A DNA stretch of 64,000 nt from a virus. The translations under genes and the position numbers were made by a program. Where the stretch lies: the IMG/VR virus record IMGVR_UViG_3300025809_002164, positions 62,001 through 126,000 of that record; one strand, given 5' to 3'. This document shows positions 1 through 64,000 of the stretch, piece after piece (position 1 is the stretch's first letter; each line of letters starts with the position of its first letter). The notes beneath the pieces were generated by a model, which was not told where the DNA came from, did no database searches, and worked only from the letters and a program-made list of their open reading frames with translations.

Positions 1-377
1 ATAGGTTTGCCGAAGCTTCCATCAAAAAAATCAAACTGATAAGTGCTCCACTTTTTGGAAGACGAGTTAAATTTTAAGCCAAAATTTTCGCCATAATCTG
101 AGTCATCGAATTTATAATCTAGCTCGGATGATGTATCTGGGCAGTCAGACGTGTCTGTTTCTACTAGCAGCTGCTTCTCTTTTCCAAACTTAATCTTAGC
201 GAATTGAAGTATCTGATCATGGAAATCATTATCATACATTCCAAGCCACCTGTAATCACTATCGTATATTTTATCCTGTATGGCTACATAATATTCTTCG
301 TCTGAATTGTAGTCGTCTTTATCTATGAATTCTATTTCTTTATTTATTAAAGATTTATTTAGGCTTAAAGCTTCCAT
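1..377 (-). CDS. hypothetical acidic protein, C-terminus cut by window edge
   Basis: An open frame starts at an ATG (complement of 375-377) and stays open to base 1, giving about 125 residues; the C-terminus lies outside the window. The product begins MEALSLNKSLINKEIEF and is rich in Asp, Glu, Tyr and Ser, with no membrane segment. It follows the 54-residue gene at 392-556 by 14 bases, so the two are probably one transcript driven by the GTGTA element at 567-571. I do not recognise the family. The only support is the open frame and its operon position. Confidence 0.7.
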   Translation of the reverse strand, partial: MEALSLNKSLINKEIEFIDKDDYNSDEEYYVAIQDKIYDSDYRWLGMYDNDFHDQILQFAKIKFGKEKQLLVETDTSDCPDTSSELDYKFDDSDYGENFGLKFNSSSKKWSTYQFDFFDGSFGKP

Positions 378-391
378 AACTTATTTAAAAC

Positions 392-556
392 TTAACTCCT
401 GTCTAGTTTCCCTATTGTTATGGTTAAATTTTTTAAAATATATTCAGGTAGGATGTTTTTGTTTTTGGTTTCTTTAGTCTTTTTTAAGAGAGAGTCTCCT
501 TTTTTGACGAAAACATGATCTAGATCGCCGGCAGGCTCTGAGCATTCTTGTGGCAT
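392..556 (-). CDS. small hypothetical protein (54 aa)
   Basis: The frame starts at ATG (complement of 554-556) and ends at TAA (392-394), giving 54 residues: MPQECSEPAGDLDHVFVKKG at the start and a Lys-rich remainder. It is real rather than accidental on two grounds: it fills an otherwise empty gap between nrdB and the next gene, and a GTGTATATATAC element sits 15 bases upstream of the ATG, as it does before other genes here. It has no Cys pair, signal peptide or membrane segment. Function unknown. Confidence 0.6.
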   Translation of the reverse strand: MPQECSEPAGDLDHVFVKKGDSLLKKTKETKNKNILPEYILKNLTITIGKLDRS

Positions 557-566
557 AAAGTATATA

Positions 567-571
567 TACAC
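567..571 (-). promoter_or_regulatory. GTGTA start-proximal element before the 392-556 gene
   Basis: On the minus strand GTGTATATATAC is followed by TTT and the ATG; the first G is 15 bases before the A of the ATG. It belongs to the recurring motif described in the findings. No Shine-Dalgarno sequence is visible in between. Confidence 0.5.
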
Positions 572-591
572 ATAATTTATTTCATAAAGAA

Positions 592-1605
592 TTAAAAATC
601 ATCATCAAGGGAGCCGCTTTGTTGGTATTCTCTAACCCTCCTCTCGAAAAAATTACCCATAGCTTGAACATCAACAACTTCACCTAGCCAAGGGAAAGGA
701 TTTTTATCGCTAGGAAATCTGTAATCTAAACCAATAGCCTCAAGCCTCCTGTTACCTATGTAGTGCATATAGTCCACAAACATTTCTGCATTTAGACCCA
801 GTATTCCAGTTGGAAGTACATCATGAGCATAAGCTATTTCAAGCTCGACAGCTTTTTTGATATGCTCTACGAATTCTTCTTGTATTGATTTTGTCCAAAT
901 AGATGGGTTTTGTTCTATTAATGTGTTTATTAAATATGTACCAAATGCGATATGAGAACTTTCGTCTCTAAGGGTGTATTTAATTTGGTCTGATATACCC
1001 TGAAGCTTGTTCTGTCTACCTAAAGCTAGGAGCATAGCGAATCCGCTAAAGAAAAAAGTTCCTTCACAAACGATCCAATAAGTCAAGAAGTTTCTTAAAA
1101 TTTCTTGCTTGCCCGACTTAGTTTCTGGGTTAAAATCTGACCTACCTAGGTCGTTAGTTATACCCATAAGGAAGTCATCCTTAGCTTTTATGCTTGGTAT
1201 TGTTTCGTAGGCATTAAATACTTCCTCTACATCAAGGTCTAGGCTATCGCAGATATATACTACCGTGAGGTTGTGAAGGCTTTCTTCAAAAGCTTGACGA
1301 AGTATGTACTGCCTGCACTCAGCATCCGTAACATATTTGAAGGCACTAAGCAAAAGATTATTACCAACAAGAGACTCAGATCCAGCAAAAAACCCAAGGC
1401 AGCGCTTAACAAGTAGTTTCTCATCTTCAGAAATTTCATTATTTTTCCATTGTTTTATGTCGTCTTGCATGGAAATCTCGGTAGGCATCCAGTTATTTGC
1501 GCAACTTTTTAAGAAAAGGTCCCATGCAAACTTATGTTTATGTGGTAAAATTCTATTTACCCCTGCAATATTTTTAGTTAAAAGTTCTCCGGTTTTTGTT
1601 TCCAT
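592..1605 (-). CDS. nrdB: ribonucleotide reductase small subunit, class Ic-like (no radical tyrosine)
   Basis: This is the R2 subunit of aerobic ribonucleotide reductase, which supplies the radical to NrdA for NDP-to-dNDP reduction. Its 337 residues are usual for the family. All six metal ligands are visible: E77, E108, H111, E181, E215 and H218. The first ligand is Glu (in FFAGSESLVGNN), not Asp, which is the arrangement in the chlamydial class Ic enzyme. The residue four after H111, which is the radical Tyr in class Ia/Ib and Phe in Chlamydia, is Val115; Tyr117 nearby is kept. The C-terminal tail has the Tyr (REYQQ) expected for radical transfer. It has its own sigma-70-like promoter at 1645-1673. 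nrdA lies 7.5 kb away on the same strand, an unusual separation. Confidence 0.95.
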   Translation of the reverse strand: METKTGELLTKNIAGVNRILPHKHKFAWDLFLKSCANNWMPTEISMQDDIKQWKNNEISEDEKLLVKRCLGFFAGSESLVGNNLLLSAFKYVTDAECRQYILRQAFEESLHNLTVVYICDSLDLDVEEVFNAYETIPSIKAKDDFLMGITNDLGRSDFNPETKSGKQEILRNFLTYWIVCEGTFFFSGFAMLLALGRQNKLQGISDQIKYTLRDESSHIAFGTYLINTLIEQNPSIWTKSIQEEFVEHIKKAVELEIAYAHDVLPTGILGLNAEMFVDYMHYIGNRRLEAIGLDYRFPSDKNPFPWLGEVVDVQAMGNFFERRVREYQQSGSLDDDF

Positions 1606-1644
1606 GTTGTATATATCGTTATGATTGAATAATCAGATCACATT

Positions 1645-1673
1645 ATGATAATGCAAAATGCAAAAGAAGTCAA
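1645..1673 (-). promoter_or_regulatory. sigma-70-like promoter of nrdB
   Basis: On the minus strand TTGACT (1668-1673) is followed by exactly 17 bases and TATCAT (1645-1650). The leader to the nrdB ATG is then about 30-35 bases. This suggests early transcription by unmodified host RNA polymerase. Confidence 0.6.
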
Positions 1674-1691
1674 GACTTAAATGTAATAACT

Positions 1692-2201
1692 CTAACCTTT
1701 ATAGACCGCACAGACCGAAAGGCCTTGATTGGCAACCACTGTTGTGTATAAGGCTATTTTGCCATCAAAATTCATTCCGACACTTGGAGTGAAGTCAAAA
1801 TTTGCCGCCCCTGAAGTTGGAACTGTGAATTTTATTATTCCTTGCGTATTATTTTTTATAACTATGACTTCATTCATAGAGGCATTGCCAGTTACGCTAG
1901 CTTGAACTCCATAAAGAATTGAGGGGCCAGAAGTGAAATCGCCAGCAGACGTAAGCCTTTTGACGGTAGCCGCAGAATTAACTCCGCTAATGTTAGCATT
2001 GACTCCGCTAATGTTGTCATTTAGCTTCTGGTTCAAGCCGCTAATGTTAGCATTGACTCCGCTAATGTTGTCATTTAGCTTCTGGTTCAAACCGCTAACG
2101 TTAGCGTTTATGTTGTTTAATTCTGAGCTTATGTATGAAAATGATAACGGGGACCAAGAATTAAGTGAATCGTCTTTTAAGTATATTTCGGAGTTAGCCA
2201 T
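1692..2201 (-). CDS. small trimeric coiled-coil virion-like protein
   Basis: A 169-residue protein. Residues about 28-75 hold repeats of an 18-residue unit (NISGVNANISGLNQKLND) with Ile/Val/Leu at regular spacing and Asn/Ser between, as in trimeric coiled-coil or fibre stalks. The C-terminal 90 residues are Gly/Ala/Thr/Val-rich and look like a beta-sandwich head. This architecture is typical of phage collar, whisker or fibre-tip proteins, but the exact role is unknown. A GTGTATGTATAATAC element ends directly at the ATG, placing it with the probable late genes. It is separated from the main structural block by 29 kb. Confidence 0.7.
   Translation of the reverse strand: MANSEIYLKDDSLNSWSPLSFSYISSELNNINANVSGLNQKLNDNISGVNANISGLNQKLNDNISGVNANISGVNSAATVKRLTSAGDFTSGPSILYGVQASVTGNASMNEVIVIKNNTQGIIKFTVPTSGAANFDFTPSVGMNFDGKIALYTTVVANQGLSVCAVYKG
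1984..2091 (-). repeat. two tandem 54-bp repeats inside the coiled-coil gene
   Basis: Near-identical 54-base units at 1984-2037 and 2038-2091 encode the 18-residue NISGVNANISGLNQKLND segment. A degenerate third copy follows towards the N-terminus. Copy-number change would keep the reading frame and alter stalk length. Confidence 0.85.
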
Positions 2202-2211
2202 GTATTATACA

Positions 2212-2216
2212 TACAC
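2212..2216 (-). promoter_or_regulatory. GTGTA element before the coiled-coil gene
   Basis: GTGTATGTATAATAC lies directly before the ATG at 2201; the first G is at -15. There is no Shine-Dalgarno sequence. Confidence 0.5.
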
Positions 2217-2252
2217 TTTAAAGGGTTTCTTTGCCTGAAAAATTAAATATTT

Positions 2253-2474
2253 TTAGTCTTTAGCTAGGAAATAAGATATAGAATATGGATCTGCTGTAAA
2301 TTTTTTACATCTTAATGGGGAATAGAGCTCTTGAGGTTTTACTTTTTTAGGTATTAGTAAACTATCTAGAGATAAATCAGTTTCTTTTAGGATTGATGTT
2401 ATGTATATGGAGTGACCATCTAACTCGATTGTTTCGCTTTCGTTAATTTTGCTGGATTTTATTTGAGGGCTCAT
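2253..2474 (-). CDS. hypothetical protein (73 aa)
   Basis: A 73-residue soluble protein starting MSPQIKSSKINES, with one Cys and no recognisable domain. Support comes from its position, filling the gap between the coiled-coil gene and a glycosyltransferase, and from a GTGTATATATAATATC element 17 bases before the ATG. Function unknown. Confidence 0.65.
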   Translation of the reverse strand: MSPQIKSSKINESETIELDGHSIYITSILKETDLSLDSLLIPKKVKPQELYSPLRCKKFTADPYSISYFLAKD

Positions 2475-2486
2475 TGATATTATATA

Positions 2487-2491
2487 TACAC
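2487..2491 (-). promoter_or_regulatory. GTGTA element before the 2253-2474 gene
   Basis: On the minus strand GTGTATATATAATATCA precedes the ATG at 2474, with the first G at -17. No Shine-Dalgarno sequence is present. Confidence 0.5.
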
Positions 2492-2502
2492 ATTAACTGT
2501 AG

Positions 2503-3549
2503 TTAGTGTATGAATGTTGATAGAGTTTTAATATTGACATCAATAAGATTCTTCCTAGAGGGTGTTTTATTGTGGAGAGGGCTTGAACTTTTAACATAAT
2601 GGTAGTCTAAGTTTAGAAGGTTAGATATGTTCCAATAAAGCGGAGAGAAAAAATTAAAACTAAACAGTTCAATTATCTTGGTATTTTGTTTACAAAAAAT
2701 TAAATTTGCCAGACTTGCCCCATGTGGGGAAATTATAATTTCAGCGCTCTTAAAAATAGCAGCCTGCTCTAGGATGGTTAAGTTTTCTAAAATAACCTTT
2801 TTGTAATTAAGTTTATTTAAATAACTATATAGTTCAGTTTGATTTGATATTCCTCCTCCTTTATTTTTTTGTCTATGTATATATATTTTTTTAAATTTAC
2901 ATTTCTTATTTGTTTTAAATAAATTATTTATAAATTCAATAGACCAGTCTGTTATATGTATATGTCGGTTAGGCTCGCTGGGTATAATTATATTTTTGAA
3001 TATATATTTTATGCCTTTTTCTTGCTCGACTAGCTGATTCTCTGATATACCTATTCTTTTCAAGCTTTCAATTACAAAGGGCCCCTTAATTGGGGGTATT
3101 AAGAAAGTTTTTATCGTGGAGAGATCTACTCCGTCGTTAATTAAAAGTTTCAACCTGGGAATCACTTGACATATCCAATGGAAGTAATTGCAGCTAGAAT
3201 CCATAGATAGTAATACTGACTTATGTTTAACTATTTTTGTGTATTTAACCTCCGGAATCTCAAGGTCGTACTTGGAGGAAATATCTGTAAATTTTTTGAC
3301 CCCTATGTTGCTTATTAAGCAGGAGCCGCAATTGTTTAATGCTAGGATTGAAATATCTTCGCAATATGATACGTATGAGCTTGAGTGATTAAACAATTTT
3401 ACCTTTTCGAGATACCTAGATATACTAGGATCAATGAATTTATCGTTTGTTACTGGTTTTTTATTAAAATAAGACGGTTGGGCTTTTTTGTAATGATAAT
3501 TAAGTTTCCAGTTTTTTTTAGCCTCCTTTATGTATTCAGGTAAATTCAT
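2503..3549 (-). CDS. glycosyltransferase, GT61 (DUF563)-like
   Basis: 348 residues. The C-terminal half carries the GT61 signature: an IYIHRQ strand near residue 224, a helix after LENLTILEQAAIF, then SPHGASLANLIF followed by KIIELF. In this family the domain transfers a pentose or hexose, commonly onto a glycan. It is predicted to be cytosolic, with no membrane segment. It lies one base downstream of another glycosyltransferase and is clearly co-transcribed with it. The donor and acceptor cannot be told from sequence; capsule or LPS modification or virion glycosylation are both possible. Confidence 0.8.
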   Translation of the reverse strand: MNLPEYIKEAKKNWKLNYHYKKAQPSYFNKKPVTNDKFIDPSISRYLEKVKLFNHSSSYVSYCEDISILALNNCGSCLISNIGVKKFTDISSKYDLEIPEVKYTKIVKHKSVLLSMDSSCNYFHWICQVIPRLKLLINDGVDLSTIKTFLIPPIKGPFVIESLKRIGISENQLVEQEKGIKYIFKNIIIPSEPNRHIHITDWSIEFINNLFKTNKKCKFKKIYIHRQKNKGGGISNQTELYSYLNKLNYKKVILENLTILEQAAIFKSAEIIISPHGASLANLIFCKQNTKIIELFSFNFFSPLYWNISNLLNLDYHYVKSSSPLHNKTPSRKNLIDVNIKTLSTFIH

Positions 3550-3550
3550 A

Positions 3551-5296
3551 TTAATATTTAATATTTAATATTTTATTATCTATAGATCTAAGAATTGATT
3601 TAATGAAGCTCTGTGGGTTGATTAATTCTTTATCTATTAATTTACCCTCTATTGAGTGAGAACCTAGAATCTTTGCATTGATATCTGGAAAGTTTCGCAT
3701 AAGGGATGTATCCTCCAGTATATTTACAGCATGCCATAGTCCATTCATTGAGGTTTTGTATTGGTGGAATGTTTGAATTTTATTTAAAACCTCAAAATTT
3801 ACTATATCTTCGCCACAATGTAGGCCGGTTAATGTAGATCCATGTATCGAGTGCCAGAAGGGAACTATGGTTAGGAAATTCTCCCTGAGTTTGCCAAAGC
3901 ATAAATTTATTTTTTTATCATTTAATTTTAATTTATTAATATAATGTTTTAATACTAATTCGGGATTCCATTGAAACTCGTTATGTATGTTACTCCATGT
4001 TAATTGGCTCGAATTTTCTAAGCTCCACTCATACCATTCATTCAAGAAAAAATCTAAAATATTCATTCTTTTCTTGACATTTGCTGAACTCCCCATGCAA
4101 AATCTATCATTAAGACCCATGAGGTGGTTGTCGTGCGCGGGAAAATAGATGTTTTTATTACTTAAGTTCGATATGTTATCCAGTGAATTAAAAAAATGTA
4201 AGTCTGGCCGGGACCATATGACCCAGTCATACTCAAAGCCTTCTTGGGATTCTATACCTTCTATCATTGAGCAGCACTGCTTCATCGAGCTCCACTGGTT
4301 TAGATTGCCTTCAATTCCATGCCTCTGCCTGCACATGTTTTGATCCATTGATAGCTCCTTTTTTGAAAATTCTGGGTCTTTTTGGAATTTTATTTCAAAC
4401 CTGTTAAATAGAGGTTTTAATTTTTTTAATGCTTTGATGCTACTTTTGCTTGTGTTTTTGTCTGGAAAATTGCCGATGAAGTCGGTATTGTCTGGTAAGC
4501 TGTTTATGATTCTAGCAATATAGGAGTAAGAAGATTCGCTGAAATTTCTAAGCAGAGATGACATACATAAGGCTATCCTAGTAGAAGACTTATCCGCTTT
4601 GTTTAGTTTTATTGAGTTTGGTTTTAATTTTTTCTCTTGTTGGGCATTTATTAATTGAGAATTTTTTACATGATTTAATTGATCTAGTTTTAATTCTACA
4701 CCTTCCGTCCAGTTGGCATGGTGGACCATTATTTTGGAGCAAATGTCTAGGGTTTTGAGGTTTTTATATTTAAAGCCAGGACTCCAAAATCTATTTCTGG
4801 GTAGTGTTCCGTAGTTAAGATTGCACAGACTTTTATCTTTCAGTAATAACTGCATGATGTGCTGCTCTCCCGCTCCTGGAATATTAATAGATTCTTTCAA
4901 TTTATTAAGCACAATATCCATGAATTTTGAAACTCTGGCAGAGCATTTGCATATAAAAAATCCTGAGCATATTTCGTTTTTTGTATTATTGGACTGGAAT
5001 AGTATGTCAAACTTTTTAATTTTTTTAATAAGGAAGGGCTTTGTTTTTTTTAAGAATTGAATATCTACGTCTGAGCATATTATGGTATCGCCTATATTGT
5101 TATCAATAGCCTCCTTCCAGTATGAAACTTTTTTGTATTGAGTTTTTTTCCAGCCAGCTTTTCCATAAGATCCTGAGGGGCAGGGCTGATCGGGGTCCAT
5201 TAAATGGTGAACCTCATATTCAATAGATGCGGTAGGTAAAAACCAGTCGCTGAAGAAAATTTCATGAGATGGTGTAAAAAAAGTGTATATTTTCAA
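3551..5296 (-). CDS. two-domain glycosyltransferase
   Basis: 581 residues. Residues 1-225 resemble the nucleotide-diphospho-sugar transferase fold: an N-terminal MKIYTFFTPSHE strand and the metal-binding DVD at 76-78 (ICSDVDIQF). After a linker, residues about 240-560 form a second glycosyltransferase-like domain with a WSRPDLHFF motif, a form seen in family members that read R-x-RPDL. The start is TTG at 5296: an in-frame TAA lies 12 bases upstream and no ATG precedes the first strand. It is followed by the GT61 gene with a one-base gap. It may add two successive sugars. Substrates unknown. Confidence 0.75.
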   Translation of the reverse strand: MKIYTFFTPSHEIFFSDWFLPTASIEYEVHHLMDPDQPCPSGSYGKAGWKKTQYKKVSYWKEAIDNNIGDTIICSDVDIQFLKKTKPFLIKKIKKFDILFQSNNTKNEICSGFFICKCSARVSKFMDIVLNKLKESINIPGAGEQHIMQLLLKDKSLCNLNYGTLPRNRFWSPGFKYKNLKTLDICSKIMVHHANWTEGVELKLDQLNHVKNSQLINAQQEKKLKPNSIKLNKADKSSTRIALCMSSLLRNFSESSYSYIARIINSLPDNTDFIGNFPDKNTSKSSIKALKKLKPLFNRFEIKFQKDPEFSKKELSMDQNMCRQRHGIEGNLNQWSSMKQCCSMIEGIESQEGFEYDWVIWSRPDLHFFNSLDNISNLSNKNIYFPAHDNHLMGLNDRFCMGSSANVKKRMNILDFFLNEWYEWSLENSSQLTWSNIHNEFQWNPELVLKHYINKLKLNDKKINLCFGKLRENFLTIVPFWHSIHGSTLTGLHCGEDIVNFEVLNKIQTFHQYKTSMNGLWHAVNILEDTSLMRNFPDINAKILGSHSIEGKLIDKELINPQSFIKSILRSIDNKILNIKY

Positions 5297-5314
5297 TTTA
5301 GTTTTTTAATTTTA

Positions 5315-5319
5315 GTGTA
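5315..5319 (+). promoter_or_regulatory. GTGTA element before the small plus-strand ORF
   Basis: GTGTAATTTTATATTG lies immediately before ATG 5331, with the first G at -16. This matches the recurring element and is the main reason to take the small ORF seriously. Confidence 0.4.
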
Positions 5320-5330
5320 ATTTTATATTG

Positions 5331-5516
5331 ATGAGTAACATTATTTTAAATGTAGGAGGGCTGCTATTTTCAAATTCAGCATTTAGATTAACTTTGCTTT
5401 TTATTTCTAGAGCTATGACAGTAATGAACTCAACCCTTTCAATCGGTAAGGGAGTAACTAAGTTGGGCTTAGCTTTCGTGTTCGGGGATAGGGATAACTA
5501 CGATGTTAATTATTAA
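5331..5516 (+). CDS. possible small hydrophobic protein on the opposite strand (61 aa)
   Basis: An ATG frame on the plus strand sits between two minus-strand glycosyltransferase genes; no competing minus-strand frame fills this 215-base gap. The 61 residues start MSNIILNVGGLLFSNSAF and contain a mildly hydrophobic middle. The stop overlaps the end of the 5513-6442 gene by four bases in convergent orientation. The upstream GTGTA element supports expression. It could equally be chance in a non-coding gap, so confidence is modest. Confidence 0.4.
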   Translation: MSNIILNVGGLLFSNSAFRLTLLFISRAMTVMNSTLSIGKGVTKLGLAFVFGDRDNYDVNY

Positions 5517-6442
5517 AATTTAAATCTAAATAATTTATCATCCTCGTTCCTGTAAAAAAAATATTTATTGATGTCATTTGTTAGTTTTTTATTATTGCAT
5601 TTGAGTATAGATTCATCATAGTAGGTATCGCCTATAGGGCAGTAATCATGTTTTTTTAATAGTTCATACCTCTTGATATATTTCCTGTTTTTAATTCTGC
5701 CATGATGTAGTGAAGAGATTGTATCATCATTACAATCTACCTTACCCTTTATTAATTCACCCCACTCTTTAGACCAGTTGAAATAATCCTGAAAATATGA
5801 AGGTAGCCTTAATTTTAGTATGGGGTGGTTTTGCATTATTCCATATAGATTAAACCCCTTAGAGAATGAAGCATTCCATAGTAGACTATCTCCTCCTCCC
5901 AGTATGGCTTTGTCATACAGTTTGCAGGATTGTAGTATGGAAGATTTAGATGCCCATGCATAGCCAGTTTTGTATACTGTGTTAATTGACTGTGTGTTTC
6001 CGGATATCTTCCAGTATTTGACACACCCGTCTCTGTATACTGAGTCATCCTTGCTTATATACTGCCTGGATGTAGAGAAAAGTTGACATAAGTTGCTTCT
6101 TTGTAACTTTTCGACAGTTTCTCCAGGCCAGTGGCTATTATTGAATATGACATCCGCATCGAGCCATGCTATATTCTCATAACCCTGATAGATGAGTTTG
6201 GATATTCCTATGTTAAGTAGATTTTCTTTATGCCATAGAATTTGGTCTGAATATACTTTAAGGCTATTGATTTCACTTGGTAGTGAATGCTTTTGGTTTT
6301 TGTAAATTAACTCAACTACTAATAAATTATTAACTTGCCTAGATGTTTTTTTAAAAAAAACAAGAAAGTTGTCTTTTTTTGATTTATAATTATATGGATT
6401 GAAGTAGCAACAGACGACTCCTAAGGATTTTTCATTAGGCAT
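5513..6442 (-). CDS. glycosyltransferase, GT-A fold
   Basis: 309 residues with a GT-A layout: an N-terminal GVVCCYFNPYNYK strand, the metal and nucleotide-sugar motif DAD at 95-97 (IAWLDADVIF), a GTGYAWAS-like acceptor loop (KTGYAWASK) and a GGGDSLLW segment near residue 182. The overall pattern resembles galactosyltransferase-like GT-A enzymes. It has no membrane segment, so it should be cytosolic. It forms an operon with the 82-residue gene upstream (46-base gap). Donor and acceptor unknown. Confidence 0.75.
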   Translation of the reverse strand: MPNEKSLGVVCCYFNPYNYKSKKDNFLVFFKKTSRQVNNLLVVELIYKNQKHSLPSEINSLKVYSDQILWHKENLLNIGISKLIYQGYENIAWLDADVIFNNSHWPGETVEKLQRSNLCQLFSTSRQYISKDDSVYRDGCVKYWKISGNTQSINTVYKTGYAWASKSSILQSCKLYDKAILGGGDSLLWNASFSKGFNLYGIMQNHPILKLRLPSYFQDYFNWSKEWGELIKGKVDCNDDTISSLHHGRIKNRKYIKRYELLKKHDYCPIGDTYYDESILKCNNKKLTNDINKYFFYRNEDDKLFRFKF

Positions 6443-6488
6443 TTTATTATAATATGTAAAATATTATAAATGTTTTGTTTTACTTTTT

Positions 6489-6737
6489 CTATTTTTTATT
6501 TAAATTAGACTTGAATTTATTGTACCAATAGTGAGAGCTTCGCCTTAGAGACTCATTTGAGTACCTAACTAGCTCAAGCATTGAGTCGGCTAGCTCTGCT
6601 TTATTTTCGGAAAAAGAAGAAGAGCTAGTTGCTTGAATTTCCTTAATTATTTCTTGAACGAAGTCAATGTAGGGGCATGTATTGCTAGGCACCTCGGGAG
6701 CTTCAAGCTCATAATCCTTTAATGTCTTTTTATTCAT
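6489..6737 (-). CDS. conserved-looking small protein (82 aa)
   Basis: An 82-residue protein with a compact motif (PSNTCPYIDFVQEIIKEI) and a helical C-terminal half ending in Lys-rich residues. I recognise no family. It starts a transcription unit with the downstream glycosyltransferase: a GTGTATTTAATATT element lies 17 bases before its ATG. The single Cys and the TCPYID motif are the features to search with. Confidence 0.65.
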   Translation of the reverse strand: MNKKTLKDYELEAPEVPSNTCPYIDFVQEIIKEIQATSSSSFSENKAELADSMLELVRYSNESLRRSSHYWYNKFKSNLNKK

Positions 6738-6749
6738 CTTAATATTAAA

Positions 6750-6754
6750 TACAC
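6750..6754 (-). promoter_or_regulatory. GTGTA element before the 6489-6737 gene
   Basis: On the minus strand GTGTATTTAATATTAAG is followed directly by the ATG at 6737, with the first G at -17. The element overlaps the intergenic gap after fcl. Confidence 0.5.
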
Positions 6755-6757
6755 TAA

Positions 6758-7699
6758 TTATTTAAGCCTAAGTTTTCCAGAAGATTTATTGTCTAGAAAA
6801 TCTGCATAAGTACTCTTTAGACCTTCTTTTATTGTGATGCTGGGACTCCATCCCATAGAATTAATTATGGATGTATCAAGTCTTTTAACTGGCGTTCCGT
6901 CTAGAGTACTCAAGTTGTAAAGTATGTCTCCCGTGAAGCCTACCACTTCTTTAACAAGTAAAGCTAATTCAGAGATCGTAATGTCGGACCCAGTACCTAC
7001 ATTAATTATATCTGGTAGGCTCTCCTTGTCTAATAGAAATAATATGCACATAGCTAAATCACTGGCGTGCATAAATTCCCTCCTAGCTTTTCCTGTGCCC
7101 CACATTTGAACATAGTCTTTGTTGTTATTTTTAGCTTCATCAAATTTTCTTATTAGAGCTGGGAGGACATGTGAATTTTCAGGGTGATAATTATCATTTT
7201 TGCCATATAAATTAGTAGGCATTAGTGAGTGGAAGTATACCCCGTGCTGGTTTCTATAATGCCTGCACATTTCTACACCTGCTATTTTAGCGAGAGCATA
7301 AGCTTCGTTAGTTTTTTCCAGAGGACCTGTTAGTAAGTATTCTTCCTTCAGGGGTTGGATTGAATCTCTGGGATATATGCAAGAGCTTCCGAGGTTTATA
7401 AATCTACTAACCTTGTTAACTAGGCAGGATTCGGTTATGTTTAAATTAATTAATAAATTATCTTTTATGAAATCTGCAGGGTATTCTTTGTTTGCATAAA
7501 TCCCGCCAACTTTTGCGGCACAATTTACAACAATGTCTGGCTTTACGTGACTGAAGAATGAATTTACTGAATTTAAATCGCAAAAATCTGCTTCATTTCT
7601 AGAGCAATGAATTGGGTTATAGTTTTCTGATTTGCTTAACGTTTCAAAAATTGAAGAGCCCACCATACCTCTGGACCCGCAAATTAAAACTTTTTTCAC
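6758..7699 (-). CDS. fcl: GDP-L-fucose synthase
   Basis: 313 residues, the usual size. It converts GDP-4-keto-6-deoxy-mannose to GDP-L-fucose (epimerisation and NADPH reduction). Visible motifs are the Rossmann GSRGMVGS at 8-15, the family-typical GGIYANK, the catalytic Ser in GSSCIYP, and the YALAK Tyr/Lys pair. The start is GTG at 7699, which overlaps the gmd stop as GTGA, so translation is probably coupled to gmd. It is the second step after gmd and supplies donor to the glycosyltransferases. Confidence 0.93.
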   Translation of the reverse strand: MKKVLICGSRGMVGSSIFETLSKSENYNPIHCSRNEADFCDLNSVNSFFSHVKPDIVVNCAAKVGGIYANKEYPADFIKDNLLINLNITESCLVNKVSRFINLGSSCIYPRDSIQPLKEEYLLTGPLEKTNEAYALAKIAGVEMCRHYRNQHGVYFHSLMPTNLYGKNDNYHPENSHVLPALIRKFDEAKNNNKDYVQMWGTGKARREFMHASDLAMCILFLLDKESLPDIINVGTGSDITISELALLVKEVVGFTGDILYNLSTLDGTPVKRLDTSIINSMGWSPSITIKEGLKSTYADFLDNKSSGKLRLK

Positions 7700-8730
7700 T
7701 TAGATGATACTAAGCGATAATCATTTTCATACATTTTTTTTACTAAGCCCTTAAAGTCAGTCTTTCTTTTCCATCCAATTTCAGTTTCAGCTAGTTTAGG
7801 GTCTCCGCAAAGCTCGTGAACTTCTGCGGGCCTGTAGAATTTTTCATCAACCTCGACTATGACCGTGCCATCTTTGAGCTTAATTTTTTCACTCAAACCA
7901 TTCCCTGAAATTAAATACTCTATTGATGCTAAACTAAGACATTCTAAAATAAAATCTCTGACGGTATGCATTTCTCCACTGCCTAGTACATAATTTTTAG
8001 GTTCTTTTAGATTTAGCATCAGCCATACTCCATCCATGAAATCCTCAGCATCACTCCAATCTCTACGAGCATCAAGGTTTCCCAACTTTAATTTAGGAAT
8101 AGGATTGTTTTTCTCTATTGAGTGTTTTATTTTAGCCACACCGTTGCTTATTTTTCTAGTTACAAAATCTAAGCCCCTGCGAGAACCCTCGTGATTGAAA
8201 AGCCAGCCTTGCACCGCATATAATTTATACGATTCCCTATAGACCCTGACTAGGTGCCTAGCGGCACATTTAGCTGCTCCATATGGGGATTGTGGGTTAA
8301 GGGGGTGCTTCTCGTCCTGAGGCGAGTATTCAACATCTCCAAACTCTTCTGAGGACCCTGCATTATAAAACTTGCAGTGTGGTGCGAATCTCCTGATTGA
8401 TTCAAGTATATGTAATACTGCATTAGAATCGGTTTCCCATGTTTGTATGGGATATTTCCAGCTACCAGCCACAAATGATTGGGCGGCGAAATTAATAAAG
8501 TAATCTGGCTGAATCTCTAGAATAACATCTCTTATACTGTGAGCATCGTTTAGATCCATGTCTAAAATATGAAACCTAGGGTTCCCTTCTAGGTGTTCTA
8601 TGTTTTCGTGATTTTTTACGCTAAGTCTTCTTACTGTTCCAAATATTTGAAAATCAGTAAATTTTAATAAGTAGTCACACATGTGACTTCCATCTTGACC
8701 TGTTATTCCTGTAACTAGTACTTTTTTCAT
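7696..8730 (-). CDS. gmd: GDP-mannose 4,6-dehydratase
   Basis: 344 residues, full length. It makes GDP-4-keto-6-deoxy-D-mannose from GDP-mannose. Motifs seen: GITGQDGS nucleotide-binding loop at 8-15, SSEEFG with the catalytic Ser/Glu, YGAAK with the catalytic Tyr/Lys, and LGNLDARRDW near the substrate loop. One loop reads NHEGSRRG where most enzymes have NHESPRRG. It is the first gene of a gmd-fcl pair. A GTGTATTTTATTT element lies 15 bases before the ATG. Its product could also feed an aminotransferase towards perosamine, but fcl next door favours fucose. Confidence 0.95.
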   Translation of the reverse strand: MKKVLVTGITGQDGSHMCDYLLKFTDFQIFGTVRRLSVKNHENIEHLEGNPRFHILDMDLNDAHSIRDVILEIQPDYFINFAAQSFVAGSWKYPIQTWETDSNAVLHILESIRRFAPHCKFYNAGSSEEFGDVEYSPQDEKHPLNPQSPYGAAKCAARHLVRVYRESYKLYAVQGWLFNHEGSRRGLDFVTRKISNGVAKIKHSIEKNNPIPKLKLGNLDARRDWSDAEDFMDGVWLMLNLKEPKNYVLGSGEMHTVRDFILECLSLASIEYLISGNGLSEKIKLKDGTVIVEVDEKFYRPAEVHELCGDPKLAETEIGWKRKTDFKGLVKKMYENDYRLVSSK

Positions 8731-8740
8731 TTAAATAAAA

Positions 8741-8745
8741 TACAC
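8741..8745 (-). promoter_or_regulatory. GTGTA element before gmd
   Basis: On the minus strand GTGTATTTTATTTAA abuts the ATG at 8730, with the first G at -15. No Shine-Dalgarno sequence is present. Confidence 0.5.
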
Positions 8746-8768
8746 TTATTGTTGATATTATTTTCTAC

Positions 8769-9176
8769 TTAATACTTATTTCTTTGGTATTTCTTAACAC
8801 ATTCAACTATTTTGTCATCTAGTTTATGGGGGAATGAATCTAGTAATTTTATGTCTGTCCAGACAAAGTCAGTATGCTCTTCGTTTAAATCGGGAATTAC
8901 CTCTGATTTAATCTCGCTCATATAGACGTGCAATAATGAGTCTTCCTCATATAATGTTTTTACATATTTAATGTCTTGAATTTTTAAATTTATGCCAGAC
9001 TCTTCTTTAGTTTCTCTTGCAGCACAGGATATTGGACCTTCGTTCTTCTCTATTGAACCTGTAAAAATTGACCAAAACCCACCAAATGGTAATGGGTTTT
9101 CTTTAGTACCCTCCGACCTCTTGCATAGGAGAATTTTGCCATTACATATTAAGCCAACCCCTGAGTACCTATTCAT
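8769..9176 (-). CDS. Nudix hydrolase
   Basis: 135 residues with a complete Nudix box (residues about 40-62: GSIEKNEG...ARETKEESGI), which fits Gx5Ex7REUxEExGU exactly. The domain hydrolyses nucleoside diphosphates linked to another group. The start overlaps the nrdA stop as ATGA, so the two are translationally coupled. This suggests a role in nucleotide-pool cleaning (MutT-like) or nucleotide-sugar turnover. The substrate is not predictable from the box alone. Confidence 0.9.
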   Translation of the reverse strand: MNRYSGVGLICNGKILLCKRSEGTKENPLPFGGFWSIFTGSIEKNEGPISCAARETKEESGINLKIQDIKYVKTLYEEDSLLHVYMSEIKSEVIPDLNEEHTDFVWTDIKLLDSFPHKLDDKIVECVKKYQRNKY

Positions 9177-11656
9177 TGGCAGGACTCGCAGGGTTCTCCA
9201 TTTTTCATAGATTCAATACTGCAGGCAGATGCAGGTTTTTGATCGGTTGATTTTTCGATTTTACTTGCGGCCCTATTCCTTAGGTAGTAAGTAGTTTTTA
9301 GACCAGACTCCCAGCATTTCATGTATATATCATTTAGATATTTAAGGGAGGTTGAGCTGTTGTACAAATTAAAACTTACAGCTTGATCTATCCATTTTTG
9401 CCTACGAGCATTTACTTCTACGAGTTTCATCATATCTCTATCAAATGCTGTTTTGTATTTATTTTTAATATCCTCAGGGATGAATTCATTTAACAATGAT
9501 AAGTCTCCGTCAGCGTCCTTAACCATATTAGATATTTCTGAATTCCATAACCCAAGTTCTTTCATGTCGTTTACAAAATGAGGGTTTGTTATATAAAAAT
9601 TACCGCTCTTATTCTCGTATACAAAAAGCACAGAGAAATTAGGCTCTATACTTTGCTCTACTCCGTTAATATATCCTATAGTTGCTGTGGGAGCAATAGC
9701 CATTACGTTAGAGTTCCTCATTCCGAATTCAGCAACATGAGCTCTGACTTTACCCCAGTCTTTAAGTGTTTGACCATGGCCAGTTAGAGGCTTGCCGGTA
9801 ACAGATGCTTTAGATACTTTTTGTTTACCTTTATAAACCATTAAGTTATTGTAGGAATCAATCGGAAGAATATTTTGACTCCAGAGTGACCCATCAAAAG
9901 TTTCGTAAGATCCTCTCTCTTCCGCCAATATTGAGCTTGCATAAATTGCTTCGCATGAGTAAAATTCATAAAACTTGTCGTTCCATTCAGCAGCTTCATC
10001 GCTGTCTATTATGATGTTTTGCTTGTGAAGTACATCATGCATTCCCATTATACCTAAACCTATAGGTCTATGCTTTAGGTTTGAATTATTAGATTCCCTG
10101 GTAGGATAATAATTTATATCTATTACATTATCTAGCATTCGAATCGCCGTGTGTATTGTATTTTTCAACCTATCATAATCTAATGTATGATTATTTTCAC
10201 CGTGAGATGAGGCCTCCTTCATGTGATTCAATAAATTAATAGAGCCTAAGTTGCAAACAGCTGTTTCTCCTATCTTGGTTTTTTCACCCTTGCTATATTC
10301 TGAGGGTTTGGTGTGTAGAGTTATTTCAGTGCATAAGTTAGAGCTAAGAACCTGACCTTCATGTTGATTTGTGTATCTAATATTACATGGATCTTTAAAT
10401 GTACACCAAGGGTGTGAGGTCTCAAACAAAACTTTGAGCATTTTTTTCCATAAATCTTTTGCCGCTATTTTTCTGAAATTTTTAATTAATCCTGCTTCAG
10501 CCGACTTGCACATTTCTGAGTAGTGCTTATCAAAGTCTTTACTAAACCTATTGTGTAGTGTCTTTCCGTCTTCTGTTTTAGTGTCTTTTGGGTCAAAGAA
10601 ATACCAATCATCTTCGCTCTGAACTCGCCTCATAAATTCATCGGGTATCCAGGCTGCGGTATTCATGTCGTGGCATCGAAGCCTTTCGTCTCCGGTGTTC
10701 CTCCTTAAGTTAAGGAAGTCTTCAAAATCTAAGTGCCATGGCTCTAAGTATGCACAACCAGCTCCAGGTCTTTTACCTCCTTGGTTGACGGCTACAAGTA
10801 AGTCGTTAAATATTTTAAGCCATGGAACTAACCCGCTAGAGATTCCGTTAGTTCCTTCAATGTGAGATCCTGTGGATCTGAAAGGGGTGACATCTAGGCC
10901 TAGACCTCCGGCAAATTTAGACTTCCTAGCTTCTTGCCATGCTCCGTCAAATATTCCATCTATACTATCATCAAAAGTGTTCAAATAGCAAGAACTTAAT
11001 TGGGAGTGTGTGGTTCCACTGTTAAATAATGTGGGTGTAGATGGAGTATAGAGTAATAAACTAATTAAGTCATAGAACTCTATAGCTTTTTCGTTTTTAT
11101 TTTCTTCGTTTATCGATAGGCCCATTGCTACCCTCATCCAAAAAGATTGAGGAGTTTCCATTACTTTGTTGTCCAGCCTAATAAAATATCTATCGTACAA
11201 TATTTGAGCTCCTAAATATTTTAAGTTCTTATCTCTAGTTATTCTTATAGATTCTGACAACATATTTAGGTCAAAGTCTAACAATTTAGGGTCAAGCCTG
11301 CCTTCTTTAACTAACTTTTTAGTATTTTGAATAAAGCTTTTTCTATATTGTAATCTAAATGTATCTGAGTCTACCCCTTCGTTGAATACTTCTTTATATA
11401 AATTGTTTAATAATAAACCTGCAGCCGCAAAAGAATAGTTTGGTTCTTTTTCGATTTTTTCTCTAGCTGATAATATTAAGGCTTGGTCAATTTCCCTAGT
11501 AGTTATCTTATCAAAGAGTTGAAGTTGGGCGTCAAGAACTATTTCACTAGCTGACACATCTTCTATGTTTTCGCAGGCTCTTAGTGAGCTTGCATTAATT
11601 TTATCCACATTAAATTCTTCTAATCTTCCATTTCTTTTCTTAACTTTAATTTGCAT
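9173..11656 (-). CDS. nrdA: ribonucleotide reductase large subunit, class I
   Basis: 827 residues. Order: ATP-cone domain (about 1-90, allosteric activity site), catalytic ten-stranded barrel, C-terminal redox tail. Active-site residues are present: C223 and C468 (redox pair), N440, C442 (thiyl radical) and E444 in SSNLCTEI, and the Y790-Y791 relay in KTTYYLR. The tail ends in CESC (C823, C826) for reduction by thioredoxin or glutaredoxin. It pairs with nrdB at 592-1605. A strong sigma-70-like promoter lies at 11713-11741 and the Nudix gene is coupled downstream. No intein or insertion is seen. Confidence 0.96.
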   Translation of the reverse strand: MQIKVKKRNGRLEEFNVDKINASSLRACENIEDVSASEIVLDAQLQLFDKITTREIDQALILSAREKIEKEPNYSFAAAGLLLNNLYKEVFNEGVDSDTFRLQYRKSFIQNTKKLVKEGRLDPKLLDFDLNMLSESIRITRDKNLKYLGAQILYDRYFIRLDNKVMETPQSFWMRVAMGLSINEENKNEKAIEFYDLISLLLYTPSTPTLFNSGTTHSQLSSCYLNTFDDSIDGIFDGAWQEARKSKFAGGLGLDVTPFRSTGSHIEGTNGISSGLVPWLKIFNDLLVAVNQGGKRPGAGCAYLEPWHLDFEDFLNLRRNTGDERLRCHDMNTAAWIPDEFMRRVQSEDDWYFFDPKDTKTEDGKTLHNRFSKDFDKHYSEMCKSAEAGLIKNFRKIAAKDLWKKMLKVLFETSHPWCTFKDPCNIRYTNQHEGQVLSSNLCTEITLHTKPSEYSKGEKTKIGETAVCNLGSINLLNHMKEASSHGENNHTLDYDRLKNTIHTAIRMLDNVIDINYYPTRESNNSNLKHRPIGLGIMGMHDVLHKQNIIIDSDEAAEWNDKFYEFYSCEAIYASSILAEERGSYETFDGSLWSQNILPIDSYNNLMVYKGKQKVSKASVTGKPLTGHGQTLKDWGKVRAHVAEFGMRNSNVMAIAPTATIGYINGVEQSIEPNFSVLFVYENKSGNFYITNPHFVNDMKELGLWNSEISNMVKDADGDLSLLNEFIPEDIKNKYKTAFDRDMMKLVEVNARRQKWIDQAVSFNLYNSSTSLKYLNDIYMKCWESGLKTTYYLRNRAASKIEKSTDQKPASACSIESMKNGEPCESCQ

Positions 11657-11712
11657 CGTTATATATTGTATGTTTTAGGGTATATTCTTTCCACTATAAG
11701 AAGGAAATTATT

Positions 11713-11741
11713 AATATAGCATAGAACTAGAATAACATCAA
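11713..11741 (-). promoter_or_regulatory. sigma-70-like promoter of nrdA
   Basis: On the minus strand TTGATG (11736-11741) is followed by 17 bases and TATATT (11713-11718). A TG one base before the -10 makes it an extended -10. The leader to the nrdA ATG is about 50 bases. This is the best promoter-like sequence in the 112-base gap, which holds no gene. Confidence 0.6.
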
Positions 11742-11768
11742 GGATAAAAGTCAATAGTTATTAACAAT

Positions 11769-12563
11769 TTATCTCATTGATGGAAGCATTTTACTATTAT
11801 TGTTGTGGTTATGGTGCGCTGGAGAACCCCATTTATTATTAAAGAAGGAATGAGCCATAGCCTCTTTTTTTGAACTTTCTGAATTTTGTTCAGAATTACT
11901 TCTAGTGGCGGCTCCGGCGAAATGATAAAAGTTACAGTTGTATGTCCTTTGCATTTTGAGCCCCCAGTATTCACACTTTAGAAAAAAGTCCCAGTCAACC
12001 ACGTGTGGGGAAGGGTAGAGTTCGTCCCACCCGCCTAGAGCTAAAAAGTCATGTTTATTCATCGCAAAAGGAAGTGTGGAACCTTCATCTGTGATTTTAT
12101 TTTCCCTTAGAAGTACTTCCTGCTCTTGAAACTCACCAATGTTGAATATTGCTGGGTCGCGTCCAAAATCTTTAATGATAAACTGAGGAAATATTGAGGG
12201 TTGGGGCTCAATTTGGTTCAAGCTTAAGACTGATTTTGGTTGCAGTTCTTGACTTATGACTGTATCCCAGTTTGACGGAAATATATTATCATCATTAACC
12301 ACCAATATGGTTTCGTGAGTTGAGTTATAAACTCCTAGGTTGGTGGCGACTGAAAGCCCTTGGTTCTTTTGTAAATTGAGTACTTTAAAATTATTTTCAA
12401 GCTCTTGATACTTATTAATTACTGATTTATTTAAGTCAAAAAAACCATCAGCCACAACTATGACTTCAAAGTTGTTTCTCGATGATGGATTTAAGTACAG
12501 GGACTTTATGCAAGCGTCTAAATGCCCTGGCTCTTGGTATGTTGGTATAATTACTGATATCAT
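11769..12563 (-). CDS. glycosyltransferase family 2
   Basis: 264 residues. A classic GT2 N-terminus (ISVIIPTYQEPGHL), the VVADG turn, KNQGLSVATNLG, the metal site in VVNDDNIF (D91-D92), and a GGWDELYPSPHVVDWDFFLK acceptor region. The last 20 residues are His/Asn-rich. It overlaps the upstream glycosyltransferase by four bases (ATGA), the start of a long run of coupled genes reaching 22147. It is predicted cytosolic with no membrane anchor. Sugar and acceptor unknown. Confidence 0.85.
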   Translation of the reverse strand: MISVIIPTYQEPGHLDACIKSLYLNPSSRNNFEVIVVADGFFDLNKSVINKYQELENNFKVLNLQKNQGLSVATNLGVYNSTHETILVVNDDNIFPSNWDTVISQELQPKSVLSLNQIEPQPSIFPQFIIKDFGRDPAIFNIGEFQEQEVLLRENKITDEGSTLPFAMNKHDFLALGGWDELYPSPHVVDWDFFLKCEYWGLKMQRTYNCNFYHFAGAATRSNSEQNSESSKKEAMAHSFFNNKWGSPAHHNHNNNSKMLPSMR

Positions 12564-13264
12564 ATTTTATTCCAATTTGTTAAAGGAGATAACCATTTGG
12601 TTTCTCCATGGGTTGAGTAACCTGGTAAGGGTGTAATTAATAACTCCTTATTATTGCCTAATTCTAGAAACATTTGAAAATCATTTGGGTGGGTTCCTGA
12701 TGTGTGTTTTCTTAAGATGGATTCACATCGTTTTAAGGTAGATACCTTAGCGGCAAAAGTCATGGTTGTACTATTAGTTATCTTCCAGTGGCAACTATTG
12801 GTTAGGTATACCTTGGTAGTTTCAGCCCCCCCATCGCAATATGGGTTGCCGCCTTGTGAGGGCTCTAAATATTTATCAGGATGATCATACAAAGAAACAA
12901 ATGATGCCCCTAGGGCAAACCCTTCTTCTAGGGCTTTTTGGGATTGAAATTTGTGTAGGTAGTCGTTTTCAATAAAATAAATAATTTCATCATCAGGAGA
13001 TGTAAGAGCTTCGTCTAAAGCTAAATTGAATGTTCCTGCCCCATGCCCTATAGACACTTCTTTTAGGAAGAAGGGAAGTACTTTAGCACCTTCCACTTCG
13101 TGTTTTACCATATCAAGAGTTTTAGTAGAACAATTATCTGCTATTATTGACCATTCTGTATTAGTGAATTCTTTGAGAGCATTTTTTAAACATTCTCCAT
13201 TATTAATATAGTCAGGTTTTACTTTCTTGTATCCAGCATCTGATATTCTATATATTATTTTCAT
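12560..13264 (-). CDS. glycosyltransferase-like protein, GT-A type
   Basis: 234 residues. It begins MKIIYRISDAGYKK, has a DNCS turn, a GAGTFNLALDEAL helix typical of GT2 enzymes, and an END motif at 99-101 (YFIENDYLH) in the DXD position. It overlaps both neighbours by four bases (ATGA), so it is part of the coupled sugar operon. The family is divergent and lacks a clear C-terminal catalytic motif. It could be a GT2 enzyme of unusual specificity. Confidence 0.65.
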   Translation of the reverse strand: MKIIYRISDAGYKKVKPDYINNGECLKNALKEFTNTEWSIIADNCSTKTLDMVKHEVEGAKVLPFFLKEVSIGHGAGTFNLALDEALTSPDDEIIYFIENDYLHKFQSQKALEEGFALGASFVSLYDHPDKYLEPSQGGNPYCDGGAETTKVYLTNSCHWKITNSTTMTFAAKVSTLKRCESILRKHTSGTHPNDFQMFLELGNNKELLITPLPGYSTHGETKWLSPLTNWNKI

Positions 13265-13848
13265 ACTCGCTCAATTATAGTGAAACCATTATTATTAGTA
13301 AATCTTTCTTTTAACTTCCAAGCATCCTTATTTTCATCTAAAAATTCAGTAACAGCATCCCATAGACCTTTATCCCAAACTAATTCATCTCCAAACCCAT
13401 TCTCTGATGTTGTAGGTTCACTGTGATGTTCATAGGAAGTGGTATCATGAAAACATATATATTTTTTTGCTTTGGGTGAGTGTTTTTCTAATTCAGCTTT
13501 TAATTGATTATAATGATGCCAGGTATCAATAAATAATAAATCAGTTTCTTCAATATCAATTTCAAGTACATTAGCTTCTACAAATTCAAAATTAAGTCCA
13601 TAAGCTTTAGCTGTTTCTTCTACTTCTTTTATATTTCCTCCCCATCTGGATGGGTTGTATAGATCGTAAGAAATAAGTTTAGTTTTTGGAGCTGATGCTA
13701 GCCATCCCCAAGTTGATAAAACACTTCTTACCCCCATTTCTGTAATATGATCACATTCTTGACCATACTTTAATATTGTTGGTATATGTTCATTTATATC
13801 AGAAGGGGTTTGATATAATTTATTTATTTTTTCTTCTAAGTCTATCAT
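13261..13848 (-). CDS. class I SAM-dependent methyltransferase (Methyltransf_24-like)
   Basis: 195 residues. The SAM loop is TEMGVRSVLSTW (motif I), followed by ISYDLYNP, FVEANVLEI and the characteristic LLFIDTWHHYNQL strand with YICFHDTT. This pattern is common in Methyltransf_24/CmcI-like enzymes linked to sugar O-methylation in capsule and LPS clusters. It overlaps the neighbours by ATGA. In this context O-methylation of a sugar is likely. It marks the right-to-left end of the more AT-rich part of the cassette. Confidence 0.8.
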   Translation of the reverse strand: MIDLEEKINKLYQTPSDINEHIPTILKYGQECDHITEMGVRSVLSTWGWLASAPKTKLISYDLYNPSRWGGNIKEVEETAKAYGLNFEFVEANVLEIDIEETDLLFIDTWHHYNQLKAELEKHSPKAKKYICFHDTTSYEHHSEPTTSENGFGDELVWDKGLWDAVTEFLDENKDAWKLKERFTNNNGFTIIERV

Positions 13849-14597
13849 AACATTTTATTTATTGATTTTTGCATTTTATTTTCATGGTTTCCTAATTTAT
13901 TTCTTCCTTGCTCTCCATTAATGTAAATATTGGGAAGATGATGTATTAAGTTATCTTTAAATTCACTTATACAAATCATTTTTTTCATTCCACAAAATTG
14001 ATATATGTCTGTATTAACTTTACATTTGACACTATATCCTGATTGTCCAAAAAACTGAGTAAAGTTATATTGTTCACATATTTTATGTAGTTGTTCTTTT
14101 GTAATAATAAAAGTTGCTTGGTGTAGGTTAGTAAAATGTGCGAATTTTTTACCCTCATATTCTTCTACACTATTATAATTCCAATCATAATGAGCGTGAT
14201 AAGCAGGGTAATATTTTCCTATTTCATTTTCTTCATATTGAATTAACCCAGCTATTCTATTCTTAGGTAAAATATTAGTATACTCTAGATATTTGTCAAT
14301 ATGATGTTCTTTAAATAGATGATCATTTTCACCAAATAAAAATACATCAAAATCATCTTTATGGTCCCATATAACTTGTTTACAAGTTAATGGTAATAAC
14401 TGATAATTATCCAATTCAATAACATTAACATGATCTATACCCAGTATATCAAGTTTTATATTACTATTTACAACAATAAAAACTTCATATTTTTGAAACG
14501 ATTTTAACTCACTAACTACTTGTTGGAGATATTGAAGTTGATCCTCTCCATAATTTACTAATACTGCTAATATATTTTGTTTTTCTTTACTTTCCAT
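13845..14597 (-). CDS. glycosyltransferase-like protein
   Basis: 250 residues with an N-terminal strand-loop (ILAVLVNYGEDQLQYL), the VIVNS-type second strand, and FLFGENDHLF at the DXD position (END). The middle is Tyr/His-rich (YPAYHAHYDWNYN). This layout resembles the 12560-13264 gene and suggests a related GT-A fold. It has no membrane segment. It overlaps the oxidoreductase gene upstream by 11 bases and the methyltransferase downstream by four. Confidence 0.6.
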   Translation of the reverse strand: MESKEKQNILAVLVNYGEDQLQYLQQVVSELKSFQKYEVFIVVNSNIKLDILGIDHVNVIELDNYQLLPLTCKQVIWDHKDDFDVFLFGENDHLFKEHHIDKYLEYTNILPKNRIAGLIQYEENEIGKYYPAYHAHYDWNYNSVEEYEGKKFAHFTNLHQATFIITKEQLHKICEQYNFTQFFGQSGYSVKCKVNTDIYQFCGMKKMICISEFKDNLIHHLPNIYINGEQGRNKLGNHENKMQKSINKML

Positions 14598-15597
14598 ATT
14601 GTATGTTAGACTTTTTATATATTTCTTCTATCAAAATAATGACATTATTTGTCTCTTCCAAGCTAAAATTATTTAAATTTCGATAAACTTCAGGATGGTT
14701 AGGACATGATCCTTGATATGAGCCATATGAATTAGGTTTATTTATCTTAGAATATTTTTTAGATATTTTATTATATTCATTTTTAAATCCTTGACTTAAA
14801 AAATTAGCTGATTCTATAATATTAAGAGCTTTCCCTCCAATTTTAATATAACCATTAGAACCCATTAAAGTTATAGAACTTTCTATGTTGTGGGGTTCTG
14901 ATGCTATTGTGGATTCAATAGTACCCCCAAATTTACCATAATCAACTAGAGAATAAACTGTATCTTCAATTATAGCATCCTTATGTTTAGTAGTATAGGT
15001 TTTTGTTGATAATACTTCTTTAGGATTTCCAATTAAATATTGTAAGACATCTAAATAGTGGATTGCAGTTTCGTATAATATACCACCTCCTACATCCGGT
15101 TGTCCTCTCCATCCTGAAAAGTATTCTAAAGGTCTTTGCCATCTTTGTGTAAATGAAAATCCTCTAATTTCTCCTAATAATTTCTCTTTTAAAACTTCTT
15201 TCACTAAACTAACTGTTGGGTTTAATCTAACTTGTAAAACACAATATACTTTTTGTTTATTTTTATCAGCACAATCTTGAATTAACTTTATATCTTGAAT
15301 ATTAAATGATACTGGTTTTTCTATTAAAACATCACAATCTTTCTCTAATGAAAAAATAGCTTGCTCCTTATGTAATGAATTTGGGGTTGCTATTACAATA
15401 AAATTTAAATCCTCAACAGCTATCATATCCTTATAATCCGTATAAGAAGGTACTTTATATCTCTTTCCTAAGCTTTTTATTAATGATGGTTGAATATCAC
15501 ATACTGAAGATAATTCAAAATCTGAGTTAGCCTCTATTGCTTCTATATGTCTAGGGAATATCCCACCACACCCTATTATTCCTACTTTATGTTTCAT
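14587..15597 (-). CDS. Gfo/Idh/MocA-family sugar oxidoreductase
   Basis: 336 residues from the ATG at 15597, chosen because it forms an ATGA overlap with the preceding SDR gene; a TTG 21 bases upstream would add seven residues. The N-terminal Rossmann domain has GIIGCGGIF, VCDI and ATPNSLH; the EKP motif with the catalytic Lys is near residue 94; GGGILYETAIHYLD and the C-terminal beta-sheet domain follow. Enzymes of this type (WlbA/WbpB-like) oxidise the 3-position of NDP-sugars before amination. This fits the DegT aminotransferase in the same operon. Confidence 0.85.
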   Translation of the reverse strand: MKHKVGIIGCGGIFPRHIEAIEANSDFELSSVCDIQPSLIKSLGKRYKVPSYTDYKDMIAVEDLNFIVIATPNSLHKEQAIFSLEKDCDVLIEKPVSFNIQDIKLIQDCADKNKQKVYCVLQVRLNPTVSLVKEVLKEKLLGEIRGFSFTQRWQRPLEYFSGWRGQPDVGGGILYETAIHYLDVLQYLIGNPKEVLSTKTYTTKHKDAIIEDTVYSLVDYGKFGGTIESTIASEPHNIESSITLMGSNGYIKIGGKALNIIESANFLSQGFKNEYNKISKKYSKINKPNSYGSYQGSCPNHPEVYRNLNNFSLEETNNVIILIEEIYKKSNIQYGK

Positions 15598-16571
15598 TTT
15601 AATTTGTTTTGATACCAACTAATAGTTTCTCCTAAACCATATGTAAAGTCAGTAAGTTGATAATTAATTAGTGATTTTATTTTTTTATTACTGGCTATAT
15701 GACATTCTACATCTGCTTTTCTAGTCGGTTTATAAACTATATCCTTTACATTATAATCCATCCCTCTCATAATATTACAGATATCTTCTATAACTTCTTT
15801 AATAGTAATTTGACCATCTGTAGATATATTTACTGATTCCTTTGGTTTTAATTTATTATAAACCTTTATAATAGCATCTACAGTATCATGTACATAAATA
15901 AAATCTCTACTTTGTAATCCATCTCCCCAAATTTCTGGGGGTTTATTATTAATTAGGTTAAACATAGTAACAGGAATTACAGCAGCTAAAGGTGGTTTTG
16001 CATTTTGTCTAGGACCATAATTATTAAATGGTCTAACTATAAAGGCATCCAAATCAAAACTATCTACCCAAGATTCTAATGCTTTATCTGCACCTACCTT
16101 CCCAGCAGCATATGTTGTTTTTGGATTTAAGGGATGGTTTTCATCCATAGGCTCATAAACAGCACTACCAAATACTTCTGATGTGGAGAAATGTACTAAT
16201 GTTTTAAATTTATTTTTACGTTGAAGTTCTAATAAATTAACTATAATATTAGTGTTACAATGAAAACCATTTGCCGGGTTTAAAAAAGTATAATTAATTG
16301 GTTTTGTAGCACAATTAAAAACTATATCAATGTTATGCTTATTAAATATATATTCTAAAGAAGTATATATCTCACAATCATCTTTATAAAGAATAACTCC
16401 CTGTTTAAAAGCATCTTTTAAATTATCTTCATTCCCAAGAAACATATTATCTATAACAATTACTTGTTTAGCTCCTTCTAATAATAGTCTATCGACTAAA
16501 TGGCTTCCTATAAATCCAGCTCCACCAGTAACTAGAATTGTACTATTTTTAATTTTTGGTCTATTTCCCAT
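15594..16571 (-). CDS. extended SDR, NDP-sugar dehydratase/epimerase
   Basis: 325 residues. NAD-binding GGAGFIG at 16-22, catalytic STSEVFG (S129-E132), YAAGK (Y154, K158), and RPFNNYGPRQN. The S-E pair in place of the D-E pair of dTDP-glucose dehydratases points to the LegB-like dehydratase or UDP-glucuronate-decarboxylase-like branches. The product would be a keto-sugar for the DegT aminotransferase. It overlaps neighbours at both ends. The substrate (GDP-, UDP- or dTDP-sugar) cannot be fixed from sequence. Confidence 0.85.
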   Translation of the reverse strand: MGNRPKIKNSTILVTGGAGFIGSHLVDRLLLEGAKQVIVIDNMFLGNEDNLKDAFKQGVILYKDDCEIYTSLEYIFNKHNIDIVFNCATKPINYTFLNPANGFHCNTNIIVNLLELQRKNKFKTLVHFSTSEVFGSAVYEPMDENHPLNPKTTYAAGKVGADKALESWVDSFDLDAFIVRPFNNYGPRQNAKPPLAAVIPVTMFNLINNKPPEIWGDGLQSRDFIYVHDTVDAIIKVYNKLKPKESVNISTDGQITIKEVIEDICNIMRGMDYNVKDIVYKPTRKADVECHIASNKKIKSLINYQLTDFTYGLGETISWYQNKLK

Positions 16572-17253
16572 TTTTATTTTTATATTCTATAAATTTTTGG
16601 TGTAATGTTTTTTCTATGTCTTCAGGAACAGATTTATAGTAAGTACCTTCCCCTAAAATTTGAGTAGGTATATTTTCTTTAAGTGATGTTATAGAGTCTA
16701 CCATTAGTTTTTGTTCTAGATTTTGAATTCTAATGTTTAAGTCAATTAAGGTATCATCTTTATAGACTTTAATTGTGGATTTCGTAATAACTTTCCCCCT
16801 ATCAATTGATTTATCGATTAAATGTGTTGTTACTCCTTGAGATATATTATCTAAAACCGCCCATTTAATGTTATCTAAACCTCTATTTTCAGGTAATAAT
16901 CCGGGATGCATATTAAGTACCCCTATATTAAAACTTTCAAAGGCAATAGGTTTTAATATTCTAGCTCCTAATATCACACCTAAATCTAAATTATACTCTT
17001 TTACTAATTTTTGGGTTTCTTCAGAATTATGGACAACTACTTTATAATCAATTCCATGCTGTTCTGCTATTATTTTAGGATGGGATAAATATAGATCTTT
17101 AGGTGTTATTCTTATTTTTGATTTATAAAAATTTAATTCAACTGGATTAGCCGCAAGTATTACTTTAGGTTTATTACCTGATATTATTAAATTATTTATT
17201 CCTTCTTGGGTTTTCCAATGTGAAAAATTATAAGCAAAAACTCCTATATTCAT
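16561..17253 (-). CDS. sugar N-formyltransferase
   Basis: 230 residues in the formyl-transferase fold that uses 10-formyl-tetrahydrofolate. The catalytic triad is visible: N114 and H116 in LNMHPGLLPENRG and D151 in IDRGKVI, with spacing close to that of the ArnA formyltransferase domain. It is shorter than methionyl-tRNA formyltransferase and lacks the C-terminal tRNA domain, so a sugar amine is the likely acceptor. It sits two genes after the DegT aminotransferase that would make that amine. It also overlaps the SDR gene by 11 bases. Confidence 0.85.
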   Translation of the reverse strand: MNIGVFAYNFSHWKTQEGINNLIISGNKPKVILAANPVELNFYKSKIRITPKDLYLSHPKIIAEQHGIDYKVVVHNSEETQKLVKEYNLDLGVILGARILKPIAFESFNIGVLNMHPGLLPENRGLDNIKWAVLDNISQGVTTHLIDKSIDRGKVITKSTIKVYKDDTLIDLNIRIQNLEQKLMVDSITSLKENIPTQILGEGTYYKSVPEDIEKTLHQKFIEYKNKNGK

Positions 17254-17777
17254 TATTTTTTTATTTTATTATAATATTTTTGACCTTTTTTAATATTTTT
17301 ATTAACAAAAGTTAAAGCTCCAATTACGGATTGATCTTCAATATTACATCCCATTTGAACTACACTATGAGGTCCTATATAAACACCATTACCTATTTTA
17401 GTTGAATTGTGTTCTATTTCTTCTTTACCTAAAGAAGTTGACCATTTAACAGTATGATGAGAGTAAATATGAACTCCTGCAGATATAGAACAATAATCTC
17501 CTATTTCTAATCCACCACTTCCATCTAGTACTACATTAGGTCCAATCCAACAATTTTTACCTACTTTAACATCTCCCAAAATTAAAACATTATCATAAAC
17601 TGATGTACCTTCCCCAAATCCTTCTTTTTTCCCTCTTTCCCACCTATCATTTAAGTAATCTCCTAAAGAAAGACTCCTATTATACTTGAATTTTTTGTTT
17701 AAGTATAAACTGTTATAAAATTTTTTATATATTTTTAAGAATAAATTTTTCAATTTTTTTAAATATTTTTTTAACAT
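17253..17777 (-). CDS. hexapeptide-repeat acyltransferase (left-handed beta-helix)
   Basis: 174 residues. After a Lys/Leu/Phe-rich amphipathic N-terminus (1-30), residues about 68-165 carry hexapeptide turns (ILGDVKVGKNCWIG, GLEIGDYCSISAG, TKIGNGVYIG, CNIEDQSVIG), with the catalytic His in HIYSHH. Trimeric enzymes of this kind O- or N-acetylate sugars. The N-terminal codons overlap the aminotransferase gene by 53 bases and there is no other Met in the first 60 residues. Together with the formyltransferase it gives two acylation options in one pathway. Confidence 0.85.
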   Translation of the reverse strand: MLKKYLKKLKNLFLKIYKKFYNSLYLNKKFKYNRSLSLGDYLNDRWERGKKEGFGEGTSVYDNVLILGDVKVGKNCWIGPNVVLDGSGGLEIGDYCSISAGVHIYSHHTVKWSTSLGKEEIEHNSTKIGNGVYIGPHSVVQMGCNIEDQSVIGALTFVNKNIKKGQKYYNKIKK

Positions 17778-18816
17778 TTACTCCTTGATAACATGGTAAT
17801 GTTATCGTATTTTCTTCTAAAAACTTAGCATTAGGTTGAACCTTATTATATTTAGTTTTATAATATGTTGTGTTACTTAAACAATAAGTCCCTAATGTTG
17901 ATTCTATCCCACAAGATTTTAAAAATAAAATTAATTCATCTCTTTTTATATCTTTAGGGACCTGGAAAATTACAGATTGAATATTATGAAAAGCCCCAGA
18001 GCTTAAAGTTTGAGGTGTAAAACCTAAAGGTGTTAATAAATTAATATATTTGTTTTTTATTTTATTTCTAGAAAATATAACTGAATTAAGTTTTTTTAAA
18101 CTTTCAATTCCCATTACAGCTTGGAATTCAGTCATTCTATAATTGTATCCAGGTTGAATAAAGTCTAATTTATTATTATTGTAAATAGCTCCATGATTTA
18201 ATTTTACCTTAAGTAAATCGGCATATGCTTTATTATTTGTAGTAATTGCACCTCCTTCTCCGGTTGTTAATAATTTTCTTGGATGAAAACTAAAACAGGT
18301 TAAGTCTGCTATAGAACCATTTTTTTTATCAAATTCACTACTACCTAGGGCACATGCTGCATCTTCTATAAGAGGGAGATTATGATCTTGGCATATATTT
18401 TTTATTGAATGGATATTAGAAGGATTACCTAAAGCATCTACAAACATTACTGCTTTAGATTTTGGGGTAATTTTTGAAATTAAATCCTTAGCATCCATAT
18501 TATATGTTTCAAGATTAACATCAACAAATACAGGAACAGCACCCATATTTTCTATTACATTAGCACTTGCGGGGTATGAAAAATCAGAAACAAGAACTTC
18601 ATCACCTGATTGAATATTAATAATTTCTAAAGATAAACTTAAAGCAGTTGTAGCTGATGTTGTTAAAAAAGAATAATCACATTCTATATAATTTTTTAAA
18701 TCATTTTGGAATTGTTCTACATATTCCCCTTTAGTAAAGAACCCTGTTTTAAATATTTTTCTAAACTTCTTATTAATATTTCTATATTTTAAATATGGTT
18801 TTATTATTCTAATCAT
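17725..18816 (-). CDS. DegT/DnrJ/EryC1/StrS sugar aminotransferase
   Basis: 363 residues. PLP enzyme that aminates a keto-sugar using glutamate. Visible: TTSATTALSLSLE, the DAACALGS Asp that holds the pyridine nitrogen, and the Schiff-base Lys K181 in SFHPRKLLTTGEGG; GYNYRMTEFQAVMG follows. Length and motifs are standard. It sits between the acyltransferase and a glycosyltransferase-like gene. With the SDR, formyltransferase and acyltransferase it forms a compact route to an N-acylated amino-sugar. Confidence 0.92.
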   Translation of the reverse strand: MIRIIKPYLKYRNINKKFRKIFKTGFFTKGEYVEQFQNDLKNYIECDYSFLTTSATTALSLSLEIINIQSGDEVLVSDFSYPASANVIENMGAVPVFVDVNLETYNMDAKDLISKITPKSKAVMFVDALGNPSNIHSIKNICQDHNLPLIEDAACALGSSEFDKKNGSIADLTCFSFHPRKLLTTGEGGAITTNNKAYADLLKVKLNHGAIYNNNKLDFIQPGYNYRMTEFQAVMGIESLKKLNSVIFSRNKIKNKYINLLTPLGFTPQTLSSGAFHNIQSVIFQVPKDIKRDELILFLKSCGIESTLGTYCLSNTTYYKTKYNKVQPNAKFLEENTITLPCYQGVNVKKIFKKIEKFILKNI

Positions 18817-18817
18817 C

Positions 18818-19831
18818 TTATATACTTTTAAAAAATTTAATTACTGATTCAACTGAATAACATTCTTCTAACCATTTACCTATACCTTCCATGTATCCTA
18901 TTAAATCCTCTTCTGTAATAGATTTTATAAAATGGTTTAAAGTATTTAATAATTCTTCTTCAGTAGTACCTAAGGGCACAACAGGACATTCATATTTACC
19001 TGTTAATTTAAACATTGAGTCTGTAATATTATTTGTTGTACTAAATGTAAAGTTTGAAGTAAATAAACTTTCTAGTGTAGATACTCCATAACCCCCACAA
19101 CCTTGAGGCCAAAATTGATCTATATAAAATACAGATTTTTGCTTTTCACTAATTACAGTAGAATGAGAGACATTAGTTAACACTTTATAGTTAAATTTGT
19201 TAGGATCCAAATGAAGATTATTAATAGTTTTATTAATTATATTGGTACCTTTAGTTTGGACTTTAGAAGGAATATGTAAAATAGTCCAAGGTTTATGATT
19301 TAATTTTTCTTTAAAGTTTAATATAAATTTATCATAATTAAAATCAATATACTGATATGCATGCATAGGGGTATCGTTTGATTCTTTATTGGATAATCTA
19401 TATAAATCTATCCCATAAAAGTGTTTATGTATCTTTTTCCTTTGAGGGTGGTTATTATAAAAATTAAAAGCTTCTCTATAACATGATCCGGGATGCCAAA
19501 CACAAAATTTTGCACTGATTTCAAGTAGATCAAATCCATAAATAGAACTAAATCTGTCAAGTGTGTTATATACTAGGTGTGGGTGTTGACCTTCCCAAGA
19601 CTCTTCAGCAAAAATTATAATATCACTTTCTAATAAAAACTTTTTCGATTCTTCTATTCTAACTTTATCACAAGTTTCTATATCATAGTCATGTTGAATA
19701 TTATAAGTAAATTGTTGTTTTTTTAAAGAAATAGATTTAGATTCTATATCTTTACTATGTTTGTTAAGGGAATAAGAGTACTCTGTTAGCACATTTCCAA
19801 AATCCCAAGTTGATAGAAAACTTATTTTCAT
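18818..19831 (-). CDS. glycosyltransferase-like protein (GT-B type, tentative)
   Basis: 337 residues. The N-terminus MKISFLSTWDFGNVLTEYSY and the mid-protein WTILHIPSKVQTKGTN followed by YKVLTNVSHS resemble the two Rossmann halves of GT-B enzymes, with QGCGGYGVSTLESL in the position of the nucleotide-sugar EX7E segment. There is no membrane segment. It lies one base after the aminotransferase start in the same operon, and 22 bases downstream of the UDP-glucose-dehydrogenase-like gene. Specificity unknown. Confidence 0.6.
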   Translation of the reverse strand: MKISFLSTWDFGNVLTEYSYSLNKHSKDIESKSISLKKQQFTYNIQHDYDIETCDKVRIEESKKFLLESDIIIFAEESWEGQHPHLVYNTLDRFSSIYGFDLLEISAKFCVWHPGSCYREAFNFYNNHPQRKKIHKHFYGIDLYRLSNKESNDTPMHAYQYIDFNYDKFILNFKEKLNHKPWTILHIPSKVQTKGTNIINKTINNLHLDPNKFNYKVLTNVSHSTVISEKQKSVFYIDQFWPQGCGGYGVSTLESLFTSNFTFSTTNNITDSMFKLTGKYECPVVPLGTTEEELLNTLNHFIKSITEEDLIGYMEGIGKWLEECYSVESVIKFFKSI

Positions 19832-19853
19832 AATGTATTTTTTTCTATTATTT

Positions 19854-20672
19854 CTATTGGCAATTGTCGTGATCGTTCCTCATGGTATTTCTTTCTTCTA
19901 TGCAAGCTTTTAAAACTAAACTAGGTGAGTCGTGTTTTTGCATGAACTCATTCAATGCATTGGTGTCTTTGGGGAAGCAGAGCCCCCCGTAGCTAATTTC
20001 CCCATCTGGCCCCGGTACATTTGTGTGCATTGGGTTTATCCAATAGTTTCTAATTAATATCTGCCTAGCTATATTGTAGTCGCATCCAGTTTTTTGACAA
20101 AGAAGATACATTTCTGTAAAAAATTGTACTTTAATTGAATAAAAGCTATTGGCGAACAGTTTTGCTGACTCAGATTCCGTACTCTTACATTTAGTAATTC
20201 TAGCCCAAGGGTAGTTGATGGAGTGAAAATCAACGACTAGATTGTAGTGTTCACTTGAGCATAGCTTGGTCCTTCCTAAAACGATATGTTTTTGATTATG
20301 GTAATCTTCTTTGGCGGTTCTGGCTGTTAGAAATTCTGGGTTATGAATTATATTTAAATTTGTATAGACCTCGGCAAACTCTTTACAAGATCCTGGTTCC
20401 AAGGTGCTTTTGCATATAACACTACCTTTAAATTTTTTTTTATTTAAGTAATCTAGATTTTCCAAAATAGATTCTTTATTATAAGCTTGTAGTTTATTGT
20501 CGTAGGGTGTGGGTAGGCAAAGAAAAATTAATTCAGACACTAAAAGTTCTTCTAGGGTGCTGGCGCATTTTTTAAATTTATCATAAGATAGGACCTTTAT
20601 TTTTTTCTTCTTAAAGCTTTCTGTCATTGCCCTTCCGACGAATCCAGTTCCAATTACACCAACTGTAGTCAT
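19854..20672 (-). CDS. UDP-glucose/GDP-mannose dehydrogenase family, short form
   Basis: 272 residues. N-terminal NAD domain (GTGFVG at 8-13), STLEPGS, NPEFLTARTA and the catalytic Cys C232 in GGLCFPKDTNAL. It oxidises the 6-hydroxyl of an NDP-hexose to the uronic acid. The usual third (UDP-binding C-terminal) domain is absent; full-length enzymes run to about 400-450 residues. Short forms like this are known from other phages. Its product, if UDP-glucuronate, could enter the SDR step downstream. It overlaps the GT2 gene upstream by four bases. Confidence 0.85.
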   Translation of the reverse strand: MTTVGVIGTGFVGRAMTESFKKKKIKVLSYDKFKKCASTLEELLVSELIFLCLPTPYDNKLQAYNKESILENLDYLNKKKFKGSVICKSTLEPGSCKEFAEVYTNLNIIHNPEFLTARTAKEDYHNQKHIVLGRTKLCSSEHYNLVVDFHSINYPWARITKCKSTESESAKLFANSFYSIKVQFFTEMYLLCQKTGCDYNIARQILIRNYWINPMHTNVPGPDGEISYGGLCFPKDTNALNEFMQKHDSPSLVLKACIEERNTMRNDHDNCQ

Positions 20673-21289
20673 TGTATCTTTTCGTAAAATTTATTCTGTC
20701 TTTCCTGGCGATCAATACTCTTAATGTGTGTTAATGCATATTCTATTGTTTCGGGTAGCTTCACTCCGGTTTTGGCTCCAGTAATAATTTCGTGAACTTT
20801 GTTTTCCCATTTAATATTGAAATTATTCTTGAAAATTCTGTATTGATAATCAGGCCAGTTGACCCATTTATTCTCAGTGACCTTCCATTCCCATTTTTTA
20901 ATATGAGCTTCAGTTAATCCATTAACTACATTGATTCTTGGAACTAAAAATAGGTCAACATCTAGGTTCGACTCCAGTATCTTGTGCAAATTAATTACCG
21001 TTTCATCTGCAGGTATTTCGTCGGCATCGATTTGGAATATATAATCTCCTTTGCATAATTTTTTTAGATTATTTTTAAATGCTGCAAAATTACCATTGAG
21101 CTTAAATGTGTTTTTTTTAAGTTTGAATTTTCTTAAAACGCTGGAAACTTCTTTTGTGTGATTGTCTTTATCTAATTGAACTACGATTTCGTCATCTTCT
21201 CTTTTTGATGAGGTCAGCATTTTGAGTAAAGACTCTAGTTCTGTGTGTTCATTGCATGCGGTAATTGCGTAGCTTATTTTAAAGTTCAT
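20669..21289 (-). CDS. glycosyltransferase family 2 (WaaE-like)
   Basis: 206 residues. ISYAITACNE at the N-terminus, FAAFKNNLKKLCKGDYIFQIDADE (DAD at 88-90), then RINVVNGL, YQYRIFKNN and KVHEII, the pattern of small WaaE/GT2 enzymes. Cytosolic. It overlaps the dehydrogenase gene by ATGA and follows the 21293-22147 glycosyltransferase by three bases. Acceptor unknown. Confidence 0.85.
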   Translation of the reverse strand: MNFKISYAITACNEHTELESLLKMLTSSKREDDEIVVQLDKDNHTKEVSSVLRKFKLKKNTFKLNGNFAAFKNNLKKLCKGDYIFQIDADEIPADETVINLHKILESNLDVDLFLVPRINVVNGLTEAHIKKWEWKVTENKWVNWPDYQYRIFKNNFNIKWENKVHEIITGAKTGVKLPETIEYALTHIKSIDRQERQNKFYEKIQ

Positions 21290-21292
21290 TAT

Positions 21293-22147
21293 TTATTGTA
21301 TTTTGTGTCCTTGGGTTTTCAACAAAAATCTATTCCATTTATTTTCTAACATATGCTCTTGATGTTTTACGACTTGATCCTCGTTCTCCCATTTTGTTTG
21401 ATTGATTGTTACTGATGGGCGAATGGAGGGTATGAAATATATTGGAGCTAACCCTCTCAACTTGTCACAGAAATGCCAATGCTCTAACTGACCTTCGGAA
21501 AACCATTCAGCCTGATTAAAGTATTCACTCTTAATAAAAACAAAACCTCCAAATGATCTGTACACATCGATTGGTTTATTCTGATTAAATAACTCTCTAT
21601 CAAGCTTGCGGTAGAATGGGTTGGAGCTCCAAGTCATGCATTGATTTAAGTCGTGATCAACTAGGCTCCAGCTATCATAGTACGAGGTTAAATCTCTTGA
21701 TCCCATTTTACAAGGAACATTTTGTCTAATGTTTGGTGTAAGCATTGAGAAATTTAAATTCAAAAAATTGAAATAATCATTAATTATATTTGGACTAAAC
21801 TCTACATCGCTATCGAGCACGATTGTAAAATCAGAATCAACAGGTTTGCCTAGTGCGGCCATGCTATTTCTAATTTTAGCCATCTTTACAACCCTAGCTG
21901 ACTCCATTGTTGAGCCGTAAGATTTTTCGTTTAAGGTTTCAGACTTTAGCTCGCCGTTCTTATTCTCAATCCACTCGGATAAAATTCTAGCAGTATTATC
22001 TTTCGAGTCATTTTCGTAAAAAAAATATTCAAATTCTGCATTTGTAATATCCTCCATCAAGTCTAGTGATGATAAAGTTTTATCTATGTAATCCTCTGAA
22101 TCTCTAAATAAACTAAAAACGGAAATTCGGTATTTTTTTATTGACAT
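21293..22147 (-). CDS. glycosyltransferase, CAP59/GT69-like
   Basis: 284 residues. ISVFSLFRDSEDYIDKTL, then FFYENDSKDNTARIL and the metal motif DSD at 112-114 (VLDSDVEF). The ENDSKDNT signature and the following MAKIRNS recall GT69-type alpha-mannosyltransferases of capsule synthesis. It is the first gene of the leftward sugar cassette and would be driven from the 22148-22336 control region. No membrane anchor. Sugar donor is an inference only. Confidence 0.75.
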   Translation of the reverse strand: MSIKKYRISVFSLFRDSEDYIDKTLSSLDLMEDITNAEFEYFFYENDSKDNTARILSEWIENKNGELKSETLNEKSYGSTMESARVVKMAKIRNSMAALGKPVDSDFTIVLDSDVEFSPNIINDYFNFLNLNFSMLTPNIRQNVPCKMGSRDLTSYYDSWSLVDHDLNQCMTWSSNPFYRKLDRELFNQNKPIDVYRSFGGFVFIKSEYFNQAEWFSEGQLEHWHFCDKLRGLAPIYFIPSIRPSVTINQTKWENEDQVVKHQEHMLENKWNRFLLKTQGHKIQ

Positions 22148-22237
22148 AATCTATAATCTATATATAATCTATAGTATTATATTACCAAGGACATATATAG
22201 TCTATTTATTATTAATATATATTATATATAACCTATT

Positions 22238-22254
22238 AAAGTACAGAGTACTTT
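22238..22254. other. short inverted repeat, possible operator or weak terminator
   Basis: AAAGTAC, AGA loop, GTACTTT: a 7-bp perfect stem with a three-base loop. It lacks the GC-rich stem and T-run of a standard terminator, and it sits between the two divergent promoters, so an operator is also possible. Confidence 0.3.
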
Positions 22255-22266
22255 ATTTTCCGATAA

Positions 22267-22294
22267 TTGATTAATTGAAAAGCATGATTATAAT
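22267..22294 (+). promoter_or_regulatory. upstream sigma-70-like promoter of the early operon
   Basis: TTGATT (22267-22272), 16-base spacer, TATAAT (22289-22294). The -10 matches the consensus perfectly. It overlaps the start of the second promoter. Confidence 0.5.
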
Positions 22295-22295
22295 C

Positions 22296-22324
22296 TTGAC
22301 TTTACTTATTTTATGAGGTAATAT
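22296..22324 (+). promoter_or_regulatory. downstream sigma-70-like promoter of the early operon
   Basis: TTGACT (22296-22301), 17-base spacer, TAATAT (22319-22324). The first gene starts 12 bases later at 22337, giving a very short leader. Confidence 0.6.
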
Positions 22325-22336
22325 ATAAACCATATT

Positions 22337-22621
22337 ATGAATAACGAAATCAAAAACTATATTGTTTCTTCTGCAGGATGGGAGCTCACCGTTGACCACA
22401 CAGATCATGAATCTGCGGCCACATCAGCATTGATAATGGCAATGTCTATATTTGGTGACAACCTGAAGGTTTCAACCGTAATGATGGTAGATGTTGTGAA
22501 TTCAGATGGAAATACAAACACTTCACTGACTGAGTTCGTTCCTACATATCTGGCATTCAAAAGAATGGGAGCCCTCGCTATATCTAAAGATTTGAAGGAA
22601 ATAACTATATCGACTAATTAA
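22337..22621 (+). CDS. hypothetical protein, first gene of the rightward operon
   Basis: 94 residues, soluble, one Trp and several Met, with a DHTDHESAATSALIMAM helix near the N-terminus. No family recognised. It is the promoter-proximal gene of the early-type operon and is followed by dut after three bases. Expected early expression. It might be a small host-takeover or regulatory protein, but that is a guess from position. Confidence 0.75.
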   Translation: MNNEIKNYIVSSAGWELTVDHTDHESAATSALIMAMSIFGDNLKVSTVMMVDVVNSDGNTNTSLTEFVPTYLAFKRMGALAISKDLKEITISTN

Positions 22622-22624
22622 TTA

Positions 22625-23164
22625 ATGAAATTAAATATATTGAAAAACTCAGGATCAATTAAGATACCTAAAAACAACGGAGATGCGGGGTACGACTTAA
22701 TAGCTTCTAGTGACCCTAGGGTTGTAGGATCTATATACCAAGGTCTTTACTATACATCCATATCGCACATAGAATATGATACTGAAATTAAAATTCAACC
22801 AGAATTAATTAATGAAAAATACGAATTCTTCATGTTAATGTTCCCTAGGTCTAGCATCAATAAAACAAACCTACATTTAGCTAACTCTGTAGGGGTTATA
22901 GACTCTGGATATACCGGAACAATTAAAGTATGCTTTAAATATTCGATGCAACCTGAGGATATGAAAATAGTTGAAGGCAAAACCTTTAGGGGCAATAATT
23001 CAAAAGGTATAGTTTGTTCAATAAATCCTCAAAGAATCTACCAAAAAGGGGACAAAATTTCTCAACTTATTCCTTGCAAACATGAAGATCTTTTAATAAA
23101 CTATGTAGATGAACTTAATCAATCATCAAGAAGTAGTAATGGATTTGGGAGCACAGGAAAATGA
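22625..23164 (+). CDS. dut: dUTPase, trimeric type
   Basis: 179 residues. It hydrolyses dUTP to dUMP. All five motifs of the trimeric family are present in order: DAGYDL (motif 1), PRSSI (2), GVIDSGYTGTI with catalytic Asp and Tyr (3), KISQLI (4) and RSSNGFGSTG (5, C-terminal). The loop between motifs 3 and 4 is longer than usual. The stop overlaps the sigma-factor start as ATGA. It pairs with the ribonucleotide reductase for DNA precursor supply. Confidence 0.95.
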   Translation: MKLNILKNSGSIKIPKNNGDAGYDLIASSDPRVVGSIYQGLYYTSISHIEYDTEIKIQPELINEKYEFFMLMFPRSSINKTNLHLANSVGVIDSGYTGTIKVCFKYSMQPEDMKIVEGKTFRGNNSKGIVCSINPQRIYQKGDKISQLIPCKHEDLLINYVDELNQSSRSSNGFGSTGK

Positions 23165-23763
23165 ATAAACTAAAACAGCTAGAGGACAATGTGTTAATCT
23201 CTCATATTAAAAATCAGTCAAATACTGAAGAATGTCTTTCTGAGTTAGTGAATAGGCATTCAGGTTTATGTATATCAATGATAAATGGATATGTATCCAG
23301 TAAGGACAACGAGAGCTTAAGGCTTGAATTAATTAAAGAAAAAGAGTACCAAATCTACAATTCCGCATTAAAATTTGACCCACTAAAAGGATCTAAATTT
23401 AGTACATATCTTGGCAATGAAATAAAATGGAAATGCTTAAATATTTACAATAAAAATAAAAAACGAAAAACCATACAGGTTGAAGAGAACTTGATTAATT
23501 ACTTAAATTATCACAATCAGGAAGAAAAAAGTGTTGACAATAGTGAGATTTTTGGTAATATAATACAACAAGCAAAATCACACTCAGATCCAAGAGTGTT
23601 TGAGATTTTCACATTAAGATATGTCGAAGGAAAAAACAATTCAGTAATGCCATGGAAGAATATAAGTTCAAAACTTAAGATGAGCATACAGGGTTGCATA
23701 AACATACACGACTTAGCACTAAAACAATTTTCTACAAAAATCAAAAGAGAGATAAACCAATAA
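23161..23763 (+). CDS. phage RNA polymerase sigma factor, T4 gp55-like
   Basis: 200 residues, close to the 185 of T4 gp55. Region 2 is clear: FDPLKGSKFSTYLGNEIKWK around residues 71-91, followed by a basic helix (KNKKRKT) for the -10. A shorter C-terminal segment (FEIFTLRYVEGKN ... ISSKLKMS) looks like a reduced region 4. Such factors direct phage RNA polymerase to late promoters with only a -10 element. The GTGTA-containing motif found before many genes here is the natural candidate target. It overlaps dut (ATGA) and ssb (TAATG). Confidence 0.8.
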   Translation: MNKLKQLEDNVLISHIKNQSNTEECLSELVNRHSGLCISMINGYVSSKDNESLRLELIKEKEYQIYNSALKFDPLKGSKFSTYLGNEIKWKCLNIYNKNKKRKTIQVEENLINYLNYHNQEEKSVDNSEIFGNIIQQAKSHSDPRVFEIFTLRYVEGKNNSVMPWKNISSKLKMSIQGCINIHDLALKQFSTKIKREINQ

Positions 23764-24197
23764 TGATGAACAAATACATAGCCATAGGCAACTTAACGCA
23801 AGATCCACAATGCAAGGATGTTGGAGAAACTAAAGTTTGTAACTTTGGTATAGCAATAAACGAATTCTTTTATAAGAATCAACAAAAACAAAAAACTACA
23901 CTATTTATAGATATAGAAACATGGAGCAAGCAGGCTGAAAACTGTGTTAAGTTTCTAAAGAAAGGCAGCAAGGTTGCGGTAGAGGGTAAATTAAAAATGA
24001 ACTCATGGGAAAAGAACGGCCAAAAGTTTACAAAAGTTTTTTGTTTGTCTGATAAGGTACACTTCTTAGGGTCTGACGAACAGAACTCAACGAAAGCTCC
24101 TAATGCTAAAGAAGCAAAGAAAGAGGTCTCCCTTTCCTCGAGCTCAACTAGCAATAATGATGTCGATGATGTTGATATAGACGACATACCTTTTTAA
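23763..24197 (+). CDS. ssb: single-stranded DNA-binding protein
   Basis: 144 residues from the ATG that overlaps the sigma stop (TAATG); the next codon is also ATG. An OB-fold of the bacterial SSB type is seen (YIAIGNLTQDPQ, VCNFGIAINE, FIDIETWSKQAE, KGSKVAVEGKL, KVFCLSDKVHFL), then a Ser/Asn linker and the acidic tip DIDDIPF, which in bacteria binds replication partners. It is a bacterial-type SSB, unlike T4 gp32. It will coat ssDNA during replication and recombination. The linker is Ser-rich and low in complexity. Confidence 0.93.
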   Translation: MMNKYIAIGNLTQDPQCKDVGETKVCNFGIAINEFFYKNQQKQKTTLFIDIETWSKQAENCVKFLKKGSKVAVEGKLKMNSWEKNGQKFTKVFCLSDKVHFLGSDEQNSTKAPNAKEAKKEVSLSSSSTSNNDVDDVDIDDIPF

Positions 24198-24199
24198 TA

Positions 24200-25291
24200 A
24201 TGGAAAACATAATATACAAAGGTGCAATAAACTCATTAAGCTTTGGTAATGTATCTTACAATATACTAAGAGAACTTTACAGAAAGAAAACAAATGTTGC
24301 CTTTTTTCCAATAGGAGAAAACTTAGACTTTAGTGCGTTTGATAAAGTAGATCAAGGGTTTAGGGATTGGGTTATATCTATCTCTCAGAATAGATTCCAT
24401 TTAGTAAATAAAGATTATCACACATTAACTCAGTGGCATATTAATGGGGCAGAAAATAGAATATCTAAAAGCCAGACATTATTCTCTTTTTATGAGACAG
24501 ACCAACCCACCCCAACAGAGAAAGCTCTAGTCGGCCTCCAGGATAACTGTATATTTTCCAGCAAGCATGCATACGACTCGTTTAAGAGTGTTGGCTGTGA
24601 TAACATACACTATGTACCTATCGGCTTCGACGAAGACTTTACAGCTAGCAATGATGAGTACCTACCCAATAAGGTACACTTTGGTTTAAGTGGCAAATTT
24701 GAGAAAAGAAAAAATACCGCCCAGATAATTAGAAATTGGGCCAAAAAATATGGAAATAATTTTGACTACCAACTCTCATGCTGTATAACTAATCCGTTCT
24801 TTAAACCAGAGCAAATGAACCAAGTTATCAATCAAACCTTAGAGGGTAAAACTTATGGCAACATAAACTTTTTACCTAGATTAAAAACCAATTCTGAGGT
24901 TAACGAATTAATAAATGCGGTAGACATTGACCTTACAGGGCTTAGTGGAGCTGAAGGCTGGAACCTTCCAGCCTTTAATTCGACCGCTTTAGGTAAGTGG
25001 AGCATAGTGATGAACCACACATCTCACAAGGATTGGGCTAATAAGAAAAATTGCATATTGGTCGAGCCAGACAATGTGGTTGATATATACGATGGATCTT
25101 TCTTTACTAAGGGTTCGCCGTTTAATCAAGGAACCATGAATATGATTTCAGATGAAAAAATGTTAGACTGTTTCGAGAAATCTGAAAAGTTTTATGGAAA
25201 AAAGAATAAAGAAGGTTTAAAATTACAAGAACAATTCACATATAAACAAACATTAAATAATATATTAGAAATTATAAACAATGAAAAATAA
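24200..25291 (+). CDS. glycosyltransferase, GT-B (GT4-like)
   Basis: 363 residues. The C-terminal half has GLSGKFEKRKNTAQIIRNWA and INFLPRLKTNSEVNELI, with LSGAEGWNLPAFNSTALGK in the EX7E donor site. The N-terminal half lists FSFYETDQPT and FSSKHAYDSFKSVG, the typical remnant of a GT4 acceptor domain. It follows ssb by two bases in the early operon, so this glycosyltransferase is likely made early. It is separate from the leftward cassette. Sugar unknown. Confidence 0.8.
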   Translation: MENIIYKGAINSLSFGNVSYNILRELYRKKTNVAFFPIGENLDFSAFDKVDQGFRDWVISISQNRFHLVNKDYHTLTQWHINGAENRISKSQTLFSFYETDQPTPTEKALVGLQDNCIFSSKHAYDSFKSVGCDNIHYVPIGFDEDFTASNDEYLPNKVHFGLSGKFEKRKNTAQIIRNWAKKYGNNFDYQLSCCITNPFFKPEQMNQVINQTLEGKTYGNINFLPRLKTNSEVNELINAVDIDLTGLSGAEGWNLPAFNSTALGKWSIVMNHTSHKDWANKKNCILVEPDNVVDIYDGSFFTKGSPFNQGTMNMISDEKMLDCFEKSEKFYGKKNKEGLKLQEQFTYKQTLNNILEIINNEK

Positions 25292-25487
25292 TTACACACT
25301 AAGAGAAGAGGGTAACAGAATATTCATGTGCTGCGGCAAGGCTGGATGCCCGAGCGTAGCTCTAAGCGATGAAGGTCTTATTGAAATTACTGATGATTTT
25401 GGAAACACAGTTAAAATGAAAACTCAAGAGGCTGAACTCATTAAGGGTGCGGTAGAAAAACTTTCCAAAAGCACCAGCAAAGATTAG
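25281..25487 (+). CDS. small Cys-pair protein (68 aa), first paralog
   Basis: 68 residues. FMCCGKAGCPSVAL then a short beta-like EITDDFGNTVKM and a helix. The CCx4CP arrangement could bind metal or form disulfides. The next gene carries a related pattern (CCPS ... CCPSL, then FTITDDYDKTI), so the two are paralogs. Overlaps the upstream glycosyltransferase by 11 bases. Family not recognised. Confidence 0.75.
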   Translation: MKNNYTLREEGNRIFMCCGKAGCPSVALSDEGLIEITDDFGNTVKMKTQEAELIKGAVEKLSKSTSKD

Positions 25488-25488
25488 A

Positions 25489-25707
25489 GTGAAAAAGCCT
25501 AGCAACGAAGTTATATTATGCTGTCCTTCTGTACCATGGAATCCATGTTGCCCGTCTCTAAAAATAAATGAAGAGAAGAGTAAGTTTACAATAACTGATG
25601 ACTATGACAAGACCATAACAATAGACAATAAAGATATACCTAAATTAATAAATGACATTAATAGAATTACTAGCATGCATATCCCTAATGTGGATAATCA
25701 AGGATAG
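25489..25707 (+). CDS. small Cys-pair protein (72 aa), second paralog
   Basis: 72 residues from a GTG at 25489, one base after the first paralog. It has VILCCPSVPWNPCCPSLK followed by KFTITDDYDKTITID, matching the order of motifs in the neighbour. Duplication followed by divergence is likely. The 3' end overlaps the DUF1360-like gene by 56 bases. Function unknown. Confidence 0.7.
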   Translation: MKKPSNEVILCCPSVPWNPCCPSLKINEEKSKFTITDDYDKTITIDNKDIPKLINDINRITSMHIPNVDNQG

Positions 25708-25987
25708 TTATATAACTTTAAAACCTAGAGAATTTTTAAAATCTAAATCTAAATTCTTAAATAAATTATTAAGCTGTTCACTATGCCTTGGATTCTGGAT
25801 AGGCTTTATACCAGTATTAGTAGATATGTTCTTATTAAATTTCCAGCCAACAAATAAAGAAATTGCAAGAGTAAGCTTTTACCCTCTAGCGACAGCAGGA
25901 GCATGCTGGGTTGCCGATTCATTACTCAATATGGTTCAAGAAATATGGGTATATTACAAGAACATAAGAGAAGAAAATAATAAATAA
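25652..25987 (+). CDS. DUF1360-like membrane protein
   Basis: 111 residues with three hydrophobic stretches: TLIELLACISLMWII (1-16), LCLGFWIGFIPVLVDMFLL (about 44-62) and YPLATAGACWVADSLL (about 76-92). The motif CSLCLGFWIG is the hallmark of DUF1360 proteins found in many bacteria and phages. Probably in the inner membrane. The start lies within the upstream gene. A role in superinfection exclusion or lysis timing is conceivable but not shown. Confidence 0.7.
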   Translation: MTLIELLACISLMWIIKDSYITLKPREFLKSKSKFLNKLLSCSLCLGFWIGFIPVLVDMFLLNFQPTNKEIARVSFYPLATAGACWVADSLLNMVQEIWVYYKNIREENNK

Positions 25988-26021
25988 TTTGAAAAACAAA
26001 ACATAAAAAATATTATAAAAT

Positions 26022-26450
26022 ATGAACTTAGAAATCGACCCAAGATACAGTACATATTCACTCTCTATAATACTTCACTTAATTCACAATAATGAAGATT
26101 ACAAGAATGAGTGGATTAAAAAATACCCCAAAACAGAAAGCTTCGCTACAAACTTTTTTAATAACGAAAATTGCGGATGCAGACCCAAGCTAGTAAGTCA
26201 ATACAAAAAAGACAGATTTCATGCAGACGTAATGACGGTAAATTTTATAAATTCAAACGAAGATGTAATTGATTTCGATAAGTTCTGCGAAGAGAATGGG
26301 GGGCAAGATTTAACTGGTCATGTTTTTGCAATTCCAGCATCAGAAGGTCACTATCAGGATTTTCTTGCAGCAATTCAACAAAAAAATGCAACTTTCTCTC
26401 ATTTTAACACAATCCAGATTAACGAAAAGATATTGTTAACATTTTTCTAA
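26022..26450 (+). CDS. hypothetical protein (142 aa)
   Basis: 142 residues, soluble, with a CGCRP motif near residue 51 and several aromatic residues; begins MNLEIDPRYSTYSLS. I recognise no family. The stop overlaps the start of the next gene by one base, so it belongs to the same operon. A 34-base gap precedes it without a promoter of either type. Confidence 0.75.
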   Translation: MNLEIDPRYSTYSLSIILHLIHNNEDYKNEWIKKYPKTESFATNFFNNENCGCRPKLVSQYKKDRFHADVMTVNFINSNEDVIDFDKFCEENGGQDLTGHVFAIPASEGHYQDFLAAIQQKNATFSHFNTIQINEKILLTFF

Positions 26451-26830
26451 TGCCTATTTATACATTTTCTCACCCCAAGAGCGGAAAAACTATTGATTTA
26501 TTCTTCTCTATGAAGGATGAAAAAAAATATACCGACAGCGATGGAACTAGCTGGATAAGGGAGTATTTATCACCACAATTAAACACTAGCGGATCAGTGG
26601 ACCCATGGGACAGTAAGAGTTTTGTAAGTAAAACTAACAACAAAGGAACATTAGGAGATTTACTAGACAGAAGCTCCGACCTGTCAAGTGCTAGAGCCCA
26701 GCAAAACGGCGGGGTGGACCCTGTTAAGGAAAAATATTACGAAAACTATTCTAAAGAACGTAATGGAGCAACTCATAGAGATAAAATCCCAAAAACTTTC
26801 GAAAATAAACACATAAAAATAGATACATGA
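26450..26830 (+). CDS. FmdB-like N-terminus, hypothetical
   Basis: 126 residues. The first 16 residues (MPIYTFSHPKSGKTID) follow the FmdB/zinc-ribbon pattern MPxYxF, but the Cys pairs of that ribbon are absent, so metal binding is not expected. The rest is polar and probably flexible. Proteins with this start occur in T4-like phages without a known role. It overlaps the next gene by ATGA. Confidence 0.65.
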   Translation: MPIYTFSHPKSGKTIDLFFSMKDEKKYTDSDGTSWIREYLSPQLNTSGSVDPWDSKSFVSKTNNKGTLGDLLDRSSDLSSARAQQNGGVDPVKEKYYENYSKERNGATHRDKIPKTFENKHIKIDT

Positions 26831-27375
26831 GTATACAAATATATAAGCCCAATAAAAGTAACTCAGGGTTTGCTTTCAGTTTTTATACTGGAGAAAACTT
26901 CAAAGATAAATCTCCGATATTATTTATTAATGCCATAGCTCAACACTCTTGGGACGATTCAAGAAAGGTTGGTTCATTTTCTGGGAACAAAAAAAACCAA
27001 GAAAAAAATATAAGTATTAAATTCAATCAATTCGAGTGCGGGTCAATAGTTAGCTCTATAATCAACAGGTTCGAGTGGAATACATATCACTCATTTGAAG
27101 ATAATAGAACCCAAATAAAGCTATCTCCATGGGATAAAGAAATATCAACAACTAGAATTAATCAAAAGACAAAAGAATCATATCAAGAAAAGTATAAAGT
27201 TCCCGCATTCGGTCTATCTATAACAAGAAATGGAAGCCAGACATTTAAAATACCGCTAGAGCCTGGAGAAGCTCAATGCTTAAGAATTTTATGTGAAGAA
27301 ATCGTAAAAAAATCTTGTGAGCATAATGTTTATAAATCTACAAAAAAGGTAGAGCCAGAAGAATACGAATTTTAA
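26827..27375 (+). CDS. hypothetical beta-rich protein (182 aa)
   Basis: 182 residues. Alternating polar and hydrophobic strands (ISIKFNQFECGSIVSSI, FEDNRTQIKLSPW, GLSITRNGSQTFKIPLEPGEA) end in a C-terminal helix. This could be a small nucleic-acid-binding fold, but no signature was identified. It directly abuts the downstream glycosyltransferase (zero gap). Confidence 0.7.
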   Translation: MSIQIYKPNKSNSGFAFSFYTGENFKDKSPILFINAIAQHSWDDSRKVGSFSGNKKNQEKNISIKFNQFECGSIVSSIINRFEWNTYHSFEDNRTQIKLSPWDKEISTTRINQKTKESYQEKYKVPAFGLSITRNGSQTFKIPLEPGEAQCLRILCEEIVKKSCEHNVYKSTKKVEPEEYEF

Positions 27376-29289
27376 ATGAAAAAATTAAAAGTATTAATTC
27401 ACAGCAATCACTCTCGAGCTAAAACAGGTTTTGGTAAACATTTAAAAAACTTAATCACATATTTGTATAAAACAAAAAAATACGATATCATAGAATTAGC
27501 AAACGGCAAACAAGAAAACGATCCTTCTCTTGCTACTATGCCTTGGAAATGCCTAGGCTCTCTACCTAGTGACCCTAGATTAATACAGGAATGTAACTCA
27601 GATCCCAACAAGGGCAGGCTGGCCAGTTACGGCCACTACATGATAGATCAAGCGATCAAGAATGAAAAGCCTGATGTGTATTTAGGGGTAGAAGATATAT
27701 GGGGCTTAGAGGGGTTATGGAAAAAAAAGTGGTGGAAAAAAATACACTCAATAGTATGGACCCCCATTGATAGTGTTCCGTTATTGGATAAACATATAGA
27801 GGGTGCATTAAATTCCAAGAAGATGATAGTTCAAGCTTCCTTTGCGATGAAAGCTCTAGAGGAAAAGGGTATAAAAAATACAGAGCTACTCCCGGTACCC
27901 CTAGACCCATCTAATTTTTTCAAGATAAGCGATACTGATAAACTAAATCTAAGACTTTTAAATAGTATAGGCAAGGATGACTTTATAATCGGTTTTGTTT
28001 TTCGCAATCAACTGAGGAAAAGTGTACCAAACCTACTAGAAGGATTTAAAACTTTTATTAAAAATAATCCTGGAACAAATGCAAAATTATTATTCCACAC
28101 ACACTGGAATGAAGGCTGGGACATTCCGAGGTTATTAAAAGAAAAAAACATAGATCCTAAATTAGTATTAACCACTTACTTTTGTGATAAATGTAATAAA
28201 TATGAAATAAAACCATTCTCAGGCCAGGAACTAGACTGCAAGTTTTGCGGATCTAAAAAGTCCCAACAGACATCTCAAATAAACAGGGGAGTTTCCGAGT
28301 CTCAATTGAATGAAATTTACAATTTAATGGATGTATATTGCCATCCATTTACATCAGGAGGTCAAGAGATACCAATCCAAGAAGCGAAACTTTGTGAAAT
28401 TATAACCCTAGTTACTAATTATTCATGCGGAGAAGATTACAGTTCTATAGAATCTGGAGGCCTACCATTAACTTGGAGTGAATACAGAGAGCCAGGGACT
28501 CAATTCATTAAAGCTTCAACCGATAGCTCTAGTATAGAGTCTCAGTTAAAAGTTGTTTTTAATATGAGTAAAAAAGATAGAAGTTCCATGGGCAAGATTG
28601 CAAGAAAATTCACTATAGATTTTTGCTCAATTGATTCCGTTTGCTCTAAGTTTGATGATATTATATCTACAGTCACTCCCTCCGATTGGGATTTCAATCT
28701 AGATTACGAAGTTAAGAACGACACATACAATCCCCCTGAAATCAAAGAGGACAGAGAGTGGGTTATTGATTTGTATAAAAATATACTTAAAATTAATGCA
28801 GAGGAGGAGGATGTGGCTGGAATAAACCATTGGGTCTCCAGGCTTAAATCAGACTTAAACAGGCAGGCAGTCTATAATTATTTTATAGATGTAGCCAGAA
28901 AAGATAACTCAGAAAATAATAAAGTTCCATTTGAGGAGACCTTAGATCCAGAAGATAAAGGCAAAAGGATACTATTTGCCTTGCCCGGCTCAAGTATAGA
29001 TGTATTTAATTCAACATCTTTATTGAAATATATAAAAGACAAGTACCCAGATAATAATATTTATTATGCCACTGATAAAGAAAATTTTGAAATTCTTTTT
29101 GGTAACCCATATATACATAAATTAATTCAATACGACCCAATAATGGAAAATTTTTCATGGGCAGAAGGTCAAGGATCTCACGAAGGGTTCTTCAATTTTG
29201 TATTAATACCCCACACCAACACCCATAAGGCTCCTAACTTTATACACGGAGATAAACATAAAATAGAATACGATATAAATTATGCATAA
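27376..29289 (+). CDS. multidomain glycosyltransferase (GT4 + DUF4214-like + GT9-like N-half)
   Basis: 637 residues. Residues 1-430 form a GT-B enzyme: VLIHSNHSRAKTGFGKHLKN acceptor loop, IIGFVFRNQLRKSVPNL, then FTSGGQEIPIQEAKL at the donor EX7E site. A zinc-ribbon-like insert (CDKC ... CKFC) sits near residues 271-295. Residues about 465-515 resemble DUF4214 (INHWVSRL). Residues 535-600 (RILFALPGSSIDVFNSTSLL ... YATDKENFEILFGNP) resemble the N-half of GT9 heptosyltransferases. The missing GT9 C-half seems to be the next gene. Cytosolic. Acceptor unknown. Confidence 0.75.
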   Translation: MKKLKVLIHSNHSRAKTGFGKHLKNLITYLYKTKKYDIIELANGKQENDPSLATMPWKCLGSLPSDPRLIQECNSDPNKGRLASYGHYMIDQAIKNEKPDVYLGVEDIWGLEGLWKKKWWKKIHSIVWTPIDSVPLLDKHIEGALNSKKMIVQASFAMKALEEKGIKNTELLPVPLDPSNFFKISDTDKLNLRLLNSIGKDDFIIGFVFRNQLRKSVPNLLEGFKTFIKNNPGTNAKLLFHTHWNEGWDIPRLLKEKNIDPKLVLTTYFCDKCNKYEIKPFSGQELDCKFCGSKKSQQTSQINRGVSESQLNEIYNLMDVYCHPFTSGGQEIPIQEAKLCEIITLVTNYSCGEDYSSIESGGLPLTWSEYREPGTQFIKASTDSSSIESQLKVVFNMSKKDRSSMGKIARKFTIDFCSIDSVCSKFDDIISTVTPSDWDFNLDYEVKNDTYNPPEIKEDREWVIDLYKNILKINAEEEDVAGINHWVSRLKSDLNRQAVYNYFIDVARKDNSENNKVPFEETLDPEDKGKRILFALPGSSIDVFNSTSLLKYIKDKYPDNNIYYATDKENFEILFGNPYIHKLIQYDPIMENFSWAEGQGSHEGFFNFVLIPHTNTHKAPNFIHGDKHKIEYDINYA

Positions 29290-30424
29290 ACTAGAAAGCT
29301 TCGCTCTATCATCTGGGTCTAAAATTGAAAAACCTTTCATAGAACAGTGCTTCTTTCCTATATTGGAAAAGAAATTTATATGTATTAGTCAGAAATCAGA
29401 AAGCGAATCTAAGAAATACAACTTTTTTGATGATGTAATTTTTCATATAAAACCTTTCTTGGAAAGAAACGGAATATCTATAGTTGAGATCGGGAGTAAT
29501 AAATCTAGGCCAACTTTTTATTCTAAGACTTATTCAAATTTAACCACACTTCAGTCTAGTTATTTAATTAATAAATCAATATTATATCTAGGCAACTATA
29601 ATTTGCATGCGAACATAGCTGCTCACTTTAATAAGAAAGTAATATTTCCATCAAACAATGATTTCACTGAGACTTTTAAACCTTATTGGTCTAAGAAAGA
29701 TTTGTGCAGCATAATCACTCCAGACCTTAAAATTAAGCCTACCTTCCAGAACGAAGAAAGCCCTAAGACTATAAATAAAATCAACCCAGAAGATGTCGCC
29801 TGCGAAGTTCTAGACCTACTAGAAATACCTCACAACCTTCAGAACATTCGTACAGTTTTCCTAGGGGAACTATACAAAGATCCGATCATAGATTTAATTC
29901 CCGAAGAATTCAACGTTAATGCAATGAATATATCTGGTCCAGTAAACATCAGGTTTGATAAAGTTTTTAATCCCCAATTTCTGAATCTTTGCGAGTCTCT
30001 TAAATTAATTAATATAATAACAGATAAAGTTATACCTGTAGAGTATATTAAAAATATAATAAACAACATAAACTCAATAACATTTTTTGTAAACTCAAAA
30101 ACCACAGAAGACGAAATGAATATCATGCAGTCCATAGGTAAACCTTTAGTTTTATTATGTAAAGAATCTAAAAACATAGACAAACTCAGGCTCAAATTTA
30201 TAGACTACCCCATTAAACTATTTACGACATTAACAAAAAAAGATTTAAACCAGCCGGTTCTTAGTGATTTAAAATTTCTAAGCAAGAAAAACATAATAAG
30301 CAAAGGTAATGTATTCAACTCTTATTTATCATTAAGTTTAAATAAAAACGTTTCATCTATAACTAATTCTAAAGAAGTCTGGGAAGACTTGCCATATTTT
30401 AGAATTTTTAGAGAAAAAGCTTGA
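29282..30424 (+). CDS. GT9-like C-terminal half with unknown extension
   Basis: 380 residues. Residues 60-150 resemble the nucleotide-sugar-binding half of GT9 enzymes (YLGNYNLHANIAAHFNKKVIF, where heptosyltransferases have GNDSGPMHLAAALG). It starts inside the end of the previous gene (8-base overlap), so the two proteins probably act together as a split GT9. Residues 200-380 are unrecognised. The pair may descend from one longer gene. Confidence 0.55.
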   Translation: MHKLESFALSSGSKIEKPFIEQCFFPILEKKFICISQKSESESKKYNFFDDVIFHIKPFLERNGISIVEIGSNKSRPTFYSKTYSNLTTLQSSYLINKSILYLGNYNLHANIAAHFNKKVIFPSNNDFTETFKPYWSKKDLCSIITPDLKIKPTFQNEESPKTINKINPEDVACEVLDLLEIPHNLQNIRTVFLGELYKDPIIDLIPEEFNVNAMNISGPVNIRFDKVFNPQFLNLCESLKLINIITDKVIPVEYIKNIINNINSITFFVNSKTTEDEMNIMQSIGKPLVLLCKESKNIDKLRLKFIDYPIKLFTTLTKKDLNQPVLSDLKFLSKKNIISKGNVFNSYLSLSLNKNVSSITNSKEVWEDLPYFRIFREKA

Positions 30425-30449
30425 CCTAACAATACATATGTGGTATTGT
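30421..30449 (+). promoter_or_regulatory. sigma-70-like promoter before the 30456 gene
   Basis: TTGACC (30421-30426), 17-base spacer, TATTGT (30444-30449). The ATG at 30456 lies seven bases past the -10, where transcription itself would be expected to start, so the mRNA may be leaderless. Confidence 0.45.
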
Positions 30450-30455
30450 ATTTAG

Positions 30456-31217
30456 ATGCCTAAGAAAAAAGAAACTACAGTAGATAATTCCTCCGGCCCA
30501 TTATTATTTAAGAGAGATGAAAACGGCCTACTTATTAATAACCAGTATGAATTCAACGAAGACGGTTCCGTTAATTGGAGAGCAATGATAAGAGAAGAAT
30601 ATCTATTTCCTAATAAGTCTTGGTTTGATTTGCGGAAAAAAGATATGCCAAGATCTATAACTGGGCTACAAGATCACCAATTATTAATAAAGCTAGGAGG
30701 AATAAAAGAGCTTGCTAGAATGAGAGGGTTTTCTAAAATTTCTTACGATTTAATAAAATCTGAAATAGATCACGTAGCAGTAGTGTGTAGTATATTATAC
30801 ATTCCTAACTATGAGACCTCAGGAGAGCCAGTTTTATTTCAGGATGTAGCTAATGCAACAATTGAAAATACTAGTAGTTTTGCCAAAAAATTTCTAGAAA
30901 CAATAGCTTGCAATAGGTCATTCGTTAGGTGTGTTAGGAACTTCTTAAATGTGCATATTGTAGGAGACGACGAAATAGATAAGTCAGACAGTCAAAAGCC
31001 TCAACAAAACAACGAACTTTCTCCCGTCGGATTCCTAAAAAAAGAACTTTCAGAGAATCACGGAATATCTTCCTACGAAGAATTTTTACCAGAATTAAGG
31101 GAAATGCACAAAGCAGGAAACCTTAATATAACAACAGACATAATTAAAACTTGGAGCGGCTTTAATGACATATCCCCCAAAGATTGCAGGGTGCTACTTT
31201 CAATTTTAAAAAAATAA
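30456..31217 (+). CDS. hypothetical protein, possible DNA-annealing/recombination function
   Basis: 253 residues. The central part (ISYDLIKSEIDHVAVVCSILYIP ... ENTSSFAKKFLETIACNRSFVRCVRNFL) is a dense motif that looks conserved and faintly recalls Rad52/Sak-type annealing proteins, but I cannot confirm the family. The C-terminal helix-rich part follows a Gln/Asn linker. It is the last plus-strand gene before the structural block; the convergent neighbour stops only three bases away. Confidence 0.55.
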   Translation: MPKKKETTVDNSSGPLLFKRDENGLLINNQYEFNEDGSVNWRAMIREEYLFPNKSWFDLRKKDMPRSITGLQDHQLLIKLGGIKELARMRGFSKISYDLIKSEIDHVAVVCSILYIPNYETSGEPVLFQDVANATIENTSSFAKKFLETIACNRSFVRCVRNFLNVHIVGDDEIDKSDSQKPQQNNELSPVGFLKKELSENHGISSYEEFLPELREMHKAGNLNITTDIIKTWSGFNDISPKDCRVLLSILKK

Positions 31218-31220
31218 TAT

Positions 31221-33335
31221 CTAACCTTTAATCCCAGCGGGCCCAGTGTCCAATACAGATTCTATATTAAAAATAGATTCTTTATCTAACTTCTTAATAG
31301 TAACTATCATATCCTTCATATCTAAGTCGTGTAAGATTTTGGCCTCACCATTAACTTCAACCACTGGAACTTTTTCTTTTAACTTAGCTTTAATTTTACC
31401 ATTAGCTAAGCACCAAGTGCCCCTAGTCTGCACGGTATTTCCCTGTTCGGGTTGACACTTAAAGTCACTTTCACTAGTGTCATGATGGTAGCTTAAGTGT
31501 GAATTTTCATCAAGATCTTCATAAAATTCATCCTTCTCATAATATTCTTTACTAAATTGATTTTGTGAAGGTTTGTGTAAATTACTAGGAGTGCTATTAC
31601 TATCGGAATGAGAAAAAGTAACTATGGATTCAGCGAATATAGTTATTCCATCTGGATCAGATTTAGAAGTCTTAAACTCCTTGGATGATCCATTAACAGT
31701 AGGAACTATACCGTCTTTAGTAGGATCTTGTACCCAGTTAAACTTAATATTTTCATCATCTATATCGTCTTTACTCCAGAAAAACCTTTTACTTTTTGAG
31801 AGTATATTACCCTCAACATTTATCTCAAACGTTTCGTCAAACCCAACATTTTGCTTCTCCGCTTTAACTGCAGCATTATCGCAAAAGCATCTCACAGCTA
31901 AGAAATAATCAGACTGTGTCATTGATATTGAGCTTCCACCACCAGCATCTTCAGAGCTTATCCCCGTCCATGTACCATCTCTTTTTTGATAACTAAGGAT
32001 ATTAGCATCTTGTGAATTTTCTACTTTTATTTTCTTTGGGTTCTTTGGATTAGGAGGACCTATTGAATTACCCCCTGGAGAGTAGACATGAACTAAGACT
32101 GGCAAGAAATTAGTAGGAGCTAAACATTTAATTTTCCCAGAACTAGAAACCCTTACTATTTTTTTATCATCATTCCTAGAGAAAACAGGCCCTCTGCTAT
32201 CTGAATCCCATCCCGCCCCCCTGACTCCATCTTTACCTCCATCAACAGATCTAGCTAGTCTGGCCCTATATCTCAATCCTACATCTGGAAAATTGATATT
32301 AGCTTCCTCCCCCACTCCTAAAGTAATAGCCTGAGTTACTTCAAGAGCGGTATTTTCATTATCCATCTTAGAAAGATCAATAGACCTAGTTCCATAAACA
32401 AATTCTGCATCCTCATAAACATCCGAAGAGGTCAAGCCTCCCGTTAAGCCTGAGGATAATTTTATTGTTTTGTTAAAGCTATCTCCTTTTTCTATATCAC
32501 AATTACAATAGTGCCCATTTTTATGGTATCCTAAATTTTCATCTTTAATTTTTGAATCAACTCCGTCCTCTTTTACATTAGAATTGTCTAGATCATCAAA
32601 ACCTTGATCTCCTGCCCCAGCAGCGCATAAATTAACAGGTACATCTATAGGTATTTGCCAGCTACAGTTAGCTTGGTCCTTGAATATTACCATAGTTTTA
32701 CCTGGCTTTGTTGCGGTCATGGTAAAAGTATGTGAGTCTTCGTCAAAATTTTCATCAACATTGAAGTTATTTCTTCTTACTTGTTCTGCCCCCATCGTTC
32801 TCATCTCTGGTCTAAAATTGTTAGCAGCTACTGAAACAGGAGGGTCAATATTAATTATGTCAGGGTTAGCGACAACAGCAAACCTCATATTTCCCAACCC
32901 CCCTATAATCTTTATTTTAATTTCTTCTCCCTTAGGTATTGCCACTCCATTTAATTTTCCAAATTTTCCGGCAATCTTATTAACACAAGATCCTCCACCA
33001 AATGCAAGTTGACCTCTACCCGCAATAGCGGCAGCAAGGCCCCCAACCTGTATTGCTTTTATTCTATTGTCTACTACTCCATTACCTTCAGCCTCGACAC
33101 AATAATCAACACATCTTCTAGTTATTGTTAATGTACCTTTTATTTTATTATCGTTGCCAATAAAATTTTCACCATCAATCCAAATATGACTTTCTGGATT
33201 ATTTCTAAACACAGTGTTTTCAACAAAATTTATATTTCCACCACCATCTCCTGGTTGATAGTTCCATGAGATTATTTTATTAATCTTACCCGCAGGGCAA
33301 CACTGTTCGTTAAATTTGAATATATATTCTGCCAT
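31221..33335 (-). CDS. large virion structural protein with Ig-like modules
   Basis: 704 residues, Gly/Asp/Ser-rich and beta-predicted. An N-terminal Cys pair (NEQCCPAGK), a CNCD motif and a CSWQIPIDVP strand suggest disulfide- or metal-stabilised Ig-like sandwiches. It has no membrane segment. It is last in the leftward structural operon and is the only large member here without Thr/Ser/Pro arrays. Position suggests a fibre or baseplate-associated decoration protein. No enzyme motif seen. Confidence 0.65.
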   Translation of the reverse strand: MAEYIFKFNEQCCPAGKINKIISWNYQPGDGGGNINFVENTVFRNNPESHIWIDGENFIGNDNKIKGTLTITRRCVDYCVEAEGNGVVDNRIKAIQVGGLAAAIAGRGQLAFGGGSCVNKIAGKFGKLNGVAIPKGEEIKIKIIGGLGNMRFAVVANPDIINIDPPVSVAANNFRPEMRTMGAEQVRRNNFNVDENFDEDSHTFTMTATKPGKTMVIFKDQANCSWQIPIDVPVNLCAAGAGDQGFDDLDNSNVKEDGVDSKIKDENLGYHKNGHYCNCDIEKGDSFNKTIKLSSGLTGGLTSSDVYEDAEFVYGTRSIDLSKMDNENTALEVTQAITLGVGEEANINFPDVGLRYRARLARSVDGGKDGVRGAGWDSDSRGPVFSRNDDKKIVRVSSSGKIKCLAPTNFLPVLVHVYSPGGNSIGPPNPKNPKKIKVENSQDANILSYQKRDGTWTGISSEDAGGGSSISMTQSDYFLAVRCFCDNAAVKAEKQNVGFDETFEINVEGNILSKSKRFFWSKDDIDDENIKFNWVQDPTKDGIVPTVNGSSKEFKTSKSDPDGITIFAESIVTFSHSDSNSTPSNLHKPSQNQFSKEYYEKDEFYEDLDENSHLSYHHDTSESDFKCQPEQGNTVQTRGTWCLANGKIKAKLKEKVPVVEVNGEAKILHDLDMKDMIVTIKKLDKESIFNIESVLDTGPAGIKG

Positions 33336-33337
33336 AA

Positions 33338-36088
33338 TTAAAGATTTTGAATAAATACTACATCACATTCTTGATTTCCTGGAGTTAAGCTTACCGAAAT
33401 ACTAGGAGTAATAGTAGAAGTAACCGTAATGCTAGGAGTAATAGTAGGAGTAGTCGTAATGCTGGGAGTAATAGTAGGAGTAGCCGTAATAGTAGGAGTG
33501 GTCGTAATGCTAGGAGTAATCGTACTCGTTGGAGTAATCGAAATAGTACAGGTAACACTAGGAGTGATTGTAATACTAGGAGTAATAGTGGGAGTGATAG
33601 TAGGAGTAATCGTGCTCGTCGGAGTAATCGTACTAGTCGGAGTAATCGTGCTCGTCGCAGTAATCGTACTCGTTGGAGTAATCGTACTCGTTGGAGTAAT
33701 CGTACTCGTTGGAGTAATCGTGCTCGTCGGAGTAATCGTGCTCGTCGGAGTAATCGTGCTCGTCGGAGTAATCGTGCTCGTCGGAGTAATCGTGCTCGTC
33801 GGAGTAATTGTGCTGGTTGGAGTTGGCGACAGCCCTGGGGTAACGCTCTGTGTAGCAGTGGGAGTAGGGCTTTTATCTTGAGTGCTAGTTGGAGTAATTG
33901 TGCTTGTCGGAGTAATCGTGCTAGTTGGAGTAATTGTGCTAGTCGGAGTAATCGTGCTAGTCGGAGTAATTGTGCTTGTCGGAGTAATCGTGCTAGTCGG
34001 AGTAATCGTGCTAGTCGGAGTAATCGTACTAGTCGGAGTGATCGTGCTAGTTGGAGTAATCGTACTAGTCGGAGTAATCGTACTAGTTGGAGTAATCGTA
34101 CTAGTTGGAGTAATCGTACTAGTTGGAGTAATCGTACTAGTCGGAGTAATCGTGCTAGTCGGAGTAACTGTCGGAGTAATCGTACTAGTCGTAGTAACTG
34201 TTGGAGTAATTGTCGGTGTTGGGGTGGAACTCAGGCTAGGTATCGGCGGAGCACAAACATCCACTCCACACATAGCCCCACTCCAATAATTAGGCAATGT
34301 ATTGTAATTCCATATTCTATCATAGTCTATCTCGTAATTTCCTTGGCCGTCCGCATTTTTAACAGGATATCTATTTAAATAAATTTTATAACAACCAGTA
34401 GGTATTCCAGTGTAACCACCCCCATCTAATTCAACTTGTTGCTGGTCGTATAAATAAGATTTATAATTGCCACTAACAGCAGGCCAGTTATTATCTATGT
34501 ATTTAACATTTCCTTCCATACCCTCATACATACCCTTAACTTCATCATGCTGATAATTAAACAAATAATAAACACCCTCCACTGAGTCTCCTACAATATT
34601 ATTAAGAAATAAGTTTTCACTTGCAGGAACAGTATCATGAGCGTTTGGGTTTACAGCATAATTTAAATATTGAAAAATTCCTCTAATACTGTAATCATAA
34701 AATTCATTAGGGTATGTATAAAAAACGTCTCTACCATCACAACTGATTAATTTCCACACAGTAGACGACATCAATTTTCTATCCGAGTAATATCTACCAG
34801 CCTTAGTTACATCCACTCCATCGTTAGTCCCAAAGCTTTGTTTCACTCCAGCCGAAACAACATCAGGCTCCGGTATATTGTATCGCAAAGATATAAGCTC
34901 TGTAAACCCATCTCCTATAGCACTAACCAGGTCAGCTATCTCTTTAGACCTAAAGTCTATTGTTCCTACACTAACAAAAGATGTTGTCCCTTTTTGTATA
35001 GCTAGGGCTATTATATTTTTAACTATAGTTATAACTCTAGGGTTTTTTATTGTAACAATATTATGGTGCAAATATGGTATATCTTTTTGAAAATCAAACC
35101 GAGTAGCTATTCCATTATTTCCGGTGGCATAAGTGCTAGTTATCTCGCTAGAACCAAAATCTATCGGGTCATATGTCGCATGAATTTCAGGTGAAATATT
35201 AATCGATACATCATTGATTTTATCCACATATGCATTAATCTCTCCATTAACTTTTGTGAAAATTCCACTAGCATAAATCTTATTTTTTTCTAGCATTTCA
35301 GATGCAGAGTCTGATGTTTTATATAAAAAATTATCTCTATGAAGCTCAAGCTCTGGAGCATGAGAGGGAACATTAAATGACGAAATTACTTCGGCTGGAG
35401 AATATATGGCATTAACTTTCTTAATTAAAGGCATATATGGAAGATCGGCATTATCCAGAGGAAATGCTTTATTTAAACTCCTAGAAGTATCAATATCATA
35501 TATATAGCAATTATTTAAAATATTATAAAAAATATTTGAATTATTATCGTCTATAGAAAAATCATATACGTTTTGATCTGCATTAACTGCAGGGATCCCG
35601 ACAGACTTAACTTTACCGGAAATCAACCTTTTAATCTTAGATGCAGATAGCCCACTATATATAGTGTTGTTATAAGTAAAACTAACAGGAAAAAGTTCAT
35701 TGTCTGACCTGCTTTTTCTGTAATCACTACGAAACTTAGTAAAGCTCCGAACCACCTCGCTCTTTTCTAGAAAAGCCTGAAGAATTGCTTGCCTATCTTG
35801 TTCCAGTATTTGCGACCATTTAATGGTAGTCCCACCGGCCAAATTTATATCTTGGTTAAATGCATCGGTAACAAAATTAGCCTTATCCACCCTATCTTCA
35901 TACTCTTCGTGAAGATGGACTCCTATGGAAAAGAATTTTAAATCAAAATCATTAACATCCCCATCCCCGTCGACATCCCATACATTTAAATTTCCTTTTT
36001 TTTCGATGGCTGCATTAAGTTGATTTACAGGTATGCCTTGATTTACTAAATTAAAAGAAGTTGAAAATTTTATTCGCTTTATTGGCAT
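33338..36088 (-). CDS. virion fibre-like protein with EF-hand loop and Thr/Ser/Pro stalk
   Basis: 916 residues. Near the N-terminus a perfect calcium-binding loop (DVDGDGDVNDFD, 38-49), as in dockerin or EF-hand loops. A beta-rich body follows to residue 615. Residues about 619-899 are ITPTST-type repeats, interrupted once near 733-753 (TQDKSPTPTATQSV). A short tail with a Cys ends the protein. It is likely a fibre with a long flexible, possibly glycosylated stalk. It starts 17 bases after the preceding gene's stop in the same operon. Confidence 0.7.
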   Translation of the reverse strand: MPIKRIKFSTSFNLVNQGIPVNQLNAAIEKKGNLNVWDVDGDGDVNDFDLKFFSIGVHLHEEYEDRVDKANFVTDAFNQDINLAGGTTIKWSQILEQDRQAILQAFLEKSEVVRSFTKFRSDYRKSRSDNELFPVSFTYNNTIYSGLSASKIKRLISGKVKSVGIPAVNADQNVYDFSIDDNNSNIFYNILNNCYIYDIDTSRSLNKAFPLDNADLPYMPLIKKVNAIYSPAEVISSFNVPSHAPELELHRDNFLYKTSDSASEMLEKNKIYASGIFTKVNGEINAYVDKINDVSINISPEIHATYDPIDFGSSEITSTYATGNNGIATRFDFQKDIPYLHHNIVTIKNPRVITIVKNIIALAIQKGTTSFVSVGTIDFRSKEIADLVSAIGDGFTELISLRYNIPEPDVVSAGVKQSFGTNDGVDVTKAGRYYSDRKLMSSTVWKLISCDGRDVFYTYPNEFYDYSIRGIFQYLNYAVNPNAHDTVPASENLFLNNIVGDSVEGVYYLFNYQHDEVKGMYEGMEGNVKYIDNNWPAVSGNYKSYLYDQQQVELDGGGYTGIPTGCYKIYLNRYPVKNADGQGNYEIDYDRIWNYNTLPNYWSGAMCGVDVCAPPIPSLSSTPTPTITPTVTTTSTITPTVTPTSTITPTSTITPTSTITPTSTITPTSTITPTSTITPTSTITPTSTITPTSTITPTSTITPTSTITPTSTITPTSTITPTSTITPTSTITPTSTQDKSPTPTATQSVTPGLSPTPTSTITPTSTITPTSTITPTSTITPTSTITPTSTITPTSTITPTSTITPTSTITATSTITPTSTITPTSTITPTITPTITPSITITPSVTCTISITPTSTITPSITTTPTITATPTITPSITTTPTITPSITVTSTITPSISVSLTPGNQECDVVFIQNL
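33391..34230 (-). repeat. 18-bp tandem array coding for ITPTST (array A)
   Basis: The unit on the minus strand codes for I-T-P-T-S-T; synonymous variants such as CTAGTC, CTCGTC and CTTGTC alternate. A unique interruption lies at about 33829-33890. The left end is degenerate (ITPSITTTPTIT). Confidence 0.9.
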
Positions 36089-36105
36089 TTTATTTTAATG
36101 TTAAA

Positions 36106-38289
36106 TTATTTCTCATTCCATCTTATAGGAGTCATATTAAAATCCATGAAGGGAAAGTTATCATATACTGTGTATTCTTCACCTCTATACGAGAAAGTTG
36201 AATCAAAAGCATAAAGTTTTCTCATGAAAGGAGGATTAAATACCTGACTTTTAATGCTTCCGTCAGTGACGGAAGATGGAATTACGTTGGTTATTTTTTC
36301 TCCAGGAATAGGGCTAGTCCAATTTTTCAAAAGGGTGTTAGTGTCGGAGACACTATTGCTAGAACTCATGTAGAGCCCCCACTCAATAAATTGATGAACC
36401 CACGGATATCCGTCCGACTCTTTAAACATTATACTCCATAGCTTTCTTCGTATTACATTCCCGTCACCATTTATGCCCATGTATAAACCTTTTCCACACC
36501 TCGAATAGTTCTGCATCATTATATCGCAAACCCCGACAGCCTCTTCTCCGCCAAGCTCCATTATTTCTCTTAAGTTAGAATCTTTCTTGTCTAGGAAATC
36601 TAAAAGCCCCGAGTCAGCAAAAAAACTACTCATCATAAAGCCCAACGAGATGTCCCCGCCCCCTATGCTTTCAATACTTGCAGCTATATCCTTAAATTGC
36701 CTCCAAAAACCCTCAGATGTAAGATTCCCGAAGTATCTATAGTCCTGACCCAATTCCTTTCCATTGATTAAATCATAATGGGGCATGCCAGGATTATAAT
36801 GCTCTCCAAAATCAAGGAAATCTCCGAATTCATTTTGTACTGGTAAAAAATCATTAATATTTAAGTTATTAATAAAGTTATAATTGCCATGAAGCTTACT
36901 TGAATTAATTTTTTGCTCAGAATATAAATCATAAACCTCTTGCTTTGGCCTCCAATTTTTAAGAAATCCATTATCACTATCAATTCCAGGATATGTTGCA
37001 TATAAAGGCTTGTTATTAAATGTCAAATTGAGCGAGTCAAAATCTTCAAAAGAGTGGTCTCCAGCTTCAGGAAATTGATTCATAGCATAAGCTTCATTCT
37101 TGTACCATTCTGGATCCCCGAAATCTAAACCTTTTTCCGTCATCGCTGTCGAAATATATGCAACTTCAGATCCAGCCTCATAGCATCTAGCTAAATCTCC
37201 AACCTTAGACGAAATAAAATTTAATCCATCAGAAGTAATTGACGAGTTCGCCCCGAAAGTGAAACCTCCGCTATTAGCAAAACCCGACTGAACCCATTTT
37301 CCTAGATACTTATAAATAAAAACCTCACCAGTATTTCCATTGGATATTAAAAGAGAAGCCCCACTATGATCTAATGACAAATTGGCTCCAAATTTACTAT
37401 TTCTAGTCGGCCTATTATCTAATATTGCCCCCCCAATTTGCTGCCATCTATTGAACATTTTGTTGAGCCTGAATACTTTTACATTATTCCTAGATGGCTC
37501 ATAATTACCAAATGCAAATGTCAATCCATCGCCACTTATAGATACAGAGCTTTTTGAATTAACCATGTCCCAAGATTGAACCTCTAAGTTGAGTCCACCT
37601 AGAGAGTTAACCCATTGGCTTCCATTAAAATCGCACAAAGTGACTTCAGAAATTAGCCCCAACTTAGAAGATCCTAGTGAAACTATTCGGCTTCCCTCGT
37701 CGTTCATTGAAACAGATCTTCCCAATTTAGAATTTTTTTGCTTGCCCTCTATTCTTGACCCCATCCTTTGCCATACATTTAATGAATTATTAAACTCATA
37801 AACCTCAACAAAGCCTGCAGATTCCTGAAAAATCTCTCCAGAAGATTCTAAATATTCGTAATCGTTAATCTTTTCCTGATAATCCCCAACCCTATCGTCA
37901 TAATAAAGAGGAATCCTAAACTCTGGGTCTGAGCTTGAAAAATCATACCCACCCATTGGAGCTCCTATAACTATAGTTTCTCCACTTTCATTCATATCTA
38001 TAGATCGACCAAATTCATCTAACTTATGATCGCCAGTCATTACTTGCCCAATCATATTCCATATTCCACTGTCCTCCCTAAAGACTGCCACACTATTTGT
38101 GTCAAAGCTTACTGCCAAAATATCGCCAGCTCCATTCATTACTACTGTTTCGGGATTTTTAATTGGTATTCTGTAAGAACTAATCCAATCGCTTTCTTCT
38201 AATTTGAAAACAGAAACTCCAGATTCATCCGAGCATGCGGATATTGTTGCTGAATTATTAACTGTTACTGATTTTGCGAAATTTTTCAT
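36106..38289 (-). CDS. virion protein with beta-propeller-like N-domain
   Basis: 727 residues. The first 380 hold repeated blade-like motifs of the form NESGETIVIGAP, NDEGSRIVSLG, SGDGLTFAFGN and DHSGASLLISN, the pattern of FG-GAP/WD40-like propellers. The C-terminal 350 residues are Asn/Tyr/Phe-rich and unrecognised. Propellers on phage tails often mediate receptor binding. It lacks the Thr/Ser/Pro array. It sits four bases after the preceding gene in the structural operon. Confidence 0.65.
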   Translation of the reverse strand: MKNFAKSVTVNNSATISACSDESGVSVFKLEESDWISSYRIPIKNPETVVMNGAGDILAVSFDTNSVAVFREDSGIWNMIGQVMTGDHKLDEFGRSIDMNESGETIVIGAPMGGYDFSSSDPEFRIPLYYDDRVGDYQEKINDYEYLESSGEIFQESAGFVEVYEFNNSLNVWQRMGSRIEGKQKNSKLGRSVSMNDEGSRIVSLGSSKLGLISEVTLCDFNGSQWVNSLGGLNLEVQSWDMVNSKSSVSISGDGLTFAFGNYEPSRNNVKVFRLNKMFNRWQQIGGAILDNRPTRNSKFGANLSLDHSGASLLISNGNTGEVFIYKYLGKWVQSGFANSGGFTFGANSSITSDGLNFISSKVGDLARCYEAGSEVAYISTAMTEKGLDFGDPEWYKNEAYAMNQFPEAGDHSFEDFDSLNLTFNNKPLYATYPGIDSDNGFLKNWRPKQEVYDLYSEQKINSSKLHGNYNFINNLNINDFLPVQNEFGDFLDFGEHYNPGMPHYDLINGKELGQDYRYFGNLTSEGFWRQFKDIAASIESIGGGDISLGFMMSSFFADSGLLDFLDKKDSNLREIMELGGEEAVGVCDIMMQNYSRCGKGLYMGINGDGNVIRRKLWSIMFKESDGYPWVHQFIEWGLYMSSSNSVSDTNTLLKNWTSPIPGEKITNVIPSSVTDGSIKSQVFNPPFMRKLYAFDSTFSYRGEEYTVYDNFPFMDFNMTPIRWNEK

Positions 38290-38293
38290 ATTA

Positions 38294-40489
38294 TTAAGAT
38301 AACTGGTCGGCAGTCACGCCATATGCATAATTCTCATTCCCATCATTATCTAAATATGATATATTGTATGTGCATAAGCTTGAATCGTCATATTCAAAAG
38401 TTGAAGCAATCGTGTAATCGCTCGCTCCTCCGCCTGGACTGTACATCATAGGCCAAGTGCCATCGGGATCCCATGTACACGAACCTCCTCCGCCAGGAGA
38501 ACTATCATTACATGTTCCATTTTCATCCATAGAAACACATTCCTGCCTTAAAAATAAAGTCCAGTAATCCTCATAACTATTCCCCATCGCATTAAATTTT
38601 GTTTGATATTTACAATCGCTAGTTATACCTTTTATTGTTATTGAGGTACCTTCATAGAAAAAATCTGCATCAATTCCGTAGCTACAATCATTTCCACCAT
38701 AATCACCCAAAATTCCTGCCTGCTTTGGCCCACTGTATGTTCCAGTGTAATGAGTCGCATAGACATCTTTACCCATGTAATATCTTGGATTACTACCAGC
38801 ATCCCAAGATCCTAATTGAGTTTGATTAACATCTTGCTCTTCCCCCTGATCGTTCGTATATATTAAATTCCCAAATTGATTTATCGTTCCTAAGTATGCA
38901 GTTATTTCTTGTCCGGAAGTTATAACTCCTAAATTAAAATCAACAAAAATCTCATCTCCCTTATGAATTGGATACACAGGGCCGGCATTCTGATGCGTCA
39001 TCGACGACTCCAGCAATCCAATGTATGTGTTATTAGTATTTAATACATCTTCCACCGTCCATGAGCATGTTGCTGGATCCTCTGCCAATAGTTTAAATAA
39101 CCTCTCGAATTGATGATCCGAGTCAGCAGCATCGTAGTACCAAACAAGATCATTAGTACTATATTGAGTCTGGCATCCAGGAGTAGCCGACGGAGTTATT
39201 GAAATTGTTGGAGTAATCGTACTCGTCGGAGTGGTTGTAGGTGTTACAGTTCTGGTCAAACTTACAGTTGGAGTGACACTACTAGTAGGAGTAGCAGTTA
39301 ATCCTACCGTCACTGAGGGAGTAATTGTTGGTGTATTCGTAGGAGTAATCGTGCTGGTAGGAGTGATCGTACTAGTCGGAGTAATCGTACTAGTTGGAGT
39401 AACCGTTGATGTTGGAGTTATAGTAGGGGTTGGAGTAGAGCTCTGACTTGGGTAAACAATATCCCCACCCAGCTGAAACATTCTTACAACATTCTGCTTA
39501 ACAAACCCGTCTGGAGCTTGAGTAGAAGTCAAACTCGGAGTTAATGTCGGAGTAGGACTACTACTAGCCCCCGGAGTCGAAGTTACAGACACAGTAGGAG
39601 TTGGAGTTTTAAAAGGGGTAGTAGTTGGGGTCAGTGTAGGGGTAAAGCTAGGAGAAGCAGAGACACTAGCAGTAACACTTTGAGTTATCAATGGAGGATC
39701 TACAGCTGGAACCCTGACTTCAGCTATGTCATAATCTCTTACCGAAAAACTGCCATCGCTTGCCTCTGAGCCTTTTTTTATAAAAAAATATTGATCCTGG
39801 TAGAAAGATATATCAAAAAAATCTTCAACCTCATACCTGCTTACATTAAAATTAGAACTATCTGAGACAAGAAAATATTCAGGATTTTCTGGAAATTCTT
39901 CACTGGAAAAGAAATATGAAAATGGAGGTTGATCAGCTACAGAAACTCTCCATCCATCAGAATAAGGATACCCCAACCCTTCGTCTTCGAATTCCTCCAA
40001 AGATAAAGCCCTAACAACTTCAATATTTCCTGTAATCTTATAACTTAAATCAGACACTCCTATATTAAATATATCAGATTGGTGCAATTTATCATTAATC
40101 AAAACCTCGAATTCATATTCTTCAAATTCAGAATTCCAATTATACGGCAAATATATATCCTTATTAAATAAGTTTGAACCCTGGGCAAAAACTTCAGTAT
40201 TCCCAAACACTCCTGCAGCTTGTTCAGCTGCAAAATATATCTTAAACATTTCATATCGATCACTATAACCGATAGCCCAGTTGTCAAATTCAAAATATTC
40301 ACTAGTTGAATTAGTTCTGGATACATATACATACTCAGAGTCTCCTAAATCCCCTATCCATGGAAAACTGCTTCTTTTTTGTATTTCATACAGCCCAACA
40401 GGAGAAACATAATCTCGATTGCCGAAACTTACCGATTGAAATCTTTTTTCCGAAAAAGCTAAATACAACTGACCCGCGCTTAGCTCCAT
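38294..40489 (-). CDS. virion fibre-like protein with two Thr/Ser/Pro blocks
   Basis: 731 residues. Residues 1-265 are an aromatic- and acidic-rich beta domain. Residues about 267-320 and 351-434 are TPT/TPTST repeats separated by a short globular piece. Residues 440-731 form a Gly/Tyr/Asp/Cys-rich domain with a Cys pair near EECVS/CNDSS, possibly a receptor-binding tip. The start overlaps the stop of the upstream gene (TAATG). No enzyme motif. Confidence 0.7.
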   Translation of the reverse strand: MELSAGQLYLAFSEKRFQSVSFGNRDYVSPVGLYEIQKRSSFPWIGDLGDSEYVYVSRTNSTSEYFEFDNWAIGYSDRYEMFKIYFAAEQAAGVFGNTEVFAQGSNLFNKDIYLPYNWNSEFEEYEFEVLINDKLHQSDIFNIGVSDLSYKITGNIEVVRALSLEEFEDEGLGYPYSDGWRVSVADQPPFSYFFSSEEFPENPEYFLVSDSSNFNVSRYEVEDFFDISFYQDQYFFIKKGSEASDGSFSVRDYDIAEVRVPAVDPPLITQSVTASVSASPSFTPTLTPTTTPFKTPTPTVSVTSTPGASSSPTPTLTPSLTSTQAPDGFVKQNVVRMFQLGGDIVYPSQSSTPTPTITPTSTVTPTSTITPTSTITPTSTITPTNTPTITPSVTVGLTATPTSSVTPTVSLTRTVTPTTTPTSTITPTISITPSATPGCQTQYSTNDLVWYYDAADSDHQFERLFKLLAEDPATCSWTVEDVLNTNNTYIGLLESSMTHQNAGPVYPIHKGDEIFVDFNLGVITSGQEITAYLGTINQFGNLIYTNDQGEEQDVNQTQLGSWDAGSNPRYYMGKDVYATHYTGTYSGPKQAGILGDYGGNDCSYGIDADFFYEGTSITIKGITSDCKYQTKFNAMGNSYEDYWTLFLRQECVSMDENGTCNDSSPGGGGSCTWDPDGTWPMMYSPGGGASDYTIASTFEYDDSSLCTYNISYLDNDGNENYAYGVTADQLS
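39187..39690 (-). repeat. Thr/Ser/Pro-coding repeats (array B)
   Basis: Short, degenerate copies of the 18-bp ITPTST unit at 39187-39437, with looser TPT/SPTP repeats at 39530-39690. It is the least regular of the arrays. Confidence 0.8.
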
Positions 40490-42423
40490 TATTTTTTCCA
40501 GCTAAGTTGAAAGGTTAATGATTTTAATTCAAAAGCCTGATCGATGTCAGTTGGATCTTCTGCTAATGTCTTAACTATTAAAGTGTCATCTATATGCAGG
40601 GCATTCCCAGAATCAGTCAAAGGGAATGCCGGCCTAATATCAAAAGGCTCAACAAAGGTATTAGTTGGAGCTGAAGGTTGGTTAATTAAATCCACCATCG
40701 AGTTCGTACCAGCAGCAGTTAATCCATAATTCTCGAACCTATCAAGATCAAATTCATCAACTCCATCTTGATGTCTAAATTTAAACCCTGATCCATTAAA
40801 TCCAAATTCATAATTTTTTGCACTATTGAAATCAGCGATCACATTAAAAAATTCAGGGGTTGCAGTATTAATTGGAAAGTTTCCAGATTTTATATTCCAA
40901 TATTTTAATGGATTACCCATGTTAATCGGACCGCTATTCTCGACTATTGATCTATAGTGATTATGAATTTCTTCATCCACGTATTGGCCCGTCATGAATC
41001 CATAATACCCAGTAAGATTATTAAGGGAAGATTTATCTCCCGATTTATACCATTGATATACAAAAACTCCAGTAGAAAAATCTTGTGGCGGAAGTGTGCT
41101 AGAGATGAATGTTGAATATTCTTGAGCAGTGCCTGTTACTATACCGCTAAAAGACATTGGTGAATATGTCCCATTCTTAAACAAGCCATCAGCAAATTCG
41201 CTAGCTTGATAACATCCAGTATAAGTATCCCCTATGTTTGTACCCGGAAATTGCATTTCCGCAAAAGCATTTCCACCTAAGTGTCTATAAAATACATTAA
41301 AATCTGAATCTATAATGCTACTGTCAAAACAACCGGTTGGTCTATTATATCTTATTCCATGTTTTTTACCAATGTCTTCAGAATAATCAAAATCGGTATC
41401 AAGTCCATCCGTGCCATAATAAAAATTATCCATTGGAGTTGTATAGCTGGTGGTAAATTGATTAATTAAATCCTTGAAGTGTTTTGACCCAGTAACTGAA
41501 TACTCCTTACTAAGGTCGCTTCCAGCTTCGCCCATTAGTATTGGCATATTAACTACATCTATTGATCTAGGAGACAAGGAAACTTTATAAGTTGCAGGAA
41601 TATTTACATCATATCCATCTAGAAAATAATCAGTAAAATTAAATCCAGTTCCACTAGGCATGCATTCTACAATCTGCCCTGGAGTCACAGGAAGCCCCGT
41701 ACATGTAGCATAAATCCAAGAAGAGGTTTTGCCGTCATACTCGTTCCCTAAATTTAAAAAATTTGCAGTTTCATAAATATCCCCCCTTATTCTAAATGTT
41801 ATATCCTGAGTGCCGCAGTCAAAGTCGCAATTATTATAAAATTTTATTGTGTTTATTTTATTTGCTATTTTAACTTCGTCGTATAAATTAGTATAACTAA
41901 AATCAGGCTCGGTTACAAATCCCCCTGTAGCTGCAAAACTTTTAAGCTCCTGCCTTTCGTATAAGTCTGACTCTACTACATATTTAAAATAAGCTATTTC
42001 AGCACCTCGGTCCTCAAACGATGCATGTATGCCTGACTGCATGTCAATTTTTCTATCAAAGCAGGAAATTTGTGTTGGCTTAAAATTAATGCTTGGGTCA
42101 TTCTGATTCAGAAATCCAGACTCTATGGCGATTTCCTGCCATCCAGTTGAGTATGTCTGTATAGTGATTTTAGACTCGTGAAAAGAAGGGGTGCCATCAA
42201 CATATTTAAAGCCGCCTACAATAAAATCAATATCTTTACCACATACACAACTATTACAATCCAAGCAATCGTCAAAAGATCCATATATAGTCCTAGTAGC
42301 AATTACTCCGTCTGGAATAATAACACTTTCTGCTATTTTCTTATAACAATATCCACTAACCTGAACGAAATCCTTACCTGCTGCATCAGATATAGGGACA
42401 TATAATGAATTATTTATAGCCAT
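40489..42423 (-). CDS. large virion structural protein
   Basis: 644 residues, beta-predicted, Asn/Gly/Phe-rich, with a CNSCVCGKD cluster near residue 57 and later Cys residues that could bind metal. No signature I recognise. It starts a transcription unit: a GTGTATATATAAAT element abuts the ATG. Its stop overlaps the next gene's ATG. It lacks Thr/Ser/Pro arrays, so it may be a tail or baseplate body protein. Confidence 0.65.
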   Translation of the reverse strand: MAINNSLYVPISDAAGKDFVQVSGYCYKKIAESVIIPDGVIATRTIYGSFDDCLDCNSCVCGKDIDFIVGGFKYVDGTPSFHESKITIQTYSTGWQEIAIESGFLNQNDPSINFKPTQISCFDRKIDMQSGIHASFEDRGAEIAYFKYVVESDLYERQELKSFAATGGFVTEPDFSYTNLYDEVKIANKINTIKFYNNCDFDCGTQDITFRIRGDIYETANFLNLGNEYDGKTSSWIYATCTGLPVTPGQIVECMPSGTGFNFTDYFLDGYDVNIPATYKVSLSPRSIDVVNMPILMGEAGSDLSKEYSVTGSKHFKDLINQFTTSYTTPMDNFYYGTDGLDTDFDYSEDIGKKHGIRYNRPTGCFDSSIIDSDFNVFYRHLGGNAFAEMQFPGTNIGDTYTGCYQASEFADGLFKNGTYSPMSFSGIVTGTAQEYSTFISSTLPPQDFSTGVFVYQWYKSGDKSSLNNLTGYYGFMTGQYVDEEIHNHYRSIVENSGPINMGNPLKYWNIKSGNFPINTATPEFFNVIADFNSAKNYEFGFNGSGFKFRHQDGVDEFDLDRFENYGLTAAGTNSMVDLINQPSAPTNTFVEPFDIRPAFPLTDSGNALHIDDTLIVKTLAEDPTDIDQAFELKSLTFQLSWKK

Positions 42424-42432
42424 ATTTATATA

Positions 42433-42437
42433 TACAC
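42433..42437 (-). promoter_or_regulatory. GTGTA element before the 40489-42423 gene
   Basis: On the minus strand GTGTATATATAAAT directly precedes the ATG at 42423, with the first G at -14. It closely resembles a T4 late TATAAATA box extended by GTG, yet it lies at the start codon itself. Confidence 0.55.
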
Positions 42438-42457
42438 TTTTTATATTTAGTTTTCAT

Positions 42458-45400
42458 TTAAAAAATTCCAGTTTGCCCGTAAGTAAAAATGCCGCCAGTG
42501 TAAGATAGTCCGGTAGAGAAATGGTTCAACTCCCAACTAGGCTGCGGGAGTTGCTGCATTCTTTGATAGCCTTTCGCAGAATTCAAAACTCCAGTTAGAT
42601 CTATTGGTATGCATATCTCATAAATTGATACAGATTCTGGGCATTTTTCATAAATAGATACTTGAGCTCCAGGAGTTCTTGATGGAGTAATCGTACTAGT
42701 CGGAGTAATCGTACTGGTCGGAGTAATCGTACTAGTCGGAGTAATCGTACTGGTCGGAGTAATCGTACTGGTCGGAGTAATCGTACTAGTCGGAGTAATC
42801 GTACTAGTCGGAGTAATCGTACTGGTCGGAGTAATCGTACTAGTCGGAGTAATCGTACTAGTCGGAGTAATCGTACTGGTCGGAGTAATCGTACTGGTCG
42901 GAGTAATCGTACTGGTCGGAGTAATCGTACTAGTCGGAGTAATCGTACTGGTCGGAGTAATCGTACTGGTCGGAGTAATCGTGCTAGTTGGAGTACGGCT
43001 AGCTCCTGGAGTCATAGTATTCGTAGGAGTAATCGTACTAGTAGGAGTCAATGTCACACTGGGAGTAACAGTAACTGTTGGAGTTCTGCTTGAAGGAGGA
43101 CAATACGGAGGTTGATCATTATCAACGATTAAAACATTGTATGGATTTTTATATAAAATCCTAGATGAAACACAATTTATTTGACCTATATTATATAATG
43201 TAATATTAAAAAATTCAGACTCTTCATGAATAAGATCTTCTTTTGTGTTTATTGCAATATACTGAACATTTTCTCCGCCTGCAAAATTCAGAACCCCTGT
43301 GGTTCCAAAAAAGTCTATACCCTGATCTGCAGAAAATAGGCTAGACGATGTTTTATATCCTACGGAAAAAGGCCCCGAGTAATCTTTGTCAGAGTAAGTT
43401 AATTCCCTATAAACCCTGACTCCAGTAGCTTGACCCTCAACGACATAAGTTGATGGATATTGAAATCTAATAGAGAGTTCTTTTTGAATACAAGTCGGAG
43501 TCGGAGTAATCGTATTAGTCGGAGTAATCGTGTTAGTCGGAGTAATCGTATTGCTCGGAGTAATCGTGCTTGTTGGGGTAATCGTACTGGTCGGAGTAAT
43601 CGTATTGCTCGGAGTAATCGTGCTTGTTGGGGTAATCGTACTGGTCGGAGTAATCGTACTAGTCGGAGTAATCGTACTAGTCGGAGTAATTGTACTAGTC
43701 GGAGTAATCGTACTGGTCGGAGTAATCGTACTAGTCGGAGTAATCGTACTAGTCGGAGTAATCGTACTAGTCGGAGTAATCGTACTAGTCGGAGTAATCG
43801 TACTAGTCGGAGTAATCGTACTAGTCGGAGTAATCGTACTAGTTGGAGTAATCGTACTAGTCGGAGTAATCGTACTAGTCGGAGTAATCGTACTAGTTGG
43901 AGTAATCGTGCTTGTTGGAGTAATCGTACTAGTCGGAGTAATCGTACTAGTCGGAGTAATCGTGCTTGTTGGAGTAATCGTACTAGTCGGAGTAATCGTA
44001 CTAGTCGGAGTAATCGTACTGGTCGGAGTAATCGTACTGGTCGGAGTAATCGTACTAGTTGGAGTAATCGTACTAGTCGGAGTAATCGTGCTAGTCAAGG
44101 TCGGAGTAATCGTACTAGTCGGAGTAATCGTGCTAGTCGGAGTAATCGTGCTAGTCAAGGTCGGAGTAATCGTACTAGTCGGAGTAATCGTGCTAGTCGG
44201 AGTCGCTGTCTGACTGCTTGTTGGAGTCGGAGTTGGGGTTCTTACTGCGATATTAATAACTCCACACTTAGATTTCCTATTAGTATTCAAGTTATCTATA
44301 AAAACAAAAGCATTGTAATTACCTAAGCTACTATAAGTATGACTTACTGTCGTATAATATCCGACTTCATTATCCCATGATAATTTTTGATTGCTCAGAA
44401 TAGTACCATCTCCAAAGTTAACACTATACCTCAAATCATTACTTACATTAAATTGATCTTCAGCCATCAAACCTAAAGAAAAAGTAGAAGCTCCATACTC
44501 AACCCTAGAACCAAAAGGAATACAGCAACTTCCCGATAGTAAAGATGTCGATGGCGTTATAGTTGGAGTAATCGTACTGGTCGGAGTAATCGTACTAGTT
44601 GGAGTAATTGTACTGGTCGCAGTTGGAGTAATCGTACTGGTTGGAGTAATCGTACTAGTCGTAGTCGGAGTACTGGTCGCAGTCGGAGTAATCGTACTGG
44701 TCGGAGTAATCGTACTAGTCGGAGTAATCGTACTGGTCGGAGTATTTGTCGGAGTAATCGTACTGGTCGGAGTATTTGTCGGAGTAATCGTACTAGTCGG
44801 AGTATTTGTTGGAGTAATCGTACTAGTAATCGAAATAGTCGGAGTATTCGTCGGAGTAATCGTACTAGTCGGAGTATTCGTCGGAGTAATCGTACTGGTC
44901 GGAGTATTTGTCGGAGTAATCGTACTGGTCGGAGTATTTGTCGGAGTAATCGTGCTAGTCGGAGTATTTGTAGGAGTAATCGTACTAGTAATCGAAATAG
45001 TCGGAGTATTCGTCGGAGTAATCGAAATAGTCGGAGTATTCGTCGGAGTAATCGTACTAGTAATCGAAATAGTCGGAGTAATCGTGCTAGTCGGAGTATT
45101 TGTAGGAGTAATCGTAGGGGTGGCTGTACTACTCGGACTCGGAGGCGGAACTTCGCCCTGCACGATATTCATTGGAGCGGGAGAACCCGCCATCGAAATC
45201 GGACTAGAAGCATAAGTTAAAGTAAGGCTCGGAGTAAATACTGAAGATTTCTGAATTGTCCCGTTAGTAATCTGCTCAGACCTAGAAAATCCTCCATCTC
45301 CTACTAGCCTGACTTGTATCAACTTGTCTCCTGGGTTTAATGCATCGTCATGAAGAGAAATCTCAAAAATTTTTCTTCTTCCAAGATTATTTAATGCCGC

Positions 45401-45985
45401 AACATTCGTAGTTGGAGGATTCATGTGAGTTCCACGAAACGTAGTCGCTACTGCGGATCCTTTGTATGTATTAAAATGATTCTCGTTTGTAAAAATTGGA
45501 TCCTGACCATCCAGCTTTTCATTGTAACCCATGTAATAATAGATTCCAACTGGAGACATCTCCACAATATTTGAAATGGCAAACAATTTAGTGTATATCT
45601 TTGTTACCAAACCAGCCCGAGTTTCACCCGCTGCAATATTAATATTTGCTATATTAAAATCGAAGGTGTGGGATGTTGGGGGGTTAGTAACACTTCCAGA
45701 AAACAACCCATTGAAGCCGCGAGCTGTGCTGCCATTCTGGAGCTTATAGTAACCCAAACTTGTCGCAGTCCTTCTCTCTGAAGGCCAGGATCGAACACCT
45801 CCAACTATTTTTTTTGATAATTGCTGAAGGGCCGGTAAAAACCCAACAATACTGAGCTCTCCAGAAAAAACTCCCCCTATTGCCAAGCTAGCGGCAGCAG
45901 GCAGCCTGAATAAATATTTCTTATCATAAGAACTGGAGCCGTTGTAGATATGTTTATTCCATCTATCTGTATGAACTACCGACAT
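42458..45985 (-). CDS. giant mucin-like virion protein with PKD-like and Calx-beta-like domains
   Basis: 1175 residues from the ATG at 45985, which lies one base after the upstream stop; a TTG 15 bases earlier would overlap it. Order: N-terminal beta domain (1-280), ITPTNTP/ITPTST array (about 282-478), a PKD-like domain (VNFGDGT ... [13 protein letters not shown], about 480-580), a second array (581-830), a Calx-beta-like domain (about 835-960, [14 protein letters not shown] ... [10 protein letters not shown]), a third array (966-1104), and a short tail. About half the protein is Thr/Ser/Pro. It is likely a long modular fibre or decoration. Confidence 0.75.
42674..43088 (-). repeat. 18-bp ITPTST array (array C1)
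   Basis: Highly regular tandem 18-bp units near the 3' end of the giant gene, mixing CTAGTC and CTGGTC variants, ended by a GASRTPT interruption. Confidence 0.9.
43495..44243 (-). repeat. 18-bp ITPTST array (array C2)
   Basis: The longest uninterrupted array, about 40 units, with two LTST interruptions. Several stretches of adjacent units are identical, indicating recent expansion. Confidence 0.9.
44550..45140 (-). repeat. mixed ITPTNTP/ITPTST array (array C3)
   Basis: Here the higher-order unit is [10 protein letters not shown] (30 bp), with occasional ISITST pieces, showing a different expansion history from C1 and C2. Confidence 0.85.
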
Positions 45986-45986
45986 A

Positions 45987-48206
45987 CTAACTAGGCTCAA
46001 CTATAAATACCGAGTAAGGATTAACTCCTAGGATCTGAACGTTAGAACTTACACTAACTGGGTTAGATAAGTAAATATTAAAAAACTCATCGCTCTCCCT
46101 AGGGTCATTATCTCCAGGAATCGGCAAGCCAGTAACTGTTATTTCTTTGAAAAGTTCACCCTTATTGAAAGATAGTGTGCCTGCCCCAGAAGCATAGTCA
46201 TATTCATACCCAGCAATCGCAAAAACACCGGAGCCGGAAGCACTATTTCCCGCATCCCTAGTGGAGTAATCAACAGAAAATGCTTCTAAAGATTGATCGC
46301 TCCTGAACGAATCTCTTACAACTCTTAAAGTCGCAACTGTTCCTTCTACTAAATAAGTGGAAGAATATTGAAACCTTACATACTGATTATTTATCCGGCT
46401 CAAAGTCGGAGTAATCGTAGTAGTCGGAGTAATCGTAGTAGTCGGAGTAATCGTACTAGTCGGAGTAATCGTGCTAGTTGGAGTAATCGTACTAGTTGGA
46501 GTAATTGTGCTGGTCGCAGTTGGAGTGATCGTACTAGTCGGAGTAATCGTACTAGTCGGAGTAATCGTACTAGTTGGAGTAATCGTACTAGTCGGAGTAA
46601 TCGTACTGGTCGGAGTAATCGTACTGGTTGGAGTGCGGCTAGCTCCTGGAGTCATAGTATTCGTAGGAGTAATCGTACTAGTTGGAGTGATCGTACTAGT
46701 CGGAGTAATCGTACTGGTTGGAGTAATCGTACTGGTCGGAGTAATCGTACTAGTCGGAGTAATCGTACTGGTCGGAGTAATCGTACTGGTCGGAGTAATC
46801 GTACTGGTTGGAGTAATTGTGCTAGTAGTAGTAACAGTCGGAGTAACCGTGCTGCTAATCGTAATGCTCGGAGTAATAGTCGGAGTGATTGTACTGGTTG
46901 GAGTAATAGTTGGGGTTAAGCTACTCGTAGGAGTAGGGCTTAAAGCTATTACCGGAGGACAGAAAAGAGCTTCGTCAAAATCTGAAGATGACGGATTACC
47001 TGGGCACGGCTTTGGGTCGTTAGATCCTGGAGCAGAGGCTGAGTTGAGGCAACCCCCACTCACCAGAAAACCATTAGTGGTTGTTAACGTAAAATCAAAG
47101 CCAACATCAACACTAGCAGCTCCGCCAATCTGCATGTTCGTATTTTTGCTTTTCAATACAGCATTATCAATAACATAAGTCATTAACGTTCTTCTCGAGG
47201 TATCGTCTCCCTGACAAAAGGAAGAGGATGGCGGACAATTATCCTTACAATCTATTGTTATCTTGTAAGGCTTATCGTAACCTAATATTTTATTCAAATT
47301 ACCCGTCTCTAAATTTCTTTTAATTATATTCAGATTTAAAGATCCCCTAGCGGGCAAACTTAATTTCCTATCATACGGATACATAGATCCAAACCCATAC
47401 AGATTTCTACGATTTAAGTCAACACCAATATCAAAGCCTACAGCATTAGCATTATCCTTAGATACTACAGATCCTCCGATATTTAATTCTTCAATTTTAA
47501 TATCTATATAATTAGGAAGCAAGGCTGGAGCGGAATACTCATCAGCGAAGTCCTGAGGTCCAAATTGATATTTATGACGATCCTTGTACTCTCCGTCGTA
47601 TAAATGAATTGCAGGTATATAATTATTGGAGTTATATTCATCCAGCTTAATATTTGAAGCTTGATAATCCATTGAGACCACAGCTGGCGAGCCAACTTGC
47701 ACCGATAAATTATAACTTGTAGCGAATGCATTGCCTACACCCATGACATAATGCCCAATAAAGTCAGACTCTTTCAGTAAATAATTAGCTTGCTTACCTA
47801 CATCACTCCTAAGGACCAGGAAAAAGTTTTTATCCCCAAAGTGTCTAGATATAAAGCTATTTTCCGCAATACCTCCGTTAGGGACAACATTAAAATTTAA
47901 AAGGTATTCATTAAGCCCACAAGTAGGTAGGTAGCTGAAACTAAAATTAACAGGAACCGGCTCTATGTTTACATCAATATTACTTCCAGGGCTAGGAACT
48001 GCATTGATTACATTAATTCTCCGAGTAAGCAAGTCTTCATGACCTATCTGCTTAATCTCTTCTCTATTTATATCAAAACCATAAGAAACGGACTGAACTT
48101 TTGTTATTTGTCTAAGAAATGATTGGTCGACATCAAAATGCGGCCTGAATGCTGGAGCTGGACCAACAAATAAAGCTGCATAATCAGACCTAAAAAAATT
48201 CCTCAT
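45987..48206 (-). CDS. tail-tube-like protein with Thr/Ser/Pro array and Calx-beta-like C-domain
   Basis: 739 residues. Residues 1-400 resemble the 48290-49912 protein ([23 protein letters not shown] corresponds to LKRVQSANYSFTINRQDVNQFGH), a tail-tube-like fold. Residues about 421-601 are an ITPTST array with a GASRTPT break. The last 130 residues look Calx-beta-like ([14 protein letters not shown] ... [10 protein letters not shown]). It could be a decorated tube or tail-tip variant. A GTGTA element and an AAGG ribosome-binding site precede the ATG. Confidence 0.7.
46403..46945 (-). repeat. 18-bp ITPTST array (array D)
   Basis: Tandem units in the 45987-48206 gene. The TPGASRTPT interruption is shared with array C1, suggesting copying between genes. 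Confidence 0.9.
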
Positions 48207-48219
48207 ACCTTAATAAACA

Positions 48220-48250
48220 ATTACACCACAACCGGAGATTGTGGTGTAAT
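48220..48250. terminator. perfect 12-bp hairpin between two structural genes
   Basis: ATTACACCACAA (48220-48231), seven-base loop CCGGAGA, TTGTGGTGTAAT (48239-48250). It lies about 40 bases after the stop of the 48290-49912 gene, the usual place for a terminator, but lacks a long T-run. Read leftward, its second arm contains GTGTAAT, so the structure also holds the GTGTA element of the next gene. Confidence 0.65.
48222..48226 (-). promoter_or_regulatory. GTGTA element inside the hairpin, before the 45987-48206 gene
   Basis: On the minus strand GTGTAATTGTTTATTAAGGT precedes the ATG at 48206, with the first G at -20. Here an AAGG ribosome-binding site is present, unlike in the -14 to -17 class. 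Confidence 0.45.
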
Positions 48251-48289
48251 ATAATAAAATATATATACTTTATTTACATTCTTTTAAAA

Positions 48290-49912
48290 TTAAAAGTGTT
48301 TTGTGTGTTTAGCCACTTCGGAATTCCAACCTTCAGACTCTTTTCCGGAGTAGTATCCAGATGTTCCAAGGTGTCCATATCTGAAATATTTCAGCCCGTC
48401 CCCTGTATTCTCAATAGTTGGGAAAGATTTATTCTTGCCATCAGCCCCTGTCTGGTTTTCATAGCCAGAAAAGAATACTCCAACCGCTGATTCTTCAGGG
48501 CCTCCTATTTGAGTTGAAAATGTAAGGTCTACGGTTTTATTGTCTCCTATTGATGAACTAAAGCTTTCTGAATCTAGTACGGCTTTTTTGAAATCAATCA
48601 CAATAGCATCAGGTTTTGCGTTAGGATCACATACAACACATGAAGGATTTTGAATTCTAACCTTAAGGTCGTAAGTTCCTCCGCAAATAAGATCAACTAA
48701 ATTTCCATCTTTTAAATCTGCTACTAATGCATTAACACTCAAAGAGCAAGTTACAGGAAAATCTACTTCTTTAGCATATGCATATGTACTACCCAATCTC
48801 TGTAATGCTGATCTACCGAGAGGAGTAGATAACGAAAAGCTTTGAATGTGAGCACTACCAAAATCGGCAGGATTATTATACCCAACAGAATTTCCAGATA
48901 ATTGCCTAGAAATTAATGCAGAATCTTGAAGATCTATAGTTATATCTCCAGGCTTTAAGACGCTTTGACCTTGACCACTTTCAGTGGGGGGTAAAGTGAA
49001 GCATCTATCACAAATTAATGTGCCATCTGTTGGATCAATTGCTGGTATATTTTTGTAATCTGTACCCACGTCAGATTTTAAATTCATTCCTTCTACGGTA
49101 ACTGAAGCTGTTGGAAAGGATCCAACACTTCCTTCTATAGAATAATCAGTAACATAACCGTTTCCAAGACTAATAGATGTTTTCTCTGCCTCGGTTACCA
49201 TTTGGTCACCCTTGAGAGCATCTCTGCCTTCTGGCACAGTTAATATAAAAAAGTTGTTTCCAAATTCATTTTGAGATCGAGTCATCATTCCTGACAAGCT
49301 CTGAAATGAGCCATCAGTTACCATCCCCATTAATCTTTCATTTTCTCCATCCGTCAAGTAGTAAGAAAAATCCAGACTTACAGTTGGAGCCTCAAGGACC
49401 ACAGAGTCGATTCTTGCTAAATGTCCAAACTGATTGACATCTTGCCTATTTATAGTAAAGCTATAATTAGCGCTTTGAACTCTTTTAAGTTGCTCAACAG
49501 TTGTTCCCCATGAACCTTTAACATTGACGTCTCCATAGTGCTTCATGTATTTCAAGCCATTACCCGTAACACCACTTAGCATACCAAGGTCAGCGAGTAC
49601 TGGATGCCCCACCGCTTTGTAACCAGTATTCCCTGTAAGATTAAAGCCTGTAAAAGTTCCAGTACAGTCGTAAGTTTTATATTTAAAGTCAGTCCAAAGA
49701 CCTCCTCCAGTTGTTCCGGATCCCACACAAGCATTAAAACCAAACGTGGAGTCATTCACACCACTTCCGGTTATCATACATTCATTTATCGTTGTTGCCC
49801 CGGTTACCGACTCGGGTGGCATGTAGTAAAGATGATGACCTGTCGTGTCTGGTGATATGAATAAAGCTTCACTTTGATAAATTACTCGATTTCTTGCTGG
49901 TAGTTTGCTCAT
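48290..49912 (-). CDS. probable major virion protein, tail-tube-like
   Basis: 540 residues. The middle (LKRVQSANYSFTINRQDVNQFGHLA, then VSLDFSYYLTDGENERLMGM) follows the pattern of tail-tube-type proteins. It is paralogous to the first half of the 45987-48206 gene. It has no Thr/Ser/Pro array. It has its own GTGTA element with a long leader and a strong hairpin after its stop, which suggests high, separately controlled expression, as expected for a major tail component. A sheath or tube cannot be separated by eye. Confidence 0.6.
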   Translation of the reverse strand: MSKLPARNRVIYQSEALFISPDTTGHHLYYMPPESVTGATTINECMITGSGVNDSTFGFNACVGSGTTGGGLWTDFKYKTYDCTGTFTGFNLTGNTGYKAVGHPVLADLGMLSGVTGNGLKYMKHYGDVNVKGSWGTTVEQLKRVQSANYSFTINRQDVNQFGHLARIDSVVLEAPTVSLDFSYYLTDGENERLMGMVTDGSFQSLSGMMTRSQNEFGNNFFILTVPEGRDALKGDQMVTEAEKTSISLGNGYVTDYSIEGSVGSFPTASVTVEGMNLKSDVGTDYKNIPAIDPTDGTLICDRCFTLPPTESGQGQSVLKPGDITIDLQDSALISRQLSGNSVGYNNPADFGSAHIQSFSLSTPLGRSALQRLGSTYAYAKEVDFPVTCSLSVNALVADLKDGNLVDLICGGTYDLKVRIQNPSCVVCDPNAKPDAIVIDFKKAVLDSESFSSSIGDNKTVDLTFSTQIGGPEESAVGVFFSGYENQTGADGKNKSFPTIENTGDGLKYFRYGHLGTSGYYSGKESEGWNSEVAKHTKHF

Positions 49913-49951
49913 TATATTATATATTTTAGTAAATTTGTAGTTGAAATTAAA

Positions 49952-49956
49952 TACAC
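49952..49956 (-). promoter_or_regulatory. GTGTA element with long leader, before the 48290-49912 gene
   Basis: On the minus strand GTGTATTTAATTT lies 44 bases before the ATG at 49912. It overlaps an A/T hairpin that follows the upstream gene's stop. Confidence 0.45.
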
Positions 49957-49974
49957 AAGAAAAATATTTTTGTG
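49954..49974. terminator. imperfect A/T hairpin after the 49979-51580 gene
   Basis: CACAAGAAAAAT paired with ATTTTTGTG, about eight base pairs with one bulge, five bases past the stop codon. Weak stem, so a terminator is only possible. Confidence 0.35.
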
Positions 49975-49978
49975 AAAT

Positions 49979-51580
49979 TTATTCCCAAATTCCAGTAAAC
50001 CTAATTTCCATTTTTGGAACACTGGAGGTTCCGTAGTTTGTGCTGACGGGGTCACTACTATAAAGGCCTACTCTTAGGTGTATGCTTTGATTATGCGCAT
50101 CTTTAGTTATGGTCTTAACTTGAGTAAATGTCCCGTTATTATTTTTCTGCATCAGTCCAAAATCATATAAAAGAAAATCTGACAGTGTACATCCCGCAGG
50201 GTTTGCGAAATAATCAGGAGCAGATGTAAATTTATCATCCGCAGCATTATCCATATTCAAGTAAGGCCACGGATCATCTGAACCTTGGTACACCCATCCG
50301 TACCCATCATCATGAGCCCCGTTACAACCTGCAGTAGATTTAATATTCATTGGATCTGCCGGTAAGATTGTAAATTTAGTTTTACCTTCAGGCCAAGCGA
50401 TATTTGATTTACTCGAATTAAAGGCTGAACCTTGTGTATCTAATCCCCCATCGATTAAGGCTACGACTCCTCCTCCGCCTGCTCCAGTTAATTGTATGTA
50501 AGAATATTCAGGGTCAGCCTGACTTGGTGGTGAAGACGTCGCTGTAGGAGTTACCGTAGCAGTCGGAGTGATAGTACTGGTAGGAGTAATAGATGAAGTA
50601 GCAGTCGGAGTGATAGTACTGGTAGGACTCACTGAAGATGTTATTGTAGCAGTCGGAGTGATAGTGCTGGTAGGAGTAATAGATGAAGTAGTAGTCGGAG
50701 TAGTAGTGGTCGTTGGAGTCGGAGTTTCACTAGCTCCAGGACTAACGCTAGCAGTCGGAGTAATCGTGCTCGTTGGAGTAATAGAGTTAGTCGGAGTTAT
50801 TGTCTGAGTTATGGTCGGAGTTATTGTGCTAGTAGGAGTAATGGATGAGGTAACAGTCGGAGTTATCGTACTGGTAGGAGTCACTGAAGATGTTACTGTG
50901 GCAGTCGGAGTTATTGTGCTAGTAGGAGTAATGGATGAGGTAACAGTCGGAGTTATCGTACTGGTAGGAGTCACTGAAGATGTTACTGTAGCCGTCGGAG
51001 TAATCGTACTGGTCGCACTCGGAGTAATCGTGCTAGTCGGAGTAATACTTGGAGTAGTCGTAATAGTCGGAGTAATACTCGGAGTAATCGTAATAGTCGG
51101 AGTAATACTTGGAGTAGTCGTAATAGTCGGAGTAATCGTACTAGTCGGAGTAATCGAGCTGGTAGCAGTCGGGGTGATAGTGCTAGTGGGGGTAATAGTA
51201 TTAGTTGGCGTAACACTTGCAGACATTAGCATTGAAGATGTCGGAGTTGGAGTCGGAGTAGTCGTGCTAGTTGGAGTAACACTAGGGTCAGGAGGGCAAT
51301 TAAATTTTATCCCCGACAGCATTGGACTGATTCCAAATACTTCTCCCTGCTCATTATAAGCGGAAACTTTATAATTATAAAGCACTGTATCACAATATTC
51401 TACTTCGTCAACCCCAGTAATAAGTATAGGGTTTCCTACTCCGGAAGGAATTAAAGTCTTAATGTGATTAAAATCTCCATAAGTAGATCCAGCGACTTCC
51501 TGCCTGTACAGCTTATAACCGTCAGCCAAGTAAGGCTCCTCGTTTTTGTGCAAAAAACTATAATATACTTTATATGCCAT
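49979..51580 (-). CDS. virion protein: FN3-like domain, Thr/Ser/Pro stalk, C-terminal tip
   Basis: 533 residues. Residues 1-95 look like a fibronectin-III module (MAYKVYYSFLH ... YNYKVSAYNEQGEVFG). Residues about 99-349 are TPTST-type repeats including SSITPTST and TITPSIT variants. Residues 350-533 form a Gly/Asn/Asp-rich tip domain (LTGAGGGGVVALIDGG). It is likely a fibre with a long stalk. It begins a transcription unit with a GTGTA element at -14. Confidence 0.7.
   Translation of the reverse strand: MAYKVYYSFLHKNEEPYLADGYKLYRQEVAGSTYGDFNHIKTLIPSGVGNPILITGVDEVEYCDTVLYNYKVSAYNEQGEVFGISPMLSGIKFNCPPDPSVTPTSTTTPTPTPTSSMLMSASVTPTNTITPTSTITPTATSSITPTSTITPTITTTPSITPTITITPSITPTITTTPSITPTSTITPSATSTITPTATVTSSVTPTSTITPTVTSSITPTSTITPTATVTSSVTPTSTITPTVTSSITPTSTITPTITQTITPTNSITPTSTITPTASVSPGASETPTPTTTTTPTTTSSITPTSTITPTATITSSVSPTSTITPTATSSITPTSTITPTATVTPTATSSPPSQADPEYSYIQLTGAGGGGVVALIDGGLDTQGSAFNSSKSNIAWPEGKTKFTILPADPMNIKSTAGCNGAHDDGYGWVYQGSDDPWPYLNMDNAADDKFTSAPDYFANPAGCTLSDFLLYDFGLMQKNNNGTFTQVKTITKDAHNQSIHLRVGLYSSDPVSTNYGTSSVPKMEIRFTGIWE
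50533..51285 (-). repeat. Thr/Ser/Pro-coding tandem array (array E)
   Basis: A less regular mixture of 18-bp ITPTST units with SSITPTST, TVTSSVTP and TITPSIT variants, older or more diverged than arrays C and D. Confidence 0.85.
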
Positions 51581-51589
51581 CTTTAATGT

Positions 51590-51594
51590 TACAC
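51590..51594 (-). promoter_or_regulatory. GTGTA element before the 49979-51580 gene
   Basis: On the minus strand GTGTAACATTAAAG abuts the ATG at 51580, with the first G at -14. Confidence 0.5.
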
Positions 51595-51641
51595 TATTTT
51601 TTAACCTAGATAAAATATAAACCTATTTTTTATTATAGAAG

Positions 51642-52673
51642 CTATTCCTTCAACTGTAAACCATAAGGAGCCTTTGGAGCTCTGGACTCTAAAATTAACC
51701 CATACGGAGACTGAGGTTTGAATGTAGTCTTTAAAGTTAGCGAGTATGGAGCTAAAGGAATGTATGCTGTCCTTGGAGCTCTAGAAGCTACCGGCTCAAC
51801 TAATGGCTGCCTGGGAAACCTATGACTCCTTACATCAAAATCAACAAACCCTATATACAATCCAGGGTGAGCTTTTTTAGCAATTCTGTCATTGAGTTTA
51901 GATACAGTTACATTATCTATATAAAAAGAGCTTTGACTATTATTTATATTAAAATACCTATCACTCAAATCCTTATACTCGTAGGTACCAAATTTTAAGT
52001 CACCAAATTCATTCAATGGATGCTCATTAAAGCCCACGTTAGCCACATTCGTAAGCTTAGTATCTTTCAGTATTGAGAAAACCCCATCCAGCTGATATGA
52101 ATTTTCCGCAAAAACAACACATCTAATCTTACTTTCGGTTGTATCTTCTCCGCCAAAAGCAAAAGGGTTATTCACTCCAGCCTCATAAGAGCAAAATATA
52201 GCAGGAACAACTTGATCGTATGGCTTAATTCCCTTAAAAATTTCTTGATCAAATCGACTATTTTTATCAAATTTAGTTTCAATTAATAATTCTTCTTCAG
52301 TTTGGTCTGTGATATATATATTAAAATCCTTAACAGAATACAACCCATCAACTTTCGATGACTCGTTAGCCATTTGCCTAGGTATTAATACTCTTCCATT
52401 ATTGAAGTCATACTTAACTCCCATTTTATTTCTATCGATAAAAAAATTATCCAAAGTTATTCCCTTTATTATTTCAGCTCCCTCTACAGAAGAATCTGTG
52501 ACCCATTGCTTGTGAGGCGAGGCAAATGCATAAAAATTATCATCCAACCTTCCGTCATTTTGGAAATAAAAACTAGACTCTATGTTCTGGTATGCTTCTC
52601 CCTTACATAGTATTGCATGATCTAACCATAATACGAAACTTGTTATTATTTGGTGCTGGAATTGAGGTTTCAT
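51642..52673 (-). CDS. virion-associated protein, C-terminal short repeats
   Basis: 343 residues, mainly beta-predicted and aromatic-rich. The last 55 residues repeat a short pattern: APYSLTLK, SPYGLILES, APYGLQLKE. Such peptides may bind a partner along the tail. The N-terminus (FVLWLDHAILCKGEAYQN) is distinctive but not recognised. The stop lies 61 bases before the next gene. The start overlaps the 52673-53269 stop. Confidence 0.65.
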   Translation of the reverse strand: MKPQFQHQIITSFVLWLDHAILCKGEAYQNIESSFYFQNDGRLDDNFYAFASPHKQWVTDSSVEGAEIIKGITLDNFFIDRNKMGVKYDFNNGRVLIPRQMANESSKVDGLYSVKDFNIYITDQTEEELLIETKFDKNSRFDQEIFKGIKPYDQVVPAIFCSYEAGVNNPFAFGGEDTTESKIRCVVFAENSYQLDGVFSILKDTKLTNVANVGFNEHPLNEFGDLKFGTYEYKDLSDRYFNINNSQSSFYIDNVTVSKLNDRIAKKAHPGLYIGFVDFDVRSHRFPRQPLVEPVASRAPRTAYIPLAPYSLTLKTTFKPQSPYGLILESRAPKAPYGLQLKE

Positions 52674-53269
52674 TATATTTTCTTTAAATTTATTTTTTTG
52701 ATATCTATTTCAAATTGATTTATTATACTAGATATATATTTAGTATTGCTAAATTTAGCAGACCTAATATTCTTATTTGTCTGAATTCCTTCTCCAGATC
52801 TACTAACATCTGATTCTGTGTGTAAGAATTTACCCAATCCAGGCAGTCCAGACTCAATGCCTTTAGCCCAGCTTCTCCCTTCAGCCCAAGGAAGTGGGGT
52901 AATTTTAAATATATCAGAAGCTGAGGGATACATTATATAAGTTTGAGAGTCTCCATTTCTTTTAACCATGGTCGAAGTAAGTCTTATAGCATTAAAAGCA
53001 GACCTTATTGCATCTATAGGTCGATCATTTCTCTCAAAACCTATAAAGGTAAACAAATTGCCAACACCACCCAAGGTTCCAGAAGAGTTTAGAGAGTCCA
53101 CTCCACTTTCAATCTCTTTAGTTACTGGGTGATTATTAAATTCTCTCAATAAATCTTCCTTAATTTTATTAAATTCCGAATTAACTATTCTTTTTACCTC
53201 ATTTATATATTCAATAGACTTACTGAAATCCGCGCCCTTCAAGGCTTGCTTTGCTCCTCCCATTCTCAT
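52673..53269 (-). CDS. putative tail or neck protein (198 aa)
   Basis: 198 residues. An N-terminal helix (YINEVKRIVNSEFNKIKEDLL), a central MYPSASDIFKI and PWAEGRSWAKGIESGLPGLGKFL, then a C-terminal helix. Gene position between tail chaperone-like genes and virion fibres, and the size, suit a tail-completion or minor tail protein. It is predicted soluble. The gap to the next gene is one base. Role inferred from position only. Confidence 0.6.
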   Translation of the reverse strand: MRMGGAKQALKGADFSKSIEYINEVKRIVNSEFNKIKEDLLREFNNHPVTKEIESGVDSLNSSGTLGGVGNLFTFIGFERNDRPIDAIRSAFNAIRLTSTMVKRNGDSQTYIMYPSASDIFKITPLPWAEGRSWAKGIESGLPGLGKFLHTESDVSRSGEGIQTNKNIRSAKFSNTKYISSIINQFEIDIKKINLKKI

Positions 53270-53270
53270 A

Positions 53271-53729
53271 TCAGCCTTCGTCTACAGCTTTTAAGTAGAA
53301 AGTATAATACCTTGGAGAGAATAACCCATGAGGCATTTCGTCACTAATTACAGAAAACTTCCTTCCATCAAATTCGCATCTTTTGGTTTCCTTTAAATAA
53401 GAATATCCGTCTGGCCCCACCTTGATTCGAACCTCTCCTACATGCTTCTCTACCTTAATTTGAGCTCCCGCTTCTCCATCAAAAGCCTCATCATTCTGCC
53501 TTCCCATATATAATATTCTAGCTTTAAATGTAGCTTCAACTATCTTTCTAGTTATTGATGTAACTGAACCTCTTACATTTTTATATAAATAATTATAATA
53601 AGGATCCGTACTTAAGATTACTCTCTGAGCATCTTTAATAAATTTTATATCCCTAGCAAAAGTATCGTGTATATCATCAAATACAGACTCCATTGATTCC
53701 TTGTCGTCATCATTAATTAGTGATCCCAT
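53271..53729 (-). CDS. structural-region hypothetical protein, start reassigned
   Basis: 152 residues from the ATG at 53729 (MGSLINDDDKES). A longer frame reaches an ATG at 53858, but that would overlap the divergent 53785 gene. A GTGTAAAAAATATA element ends at the 53729 ATG (first G at -14), as in other genes here, so I chose the shorter form. The protein is helical then beta (VEKHVGEVRIKVGPDGYSYL). Possibly a tail-completion protein. Function unknown. Confidence 0.65.
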   Translation of the reverse strand: MGSLINDDDKESMESVFDDIHDTFARDIKFIKDAQRVILSTDPYYNYLYKNVRGSVTSITRKIVEATFKARILYMGRQNDEAFDGEAGAQIKVEKHVGEVRIKVGPDGYSYLKETKRCEFDGRKFSVISDEMPHGLFSPRYYTFYLKAVDEG

Positions 53730-53738
53730 TATATTTTT

Positions 53739-53743
53739 TACAC
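53739..53743 (-). promoter_or_regulatory. GTGTA element before the 53271-53729 gene
   Basis: On the minus strand GTGTAAAAAATATA abuts the ATG at 53729. Together with the plus-strand element at 53759-53763 it makes a compact 55-base divergent control region. Confidence 0.5.
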
Positions 53744-53758
53744 CTAAACCAAGAATAA

Positions 53759-53763
53759 GTGTA
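53759..53763 (+). promoter_or_regulatory. GTGTA element before the 53785 gene
   Basis: GTGTATCATTAATT lies 26 bases before ATG 53785, with TAAGG as ribosome-binding site. Mirror partner of the minus-strand element 16 bases away. Confidence 0.45.
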
Positions 53764-53784
53764 TCATTAATTGTAATAAGGTTT

Positions 53785-54066
53785 ATGGAAGCTAAAGATT
53801 TTTTATCGGATAGGGTTAACGGAAGTACTAAAAGTTTGTTTAAACACTTTTTAGTCATTATCGAGGATTTGCACGCAGAAAACGAAATCTGTTTCGCTAA
53901 ATTAAGAAGAGCTATACCCGAACATAAAGACTTAATAGTTCAAGCCAATTACCTGGACGAGGATAAGATGAAGTACCTAAGGAAGAAGATTTTAGACATA
54001 GGTAATGAATCTATCAGGGGAGCTAATTCAGATTTAGAAAAATTTACTATAAAATTTAATTTTTAA
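53785..54066 (+). CDS. small protein of the tail region (93 aa)
   Basis: 93 residues from ATG 53785 (MEAKDFLSDRVNGS), preceded by TAAGG three bases before the ATG; the longer in-frame extension upstream would run into the divergent gene and has no such signals. Helix-rich and charged. It begins the rightward tail operon that leads to the tape measure. Family not recognised. Confidence 0.65.
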   Translation: MEAKDFLSDRVNGSTKSLFKHFLVIIEDLHAENEICFAKLRRAIPEHKDLIVQANYLDEDKMKYLRKKILDIGNESIRGANSDLEKFTIKFNF

Positions 54067-54103
54067 TATTATTATATTAATAATCTATTAAATAATTCAC
54101 ACT

Positions 54104-54949
54104 ATGTATACTAAGTCTAATAAAGAAATATATCGCTTTACTATTAATCTCGAGCAAGAAATTGAAAAAGAAGTTGATGTCGAAAAAGAAATAGAAGTCG
54201 AAAGAGAAGTTGAGGTTACTAAAACCAGAAAAGACGATTCAGGCAAAACTGAAAAATATAAAGAAAGTGTGCTTAAAAAAGTAAAAGAGAAAGAAGTAGT
54301 TAAAGAGAAAAGAACCTCCAAGGAAAAAGTCCCACATGTCTTCGTAATTAAACAACCGAATCGCCGGCAGATGGAAGAAGCCGACATGGAATTTAGTATT
54401 GAAATGAGCAGGTGTGTGAAAGAGGGGATACTAACTAAAGCTATGCTCTTAAATAAGTATACAGACACTGGAGGAATTATGAGCGAGTCTGAAGCTAAAG
54501 AATTATCTAAGCTTTATTCTAAACTATCAGAGAAACAAACAGAATTTACTGCCTGGAAAATTTCTGATAAATCAAACTTTACTGAAAAACAAAAAGCTGT
54601 TATAGAGGAAATATCCTCACTCAGAAGAGTGATCGCTCAAACTGAAACTAATTATTCCGCACTACTCAATCACACAGCAGATCATAAAGCTCAAACTCGA
54701 GTGATAGGTTGGTATTTATTATCTCTCGCCCACATAGAAAAAGACGGAGAACTTGAGCAGTTCTTTAAAGGAACAGGTTATGAAGAGAAAAAAGAAAATT
54801 TGTATAAACTAGAGGAAGAAGAGGATGACCTACTAGCGGCCGTATACGACAAACTAATAGCATTTATTAGCTTTTGGTATTTCAGTGTCTCGACCAACTT
54901 TGACGACTTCGTTGATCTAGAAAAAGACATAGAGGCAGGCAACCTATAA
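54104..54949 (+). CDS. tail assembly chaperone-like protein 1
   Basis: 281 residues. A highly charged N-terminal third (repeats of EKEVDVEKEIEVERE) is followed by KQPNRRQMEEADMEFSIEMS, GILTKAMLLNKY and a helix-rich C-terminus. The position, two genes upstream of the tape measure, is where the tail assembly chaperones (lambda gpG/gpGT type) lie. A frameshift signal was looked for near the stop and not found. Role by position, so moderate confidence. Confidence 0.6.
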   Translation: MYTKSNKEIYRFTINLEQEIEKEVDVEKEIEVEREVEVTKTRKDDSGKTEKYKESVLKKVKEKEVVKEKRTSKEKVPHVFVIKQPNRRQMEEADMEFSIEMSRCVKEGILTKAMLLNKYTDTGGIMSESEAKELSKLYSKLSEKQTEFTAWKISDKSNFTEKQKAVIEEISSLRRVIAQTETNYSALLNHTADHKAQTRVIGWYLLSLAHIEKDGELEQFFKGTGYEEKKENLYKLEEEEDDLLAAVYDKLIAFISFWYFSVSTNFDDFVDLEKDIEAGNL

Positions 54950-54950
54950 T

Positions 54951-55955
54951 GTGGAATCAACAGAGTACAGGAAGATATTTAGAGATATAATTAAAGGCCG
55001 AACCGATGTAGAAATAGGCGGCACTAAATATTACATTAAACATCTTAGCTCTTTAGATCAAGTTGATATTGATGAAATTAGAGATTCCTATATAGAAATA
55101 GCCTTATCAAGAGGTATTCCCAGCATGAAGGAAGCCCTTCAATCCATAAAGGATCAAGGTTTATGGACAGACAAAGACGAAAGAGAAATTAAACGTCAAG
55201 AAAACTTCATATCACAATTACGAGATAACAAGACTGAACTAGTCTTAAAGTCTCAAATAGACTTACAGAATAAAGAGATAGAAGAAACTCGCGCAAAAAT
55301 AAATGATCTTGAATCCAAGAAGCAAAGGTTACTTGGAGTTAATGCAGAGGATTATGCCAGTAAACGTGCTAGTGACTACTACATAATTAAGTCATTTTAC
55401 TTAGACCTCGAGTTAACTAAACCATTATTTTTAGAGGAGGAAGACTTCAATGAATTATATGCGGAGGAAGTTTCTGAGTTTATCCTTGGATACAATAAAG
55501 CTTTTAATGATTTTGATGAACTTAAAATTCAAGAAATGATACTTCAAGATTTTTATTATATATATTTTCCCTTTAGCGATGATACTGTTGGCTTTTTTGG
55601 TACTCCCGTAGTCGAATTAACTCATAATCAATTAAAGATGATAGTTTATACTAAAATATTTAAAAATATATTTGAAAATAATAAACATATTCCAGAAAAA
55701 ATTAAAAAAGACCCTAAAGCATTACTTGACTATGGTAGCATATCAGATGATGCCAAATCAAACTTACAGGATAAGTTTGGAGAAGATAAAGATGGATCAA
55801 CTTTATTTAATGCCACGGAAGAAGATTTTGAGTATGCCGGCCTAGAAAAACCTTCAGATAAAGCTGGAATTTCCCTTCATGACGCCGCCAAAAAGAAAGG
55901 CGGAAGTTTATCAATGGAAGATCTAATGGAATTAAGTGGTTTACCCAAAAAATAA
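54951..55955 (+). CDS. tail assembly chaperone-like protein 2
   Basis: 334 residues from a GTG one base after the preceding stop (TAATGTG). A long charged coiled coil (residues about 70-115, QIDLQNKEIEETRAKINDLE) follows an N-terminal domain with ITPH-like strands, and the C-terminus ends in SLSMEDLMELSGLPKK. It sits 30 bases before the tape measure, the usual place for the second chaperone. Function inferred from position and helicity. Confidence 0.6.
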   Translation: MESTEYRKIFRDIIKGRTDVEIGGTKYYIKHLSSLDQVDIDEIRDSYIEIALSRGIPSMKEALQSIKDQGLWTDKDEREIKRQENFISQLRDNKTELVLKSQIDLQNKEIEETRAKINDLESKKQRLLGVNAEDYASKRASDYYIIKSFYLDLELTKPLFLEEEDFNELYAEEVSEFILGYNKAFNDFDELKIQEMILQDFYYIYFPFSDDTVGFFGTPVVELTHNQLKMIVYTKIFKNIFENNKHIPEKIKKDPKALLDYGSISDDAKSNLQDKFGEDKDGSTLFNATEEDFEYAGLEKPSDKAGISLHDAAKKKGGSLSMEDLMELSGLPKK

Positions 55956-55956
55956 A

Positions 55957-55961
55957 GTGTA
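55957..55961 (+). promoter_or_regulatory. GTGTA element before the tape-measure gene
   Basis: GTGTACTTACC lies 29 bases before the ATG at 55986; an AATAAGG ribosome-binding site follows. The element begins one base after the stop codon of the previous gene. Confidence 0.45.
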
Positions 55962-55985
55962 CTTACCTGCAACAAGGAATAAGGT

Positions 55986-58900
55986 ATGTCACTAGGATTA
56001 AGAACTCATGTAATAGATTTAGAACAAAACATTAATCGTATTGTTCGAAAAGTAAATGCAGGTGGAGGTATAGTAGTTAAAGTGCGAGCGAGCGACTTTA
56101 CTCAACCACTGGGCAGAATGTCGGCGAAAGCTAATGAATTCACAAAGTCTCTTGAAGCTTCCAATGCTCGAGTGATAGCCTTCGGAGCATCTGCGGCAAT
56201 TATAGGGGGAGTAACCTTAGGATTCACCCAACTAGTTGTTCAGGCCACAAAAGTAGAAAAGATCTTAACCGACATTAATGTAGTTCTTAATACTTCCACA
56301 CAGAATTTAGAAAAGTTCGGAAACAGCTTGTTTAAGGTTGCTCGAAATACATCCCAAACTCTAGAGGTCGCAGCAGAAGCAGCTCTGGAGTTTTCCAGAC
56401 AAGGATTAAGTATGGAGGAGACTCTAAAGAGAACGAATGATGCCCTAATCTTGACTAGGCTCACTAGTTTAAAAGCTGCCGATTCAGTAAAAGGTCTAAC
56501 TGCTGCGGTTAACGGTTTCGCTGATGCAGGCATGACTACAGCCATGGTTATCAATAAATTATCCGCAGTAGATATTAAATTTGCCGTAAGTACAGACGAC
56601 TTAATTAACGCTCTATCTAGAGCTGGAGCTGTAGCTCAAGATGCGGGGGTTAGTTTTGATCAATTAATGGGAGCAGTAACTTCAGCTCAGCAGATTACAG
56701 CTCGAGGAGGAGCCGTAATAGGTAATAGTTTTAAGACTATCTTTACAAGAGTACAAAGAGGATCAACATTACAATCCTTAGAGGATTTAGGTATTGCGGT
56801 CAGAGATATAAGAGGAAACACACTTCCTGCTATGACGGTCCTTCAGAATTTATCATCAACTTACGAAAAGTTAGGAGCAACAACTAAAGCTGCGGTAGCC
56901 GAGCAAGTGGGTGGAGTTTTTCAAATCAACATACTTAAAGCGGCAATTAAAGACTTAAATGCCGAAACTTCAATATATAGTCAGGCGACCAAAGCATCAT
57001 CGTCAGCGACAAATGAAGCTTATACAAAAAATGCACAACTACAAAAAACTCTATCATCAATAGCCAATCAAACATTAACTACTGTTAGGGAATTAACAGC
57101 CAACCTAGGAAGCTTGACTATAGCTCCAGCCTTACAAGATTTCCTAAGCTCAGCTAACGAAGTTTTGGGGTCATTCAATAAGCTCTTTGGGGACACAGAG
57201 GGCGAATCTATTGGGGGTGACTTCGCTAAAGGTTTTGCAAGAGGTCTGGGCTCAGTACTCATGGGCCCCGGAATGATGGTTGCAGTTTTAGTGTTTGCAA
57301 AATTATTTAGTCAAGCTTTCAAATTTGCCAAAAGCTCAGTTAAAGATTTATTGCAGATTCAAAGCATTAAAGAAAAAGAAAAAGCAATACAAGAGTCTAT
57401 CGTTGATGCTATGATCAAGAATGTAGCCTTAAGTAAAGAGCTAGTAAAAATAGACGGAGACCAAGTTAAGCAAGAGCAAATAGTATTAGCTTTACTAAAA
57501 GAACAGACCGCACACATAGAACAGCAAAGAAGGATTGCTTCAGATATATCTCCGGCACTTAGAAGAGCTGGAGTTCAACCTAACTTGATAGTCTCAAAAG
57601 GTTCAAAACATGGATCTGACGGCCTTATTCCAAATTACTCAAACACAACACCCCTTGAGAGAGAAAGAGAAAGAAGCGGAGCACAGAAGGGTGGGTACAC
57701 AGCTGGAGCCATAGCTAAAATGCATGTGCCCAAATTAGGTGAAGTTGTCTACAACAAAAGAGAATCAGTTAGGAAATTCCCAGGAATGCAGCAACCCGCA
57801 ATTATTCCACCAATCAGCAGTAAGGCTGGTAAAAAATACCAAGACAATTTTTCCGAGAGGCATGGCTTTGATCCATACGGCAGTTCTAATAACTCAACCT
57901 ATAATGGCGGCTTAATTCCTAATTTCGCATCCAATACAACTGAGAAGTCTGCAATTCGAGCAATCCTAGATACACTAAAGAAAAGAAAGGTAAAAGTCTT
58001 ACCCAACGACCCGAAGCTCTCTTTCGCTGCAAATAGATACATGGAGGCGACCAAAGACAGGGAGTATCCTGGAGGTTCTGTTAATTTTGGCAAACATAAA
58101 ATAAGCATGAATGAAATCACCCTAGCCTTAAAGAAGCATGGTAATTATATGGGTGACGAAGATTTCTATGGAAATAAAGCTGGAGGCCTTATTCCTAACT
58201 TCGCACTTGGAGCCTCGCAACTCGCAGGTACAAATATTCTGAAATTGCCAAAAGCGAAAATGGCAACGCAAACAACTAAATCAGACTTTAGAGGAAATAG
58301 AGTTAAGGGTTGGAAAAATTTAGAAGCTCCACTTGACAGCATACAAAAAAGTGCCGCTAGTTATGCAGACGAGTTTAATGTTTTAAAAGGTCTAGGTATT
58401 AATGTGCTACAAAGAAAAATGTTCTTCACAAACAAAGAAGACGGAGGGATACGAAAATCTATAAATACTACTGATAGAAAAATGGCTAAATCCCGAGGAT
58501 TTCAGAAAAACAATAGAGACAACATAGCCGGATCTTCATACGAATCAGGACTTTACAAAAATCATTTAAAAGATAAAGGCTATAATGAAACTTGGACTGG
58601 AGGCTACACCCCTAAAGGTTTCCAGAAAGGCACAGGGGACCCTCAATCTACGGTTGATTTTTTTAAGGCTGGAAGGCTTCCAATAGAAGCTAAGTATGGG
58701 AAATTTACTCAAGCGAACTTAATAGCAAAAAGCATAAGGCTGTCTAGCGATAGATACATAGAAGACTTTTTATCAAGCAGGGGCGAGGGCGATATTGCTA
58801 ACAATATGGCTAATAAAAAATTTCAAGATGCATCAAGCACTCTTTCTAGCCTAGGTCATAAAAACGTAGATAAATCTATGGTGAAAAAATTCGGACTATC

Positions 58901-61900
58901 TTCAGGATTAGTACCTAATTTTATGTCTATTGGTTTAGGGCCTCATATGAACAGTAGCGATTGGCTAACCTCAAGTCTTAACCTAACCCGACAAAACTGG
59001 GACCAGGGCCAAAACCTAAAAGATGGTAGCTTTAGTGACTGGGTAGATTTCATAACAAAAGATCGCCAAATAGGCGTCCCGCTTCATTACAGAGACCGGC
59101 CGAGCAAAATAGACGAGATAGCTCAAAATAAATCGAACTCGAAAAGAGCTCGTCAGGCCAAAATACTCTACAATGACTACCTTAAAAATTTCACGAACAC
59201 AAACACTAAGAAAATCAAGATGTCTAAATTTGGAAATGTTCTTGAAATGGCTTTGGCTCAAAATTTCGGCAAAAAACCTACGTCAGCTTCATACCCAATG
59301 GACTTCACACATAATCCAATACATAAGCTTGACGGGAACCCTATAGTGAGTAGACAAACTTTAGGTCTCAACTCGCAGGTGGGAGATGCCGTTGTGACTT
59401 CTTCGGGACACGAAAAAAATAAGTTTTTCTCAAAAATTTTAGCTCACCAAATTAAATCAGGGTCAGCCGTCCTTGGAAAAAGAGGCAAATTTCCAGCAAG
59501 AATTAAAAACACAGGAGGATACAATGACTTAATCGGACACTCAGGCAAGACGAAACTTGATAAAACTGTTACAAACCATACAGCTACAGGAGCACAGTTA
59601 ACCAAAAAAAACGGCATCTTAGGGAAGTACTTAAATCCTAAGCAAAGTTATAAGTTAGATAAGTACAAAAAAGACTTCTGGAGTTACGACGAACTAGGCA
59701 TAAAGGCAGGTCAGGCTGTATCCAATTCGCAAGGTTTTATTCCAAATTATCTAAACACTGAAGAATTCGGCGACACCAGCACTAGCGCTGCCCAATTTAA
59801 TCAAAATAACGGACTCGACCTACAAACAGCTCTCTCAGGAGGCAAGGGTTTCAAGCTTACAAAATCTAACTTTCAAAAAGTAAGGCAATTCCTTAATAGT
59901 GCAGAATTCAGAAGTCTTCCTGCAGGAATTAAAACTCAATTAACAAACAAGCTCAGGATTCAATCAAAATTTCTAAAAATGGGAGATGTAACTAGACCTT
60001 ACTTAAAAGGCAAAACATCTTTTCCAGGTCGAATCGCAGTCTCTGGAGGTCTCATTCCGAATTTCTCCAACCCCTTGGCTGAAGCTATAGGTAGAGAAAA
60101 AGCAGCACTTTCAAGCCAGGGATCTACAGCTAAAGTCTATGTAGATCAGGATCAGAGACTTAAAGACACACTAAACCCTATGGGGCTAATGGTAGCAAAC
60201 AGAAGAGATGAGCCAATATCTGGTGCTCAAGGAGTTAATCGAGCAATTAATCAAGGGCTTAATCCGAAAACTCACGGCAGTTCAAATAATTCTACATATG
60301 ATTCAGGGCTAATTCCTAATTTCAACAGCCCAGTAGTAACGGGTACAGGCGGCAGTGTGTTCGCACCAGGTATTAAGGAATTAGATAAAGCAGCTAAGGA
60401 TACTGCTTCCAAAGTTAAAGATCACGGTAAATCTAGCAAAGAAGCATCAGGATCAGGAATGGATATGATGGGAGCAATGTTTGCTCTGACTAGTGTCTCA
60501 TATGCAGTTGAGGGAGCTTTAGGAGATGTCGACAGCTCCGCCGGAGCATTGGTTAAAACTCTCAATGCGGGAATAATGGGAGCTTCTCAGGGAGTAATGG
60601 TCTGGCAAGGCCTAAGTTCTGTAGGGGATAGCCTTATTAAGAAAAACACAAAGATGGGAAAAGCTATGGGTGTCGGAACAAAAATTCTCGGAGGTCTTGG
60701 CGCAGCTGTCGGAGTCCTAGTTCCAGTATTTCAAGCTTTAGGGGAAAATACCAGCATGCTGGATGGTCCGTTTGAAACTTTAGCTAAAAGTGTAAAAGAA
60801 ACATCGAAATCTATAGGGGCTCTAGGTAATGCCATAACTGCCCACACAGATCTAGAGTCTACTCGTAGTGAAATTTCACAATTAAATAATTCTCAAGATA
60901 AAAATACTTACGACGGAAGGATGAAACTATTAACCCTGCAGACGAAAGAAGCCAAAAATAACTCTGATTTAATTAAATCTGCTGGAGAACTTGGTAAAGC
61001 TTTAAACCTAACAGGAGCGGATCTTATGACAATGACATCTGGAACTGCTTTGGGCATGGAAAAACTACAAGAAAACATGTTAAAATACCAACAAGCACTT
61101 GCCGTAGAAACCGCGATGATGCAATTTACTAAAGGGCTAGGTAGTGGTGGGTTTGCTGGAATGTTCAAACAAGAAGGTACTGATTATGAAAGAAGGGCCG
61201 GCCAAGTGGGTGTAGCTCAGCAAATAGCTAGTCAATCAGAAAATCCCAAACAGTTAGACGAACAACTAAAAGTGTTTATGAAGGCCTTTTCTACCCTCAA
61301 AGAAGACTCCCAGCCCCTAAGAGACTCGGTCAGTACCTACCAGAATGTGTTGGCAGCAGGTAATAAAACAGGATTTGGAAGGTCCGCCGGATCACTTGCT
61401 ATGATGGCGAACAGTGCTAAGAATGAGCTTGGGATGGGAGTTGACGTGAGCAAGATTACTTCCACCTTTGAGAGTTCCGTCTCTAAGCTTCCTGTAGCCT
61501 ATCAAACTTTAGCATCCCAAATCATAAAGAACGCGCAATCAATGGAAATAGGGGATATTGAATCGCTCCTTAAAGGAGTTGAGAGTAATGCGAGGCTTTT
61601 AGTTAAAGATTCTAAAAAGTCAGCAGAACAACAAGTAATTAATTATAAATACCTAAGAGAGACTACTAGACTTAATCGAGAACTGGCCAACCGAACACAA
61701 CTATCATTAAATCAGGACAAAATAAACCTATCCTTAGGAAAAGAAAAGCAGGGAGTTCTAAAGTCAGCTCGAGCACACAATATAAAATACCTTGCAGCCC
61801 TGGGTGCGACAACTAAAGCCGCCACGCTTGAATCAGAGATGCTCGAAAAAAGCAAACAAATTGATCAAGATTTAATGAACAAAAAAACGGAAATAAATAA

Positions 61901-64000
61901 TAAATACAAAGCCGAAGGAATCAAGTATATTGACACATTATTTAACGATAAAAAAAATAGCCTTATCGATCCAGTATTAACTCAGAGCCAGGGGGGCAAG
62001 GATTCGAGTGGAAAGAGCCTTTCTGCTGAAAAAACATGGGAAAAATCTCAAAAAGAGCTACAGTCACGAATGATAGCAGCATCCTTCAATAACAAGGGCA
62101 TTGAAGAGGGCGGCACACAAGATCCAAAACTTCTAAAACTCAAGAAAGATTTAGGCCTTGCCCAGAACCAAGAACGAGTAAGCTTTCTATTTAAAGAGTA
62201 CATCCATTCCTTGAAGGATTCAGTAAAACAGCAAGAGGCCCTAAATAACTTTCAAAAAGCAAAGATAATACCAGAGCAGATAGACCTGGCAACGTTCTTC
62301 AGTCATTCCGTAAATCTTAAGAACCAAGAAATCAAGACGGAAGAAGACTCCGCTAAGGTTAAGAAAATCAACCTGGATGTAGTGAGAGCACAGCTCAATA
62401 TGGAAAAAGGAACTCTATCTCATGCCCAGAAAAGGCTTACAGATATCAAAGCTATCCCTTACCACCAATTAGACGAAGTAACAAAGGAACAAATAGACAC
62501 CAATAAAACTGTAGCTCAGGCTGACTACGAGATCCTTAGAAATAAAGAAATATATCTTTCCTTCGGAGAAGGTCTTGCATCCCTACAATCAGAGCAGCTT
62601 GAGGTTGAAAGGTTAAGAGTAAAAAAAGAATCGGATTCGCTCAATACTCAATCTAAAAGGCTAGATGCAGAAGAAAAGCTTAGAAAATCGACGGATGATT
62701 ATAAAAACATAATAAGGCTAAAGGTAGAAAATGAGCTTAAGACTTTAAGGAATTCTACTGATGATGATATTACGACTTTAAAAGAGGAGAAAAAACAGGG
62801 TGCCTTCGGAAAGCGAACTGAAGCCGGGAACAGTCAGTTGGTTAGGGACGAAGAAAGGGCGATGCTCAATCACATAGAAGCCTTAAAGCAAGGCACTTAT
62901 TCTCTCGGAGCTCTGCACAGCATGGCTGAGAGTACCAGATCTTTCGAAAAAGCCCTAATAGAAGCTAAAACAAAACTCGAGAACGGAGGCGACTTTCTAG
63001 AGGGTCAGCAAGGAGTAATTCTGGATACAGCTCACCAAAAAGGGGGCATAGAAAAACTTAAAGGAGAAAAATCAGTATTCAACGACAGAGGAGCAACAGT
63101 AAGAGTTGCAGAAACAGACCTGAAGATAGCTCAAGCGCACAAGGAGTTAAATTTAACAATGGGTGAAGGGAGTTTATTTGCGGACTCAATGAGAGTAAAA
63201 ATTGCTGAAGCAAATGTAGAAATGTCCAGGTTTGGCGAAACAATGGCCAACACGGCATTTGATGCGACCAAGGAAGGCTTTAAGGGGCTTATTCAAGACA
63301 TGGGAGACGGAACTAAATCTCTAGGTGACGTAGCCGCTAATTTCTTTGGAACTATAGTAGACAGAATGAATGAGAAGTTGATAGATAGAGCTGCAGGTCA
63401 ATTAACTGCAGGCCTAATGGAAGCCGCAGGCTTCAATCAAGGTGGCCATGTGGGATTCAATCAGGGAGGTCATGTCTCTAGGTATTCATCTGGAGGCACA
63501 ACTCGCCAAGTTCCAGCCATGTTGACCTCTGGAGAATATGTTGTACAAAAAAGAATAGTCGACAGGCTTGGAACTAACGAACTTAATAAAATTAACGACT
63601 CTGGATCCCTCGAGGAACTATATGATAAACCAAATAATGAGTCTTTTTCATTATTAAATGAAGGAGGCATAGCAAGCCCTCCAATCATAAAACTAAAAGA
63701 GGGAGGAGTTGCTAAAAATTATCTTTCAGGAATAGTAGGAACAATTAATAAATTCATGGGGGGCATAGTAAAAATGGCAGGGGGCGGAATACTATCCTCA
63801 AGCCCAGACGATAGTGCAGGTATGAAAATGGCAAAAGGGGCGGGCTACTTAGCAGGCTCAAGCCTCCATGCATATCAAAACAGAGGAGAAGGCAACCAAG
63901 GCCCTAGCGCTCCTAAAGCTCCGACCGCGCTCAACACACACTCCTCCTTGAATATTGACCCAACAGGAAACAGGATGAGTGCTAAATATAAAGCTAATGA
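55986..64000 (+). CDS. tail tape-measure protein with cargo-like middle region, 3' end beyond window
   Basis: A single frame stays open from ATG 55986 to the right edge (at least 2671 residues). Residues 1-300 match the phage tail tape-measure domain (LEFSRQGLSMEETLK, AGVSFDQLMGAVTSAQQIT, RGGAVIGNSFKTIFTRVQRG), and a hydrophobic stretch follows near 420-440. The middle, about 545-1450, holds seven GLIPNF-type motifs and a PD-(D/E)XK-like signature. Residues 1490-1600 are Gly/Ala/Met-rich hydrophobic. Then long coiled coils to about 2450 and a typical TMP C-terminal region (GGHVSRY ... VPAMLTSGEYVVQKR). It sets tail length and is ejected into the host with DNA. Confidence 0.92.
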   Translation, partial: MSLGLRTHVIDLEQNINRIVRKVNAGGGIVVKVRASDFTQPLGRMSAKANEFTKSLEASNARVIAFGASAAIIGGVTLGFTQLVVQATKVEKILTDINVVLNTSTQNLEKFGNSLFKVARNTSQTLEVAAEAALEFSRQGLSMEETLKRTNDALILTRLTSLKAADSVKGLTAAVNGFADAGMTTAMVINKLSAVDIKFAVSTDDLINALSRAGAVAQDAGVSFDQLMGAVTSAQQITARGGAVIGNSFKTIFTRVQRGSTLQSLEDLGIAVRDIRGNTLPAMTVLQNLSSTYEKLGATTKAAVAEQVGGVFQINILKAAIKDLNAETSIYSQATKASSSATNEAYTKNAQLQKTLSSIANQTLTTVRELTANLGSLTIAPALQDFLSSANEVLGSFNKLFGDTEGESIGGDFAKGFARGLGSVLMGPGMMVAVLVFAKLFSQAFKFAKSSVKDLLQIQSIKEKEKAIQESIVDAMIKNVALSKELVKIDGDQVKQEQIVLALLKEQTAHIEQQRRIASDISPALRRAGVQPNLIVSKGSKHGSDGLIPNYSNTTPLERERERSGAQKGGYTAGAIAKMHVPKLGEVVYNKRESVRKFPGMQQPAIIPPISSKAGKKYQDNFSERHGFDPYGSSNNSTYNGGLIPNFASNTTEKSAIRAILDTLKKRKVKVLPNDPKLSFAANRYMEATKDREYPGGSVNFGKHKISMNEITLALKKHGNYMGDEDFYGNKAGGLIPNFALGASQLAGTNILKLPKAKMATQTTKSDFRGNRVKGWKNLEAPLDSIQKSAASYADEFNVLKGLGINVLQRKMFFTNKEDGGIRKSINTTDRKMAKSRGFQKNNRDNIAGSSYESGLYKNHLKDKGYNETWTGGYTPKGFQKGTGDPQSTVDFFKAGRLPIEAKYGKFTQANLIAKSIRLSSDRYIEDFLSSRGEGDIANNMANKKFQDASSTLSSLGHKNVDKSMVKKFGLSSGLVPNFMSIGLGPHMNSSDWLTSSLNLTRQNWDQGQNLKDGSFSDWVDFITKDRQIGVPLHYRDRPSKIDEIAQNKSNSKRARQAKILYNDYLKNFTNTNTKKIKMSKFGNVLEMALAQNFGKKPTSASYPMDFTHNPIHKLDGNPIVSRQTLGLNSQVGDAVVTSSGHEKNKFFSKILAHQIKSGSAVLGKRGKFPARIKNTGGYNDLIGHSGKTKLDKTVTNHTATGAQLTKKNGILGKYLNPKQSYKLDKYKKDFWSYDELGIKAGQAVSNSQGFIPNYLNTEEFGDTSTSAAQFNQNNGLDLQTALSGGKGFKLTKSNFQKVRQFLNSAEFRSLPAGIKTQLTNKLRIQSKFLKMGDVTRPYLKGKTSFPGRIAVSGGLIPNFSNPLAEAIGREKAALSSQGSTAKVYVDQDQRLKDTLNPMGLMVANRRDEPISGAQGVNRAINQGLNPKTHGSSNNSTYDSGLIPNFNSPVVTGTGGSVFAPGIKELDKAAKDTASKVKDHGKSSKEASGSGMDMMGAMFALTSVSYAVEGALGDVDSSAGALVKTLNAGIMGASQGVMVWQGLSSVGDSLIKKNTKMGKAMGVGTKILGGLGAAVGVLVPVFQALGENTSMLDGPFETLAKSVKETSKSIGALGNAITAHTDLESTRSEISQLNNSQDKNTYDGRMKLLTLQTKEAKNNSDLIKSAGELGKALNLTGADLMTMTSGTALGMEKLQENMLKYQQALAVETAMMQFTKGLGSGGFAGMFKQEGTDYERRAGQVGVAQQIASQSENPKQLDEQLKVFMKAFSTLKEDSQPLRDSVSTYQNVLAAGNKTGFGRSAGSLAMMANSAKNELGMGVDVSKITSTFESSVSKLPVAYQTLASQIIKNAQSMEIGDIESLLKGVESNARLLVKDSKKSAEQQVINYKYLRETTRLNRELANRTQLSLNQDKINLSLGKEKQGVLKSARAHNIKYLAALGATTKAATLESEMLEKSKQIDQDLMNKKTEINNKYKAEGIKYIDTLFNDKKNSLIDPVLTQSQGGKDSSGKSLSAEKTWEKSQKELQSRMIAASFNNKGIEEGGTQDPKLLKLKKDLGLAQNQERVSFLFKEYIHSLKDSVKQQEALNNFQKAKIIPEQIDLATFFSHSVNLKNQEIKTEEDSAKVKKINLDVVRAQLNMEKGTLSHAQKRLTDIKAIPYHQLDEVTKEQIDTNKTVAQADYEILRNKEIYLSFGEGLASLQSEQLEVERLRVKKESDSLNTQSKRLDAEEKLRKSTDDYKNIIRLKVENELKTLRNSTDDDITTLKEEKKQGAFGKRTEAGNSQLVRDEERAMLNHIEALKQGTYSLGALHSMAESTRSFEKALIEAKTKLENGGDFLEGQQGVILDTAHQKGGIEKLKGEKSVFNDRGATVRVAETDLKIAQAHKELNLTMGEGSLFADSMRVKIAEANVEMSRFGETMANTAFDATKEGFKGLIQDMGDGTKSLGDVAANFFGTIVDRMNEKLIDRAAGQLTAGLMEAAGFNQGGHVGFNQGGHVSRYSSGGTTRQVPAMLTSGEYVVQKRIVDRLGTNELNKINDSGSLEELYDKPNNESFSLLNEGGIASPPIIKLKEGGVAKNYLSGIVGTINKFMGGIVKMAGGGILSSSPDDSAGMKMAKGAGYLAGSSLHAYQNRGEGNQGPSAPKAPTALNTHSSLNIDPTGNRMSAKYKAN
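57618..60329 (+). other. seven dispersed GLIPNF-type motifs in the tape measure
   Basis: Motif starts (nucleotide): DGLIPNYSN 57618, GGLIPNFAS 57906, GGLIPNFAL 58182, SGLVPNFMS 58902, QGFIPNYLN 59730, GGLIPNFSN 60045, SGLIPNFNS 60303. Consensus (G/S)G(L/F)(I/V)PN(F/Y). Intervals of about 260-830 bases hold dissimilar sequences. Copies 2 and 7 share the preceding GSSNNSTY. They may be domain junctions, processing sites or binding motifs. Confidence 0.85.
58539..58694 (+). other. PD-(D/E)XK-like nuclease signature within the tape measure
   Basis: In the segment between the third and fourth GLIPNF motifs: a Glu in a helix (SSYESGLYKNHL, E853), an Asp in a strand (STVDFF, D891), then E901-x-K903 (LPIEAKYGK) followed by a helix. 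Order and spacing match the core of PD-(D/E)XK nucleases. This is a motif reading, not a structural proof. Confidence 0.5.

What the first reader, a model, noticed from the sequence alone, without database searches (positions are those of the whole stretch)
57618..60329. Tape-measure protein with GLIPNF-delimited cargo-like segments
Seven copies of (G/S)G(L/F)(I/V)PN(F/Y) punctuate about 900 residues of the tape measure. The motifs are conserved but the segments between them are unlike each other, which is the pattern of a delivery or processing tag joined to variable payloads rather than of a simple repeat protein. Tape measures enter the host during infection, so the segments could be effectors released by cleavage at the motifs. 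Copies 2 and 7 share an extra GSSNNSTY lead, suggesting duplication of a junction cassette.
Basis: partly seen in the sequence, partly recalled or inferred. Interest (0 to 1): 0.85.

Follow-up and report, generated by a model that had tools for sequence, protein, structure and literature searches.

The report
Phage tape measure carrying swappable cargo
A large, uncultured family of tailed phages builds its tail-length ruler protein with a middle section of interchangeable protein domains, many enzyme-like, each bounded by the same short tag (G-x-I-P-N-F), so the ruler probably doubles as a carrier of swappable proteins into the host cell.

Summary
In detail: seven G(L/F)(I/V)PN(F/Y) tags span aa 546-1446 of a 2,984-aa tape measure protein (TMP), and the 146-kb record shows the pattern nowhere else. 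It is not a local oddity. At least 582 IMG/VR contigs encode this TMP family. In a sample chosen without reference to the tag, 74 of 76 TMPs carry 2-11 tags, while other ORFs in the same loci carry none. Between the tags, relatives hold different domains: 375 segments fall into about 110 sequence families, including SNase, GNAT acetyltransferase, a nucleotidyltransferase-like domain and many PD-(D/E)XK-motif domains. Close relatives have swapped, inserted or duplicated whole cassettes, and 88% of breakpoint edges lie within 15 nt of a tag (11% expected). Two phages with otherwise ~99.8% identical TMP genes differ by one tag-to-tag swap. Cargo is under purifying selection. So 'tag joined to variable payloads' is well supported, and ejection as early-infection effectors is the best inference. 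Cleavage at the tags is untested. The window's two larger segments carry nuclease-like motifs, but no fold was confirmed. Closest known kinds: polyvalent phage proteins and the TMP-fused RNA polymerase of P23-45; tag-delimited TMP cassettes were not found in the literature searched.

The parts
55986..64000 (+). Tape measure protein ORF (2,984 aa; runs past the window end, complete as L007:487-9441)
   Evidence: Pfam PhageMin_Tail 2e-20, PHROG tape measure 8e-43
56340..56915 (+). Conserved TMP N-terminal domain (PhageMin_Tail, aa 119-310)
57621..57638 (+). Tag 1 GLIPNY
57909..57926 (+). Tag 2 GLIPNF
58185..58202 (+). Tag 3 GLIPNF
58905..58922 (+). Tag 4 GLVPNF
59733..59750 (+). Tag 5 GFIPNY
60048..60065 (+). 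Tag 6 GLIPNF
60306..60323 (+). Tag 7 GLIPNF
57621..57926 (+). Segment 1, N-terminal 'bookend' module, present in relatives and homologous to segment 6
57909..58202 (+). Segment 2, small cassette (cluster 9) shared with C15 (L015), C16 (L016), C17 (L017) and C20 (L020), not found in C14, C27 and C28
58185..58922 (+). Segment 3, cassette with PD-(D/E)XK-like motif (D-x9-E-x-K at aa 891/901/903), motif kept in 12 homologues
   Evidence: fold unconfirmed
58905..59750 (+). Segment 4, nuclease-like cassette (cluster 18) in the slot that is swapped between L015 and L016 and holds an SNase in L017
59733..60065 (+). Segment 5, small cassette (cluster 19), 39% identical to the L015 copy
60048..60323 (+). 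Segment 6, C-terminal 'bookend' module (NPxGLxVxNxRDEP)
57879..57902 (+). GSSNNSTY lead before tag 2
60276..60299 (+). GSSNNSTY lead before tag 7
54104..55955 (+). Two ORFs directly upstream, in the usual tail-assembly-chaperone position; no PHROG match
   Evidence: role by position only

Best explanation
This is a siphovirus tape measure protein with a built-in cargo bay. A conserved N-terminal ruler part (about 545 aa) and a conserved C-terminal part (about 1,540 aa) flank a bay of separate domains. Each domain is bounded by a short G-x-I-P-N-F tag, and the bay is closed at both ends by related bookend modules. Shown: the tags are a conserved, TMP-specific element of a large phage family; the domains between them are exchanged, inserted and duplicated as whole cassettes with joints at the tags; cargo is under purifying selection; several cargo types match enzyme families. 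Inferred: the cargo travels in the tail with the TMP and is ejected into the host envelope or cytoplasm at the start of infection, where the domains act on host DNA, RNA, nucleotides or defence. The tag most likely works as a conserved junction or docking peptide recognised by a phage-encoded tail partner (assembly chaperone, tube lumen or tip), which lets any domain be packed and threaded in series. Cleavage there is possible but not required.
For: Tag-blind sample: 74 of 76 TMPs have at least 2 tags, 395 tags in TMPs against 0 in other ORFs above 150 aa of the same loci, 0 in shuffles. L015 and L016 TMP genes are 99.7-99.9% identical except one cassette (815 vs 1,025 nt) whose edges lie in tag codons; both also carry a 507-bp cassette tandem duplication. 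74 of 84 breakpoint edges lie within 15 nt of a tag, 10.8% expected. Cargo shared between divergent backbones: 96% cargo vs 43% backbone, 94 vs 45, 87.5 vs 39. Enzyme matches: SNase 8e-6 and 3.7e-6, GNAT 7e-8, cytidyltransferase-related 6e-8, HATPase 4e-5, PcfJ 3e-7. In the 28-sequence nuclease-like alignment the only invariant columns are tag residues and G, E, D, K of the putative active site. Purifying selection: pN 0.12 vs pS 0.73 in segment 3. Precedent for enzyme cargo on a TMP: P23-45 virion RNA polymerase (PMC10770324).
Against: Nothing here shows ejection, cleavage or enzyme activity. The segment 3 model is mediocre (pLDDT 58) with no PDB fold match, and the segment 4 model is poor. 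Most cargo families match nothing in Pfam, PHROGs or NCBIfam. Folded domains of 100-350 aa are hard to fit in a tail lumen beside the ruler, so they would have to be partly unfolded or flat.
Confidence: 0.6

Rival explanations
1. The tags are proteolytic processing sites: a phage or host protease cuts at each G-x-I-P-N-F and frees the segments as separate effectors.
For: Strict conservation of a short motif between unrelated domains; tags lie at low-confidence, coil ends of the segment 3 model; small residues favoured two positions before the G.
Against: No cognate protease identified. Conservation covers both sides of any cut and spans contigs binned with several bacterial phyla, so a host protease is unlikely. 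The tags sit at segment ends in the model, where disorder is expected anyway.
Confidence: 0.25
2. The tags are binding sites for the tail assembly chaperone or tube needed only to build long tails; the segments are structural filler with no role in the host.
For: Tags occur only in the TMP. Chaperone binding along tape measures is known from lambda gpG/gpGT (own knowledge). The GSSNNSTY lead also precedes C-terminal GGIV motifs in L020.
Against: Filler would not be expected to include SNase, GNAT and nucleotidyltransferase matches, to keep active-site residues invariant, or to be exchanged as cassettes. Tags are confined to the middle region.
Confidence: 0.2
3. The cassettes are selfish inserts (homing-nuclease-like) that invade at the tags.
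For: Many cassettes have nuclease-like motifs; nuclease genes are known at phage exchange boundaries (PMC10448857, listed).
Against: Non-nuclease cargo is common; cassettes stay in frame without splicing elements; the tag codons vary synonymously, so the DNA is not a fixed target site.
Confidence: 0.05
4. An ordinary variable-length tape measure in which the tags are internal turns of one continuous repeat fold.
For: Tags recur in one protein; long TMPs are common.
Against: Whole segments are replaced by unrelated ones of other length with nothing else changing; total cargo span varies from 90 to 1,220 aa in complete TMPs.
Confidence: 0.05

Closest known systems
Polyvalent proteins of phages and conjugative elements (Iyer et al. 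2017, PMC5512222)
   Same: One long virion-encoded polypeptide with many domains of disparate activities, predicted to enter the host with the DNA; ART and GNAT domains are reported for polyvalent proteins, and GNAT and ART-like cassettes occur here.
   Different: There the carriers are MuF, portal, relaxase or other large proteins; the paper's text does not mention tape measures. Here the carrier is the TMP and each cassette is bounded by a common short tag at which recombination occurs.
TMP-fused virion RNA polymerase of Thermus phage P23-45 (PMC10770324)
   Same: An enzyme fused to a tape measure and proposed to act in the host during DNA entry.
   Different: A single fixed N-terminal enzyme; no tags and no interchangeable series of cassettes described in the passages read.
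TMP-related effectors of contractile injection systems, Sle1 type (PMC13277306)
   Same: Tape-measure-related protein with exchangeable functional domain, packaged in a tail-like particle.
   Different: Bacterial injection system, one functional domain per effector in the abstract read, no repeated tag mentioned.
Polymorphic toxin systems (PMC3482391)
   Same: Constant delivery part with recombining variable domains.
   Different: Polymorphic toxins vary at the C-terminus and come with immunity genes (own knowledge and abstract); here several internal slots, no immunity partner inside the ORF.

Membership tests
Phage tail tape measure protein | Homology to tape measure profiles in the N-terminal part | tested here: met
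   PhageMin_Tail 2e-20 above cutoff; PHROG tape measure families to 8e-43
Phage tail tape measure protein | Long gene in the tail cluster, followed by minor tail/tip genes | tested here: met
   2,984 aa; downstream ORFs match PHROG minor tail and tail assembly families
Polyvalent proteins | Several domains of disparate biochemical activity in one polypeptide | tested here: inconclusive
   Met at family level (SNase, GNAT, nucleotidyltransferase-related, HATPase in the TMP family); for the window protein only motif-level support
Polyvalent proteins | Delivered into the host with the DNA | not testable with these tools
   Inferred from the TMP role only
Polyvalent proteins | Carrier fused to MuF, portal, relaxase or similar hallmark domains | tested here: not met
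   Only the tape measure domain is found by Pfam in the window protein
PD-(D/E)XK nuclease (segments 3 and 4) | Conserved E...D...(D/E)xK residues | tested here: inconclusive
   Segment 3: D, E and K kept in the 12 genuine homologues of A12. Segment 4: E and D kept, K position unclear; profile match to the larger family depends on alignment settings
PD-(D/E)XK nuclease (segments 3 and 4) | PD-(D/E)XK fold | tested here: inconclusive
   No Pfam hit; AF2 models pLDDT 58 and 49; no PDB match for segment 3
Polymorphic toxin system | Cognate immunity gene next to the variable domain | tested here: not met
   Cassettes are internal to one ORF; no separate same-strand gene lies between them

The most novel reading that the evidence does not exclude
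A general cargo-loading code in phage tails: the PNF tag is recognised by a conserved tail partner, so that any tag-flanked domain can be packed in series in the tape measure and delivered (possibly released by cutting at the tag) into the host in the first moments of infection. It would be a phage counterpart of secretion-system effector tags, with cassettes traded among phages of several bacterial phyla.
Probability: 0.35. Interest if true: 0.93.

Novelty: new variant of a known kind. Interest (0 to 1): 0.85.

Why it matters
If right, the tape measure of a large uncultured phage family is a modular delivery vehicle, and the tags give a direct way to read off hundreds of candidate early-infection or anti-defence proteins from metagenomes. 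It would also make a concrete question testable: how folded enzymes pass through a non-contractile tail.

Tried and rejected
Literature search for the motif strings found only chance letter matches. tblastn of the cargo region against 50,697 phage records: no match; bookend module: no match. Structure prediction of segments 3 and 4 gave mediocre and poor models, and the PDB search of segment 3 found nothing. PDB sequence search with segment 3 gave only short pentatricopeptide matches, judged spurious. The first profile match between segment 4 and the large nuclease-like family (E 6.5e-7) fell to 2.9% probability with tags trimmed and other settings, so it is not relied on. An all-against-all profile comparison timed out. 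PADLOC hits were few and weak. A host survey with the genome search failed on the handle and was dropped. One SNase cassette (L163:13769-14461) was wrongly included in alignment A12 and is excluded from the segment 3 count.

Full report
What was checked. They sit in one ORF that starts at window 55986 and runs out of the window. The window is 62001-126000 of a 146,036-bp virus record, and the complete protein has 2,984 aa. It is a tape measure protein by Pfam and PHROG matches in the N-terminal part. It is followed by genes matching minor tail and tail assembly families, as in siphoviruses. The motif occurs in no other reading frame of the window, and a degenerate DNA pattern finds it only in this gene in the whole record. 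The codons of the tags vary synonymously, so the conservation is at protein level.

Anatomy. The N-terminal 545 aa are about 70-77% identical in the nearest relatives. The tags delimit six segments. The first and last are related 'bookend' modules; a tag-less version of the module lies near the end of the probable tape measure of Nostoc phage N1. The four segments between are unlike each other and match nothing in Pfam. Segment 3 has a conserved D-x9-E-x-K, with a G-x-x-x-E upstream in most members, as in PD-(D/E)XK nucleases; D, E and K are kept in the 12 genuine homologues of alignment A12. Its predicted model is mediocre (pLDDT 58), with the tags in low-confidence ends, and no solved structure matches. 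Segment 4 also has nuclease-like residues, but its model is poor. For the window protein itself, 'enzyme' therefore rests on motifs only.

How widespread. Of the 75 ORFs found, 68 carry two or more tags, and nearly all are tape measures homologous to the window's. Because that scan selects for tags, the family was resampled with an alignment of the tag-free N-terminal part. At least 582 viral contigs encode relatives, and 80 loci were kept. Of 76 tape measures read, 74 carry 2 to 11 tags: 395 tags in tape measures, none in other ORFs above 150 aa of the same loci, none in shuffled sequences. The two exceptions carry degenerate PNF motifs (EVPNF, NLPNF). Some of the 76 are near-duplicates of each other. 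Relatives also sit in contigs binned with Halobacteriovorax, Neomarinimicrobiota, Flavobacteriales and Verrucomicrobiales; these are metagenome bins, so the hosts are indicative only. No isolate in a 50,697-record phage collection has a close tape measure; the best matches are below 30% identity.

Cassettes move as units. L015 and L016 have tape measure genes 99.7-99.9% identical except for one block, 815 against 1,025 nt, whose edges fall in tag codons. Both also hold a tandem copy of a 507-bp tag-to-tag unit. L017 has an SNase in the same slot (Pfam 8e-6). L185 has one extra cassette relative to L189, inserted tag to tag. Over all close pairs, after removing duplicates, 74 of 84 edges of non-homologous blocks inside the cargo region lie within 15 nt of a tag, against 10.8% for random positions. 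The pairs are not fully independent, but the effect is large. Divergent tape measures share near-identical cargo: L046 and L087 96% against a 43% backbone, L030 and L044 94 against 45, L072 and L096 87.5 against 39. In complete tape measures of the tag-blind sample the cargo span varies from 90 to 1,220 aa, while the first tag lies between residues 492 and 650.

What is carried. 375 segments of 100 aa or more fall into 110 sequence families, 59 of them singletons (single linkage, and some bookends are included). Pfam matches include GNAT acetyltransferase 7e-8, a cytidyltransferase-associated region 6e-8, SNase 8e-6 and 3.7e-6, HATPase 4e-5, PcfJ 3e-7 and weak ParB_N. By motif there are HAD-like, P-loop, ADP-ribosyltransferase-like and many PD-(D/E)XK-like domains. 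These motif readings are mine and weaker than the profile hits. In the 28-sequence alignment of nuclease-like cassettes the only invariant columns are tag residues and the G, E, D and K of the putative active site. Between C15 and C17 (L015 and L017), segment 3 shows pN 0.12 against pS 0.73. Synonymous sites are near saturation, so the ratio is rough, but purifying selection is clear.

Interpretation. Shown: a conserved, tape-measure-specific tag; interchangeable domains bounded by it; exchange joints at it; functional constraint on cargo. Inferred from tape measure biology and the P23-45 precedent: the cargo goes into the host with the ruler. Not shown: cleavage, release, activity. Because the tag is constant across phages apparently infecting several phyla, its partner is probably phage-encoded. 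I favour docking or junction over cleavage, without proof.

Relation to what is known. Polyvalent proteins share the logic of many injected domains, but the paper describing them does not mention tape measures. P23-45 has one enzyme fused to a tape measure. Sle1-type effectors use a tape-measure-like carrier in a bacterial injection system. Library searches found no description of the motif or of tag-bounded tape measure cassettes. The library lacks most subscription papers, so novelty is provisional.

Noticed in passing
window 49979-51580, - strand: Protein with long runs of (I/S)TPT-type threonine/proline repeats, probably a fibre or linker protein.
   Followed up: no
window 31221-49912, - strand: Series of very large ORFs (540-1,180 aa) on the minus strand facing the tail genes; function not examined.
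   Followed up: no
L020 (reverse strand), TMP C-terminal part: The GSxNNxTY lead that precedes tags also precedes GGIV motifs near the C-terminal GEYVV region, suggesting the tag and the common glycine-rich tape measure motif are related elements.
   Followed up: partly
L194 and L199 tape measures: Relatives without the canonical tag still carry degenerate PNF motifs (EVPNF, NLPNF, APNF).
   Followed up: partly
L028, tape measure: The bookend module occurs twice, each time closing a set of cassettes, as if a whole cargo bay had been duplicated or fused.
   Followed up: no
L020 TMP near residue 595-607 and L015 residues 1595-1616: Two tags almost directly adjacent (FIPNFANFIPNF; GFIPNF-YNYNPEFGSH-GLIPNY), possible footprints of cassette loss.
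   Followed up: no

What the first reader, a model, noticed from the sequence alone, without database searches (positions are those of the whole stretch)
58182..58928. PD-(D/E)XK-like nuclease embedded in the tape measure
Between the third and fourth GLIPNF motifs the residues E853, D891, E901 and K903 fall in the order and spacing of a PD-(D/E)XK core. A nuclease carried inside the tail and ejected with the DNA could degrade host or competitor DNA or RNA at the first moment of infection. A second segment (58929-59756) has a similar helix Glu (FGNVLEMALAQNF, E1087) and a strand Asp (QVGDAVV, D1134), but no clear E-x-K, so it may be an inactive or divergent relative.
Basis: inference. Interest (0 to 1): 0.7.

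Follow-up and report, generated by a model that had tools for sequence, protein, structure and literature searches.

The report
Swappable nuclease cassettes inside phage tail-ruler
The giant ruler protein that sets this virus's tail length carries, between short repeated GLIPNF tags, a stretch that looks like a real DNA- or RNA-cutting enzyme, and related uncultivated phages swap such enzyme cassettes in and out of the same slot, as if the tail were a delivery tube for interchangeable weapons or tools.

Summary
E853, D891, E901 and K903 lie where stated, in a complete 2,984-aa tape measure protein (PhageMin_Tail, E=2e-20). The pattern alone means little: 61% of shuffled copies contain it. Conservation is the evidence. 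Over 21 sequences (relatives 15-56% identical) D891, E901, K903, K915 and R918 are invariant and E853 nearly so; dN/dS in close pairs is 0.14-0.22. Its profile matches three known PD-(D/E)XK families above every shuffle; a NUDIX control does not. AlphaFold is confident (pLDDT 89), with order helix(E)-strands-D-strand(ExK)-helix, but Foldseek finds no known fold, so the fold is not proven. The second segment is a conserved variant (E1087, D1106, D1134, H1142, K1150, D1230 invariant in 11 sequences) without ExK; it need not be dead.

The larger finding is the setting. At least 132 tape-measure ORFs, nearly all from uncultivated phages, carry repeated G-[FLY]-[IV]-P-N-F motifs, and whole modules are gained or replaced at motif boundaries in TMPs otherwise about 95-99.9% identical. 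Three quarters carry nuclease-type modules; others look like SNase, GNAT, HAD phosphatase, ART or kinase. Best reading: a virion-delivered effector array housed in the tape measure. No relative was found in cultured phages. Activity and delivery are untested.

The parts
55986..63998 (+). tail tape measure protein (first 2,671 of 2,984 aa; the rest lies beyond the window)
   Evidence: PhageMin_Tail PF10145 E=2e-20 at aa 119-310; PHROG tape-measure families, best 8e-43; stop codon found in the virus record
57639..57908 (+). conserved framework block between motifs 1 and 2 (about aa 552-641)
   Evidence: phmmer matches in dozens of other TMP loci
58185..58202 (+). GLIPNF motif 3, left boundary of nuclease module 1
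58203..58904 (+). module 1, PD-(D/E)XK-type nuclease domain (aa 740-973)
   Evidence: alignment A5, AlphaFold model pLDDT 89, pTM 0.85, hhalign against known families, dN/dS of relatives
58542..58544 (+). E853, helix glutamate
   Evidence: >=90% conserved in A5; in predicted helix 101-124 of the module
58656..58658 (+). D891, putative metal-binding aspartate
   Evidence: invariant 21/21
58686..58694 (+). E901-A-K903, (D/E)XK motif
   Evidence: E and K invariant 21/21; predicted strand 160-163 of the module
58728..58739 (+). K915-S-I-R918, conserved helix residues after ExK
   Evidence: K and R invariant 21/21
58905..58922 (+). GLVPNF motif 4, boundary between modules 1 and 2
58923..59732 (+). 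module 2, variant nuclease-like domain (E1087, D1106, D1134, H1142, K1150, D1230)
   Evidence: these six residues invariant in the first 11 rows of A6; AlphaFold model unusable, pLDDT 47
59733..59750 (+). GFIPNY motif 5, right boundary of module 2
60066..60305 (+). conserved framework block between motifs 6 and 7 (about aa 1361-1440)
   Evidence: phmmer matches in more than 60 other TMP loci

Best explanation
The segment is a PD-(D/E)XK-type, metal-dependent nuclease domain, one cassette of a modular cargo array built into the tape measure protein. Shown: the residues and their invariance, low dN/dS in close relatives, profile similarity to known PD-(D/E)XK families, and cassette gain and exchange at GxIPNF boundaries in near-identical TMPs. 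Inferred: TMP copies are packed in the tail tube with the cargo unfolded or loosely folded (which would keep it inactive), are ejected ahead of or with the DNA, and the cassette folds in the host and cuts or nicks nucleic acid, helping early takeover, counter-defence or exclusion of resident DNA. Module 2 is a sister cassette with a rearranged active site (E, D, D, H and a helix K in place of ExK).
For: D891, E901, K903, K915 and R918 invariant and E853 >=90% over 21 sequences. All 15 loci found by a search with the domain alone (not the motif) are TMP ORFs with 5-10 GxIPNF motifs. hhalign of the family profile f1: 13.8 to Mrr_cat, 15.4 to UPF0102, 16.0 to PDDEXK_1, against maxima of 11.0, 11.5 and 12.6 over 60 column shuffles each; NUDIX control 8.7, reached by 8 of 60. 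E853, D891 and ExK are in register with FE, D and QxK of Mrr_cat, and D891 and ExK with D and ExK of UPF0102. dN/dS 0.14-0.22 in close pairs. Confident model with helix(E)-strands-strand(ExK)-helix order. Cassette swap: L125 and L126 are 99.7-99.9% identical at DNA level but have different modules between the same motifs; L132 has one whole module more than L133. TMP identity. TMPs reach the inner membrane during injection in lambda and relatives (PMC13190303).
Against: No Foldseek match to any solved or viral structure at E<=0.001 and VIA-align Z at most 2.3; no Pfam domain in the segment; no PDB sequence match to the profile. The model shows no clear fourth core strand after the ExK helix. 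hhalign probabilities are absolutely low (about 1% or less), as they also are between some known PD-(D/E)XK families, and only three target families and one negative family were tried. With the smaller window-led alignment A5 the excess over shuffles is weaker (UPF0102 reached by 1 of 60). No direct evidence for ejection, activity, substrate, or that the cargo is in the mature virion.
Confidence: 0.62

Rival explanations
1. The cassette acts during assembly or on the phage's own DNA (for example trimming or resolving DNA ends at entry or packaging), not on host or competitor nucleic acid.
For: Nuclease-type modules are by far the commonest cargo, in 99 of 132 TMP ORFs, as expected of a routine step; the seg1-type module has low dN/dS.
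Against: Modules are swapped and gained or lost between near-identical phages, unlike a core assembly step; other modules look like GNAT, SNase, HAD phosphatase and ART.
Confidence: 0.13
2. The nuclease cassettes are selfish, homing-like elements that cut TMP alleles lacking them and spread in frame, with GxIPNF-coding repeats as recombination sites.
For: Clean gain or replacement at motif boundaries and dominance of nucleases; nuclease genes are known at boundaries of genetic exchange between phages (PMC10448857, title and abstract seen).
Against: Other, apparently non-nuclease cassettes occupy the same slots; L125 and L126 carry different nuclease-like modules in one slot rather than filled against empty sites.
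Confidence: 0.08
3. The domain is a structural or DNA-binding spacer that kept a nuclease-like fold without activity.
For: TMPs must fill tail length; module 2 lacks ExK.
Against: The invariant residues of module 1 are just the acidic and lysine set of an active site, and the cargo span varies widely between TMPs (321-2,759 aa), unlike a ruler.
Confidence: 0.07
4. Not a PD-(D/E)XK domain: another enzyme or metal-binding fold that happens to conserve E...D...E-x-K.
For: No structural match to a known fold.
Against: hhalign with catalytic register, and helix-strand-strand order.
Confidence: 0.1

Closest known systems
Polyvalent proteins of phages and conjugative elements (Iyer et al. 2017, PMC5512222)
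   Same: Large virion-associated multidomain proteins with variable enzymatic domains, predicted to be injected with DNA for conflict and takeover.
   Different: Those are described as packaged in the capsid head; 'tape measure' does not occur in that paper. Here the array sits in the tail tape measure, bounded by a repeated GxIPNF motif.
Tape measure proteins with embedded enzymes (e.g. TM4 peptidoglycan hydrolase motif, PMC1796659; title and abstract seen)
   Same: Enzymatic function carried inside a TMP.
   Different: There the enzyme helps infection across the cell wall; here the modules are of nuclease type and are swapped.
PD-(D/E)XK nuclease superfamily (compared here with Mrr_cat, UPF0102, PDDEXK_1)
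   Same: Helix Glu, Asp, (D/E)-x-K in order, in profile register with Mrr_cat and UPF0102.
   Different: No Pfam family, no structural match; extra invariant K915 and R918; a subfamily without ExK but with invariant H and helix K.
PoNe and other PD-(D/E)xK effectors of type VI secretion (PMC6688995; abstract seen)
   Same: A PD-(D/E)xK DNase domain delivered into bacteria by a phage-tail-like machine.
   Different: Those are secreted antibacterial effectors; sequence relation to the present module was not tested.
TMP-related effectors of contractile injection systems (PMC11126660, PMC13277306; abstracts seen)
   Same: Tape-measure-related proteins used as delivered effectors.
   Different: Those belong to phage-derived particles of bacteria; here it is the TMP of a phage.

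Membership tests
PD-(D/E)XK nuclease superfamily (module 1) | Conserved Asp followed by (D/E)-x-K | tested here: met
   D891, E901, K903 invariant in 21 sequences
PD-(D/E)XK nuclease superfamily (module 1) | Conserved acidic residue in the preceding core helix | tested here: met
   E853 >=90% conserved and in predicted helix 101-124
PD-(D/E)XK nuclease superfamily (module 1) | alpha-beta-beta-beta-alpha-beta core fold | tested here: inconclusive
   Confident model with helix, strands, ExK strand, helix; no library match
PD-(D/E)XK nuclease superfamily (module 1) | Sequence-profile relation to known members | tested here: met
   hhalign of f1 above 60 of 60 shuffles for three families, NUDIX control not; absolute scores low
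PD-(D/E)XK nuclease superfamily (module 1) | Metal-dependent nuclease activity | not testable with these tools
   needs biochemistry
PD-(D/E)XK nuclease superfamily (module 2) | (D/E)-x-K motif | tested here: not met
   D1134-A-V; instead H1142 and K1150 invariant in 11 sequences; hhalign of the wider family A3 not significant
Tail tape measure protein | TMP family domain and profile | tested here: met
   PF10145 E=2e-20; PHROG TMP families
Polyvalent protein | Multidomain protein of a phage with variable enzymatic domains | tested here: met
   module variety and swaps
Polyvalent protein | Packaged in the virion and injected into the host | not testable with these tools
   inferred from TMP identity only

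The most novel reading that the evidence does not exclude
A widespread class of uncultivated phages uses the tail tape measure as a cassette rack: enzyme modules, mostly nucleases but also phosphatase-, ART-, kinase- and acetyltransferase-like ones, sit between GxIPNF motifs, are exchanged as whole units at those motifs, and are delivered into the host with the DNA as an evolving effector set.
Probability: 0.55. Interest if true: 0.86.

Novelty: new variant of a known kind. Interest (0 to 1): 0.74.

Why it matters
If true, tape measures are not only rulers and DNA conduits but carriers with exchangeable cargo: phages could re-arm by swapping one cassette while keeping the tail. It would explain part of the great length and variability of large TMPs, add a source of early-infection effectors and counter-defences that current databases do not label, and give a natural system (motif-bounded cargo in a TMP) for studying how enzymes pass a phage tail.

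Tried and rejected
Foldseek (PDB and viral library) and VIA-align with the module-1 model gave no relative; the absence is not counted against the family. The module-2 model was unusable (pLDDT 47), so it was not searched. Profile search of PDB sequences: nothing for either module. Pfam on module members gave only scattered weak hits, among them PF21111 CDI_toxin_EC869_like (restriction-endonuclease-like) in one member at E=0.031, and PADLOC PD-Lambda-5_A in two members at E=0.0046: treated as noise. An idea, noted in the notebook, that module 2 has a functional Q-x-K at aa 1154-1156 was dropped: its closest relative L126 has M-A-K there. Relatives in cultured phages: none by tblastn for module 1, both framework blocks and two other modules. 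Papers with IPNF plus tape measure: none; other literature searches found no report of such arrays in the held library. The ART and kinase readings of some modules rest on motifs seen by eye; Pfam did not confirm those scanned.

Full report
Observation. The ORF at 55986-63998+ is open to the window's end and is a complete 2,984-aa gene in the 146-kb virus record. PhageMin_Tail matches at aa 119-310 with E=2e-20 and several PHROG tape-measure families match the N-terminal part, the best at 8e-43. Seven GxIPNF/Y motifs start at aa 546, 642, 734, 974, 1250, 1355 and 1441, and no other frame of the window has one.

More than chance? The bare residue pattern is not: 61% of shuffled copies of the segment contain a loose E..D..[DE]xK. 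Conservation decides. Starting from the segment, profile iteration over tape-measure ORFs and a collection search with a close alignment gave relatives of 15-56% identity. In the 21-sequence alignment A5 the invariant columns are exactly D891, E901, K903, K915 and R918, and E853 is in the >=90% class. In close pairs of relatives the module has dN/dS of 0.14-0.22, so it is maintained as a protein.

Is it PD-(D/E)XK? Profile comparison with alignments made here from Mrr_cat, UPF0102 and PDDEXK_1 loci scored 13.8, 15.4 and 16.0 for the family profile f1, above all of 60 column shuffles for each (maxima 11.0, 11.5, 12.6), while the NUDIX control scored 8.7 and was reached by 8 of 60 shuffles. With A5 the same test gives 0, 1 and 0 of 60 for the three families and 21 of 60 for NUDIX. 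In the A5-Mrr_cat alignment E853 falls on the FE of Mrr, D891 on its D and E901-A-K903 on Q-A-K; in the f1-UPF0102 alignment D891 and ExK fall on D and ExK. The PDDEXK_1 alignment was not inspected for register. Absolute probabilities are small, but Mrr_cat against PDDEXK_1 and UPF0102 against PDDEXK_1, known relatives, score no better (12.0 and 12.8). AlphaFold gives a confident model (pLDDT 89, pTM 0.85) whose order is helix with E853, strands, D891, strand with E901 and K903, helix with K915. No known fold was matched, and a fourth core strand after that helix is not evident. So membership is likely, with the fold criterion open.

The second segment. Its closest relatives (A6, first 11 rows) keep G1083, E1087, D1106, D1134, H1142, K1150 and D1230 without exception. 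The usual (D/E)-x-K lysine is missing, while the helix lysine K1150, which ExK-bearing modules of the wider family also have, is kept. A rearranged active site is likelier than simple decay, but seg2-type pairs evolve fast (dN/dS 0.67-1.2; recombination may inflate this), the wider family's profile similarity to known nucleases is not significant, and the structure prediction failed.

The setting. In all, 132 ORFs with three or more motifs were analysed (a few lie in genome contigs); 611 motifs were counted against 1 in shuffled copies (most loci were chosen for having a motif, so about one per locus is by selection). The consensus is [AS]-[GS]-G-[FLY]-[IV]-P-N-F-A. The blocks between motifs 1 and 2 and between motifs 6 and 7 are shared by many members, while what lies between varies. 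Of 320 internal modules of at least 90 aa, 33 match the module-1 family and 83 the module-2 superfamily, and 99 of 132 ORFs have one or both. All 15 loci found by the module-1 domain alone, without use of the motif, are tape measures of this type.

Cassette exchange. L125 and L126 encode tape measures 99.7-99.9% identical in protein and DNA on both sides of one slot, yet hold two different modules there; the DNA identity ends at or next to the motif on each side. L132 has one 152-aa module more than L133 (DNA 95.6-96.8% identical), lying between two G[FL]VPNFA motifs; by its motifs (DFDET, LTAR, DD) it reads as a HAD phosphatase, and a relative of it in L102 matches the polynucleotide kinase PHROG at E=7e-4. 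Other modules match GNAT above the Pfam cut-off and SNase at 1.4e-5 in one cargo region; ART-like, P-loop and protein-kinase-like modules are recognised mainly by eye.

How it most likely works. Tape measures contact the inner membrane during injection in lambda and related phages (PMC13190303) and lie in the tail tube before it (general knowledge). A folded nuclease would hardly fit in a tail lumen with several TMP copies (general knowledge), so cargo is probably unfolded or extended there, which would also keep it inactive, and folds after ejection. This step and the target are inference. Rivals are an assembly or self-DNA role, homing-like selfish cassettes, a dead structural domain, and an unrelated fold.

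Known or new. The nearest concepts are polyvalent proteins, described as packaged in the capsid head (PMC5512222), tape measures with wall-degrading domains (PMC1796659), and effectors of contractile injection systems related to tape measures (PMC11126660, PMC13277306). No paper in the held library joins IPNF with tape measure, and no cultured phage record matched the framework blocks or the modules tried. I file this as a new variant of a known kind: injected multidomain effectors, here in the tape measure with motif-bounded swapping.

Noticed in passing
window 57639-57908 and 60066-60305: Two framework blocks flanking the cargo region are conserved across dozens of otherwise variable tape measures; their function is unknown.
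   Followed up: partly
window 31221-53858: A run of long minus-strand ORFs (about 195-1,180 aa); several share domains of PHROGs 15511 and 5353 (unknown function), possibly tail or adhesin proteins.
   Followed up: no
window 2503-18816: Glycosyltransferases, a DegT/DnrJ/EryC1 aminotransferase, a GFO/IDH/MocA oxidoreductase and a ribonucleotide reductase large subunit: a sugar-modification cluster in the phage.
   Followed up: no
L132, TMP aa about 1352-1503: HAD-phosphatase-like module (DFDET...LTAR...DD) present in L132 and absent from the closely related L133, between two GxVPNFA motifs.
   Followed up: partly
L128:9615-10271: Module reading like an ADP-ribosyltransferase (LYRG...SFSTS); Pfam gives no support.
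   Followed up: partly
L093:1093-1674, L014:6433-7419, L129:10538-11308: Modules that by eye resemble protein-kinase-like domains; no Pfam match for the two that were scanned (L093, L014).
   Followed up: partly
L187:9909-10439: SNase-like module (Pfam SNase E=0.014, below cut-off; also matches the 2,317-position PHROG 8809 at 1.8e-4).
   Followed up: partly
L150, L143: GxIPNF tape measures on contigs binned in a Halobacteriovorax MAG; the L150 contig (PBIO01000004.1) has the same length, 71,679 bp, as viral contig IMGVR_UViG_2788500220_000008: a possible host hint.
   Followed up: no
L131, L132, L133 and L135 seg2-type modules: dN/dS of 0.67-1.2 in the seg2-type module against 0.01 in the TMP N-terminus (L131 vs L133): fast diversification or recombination.
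   Followed up: no
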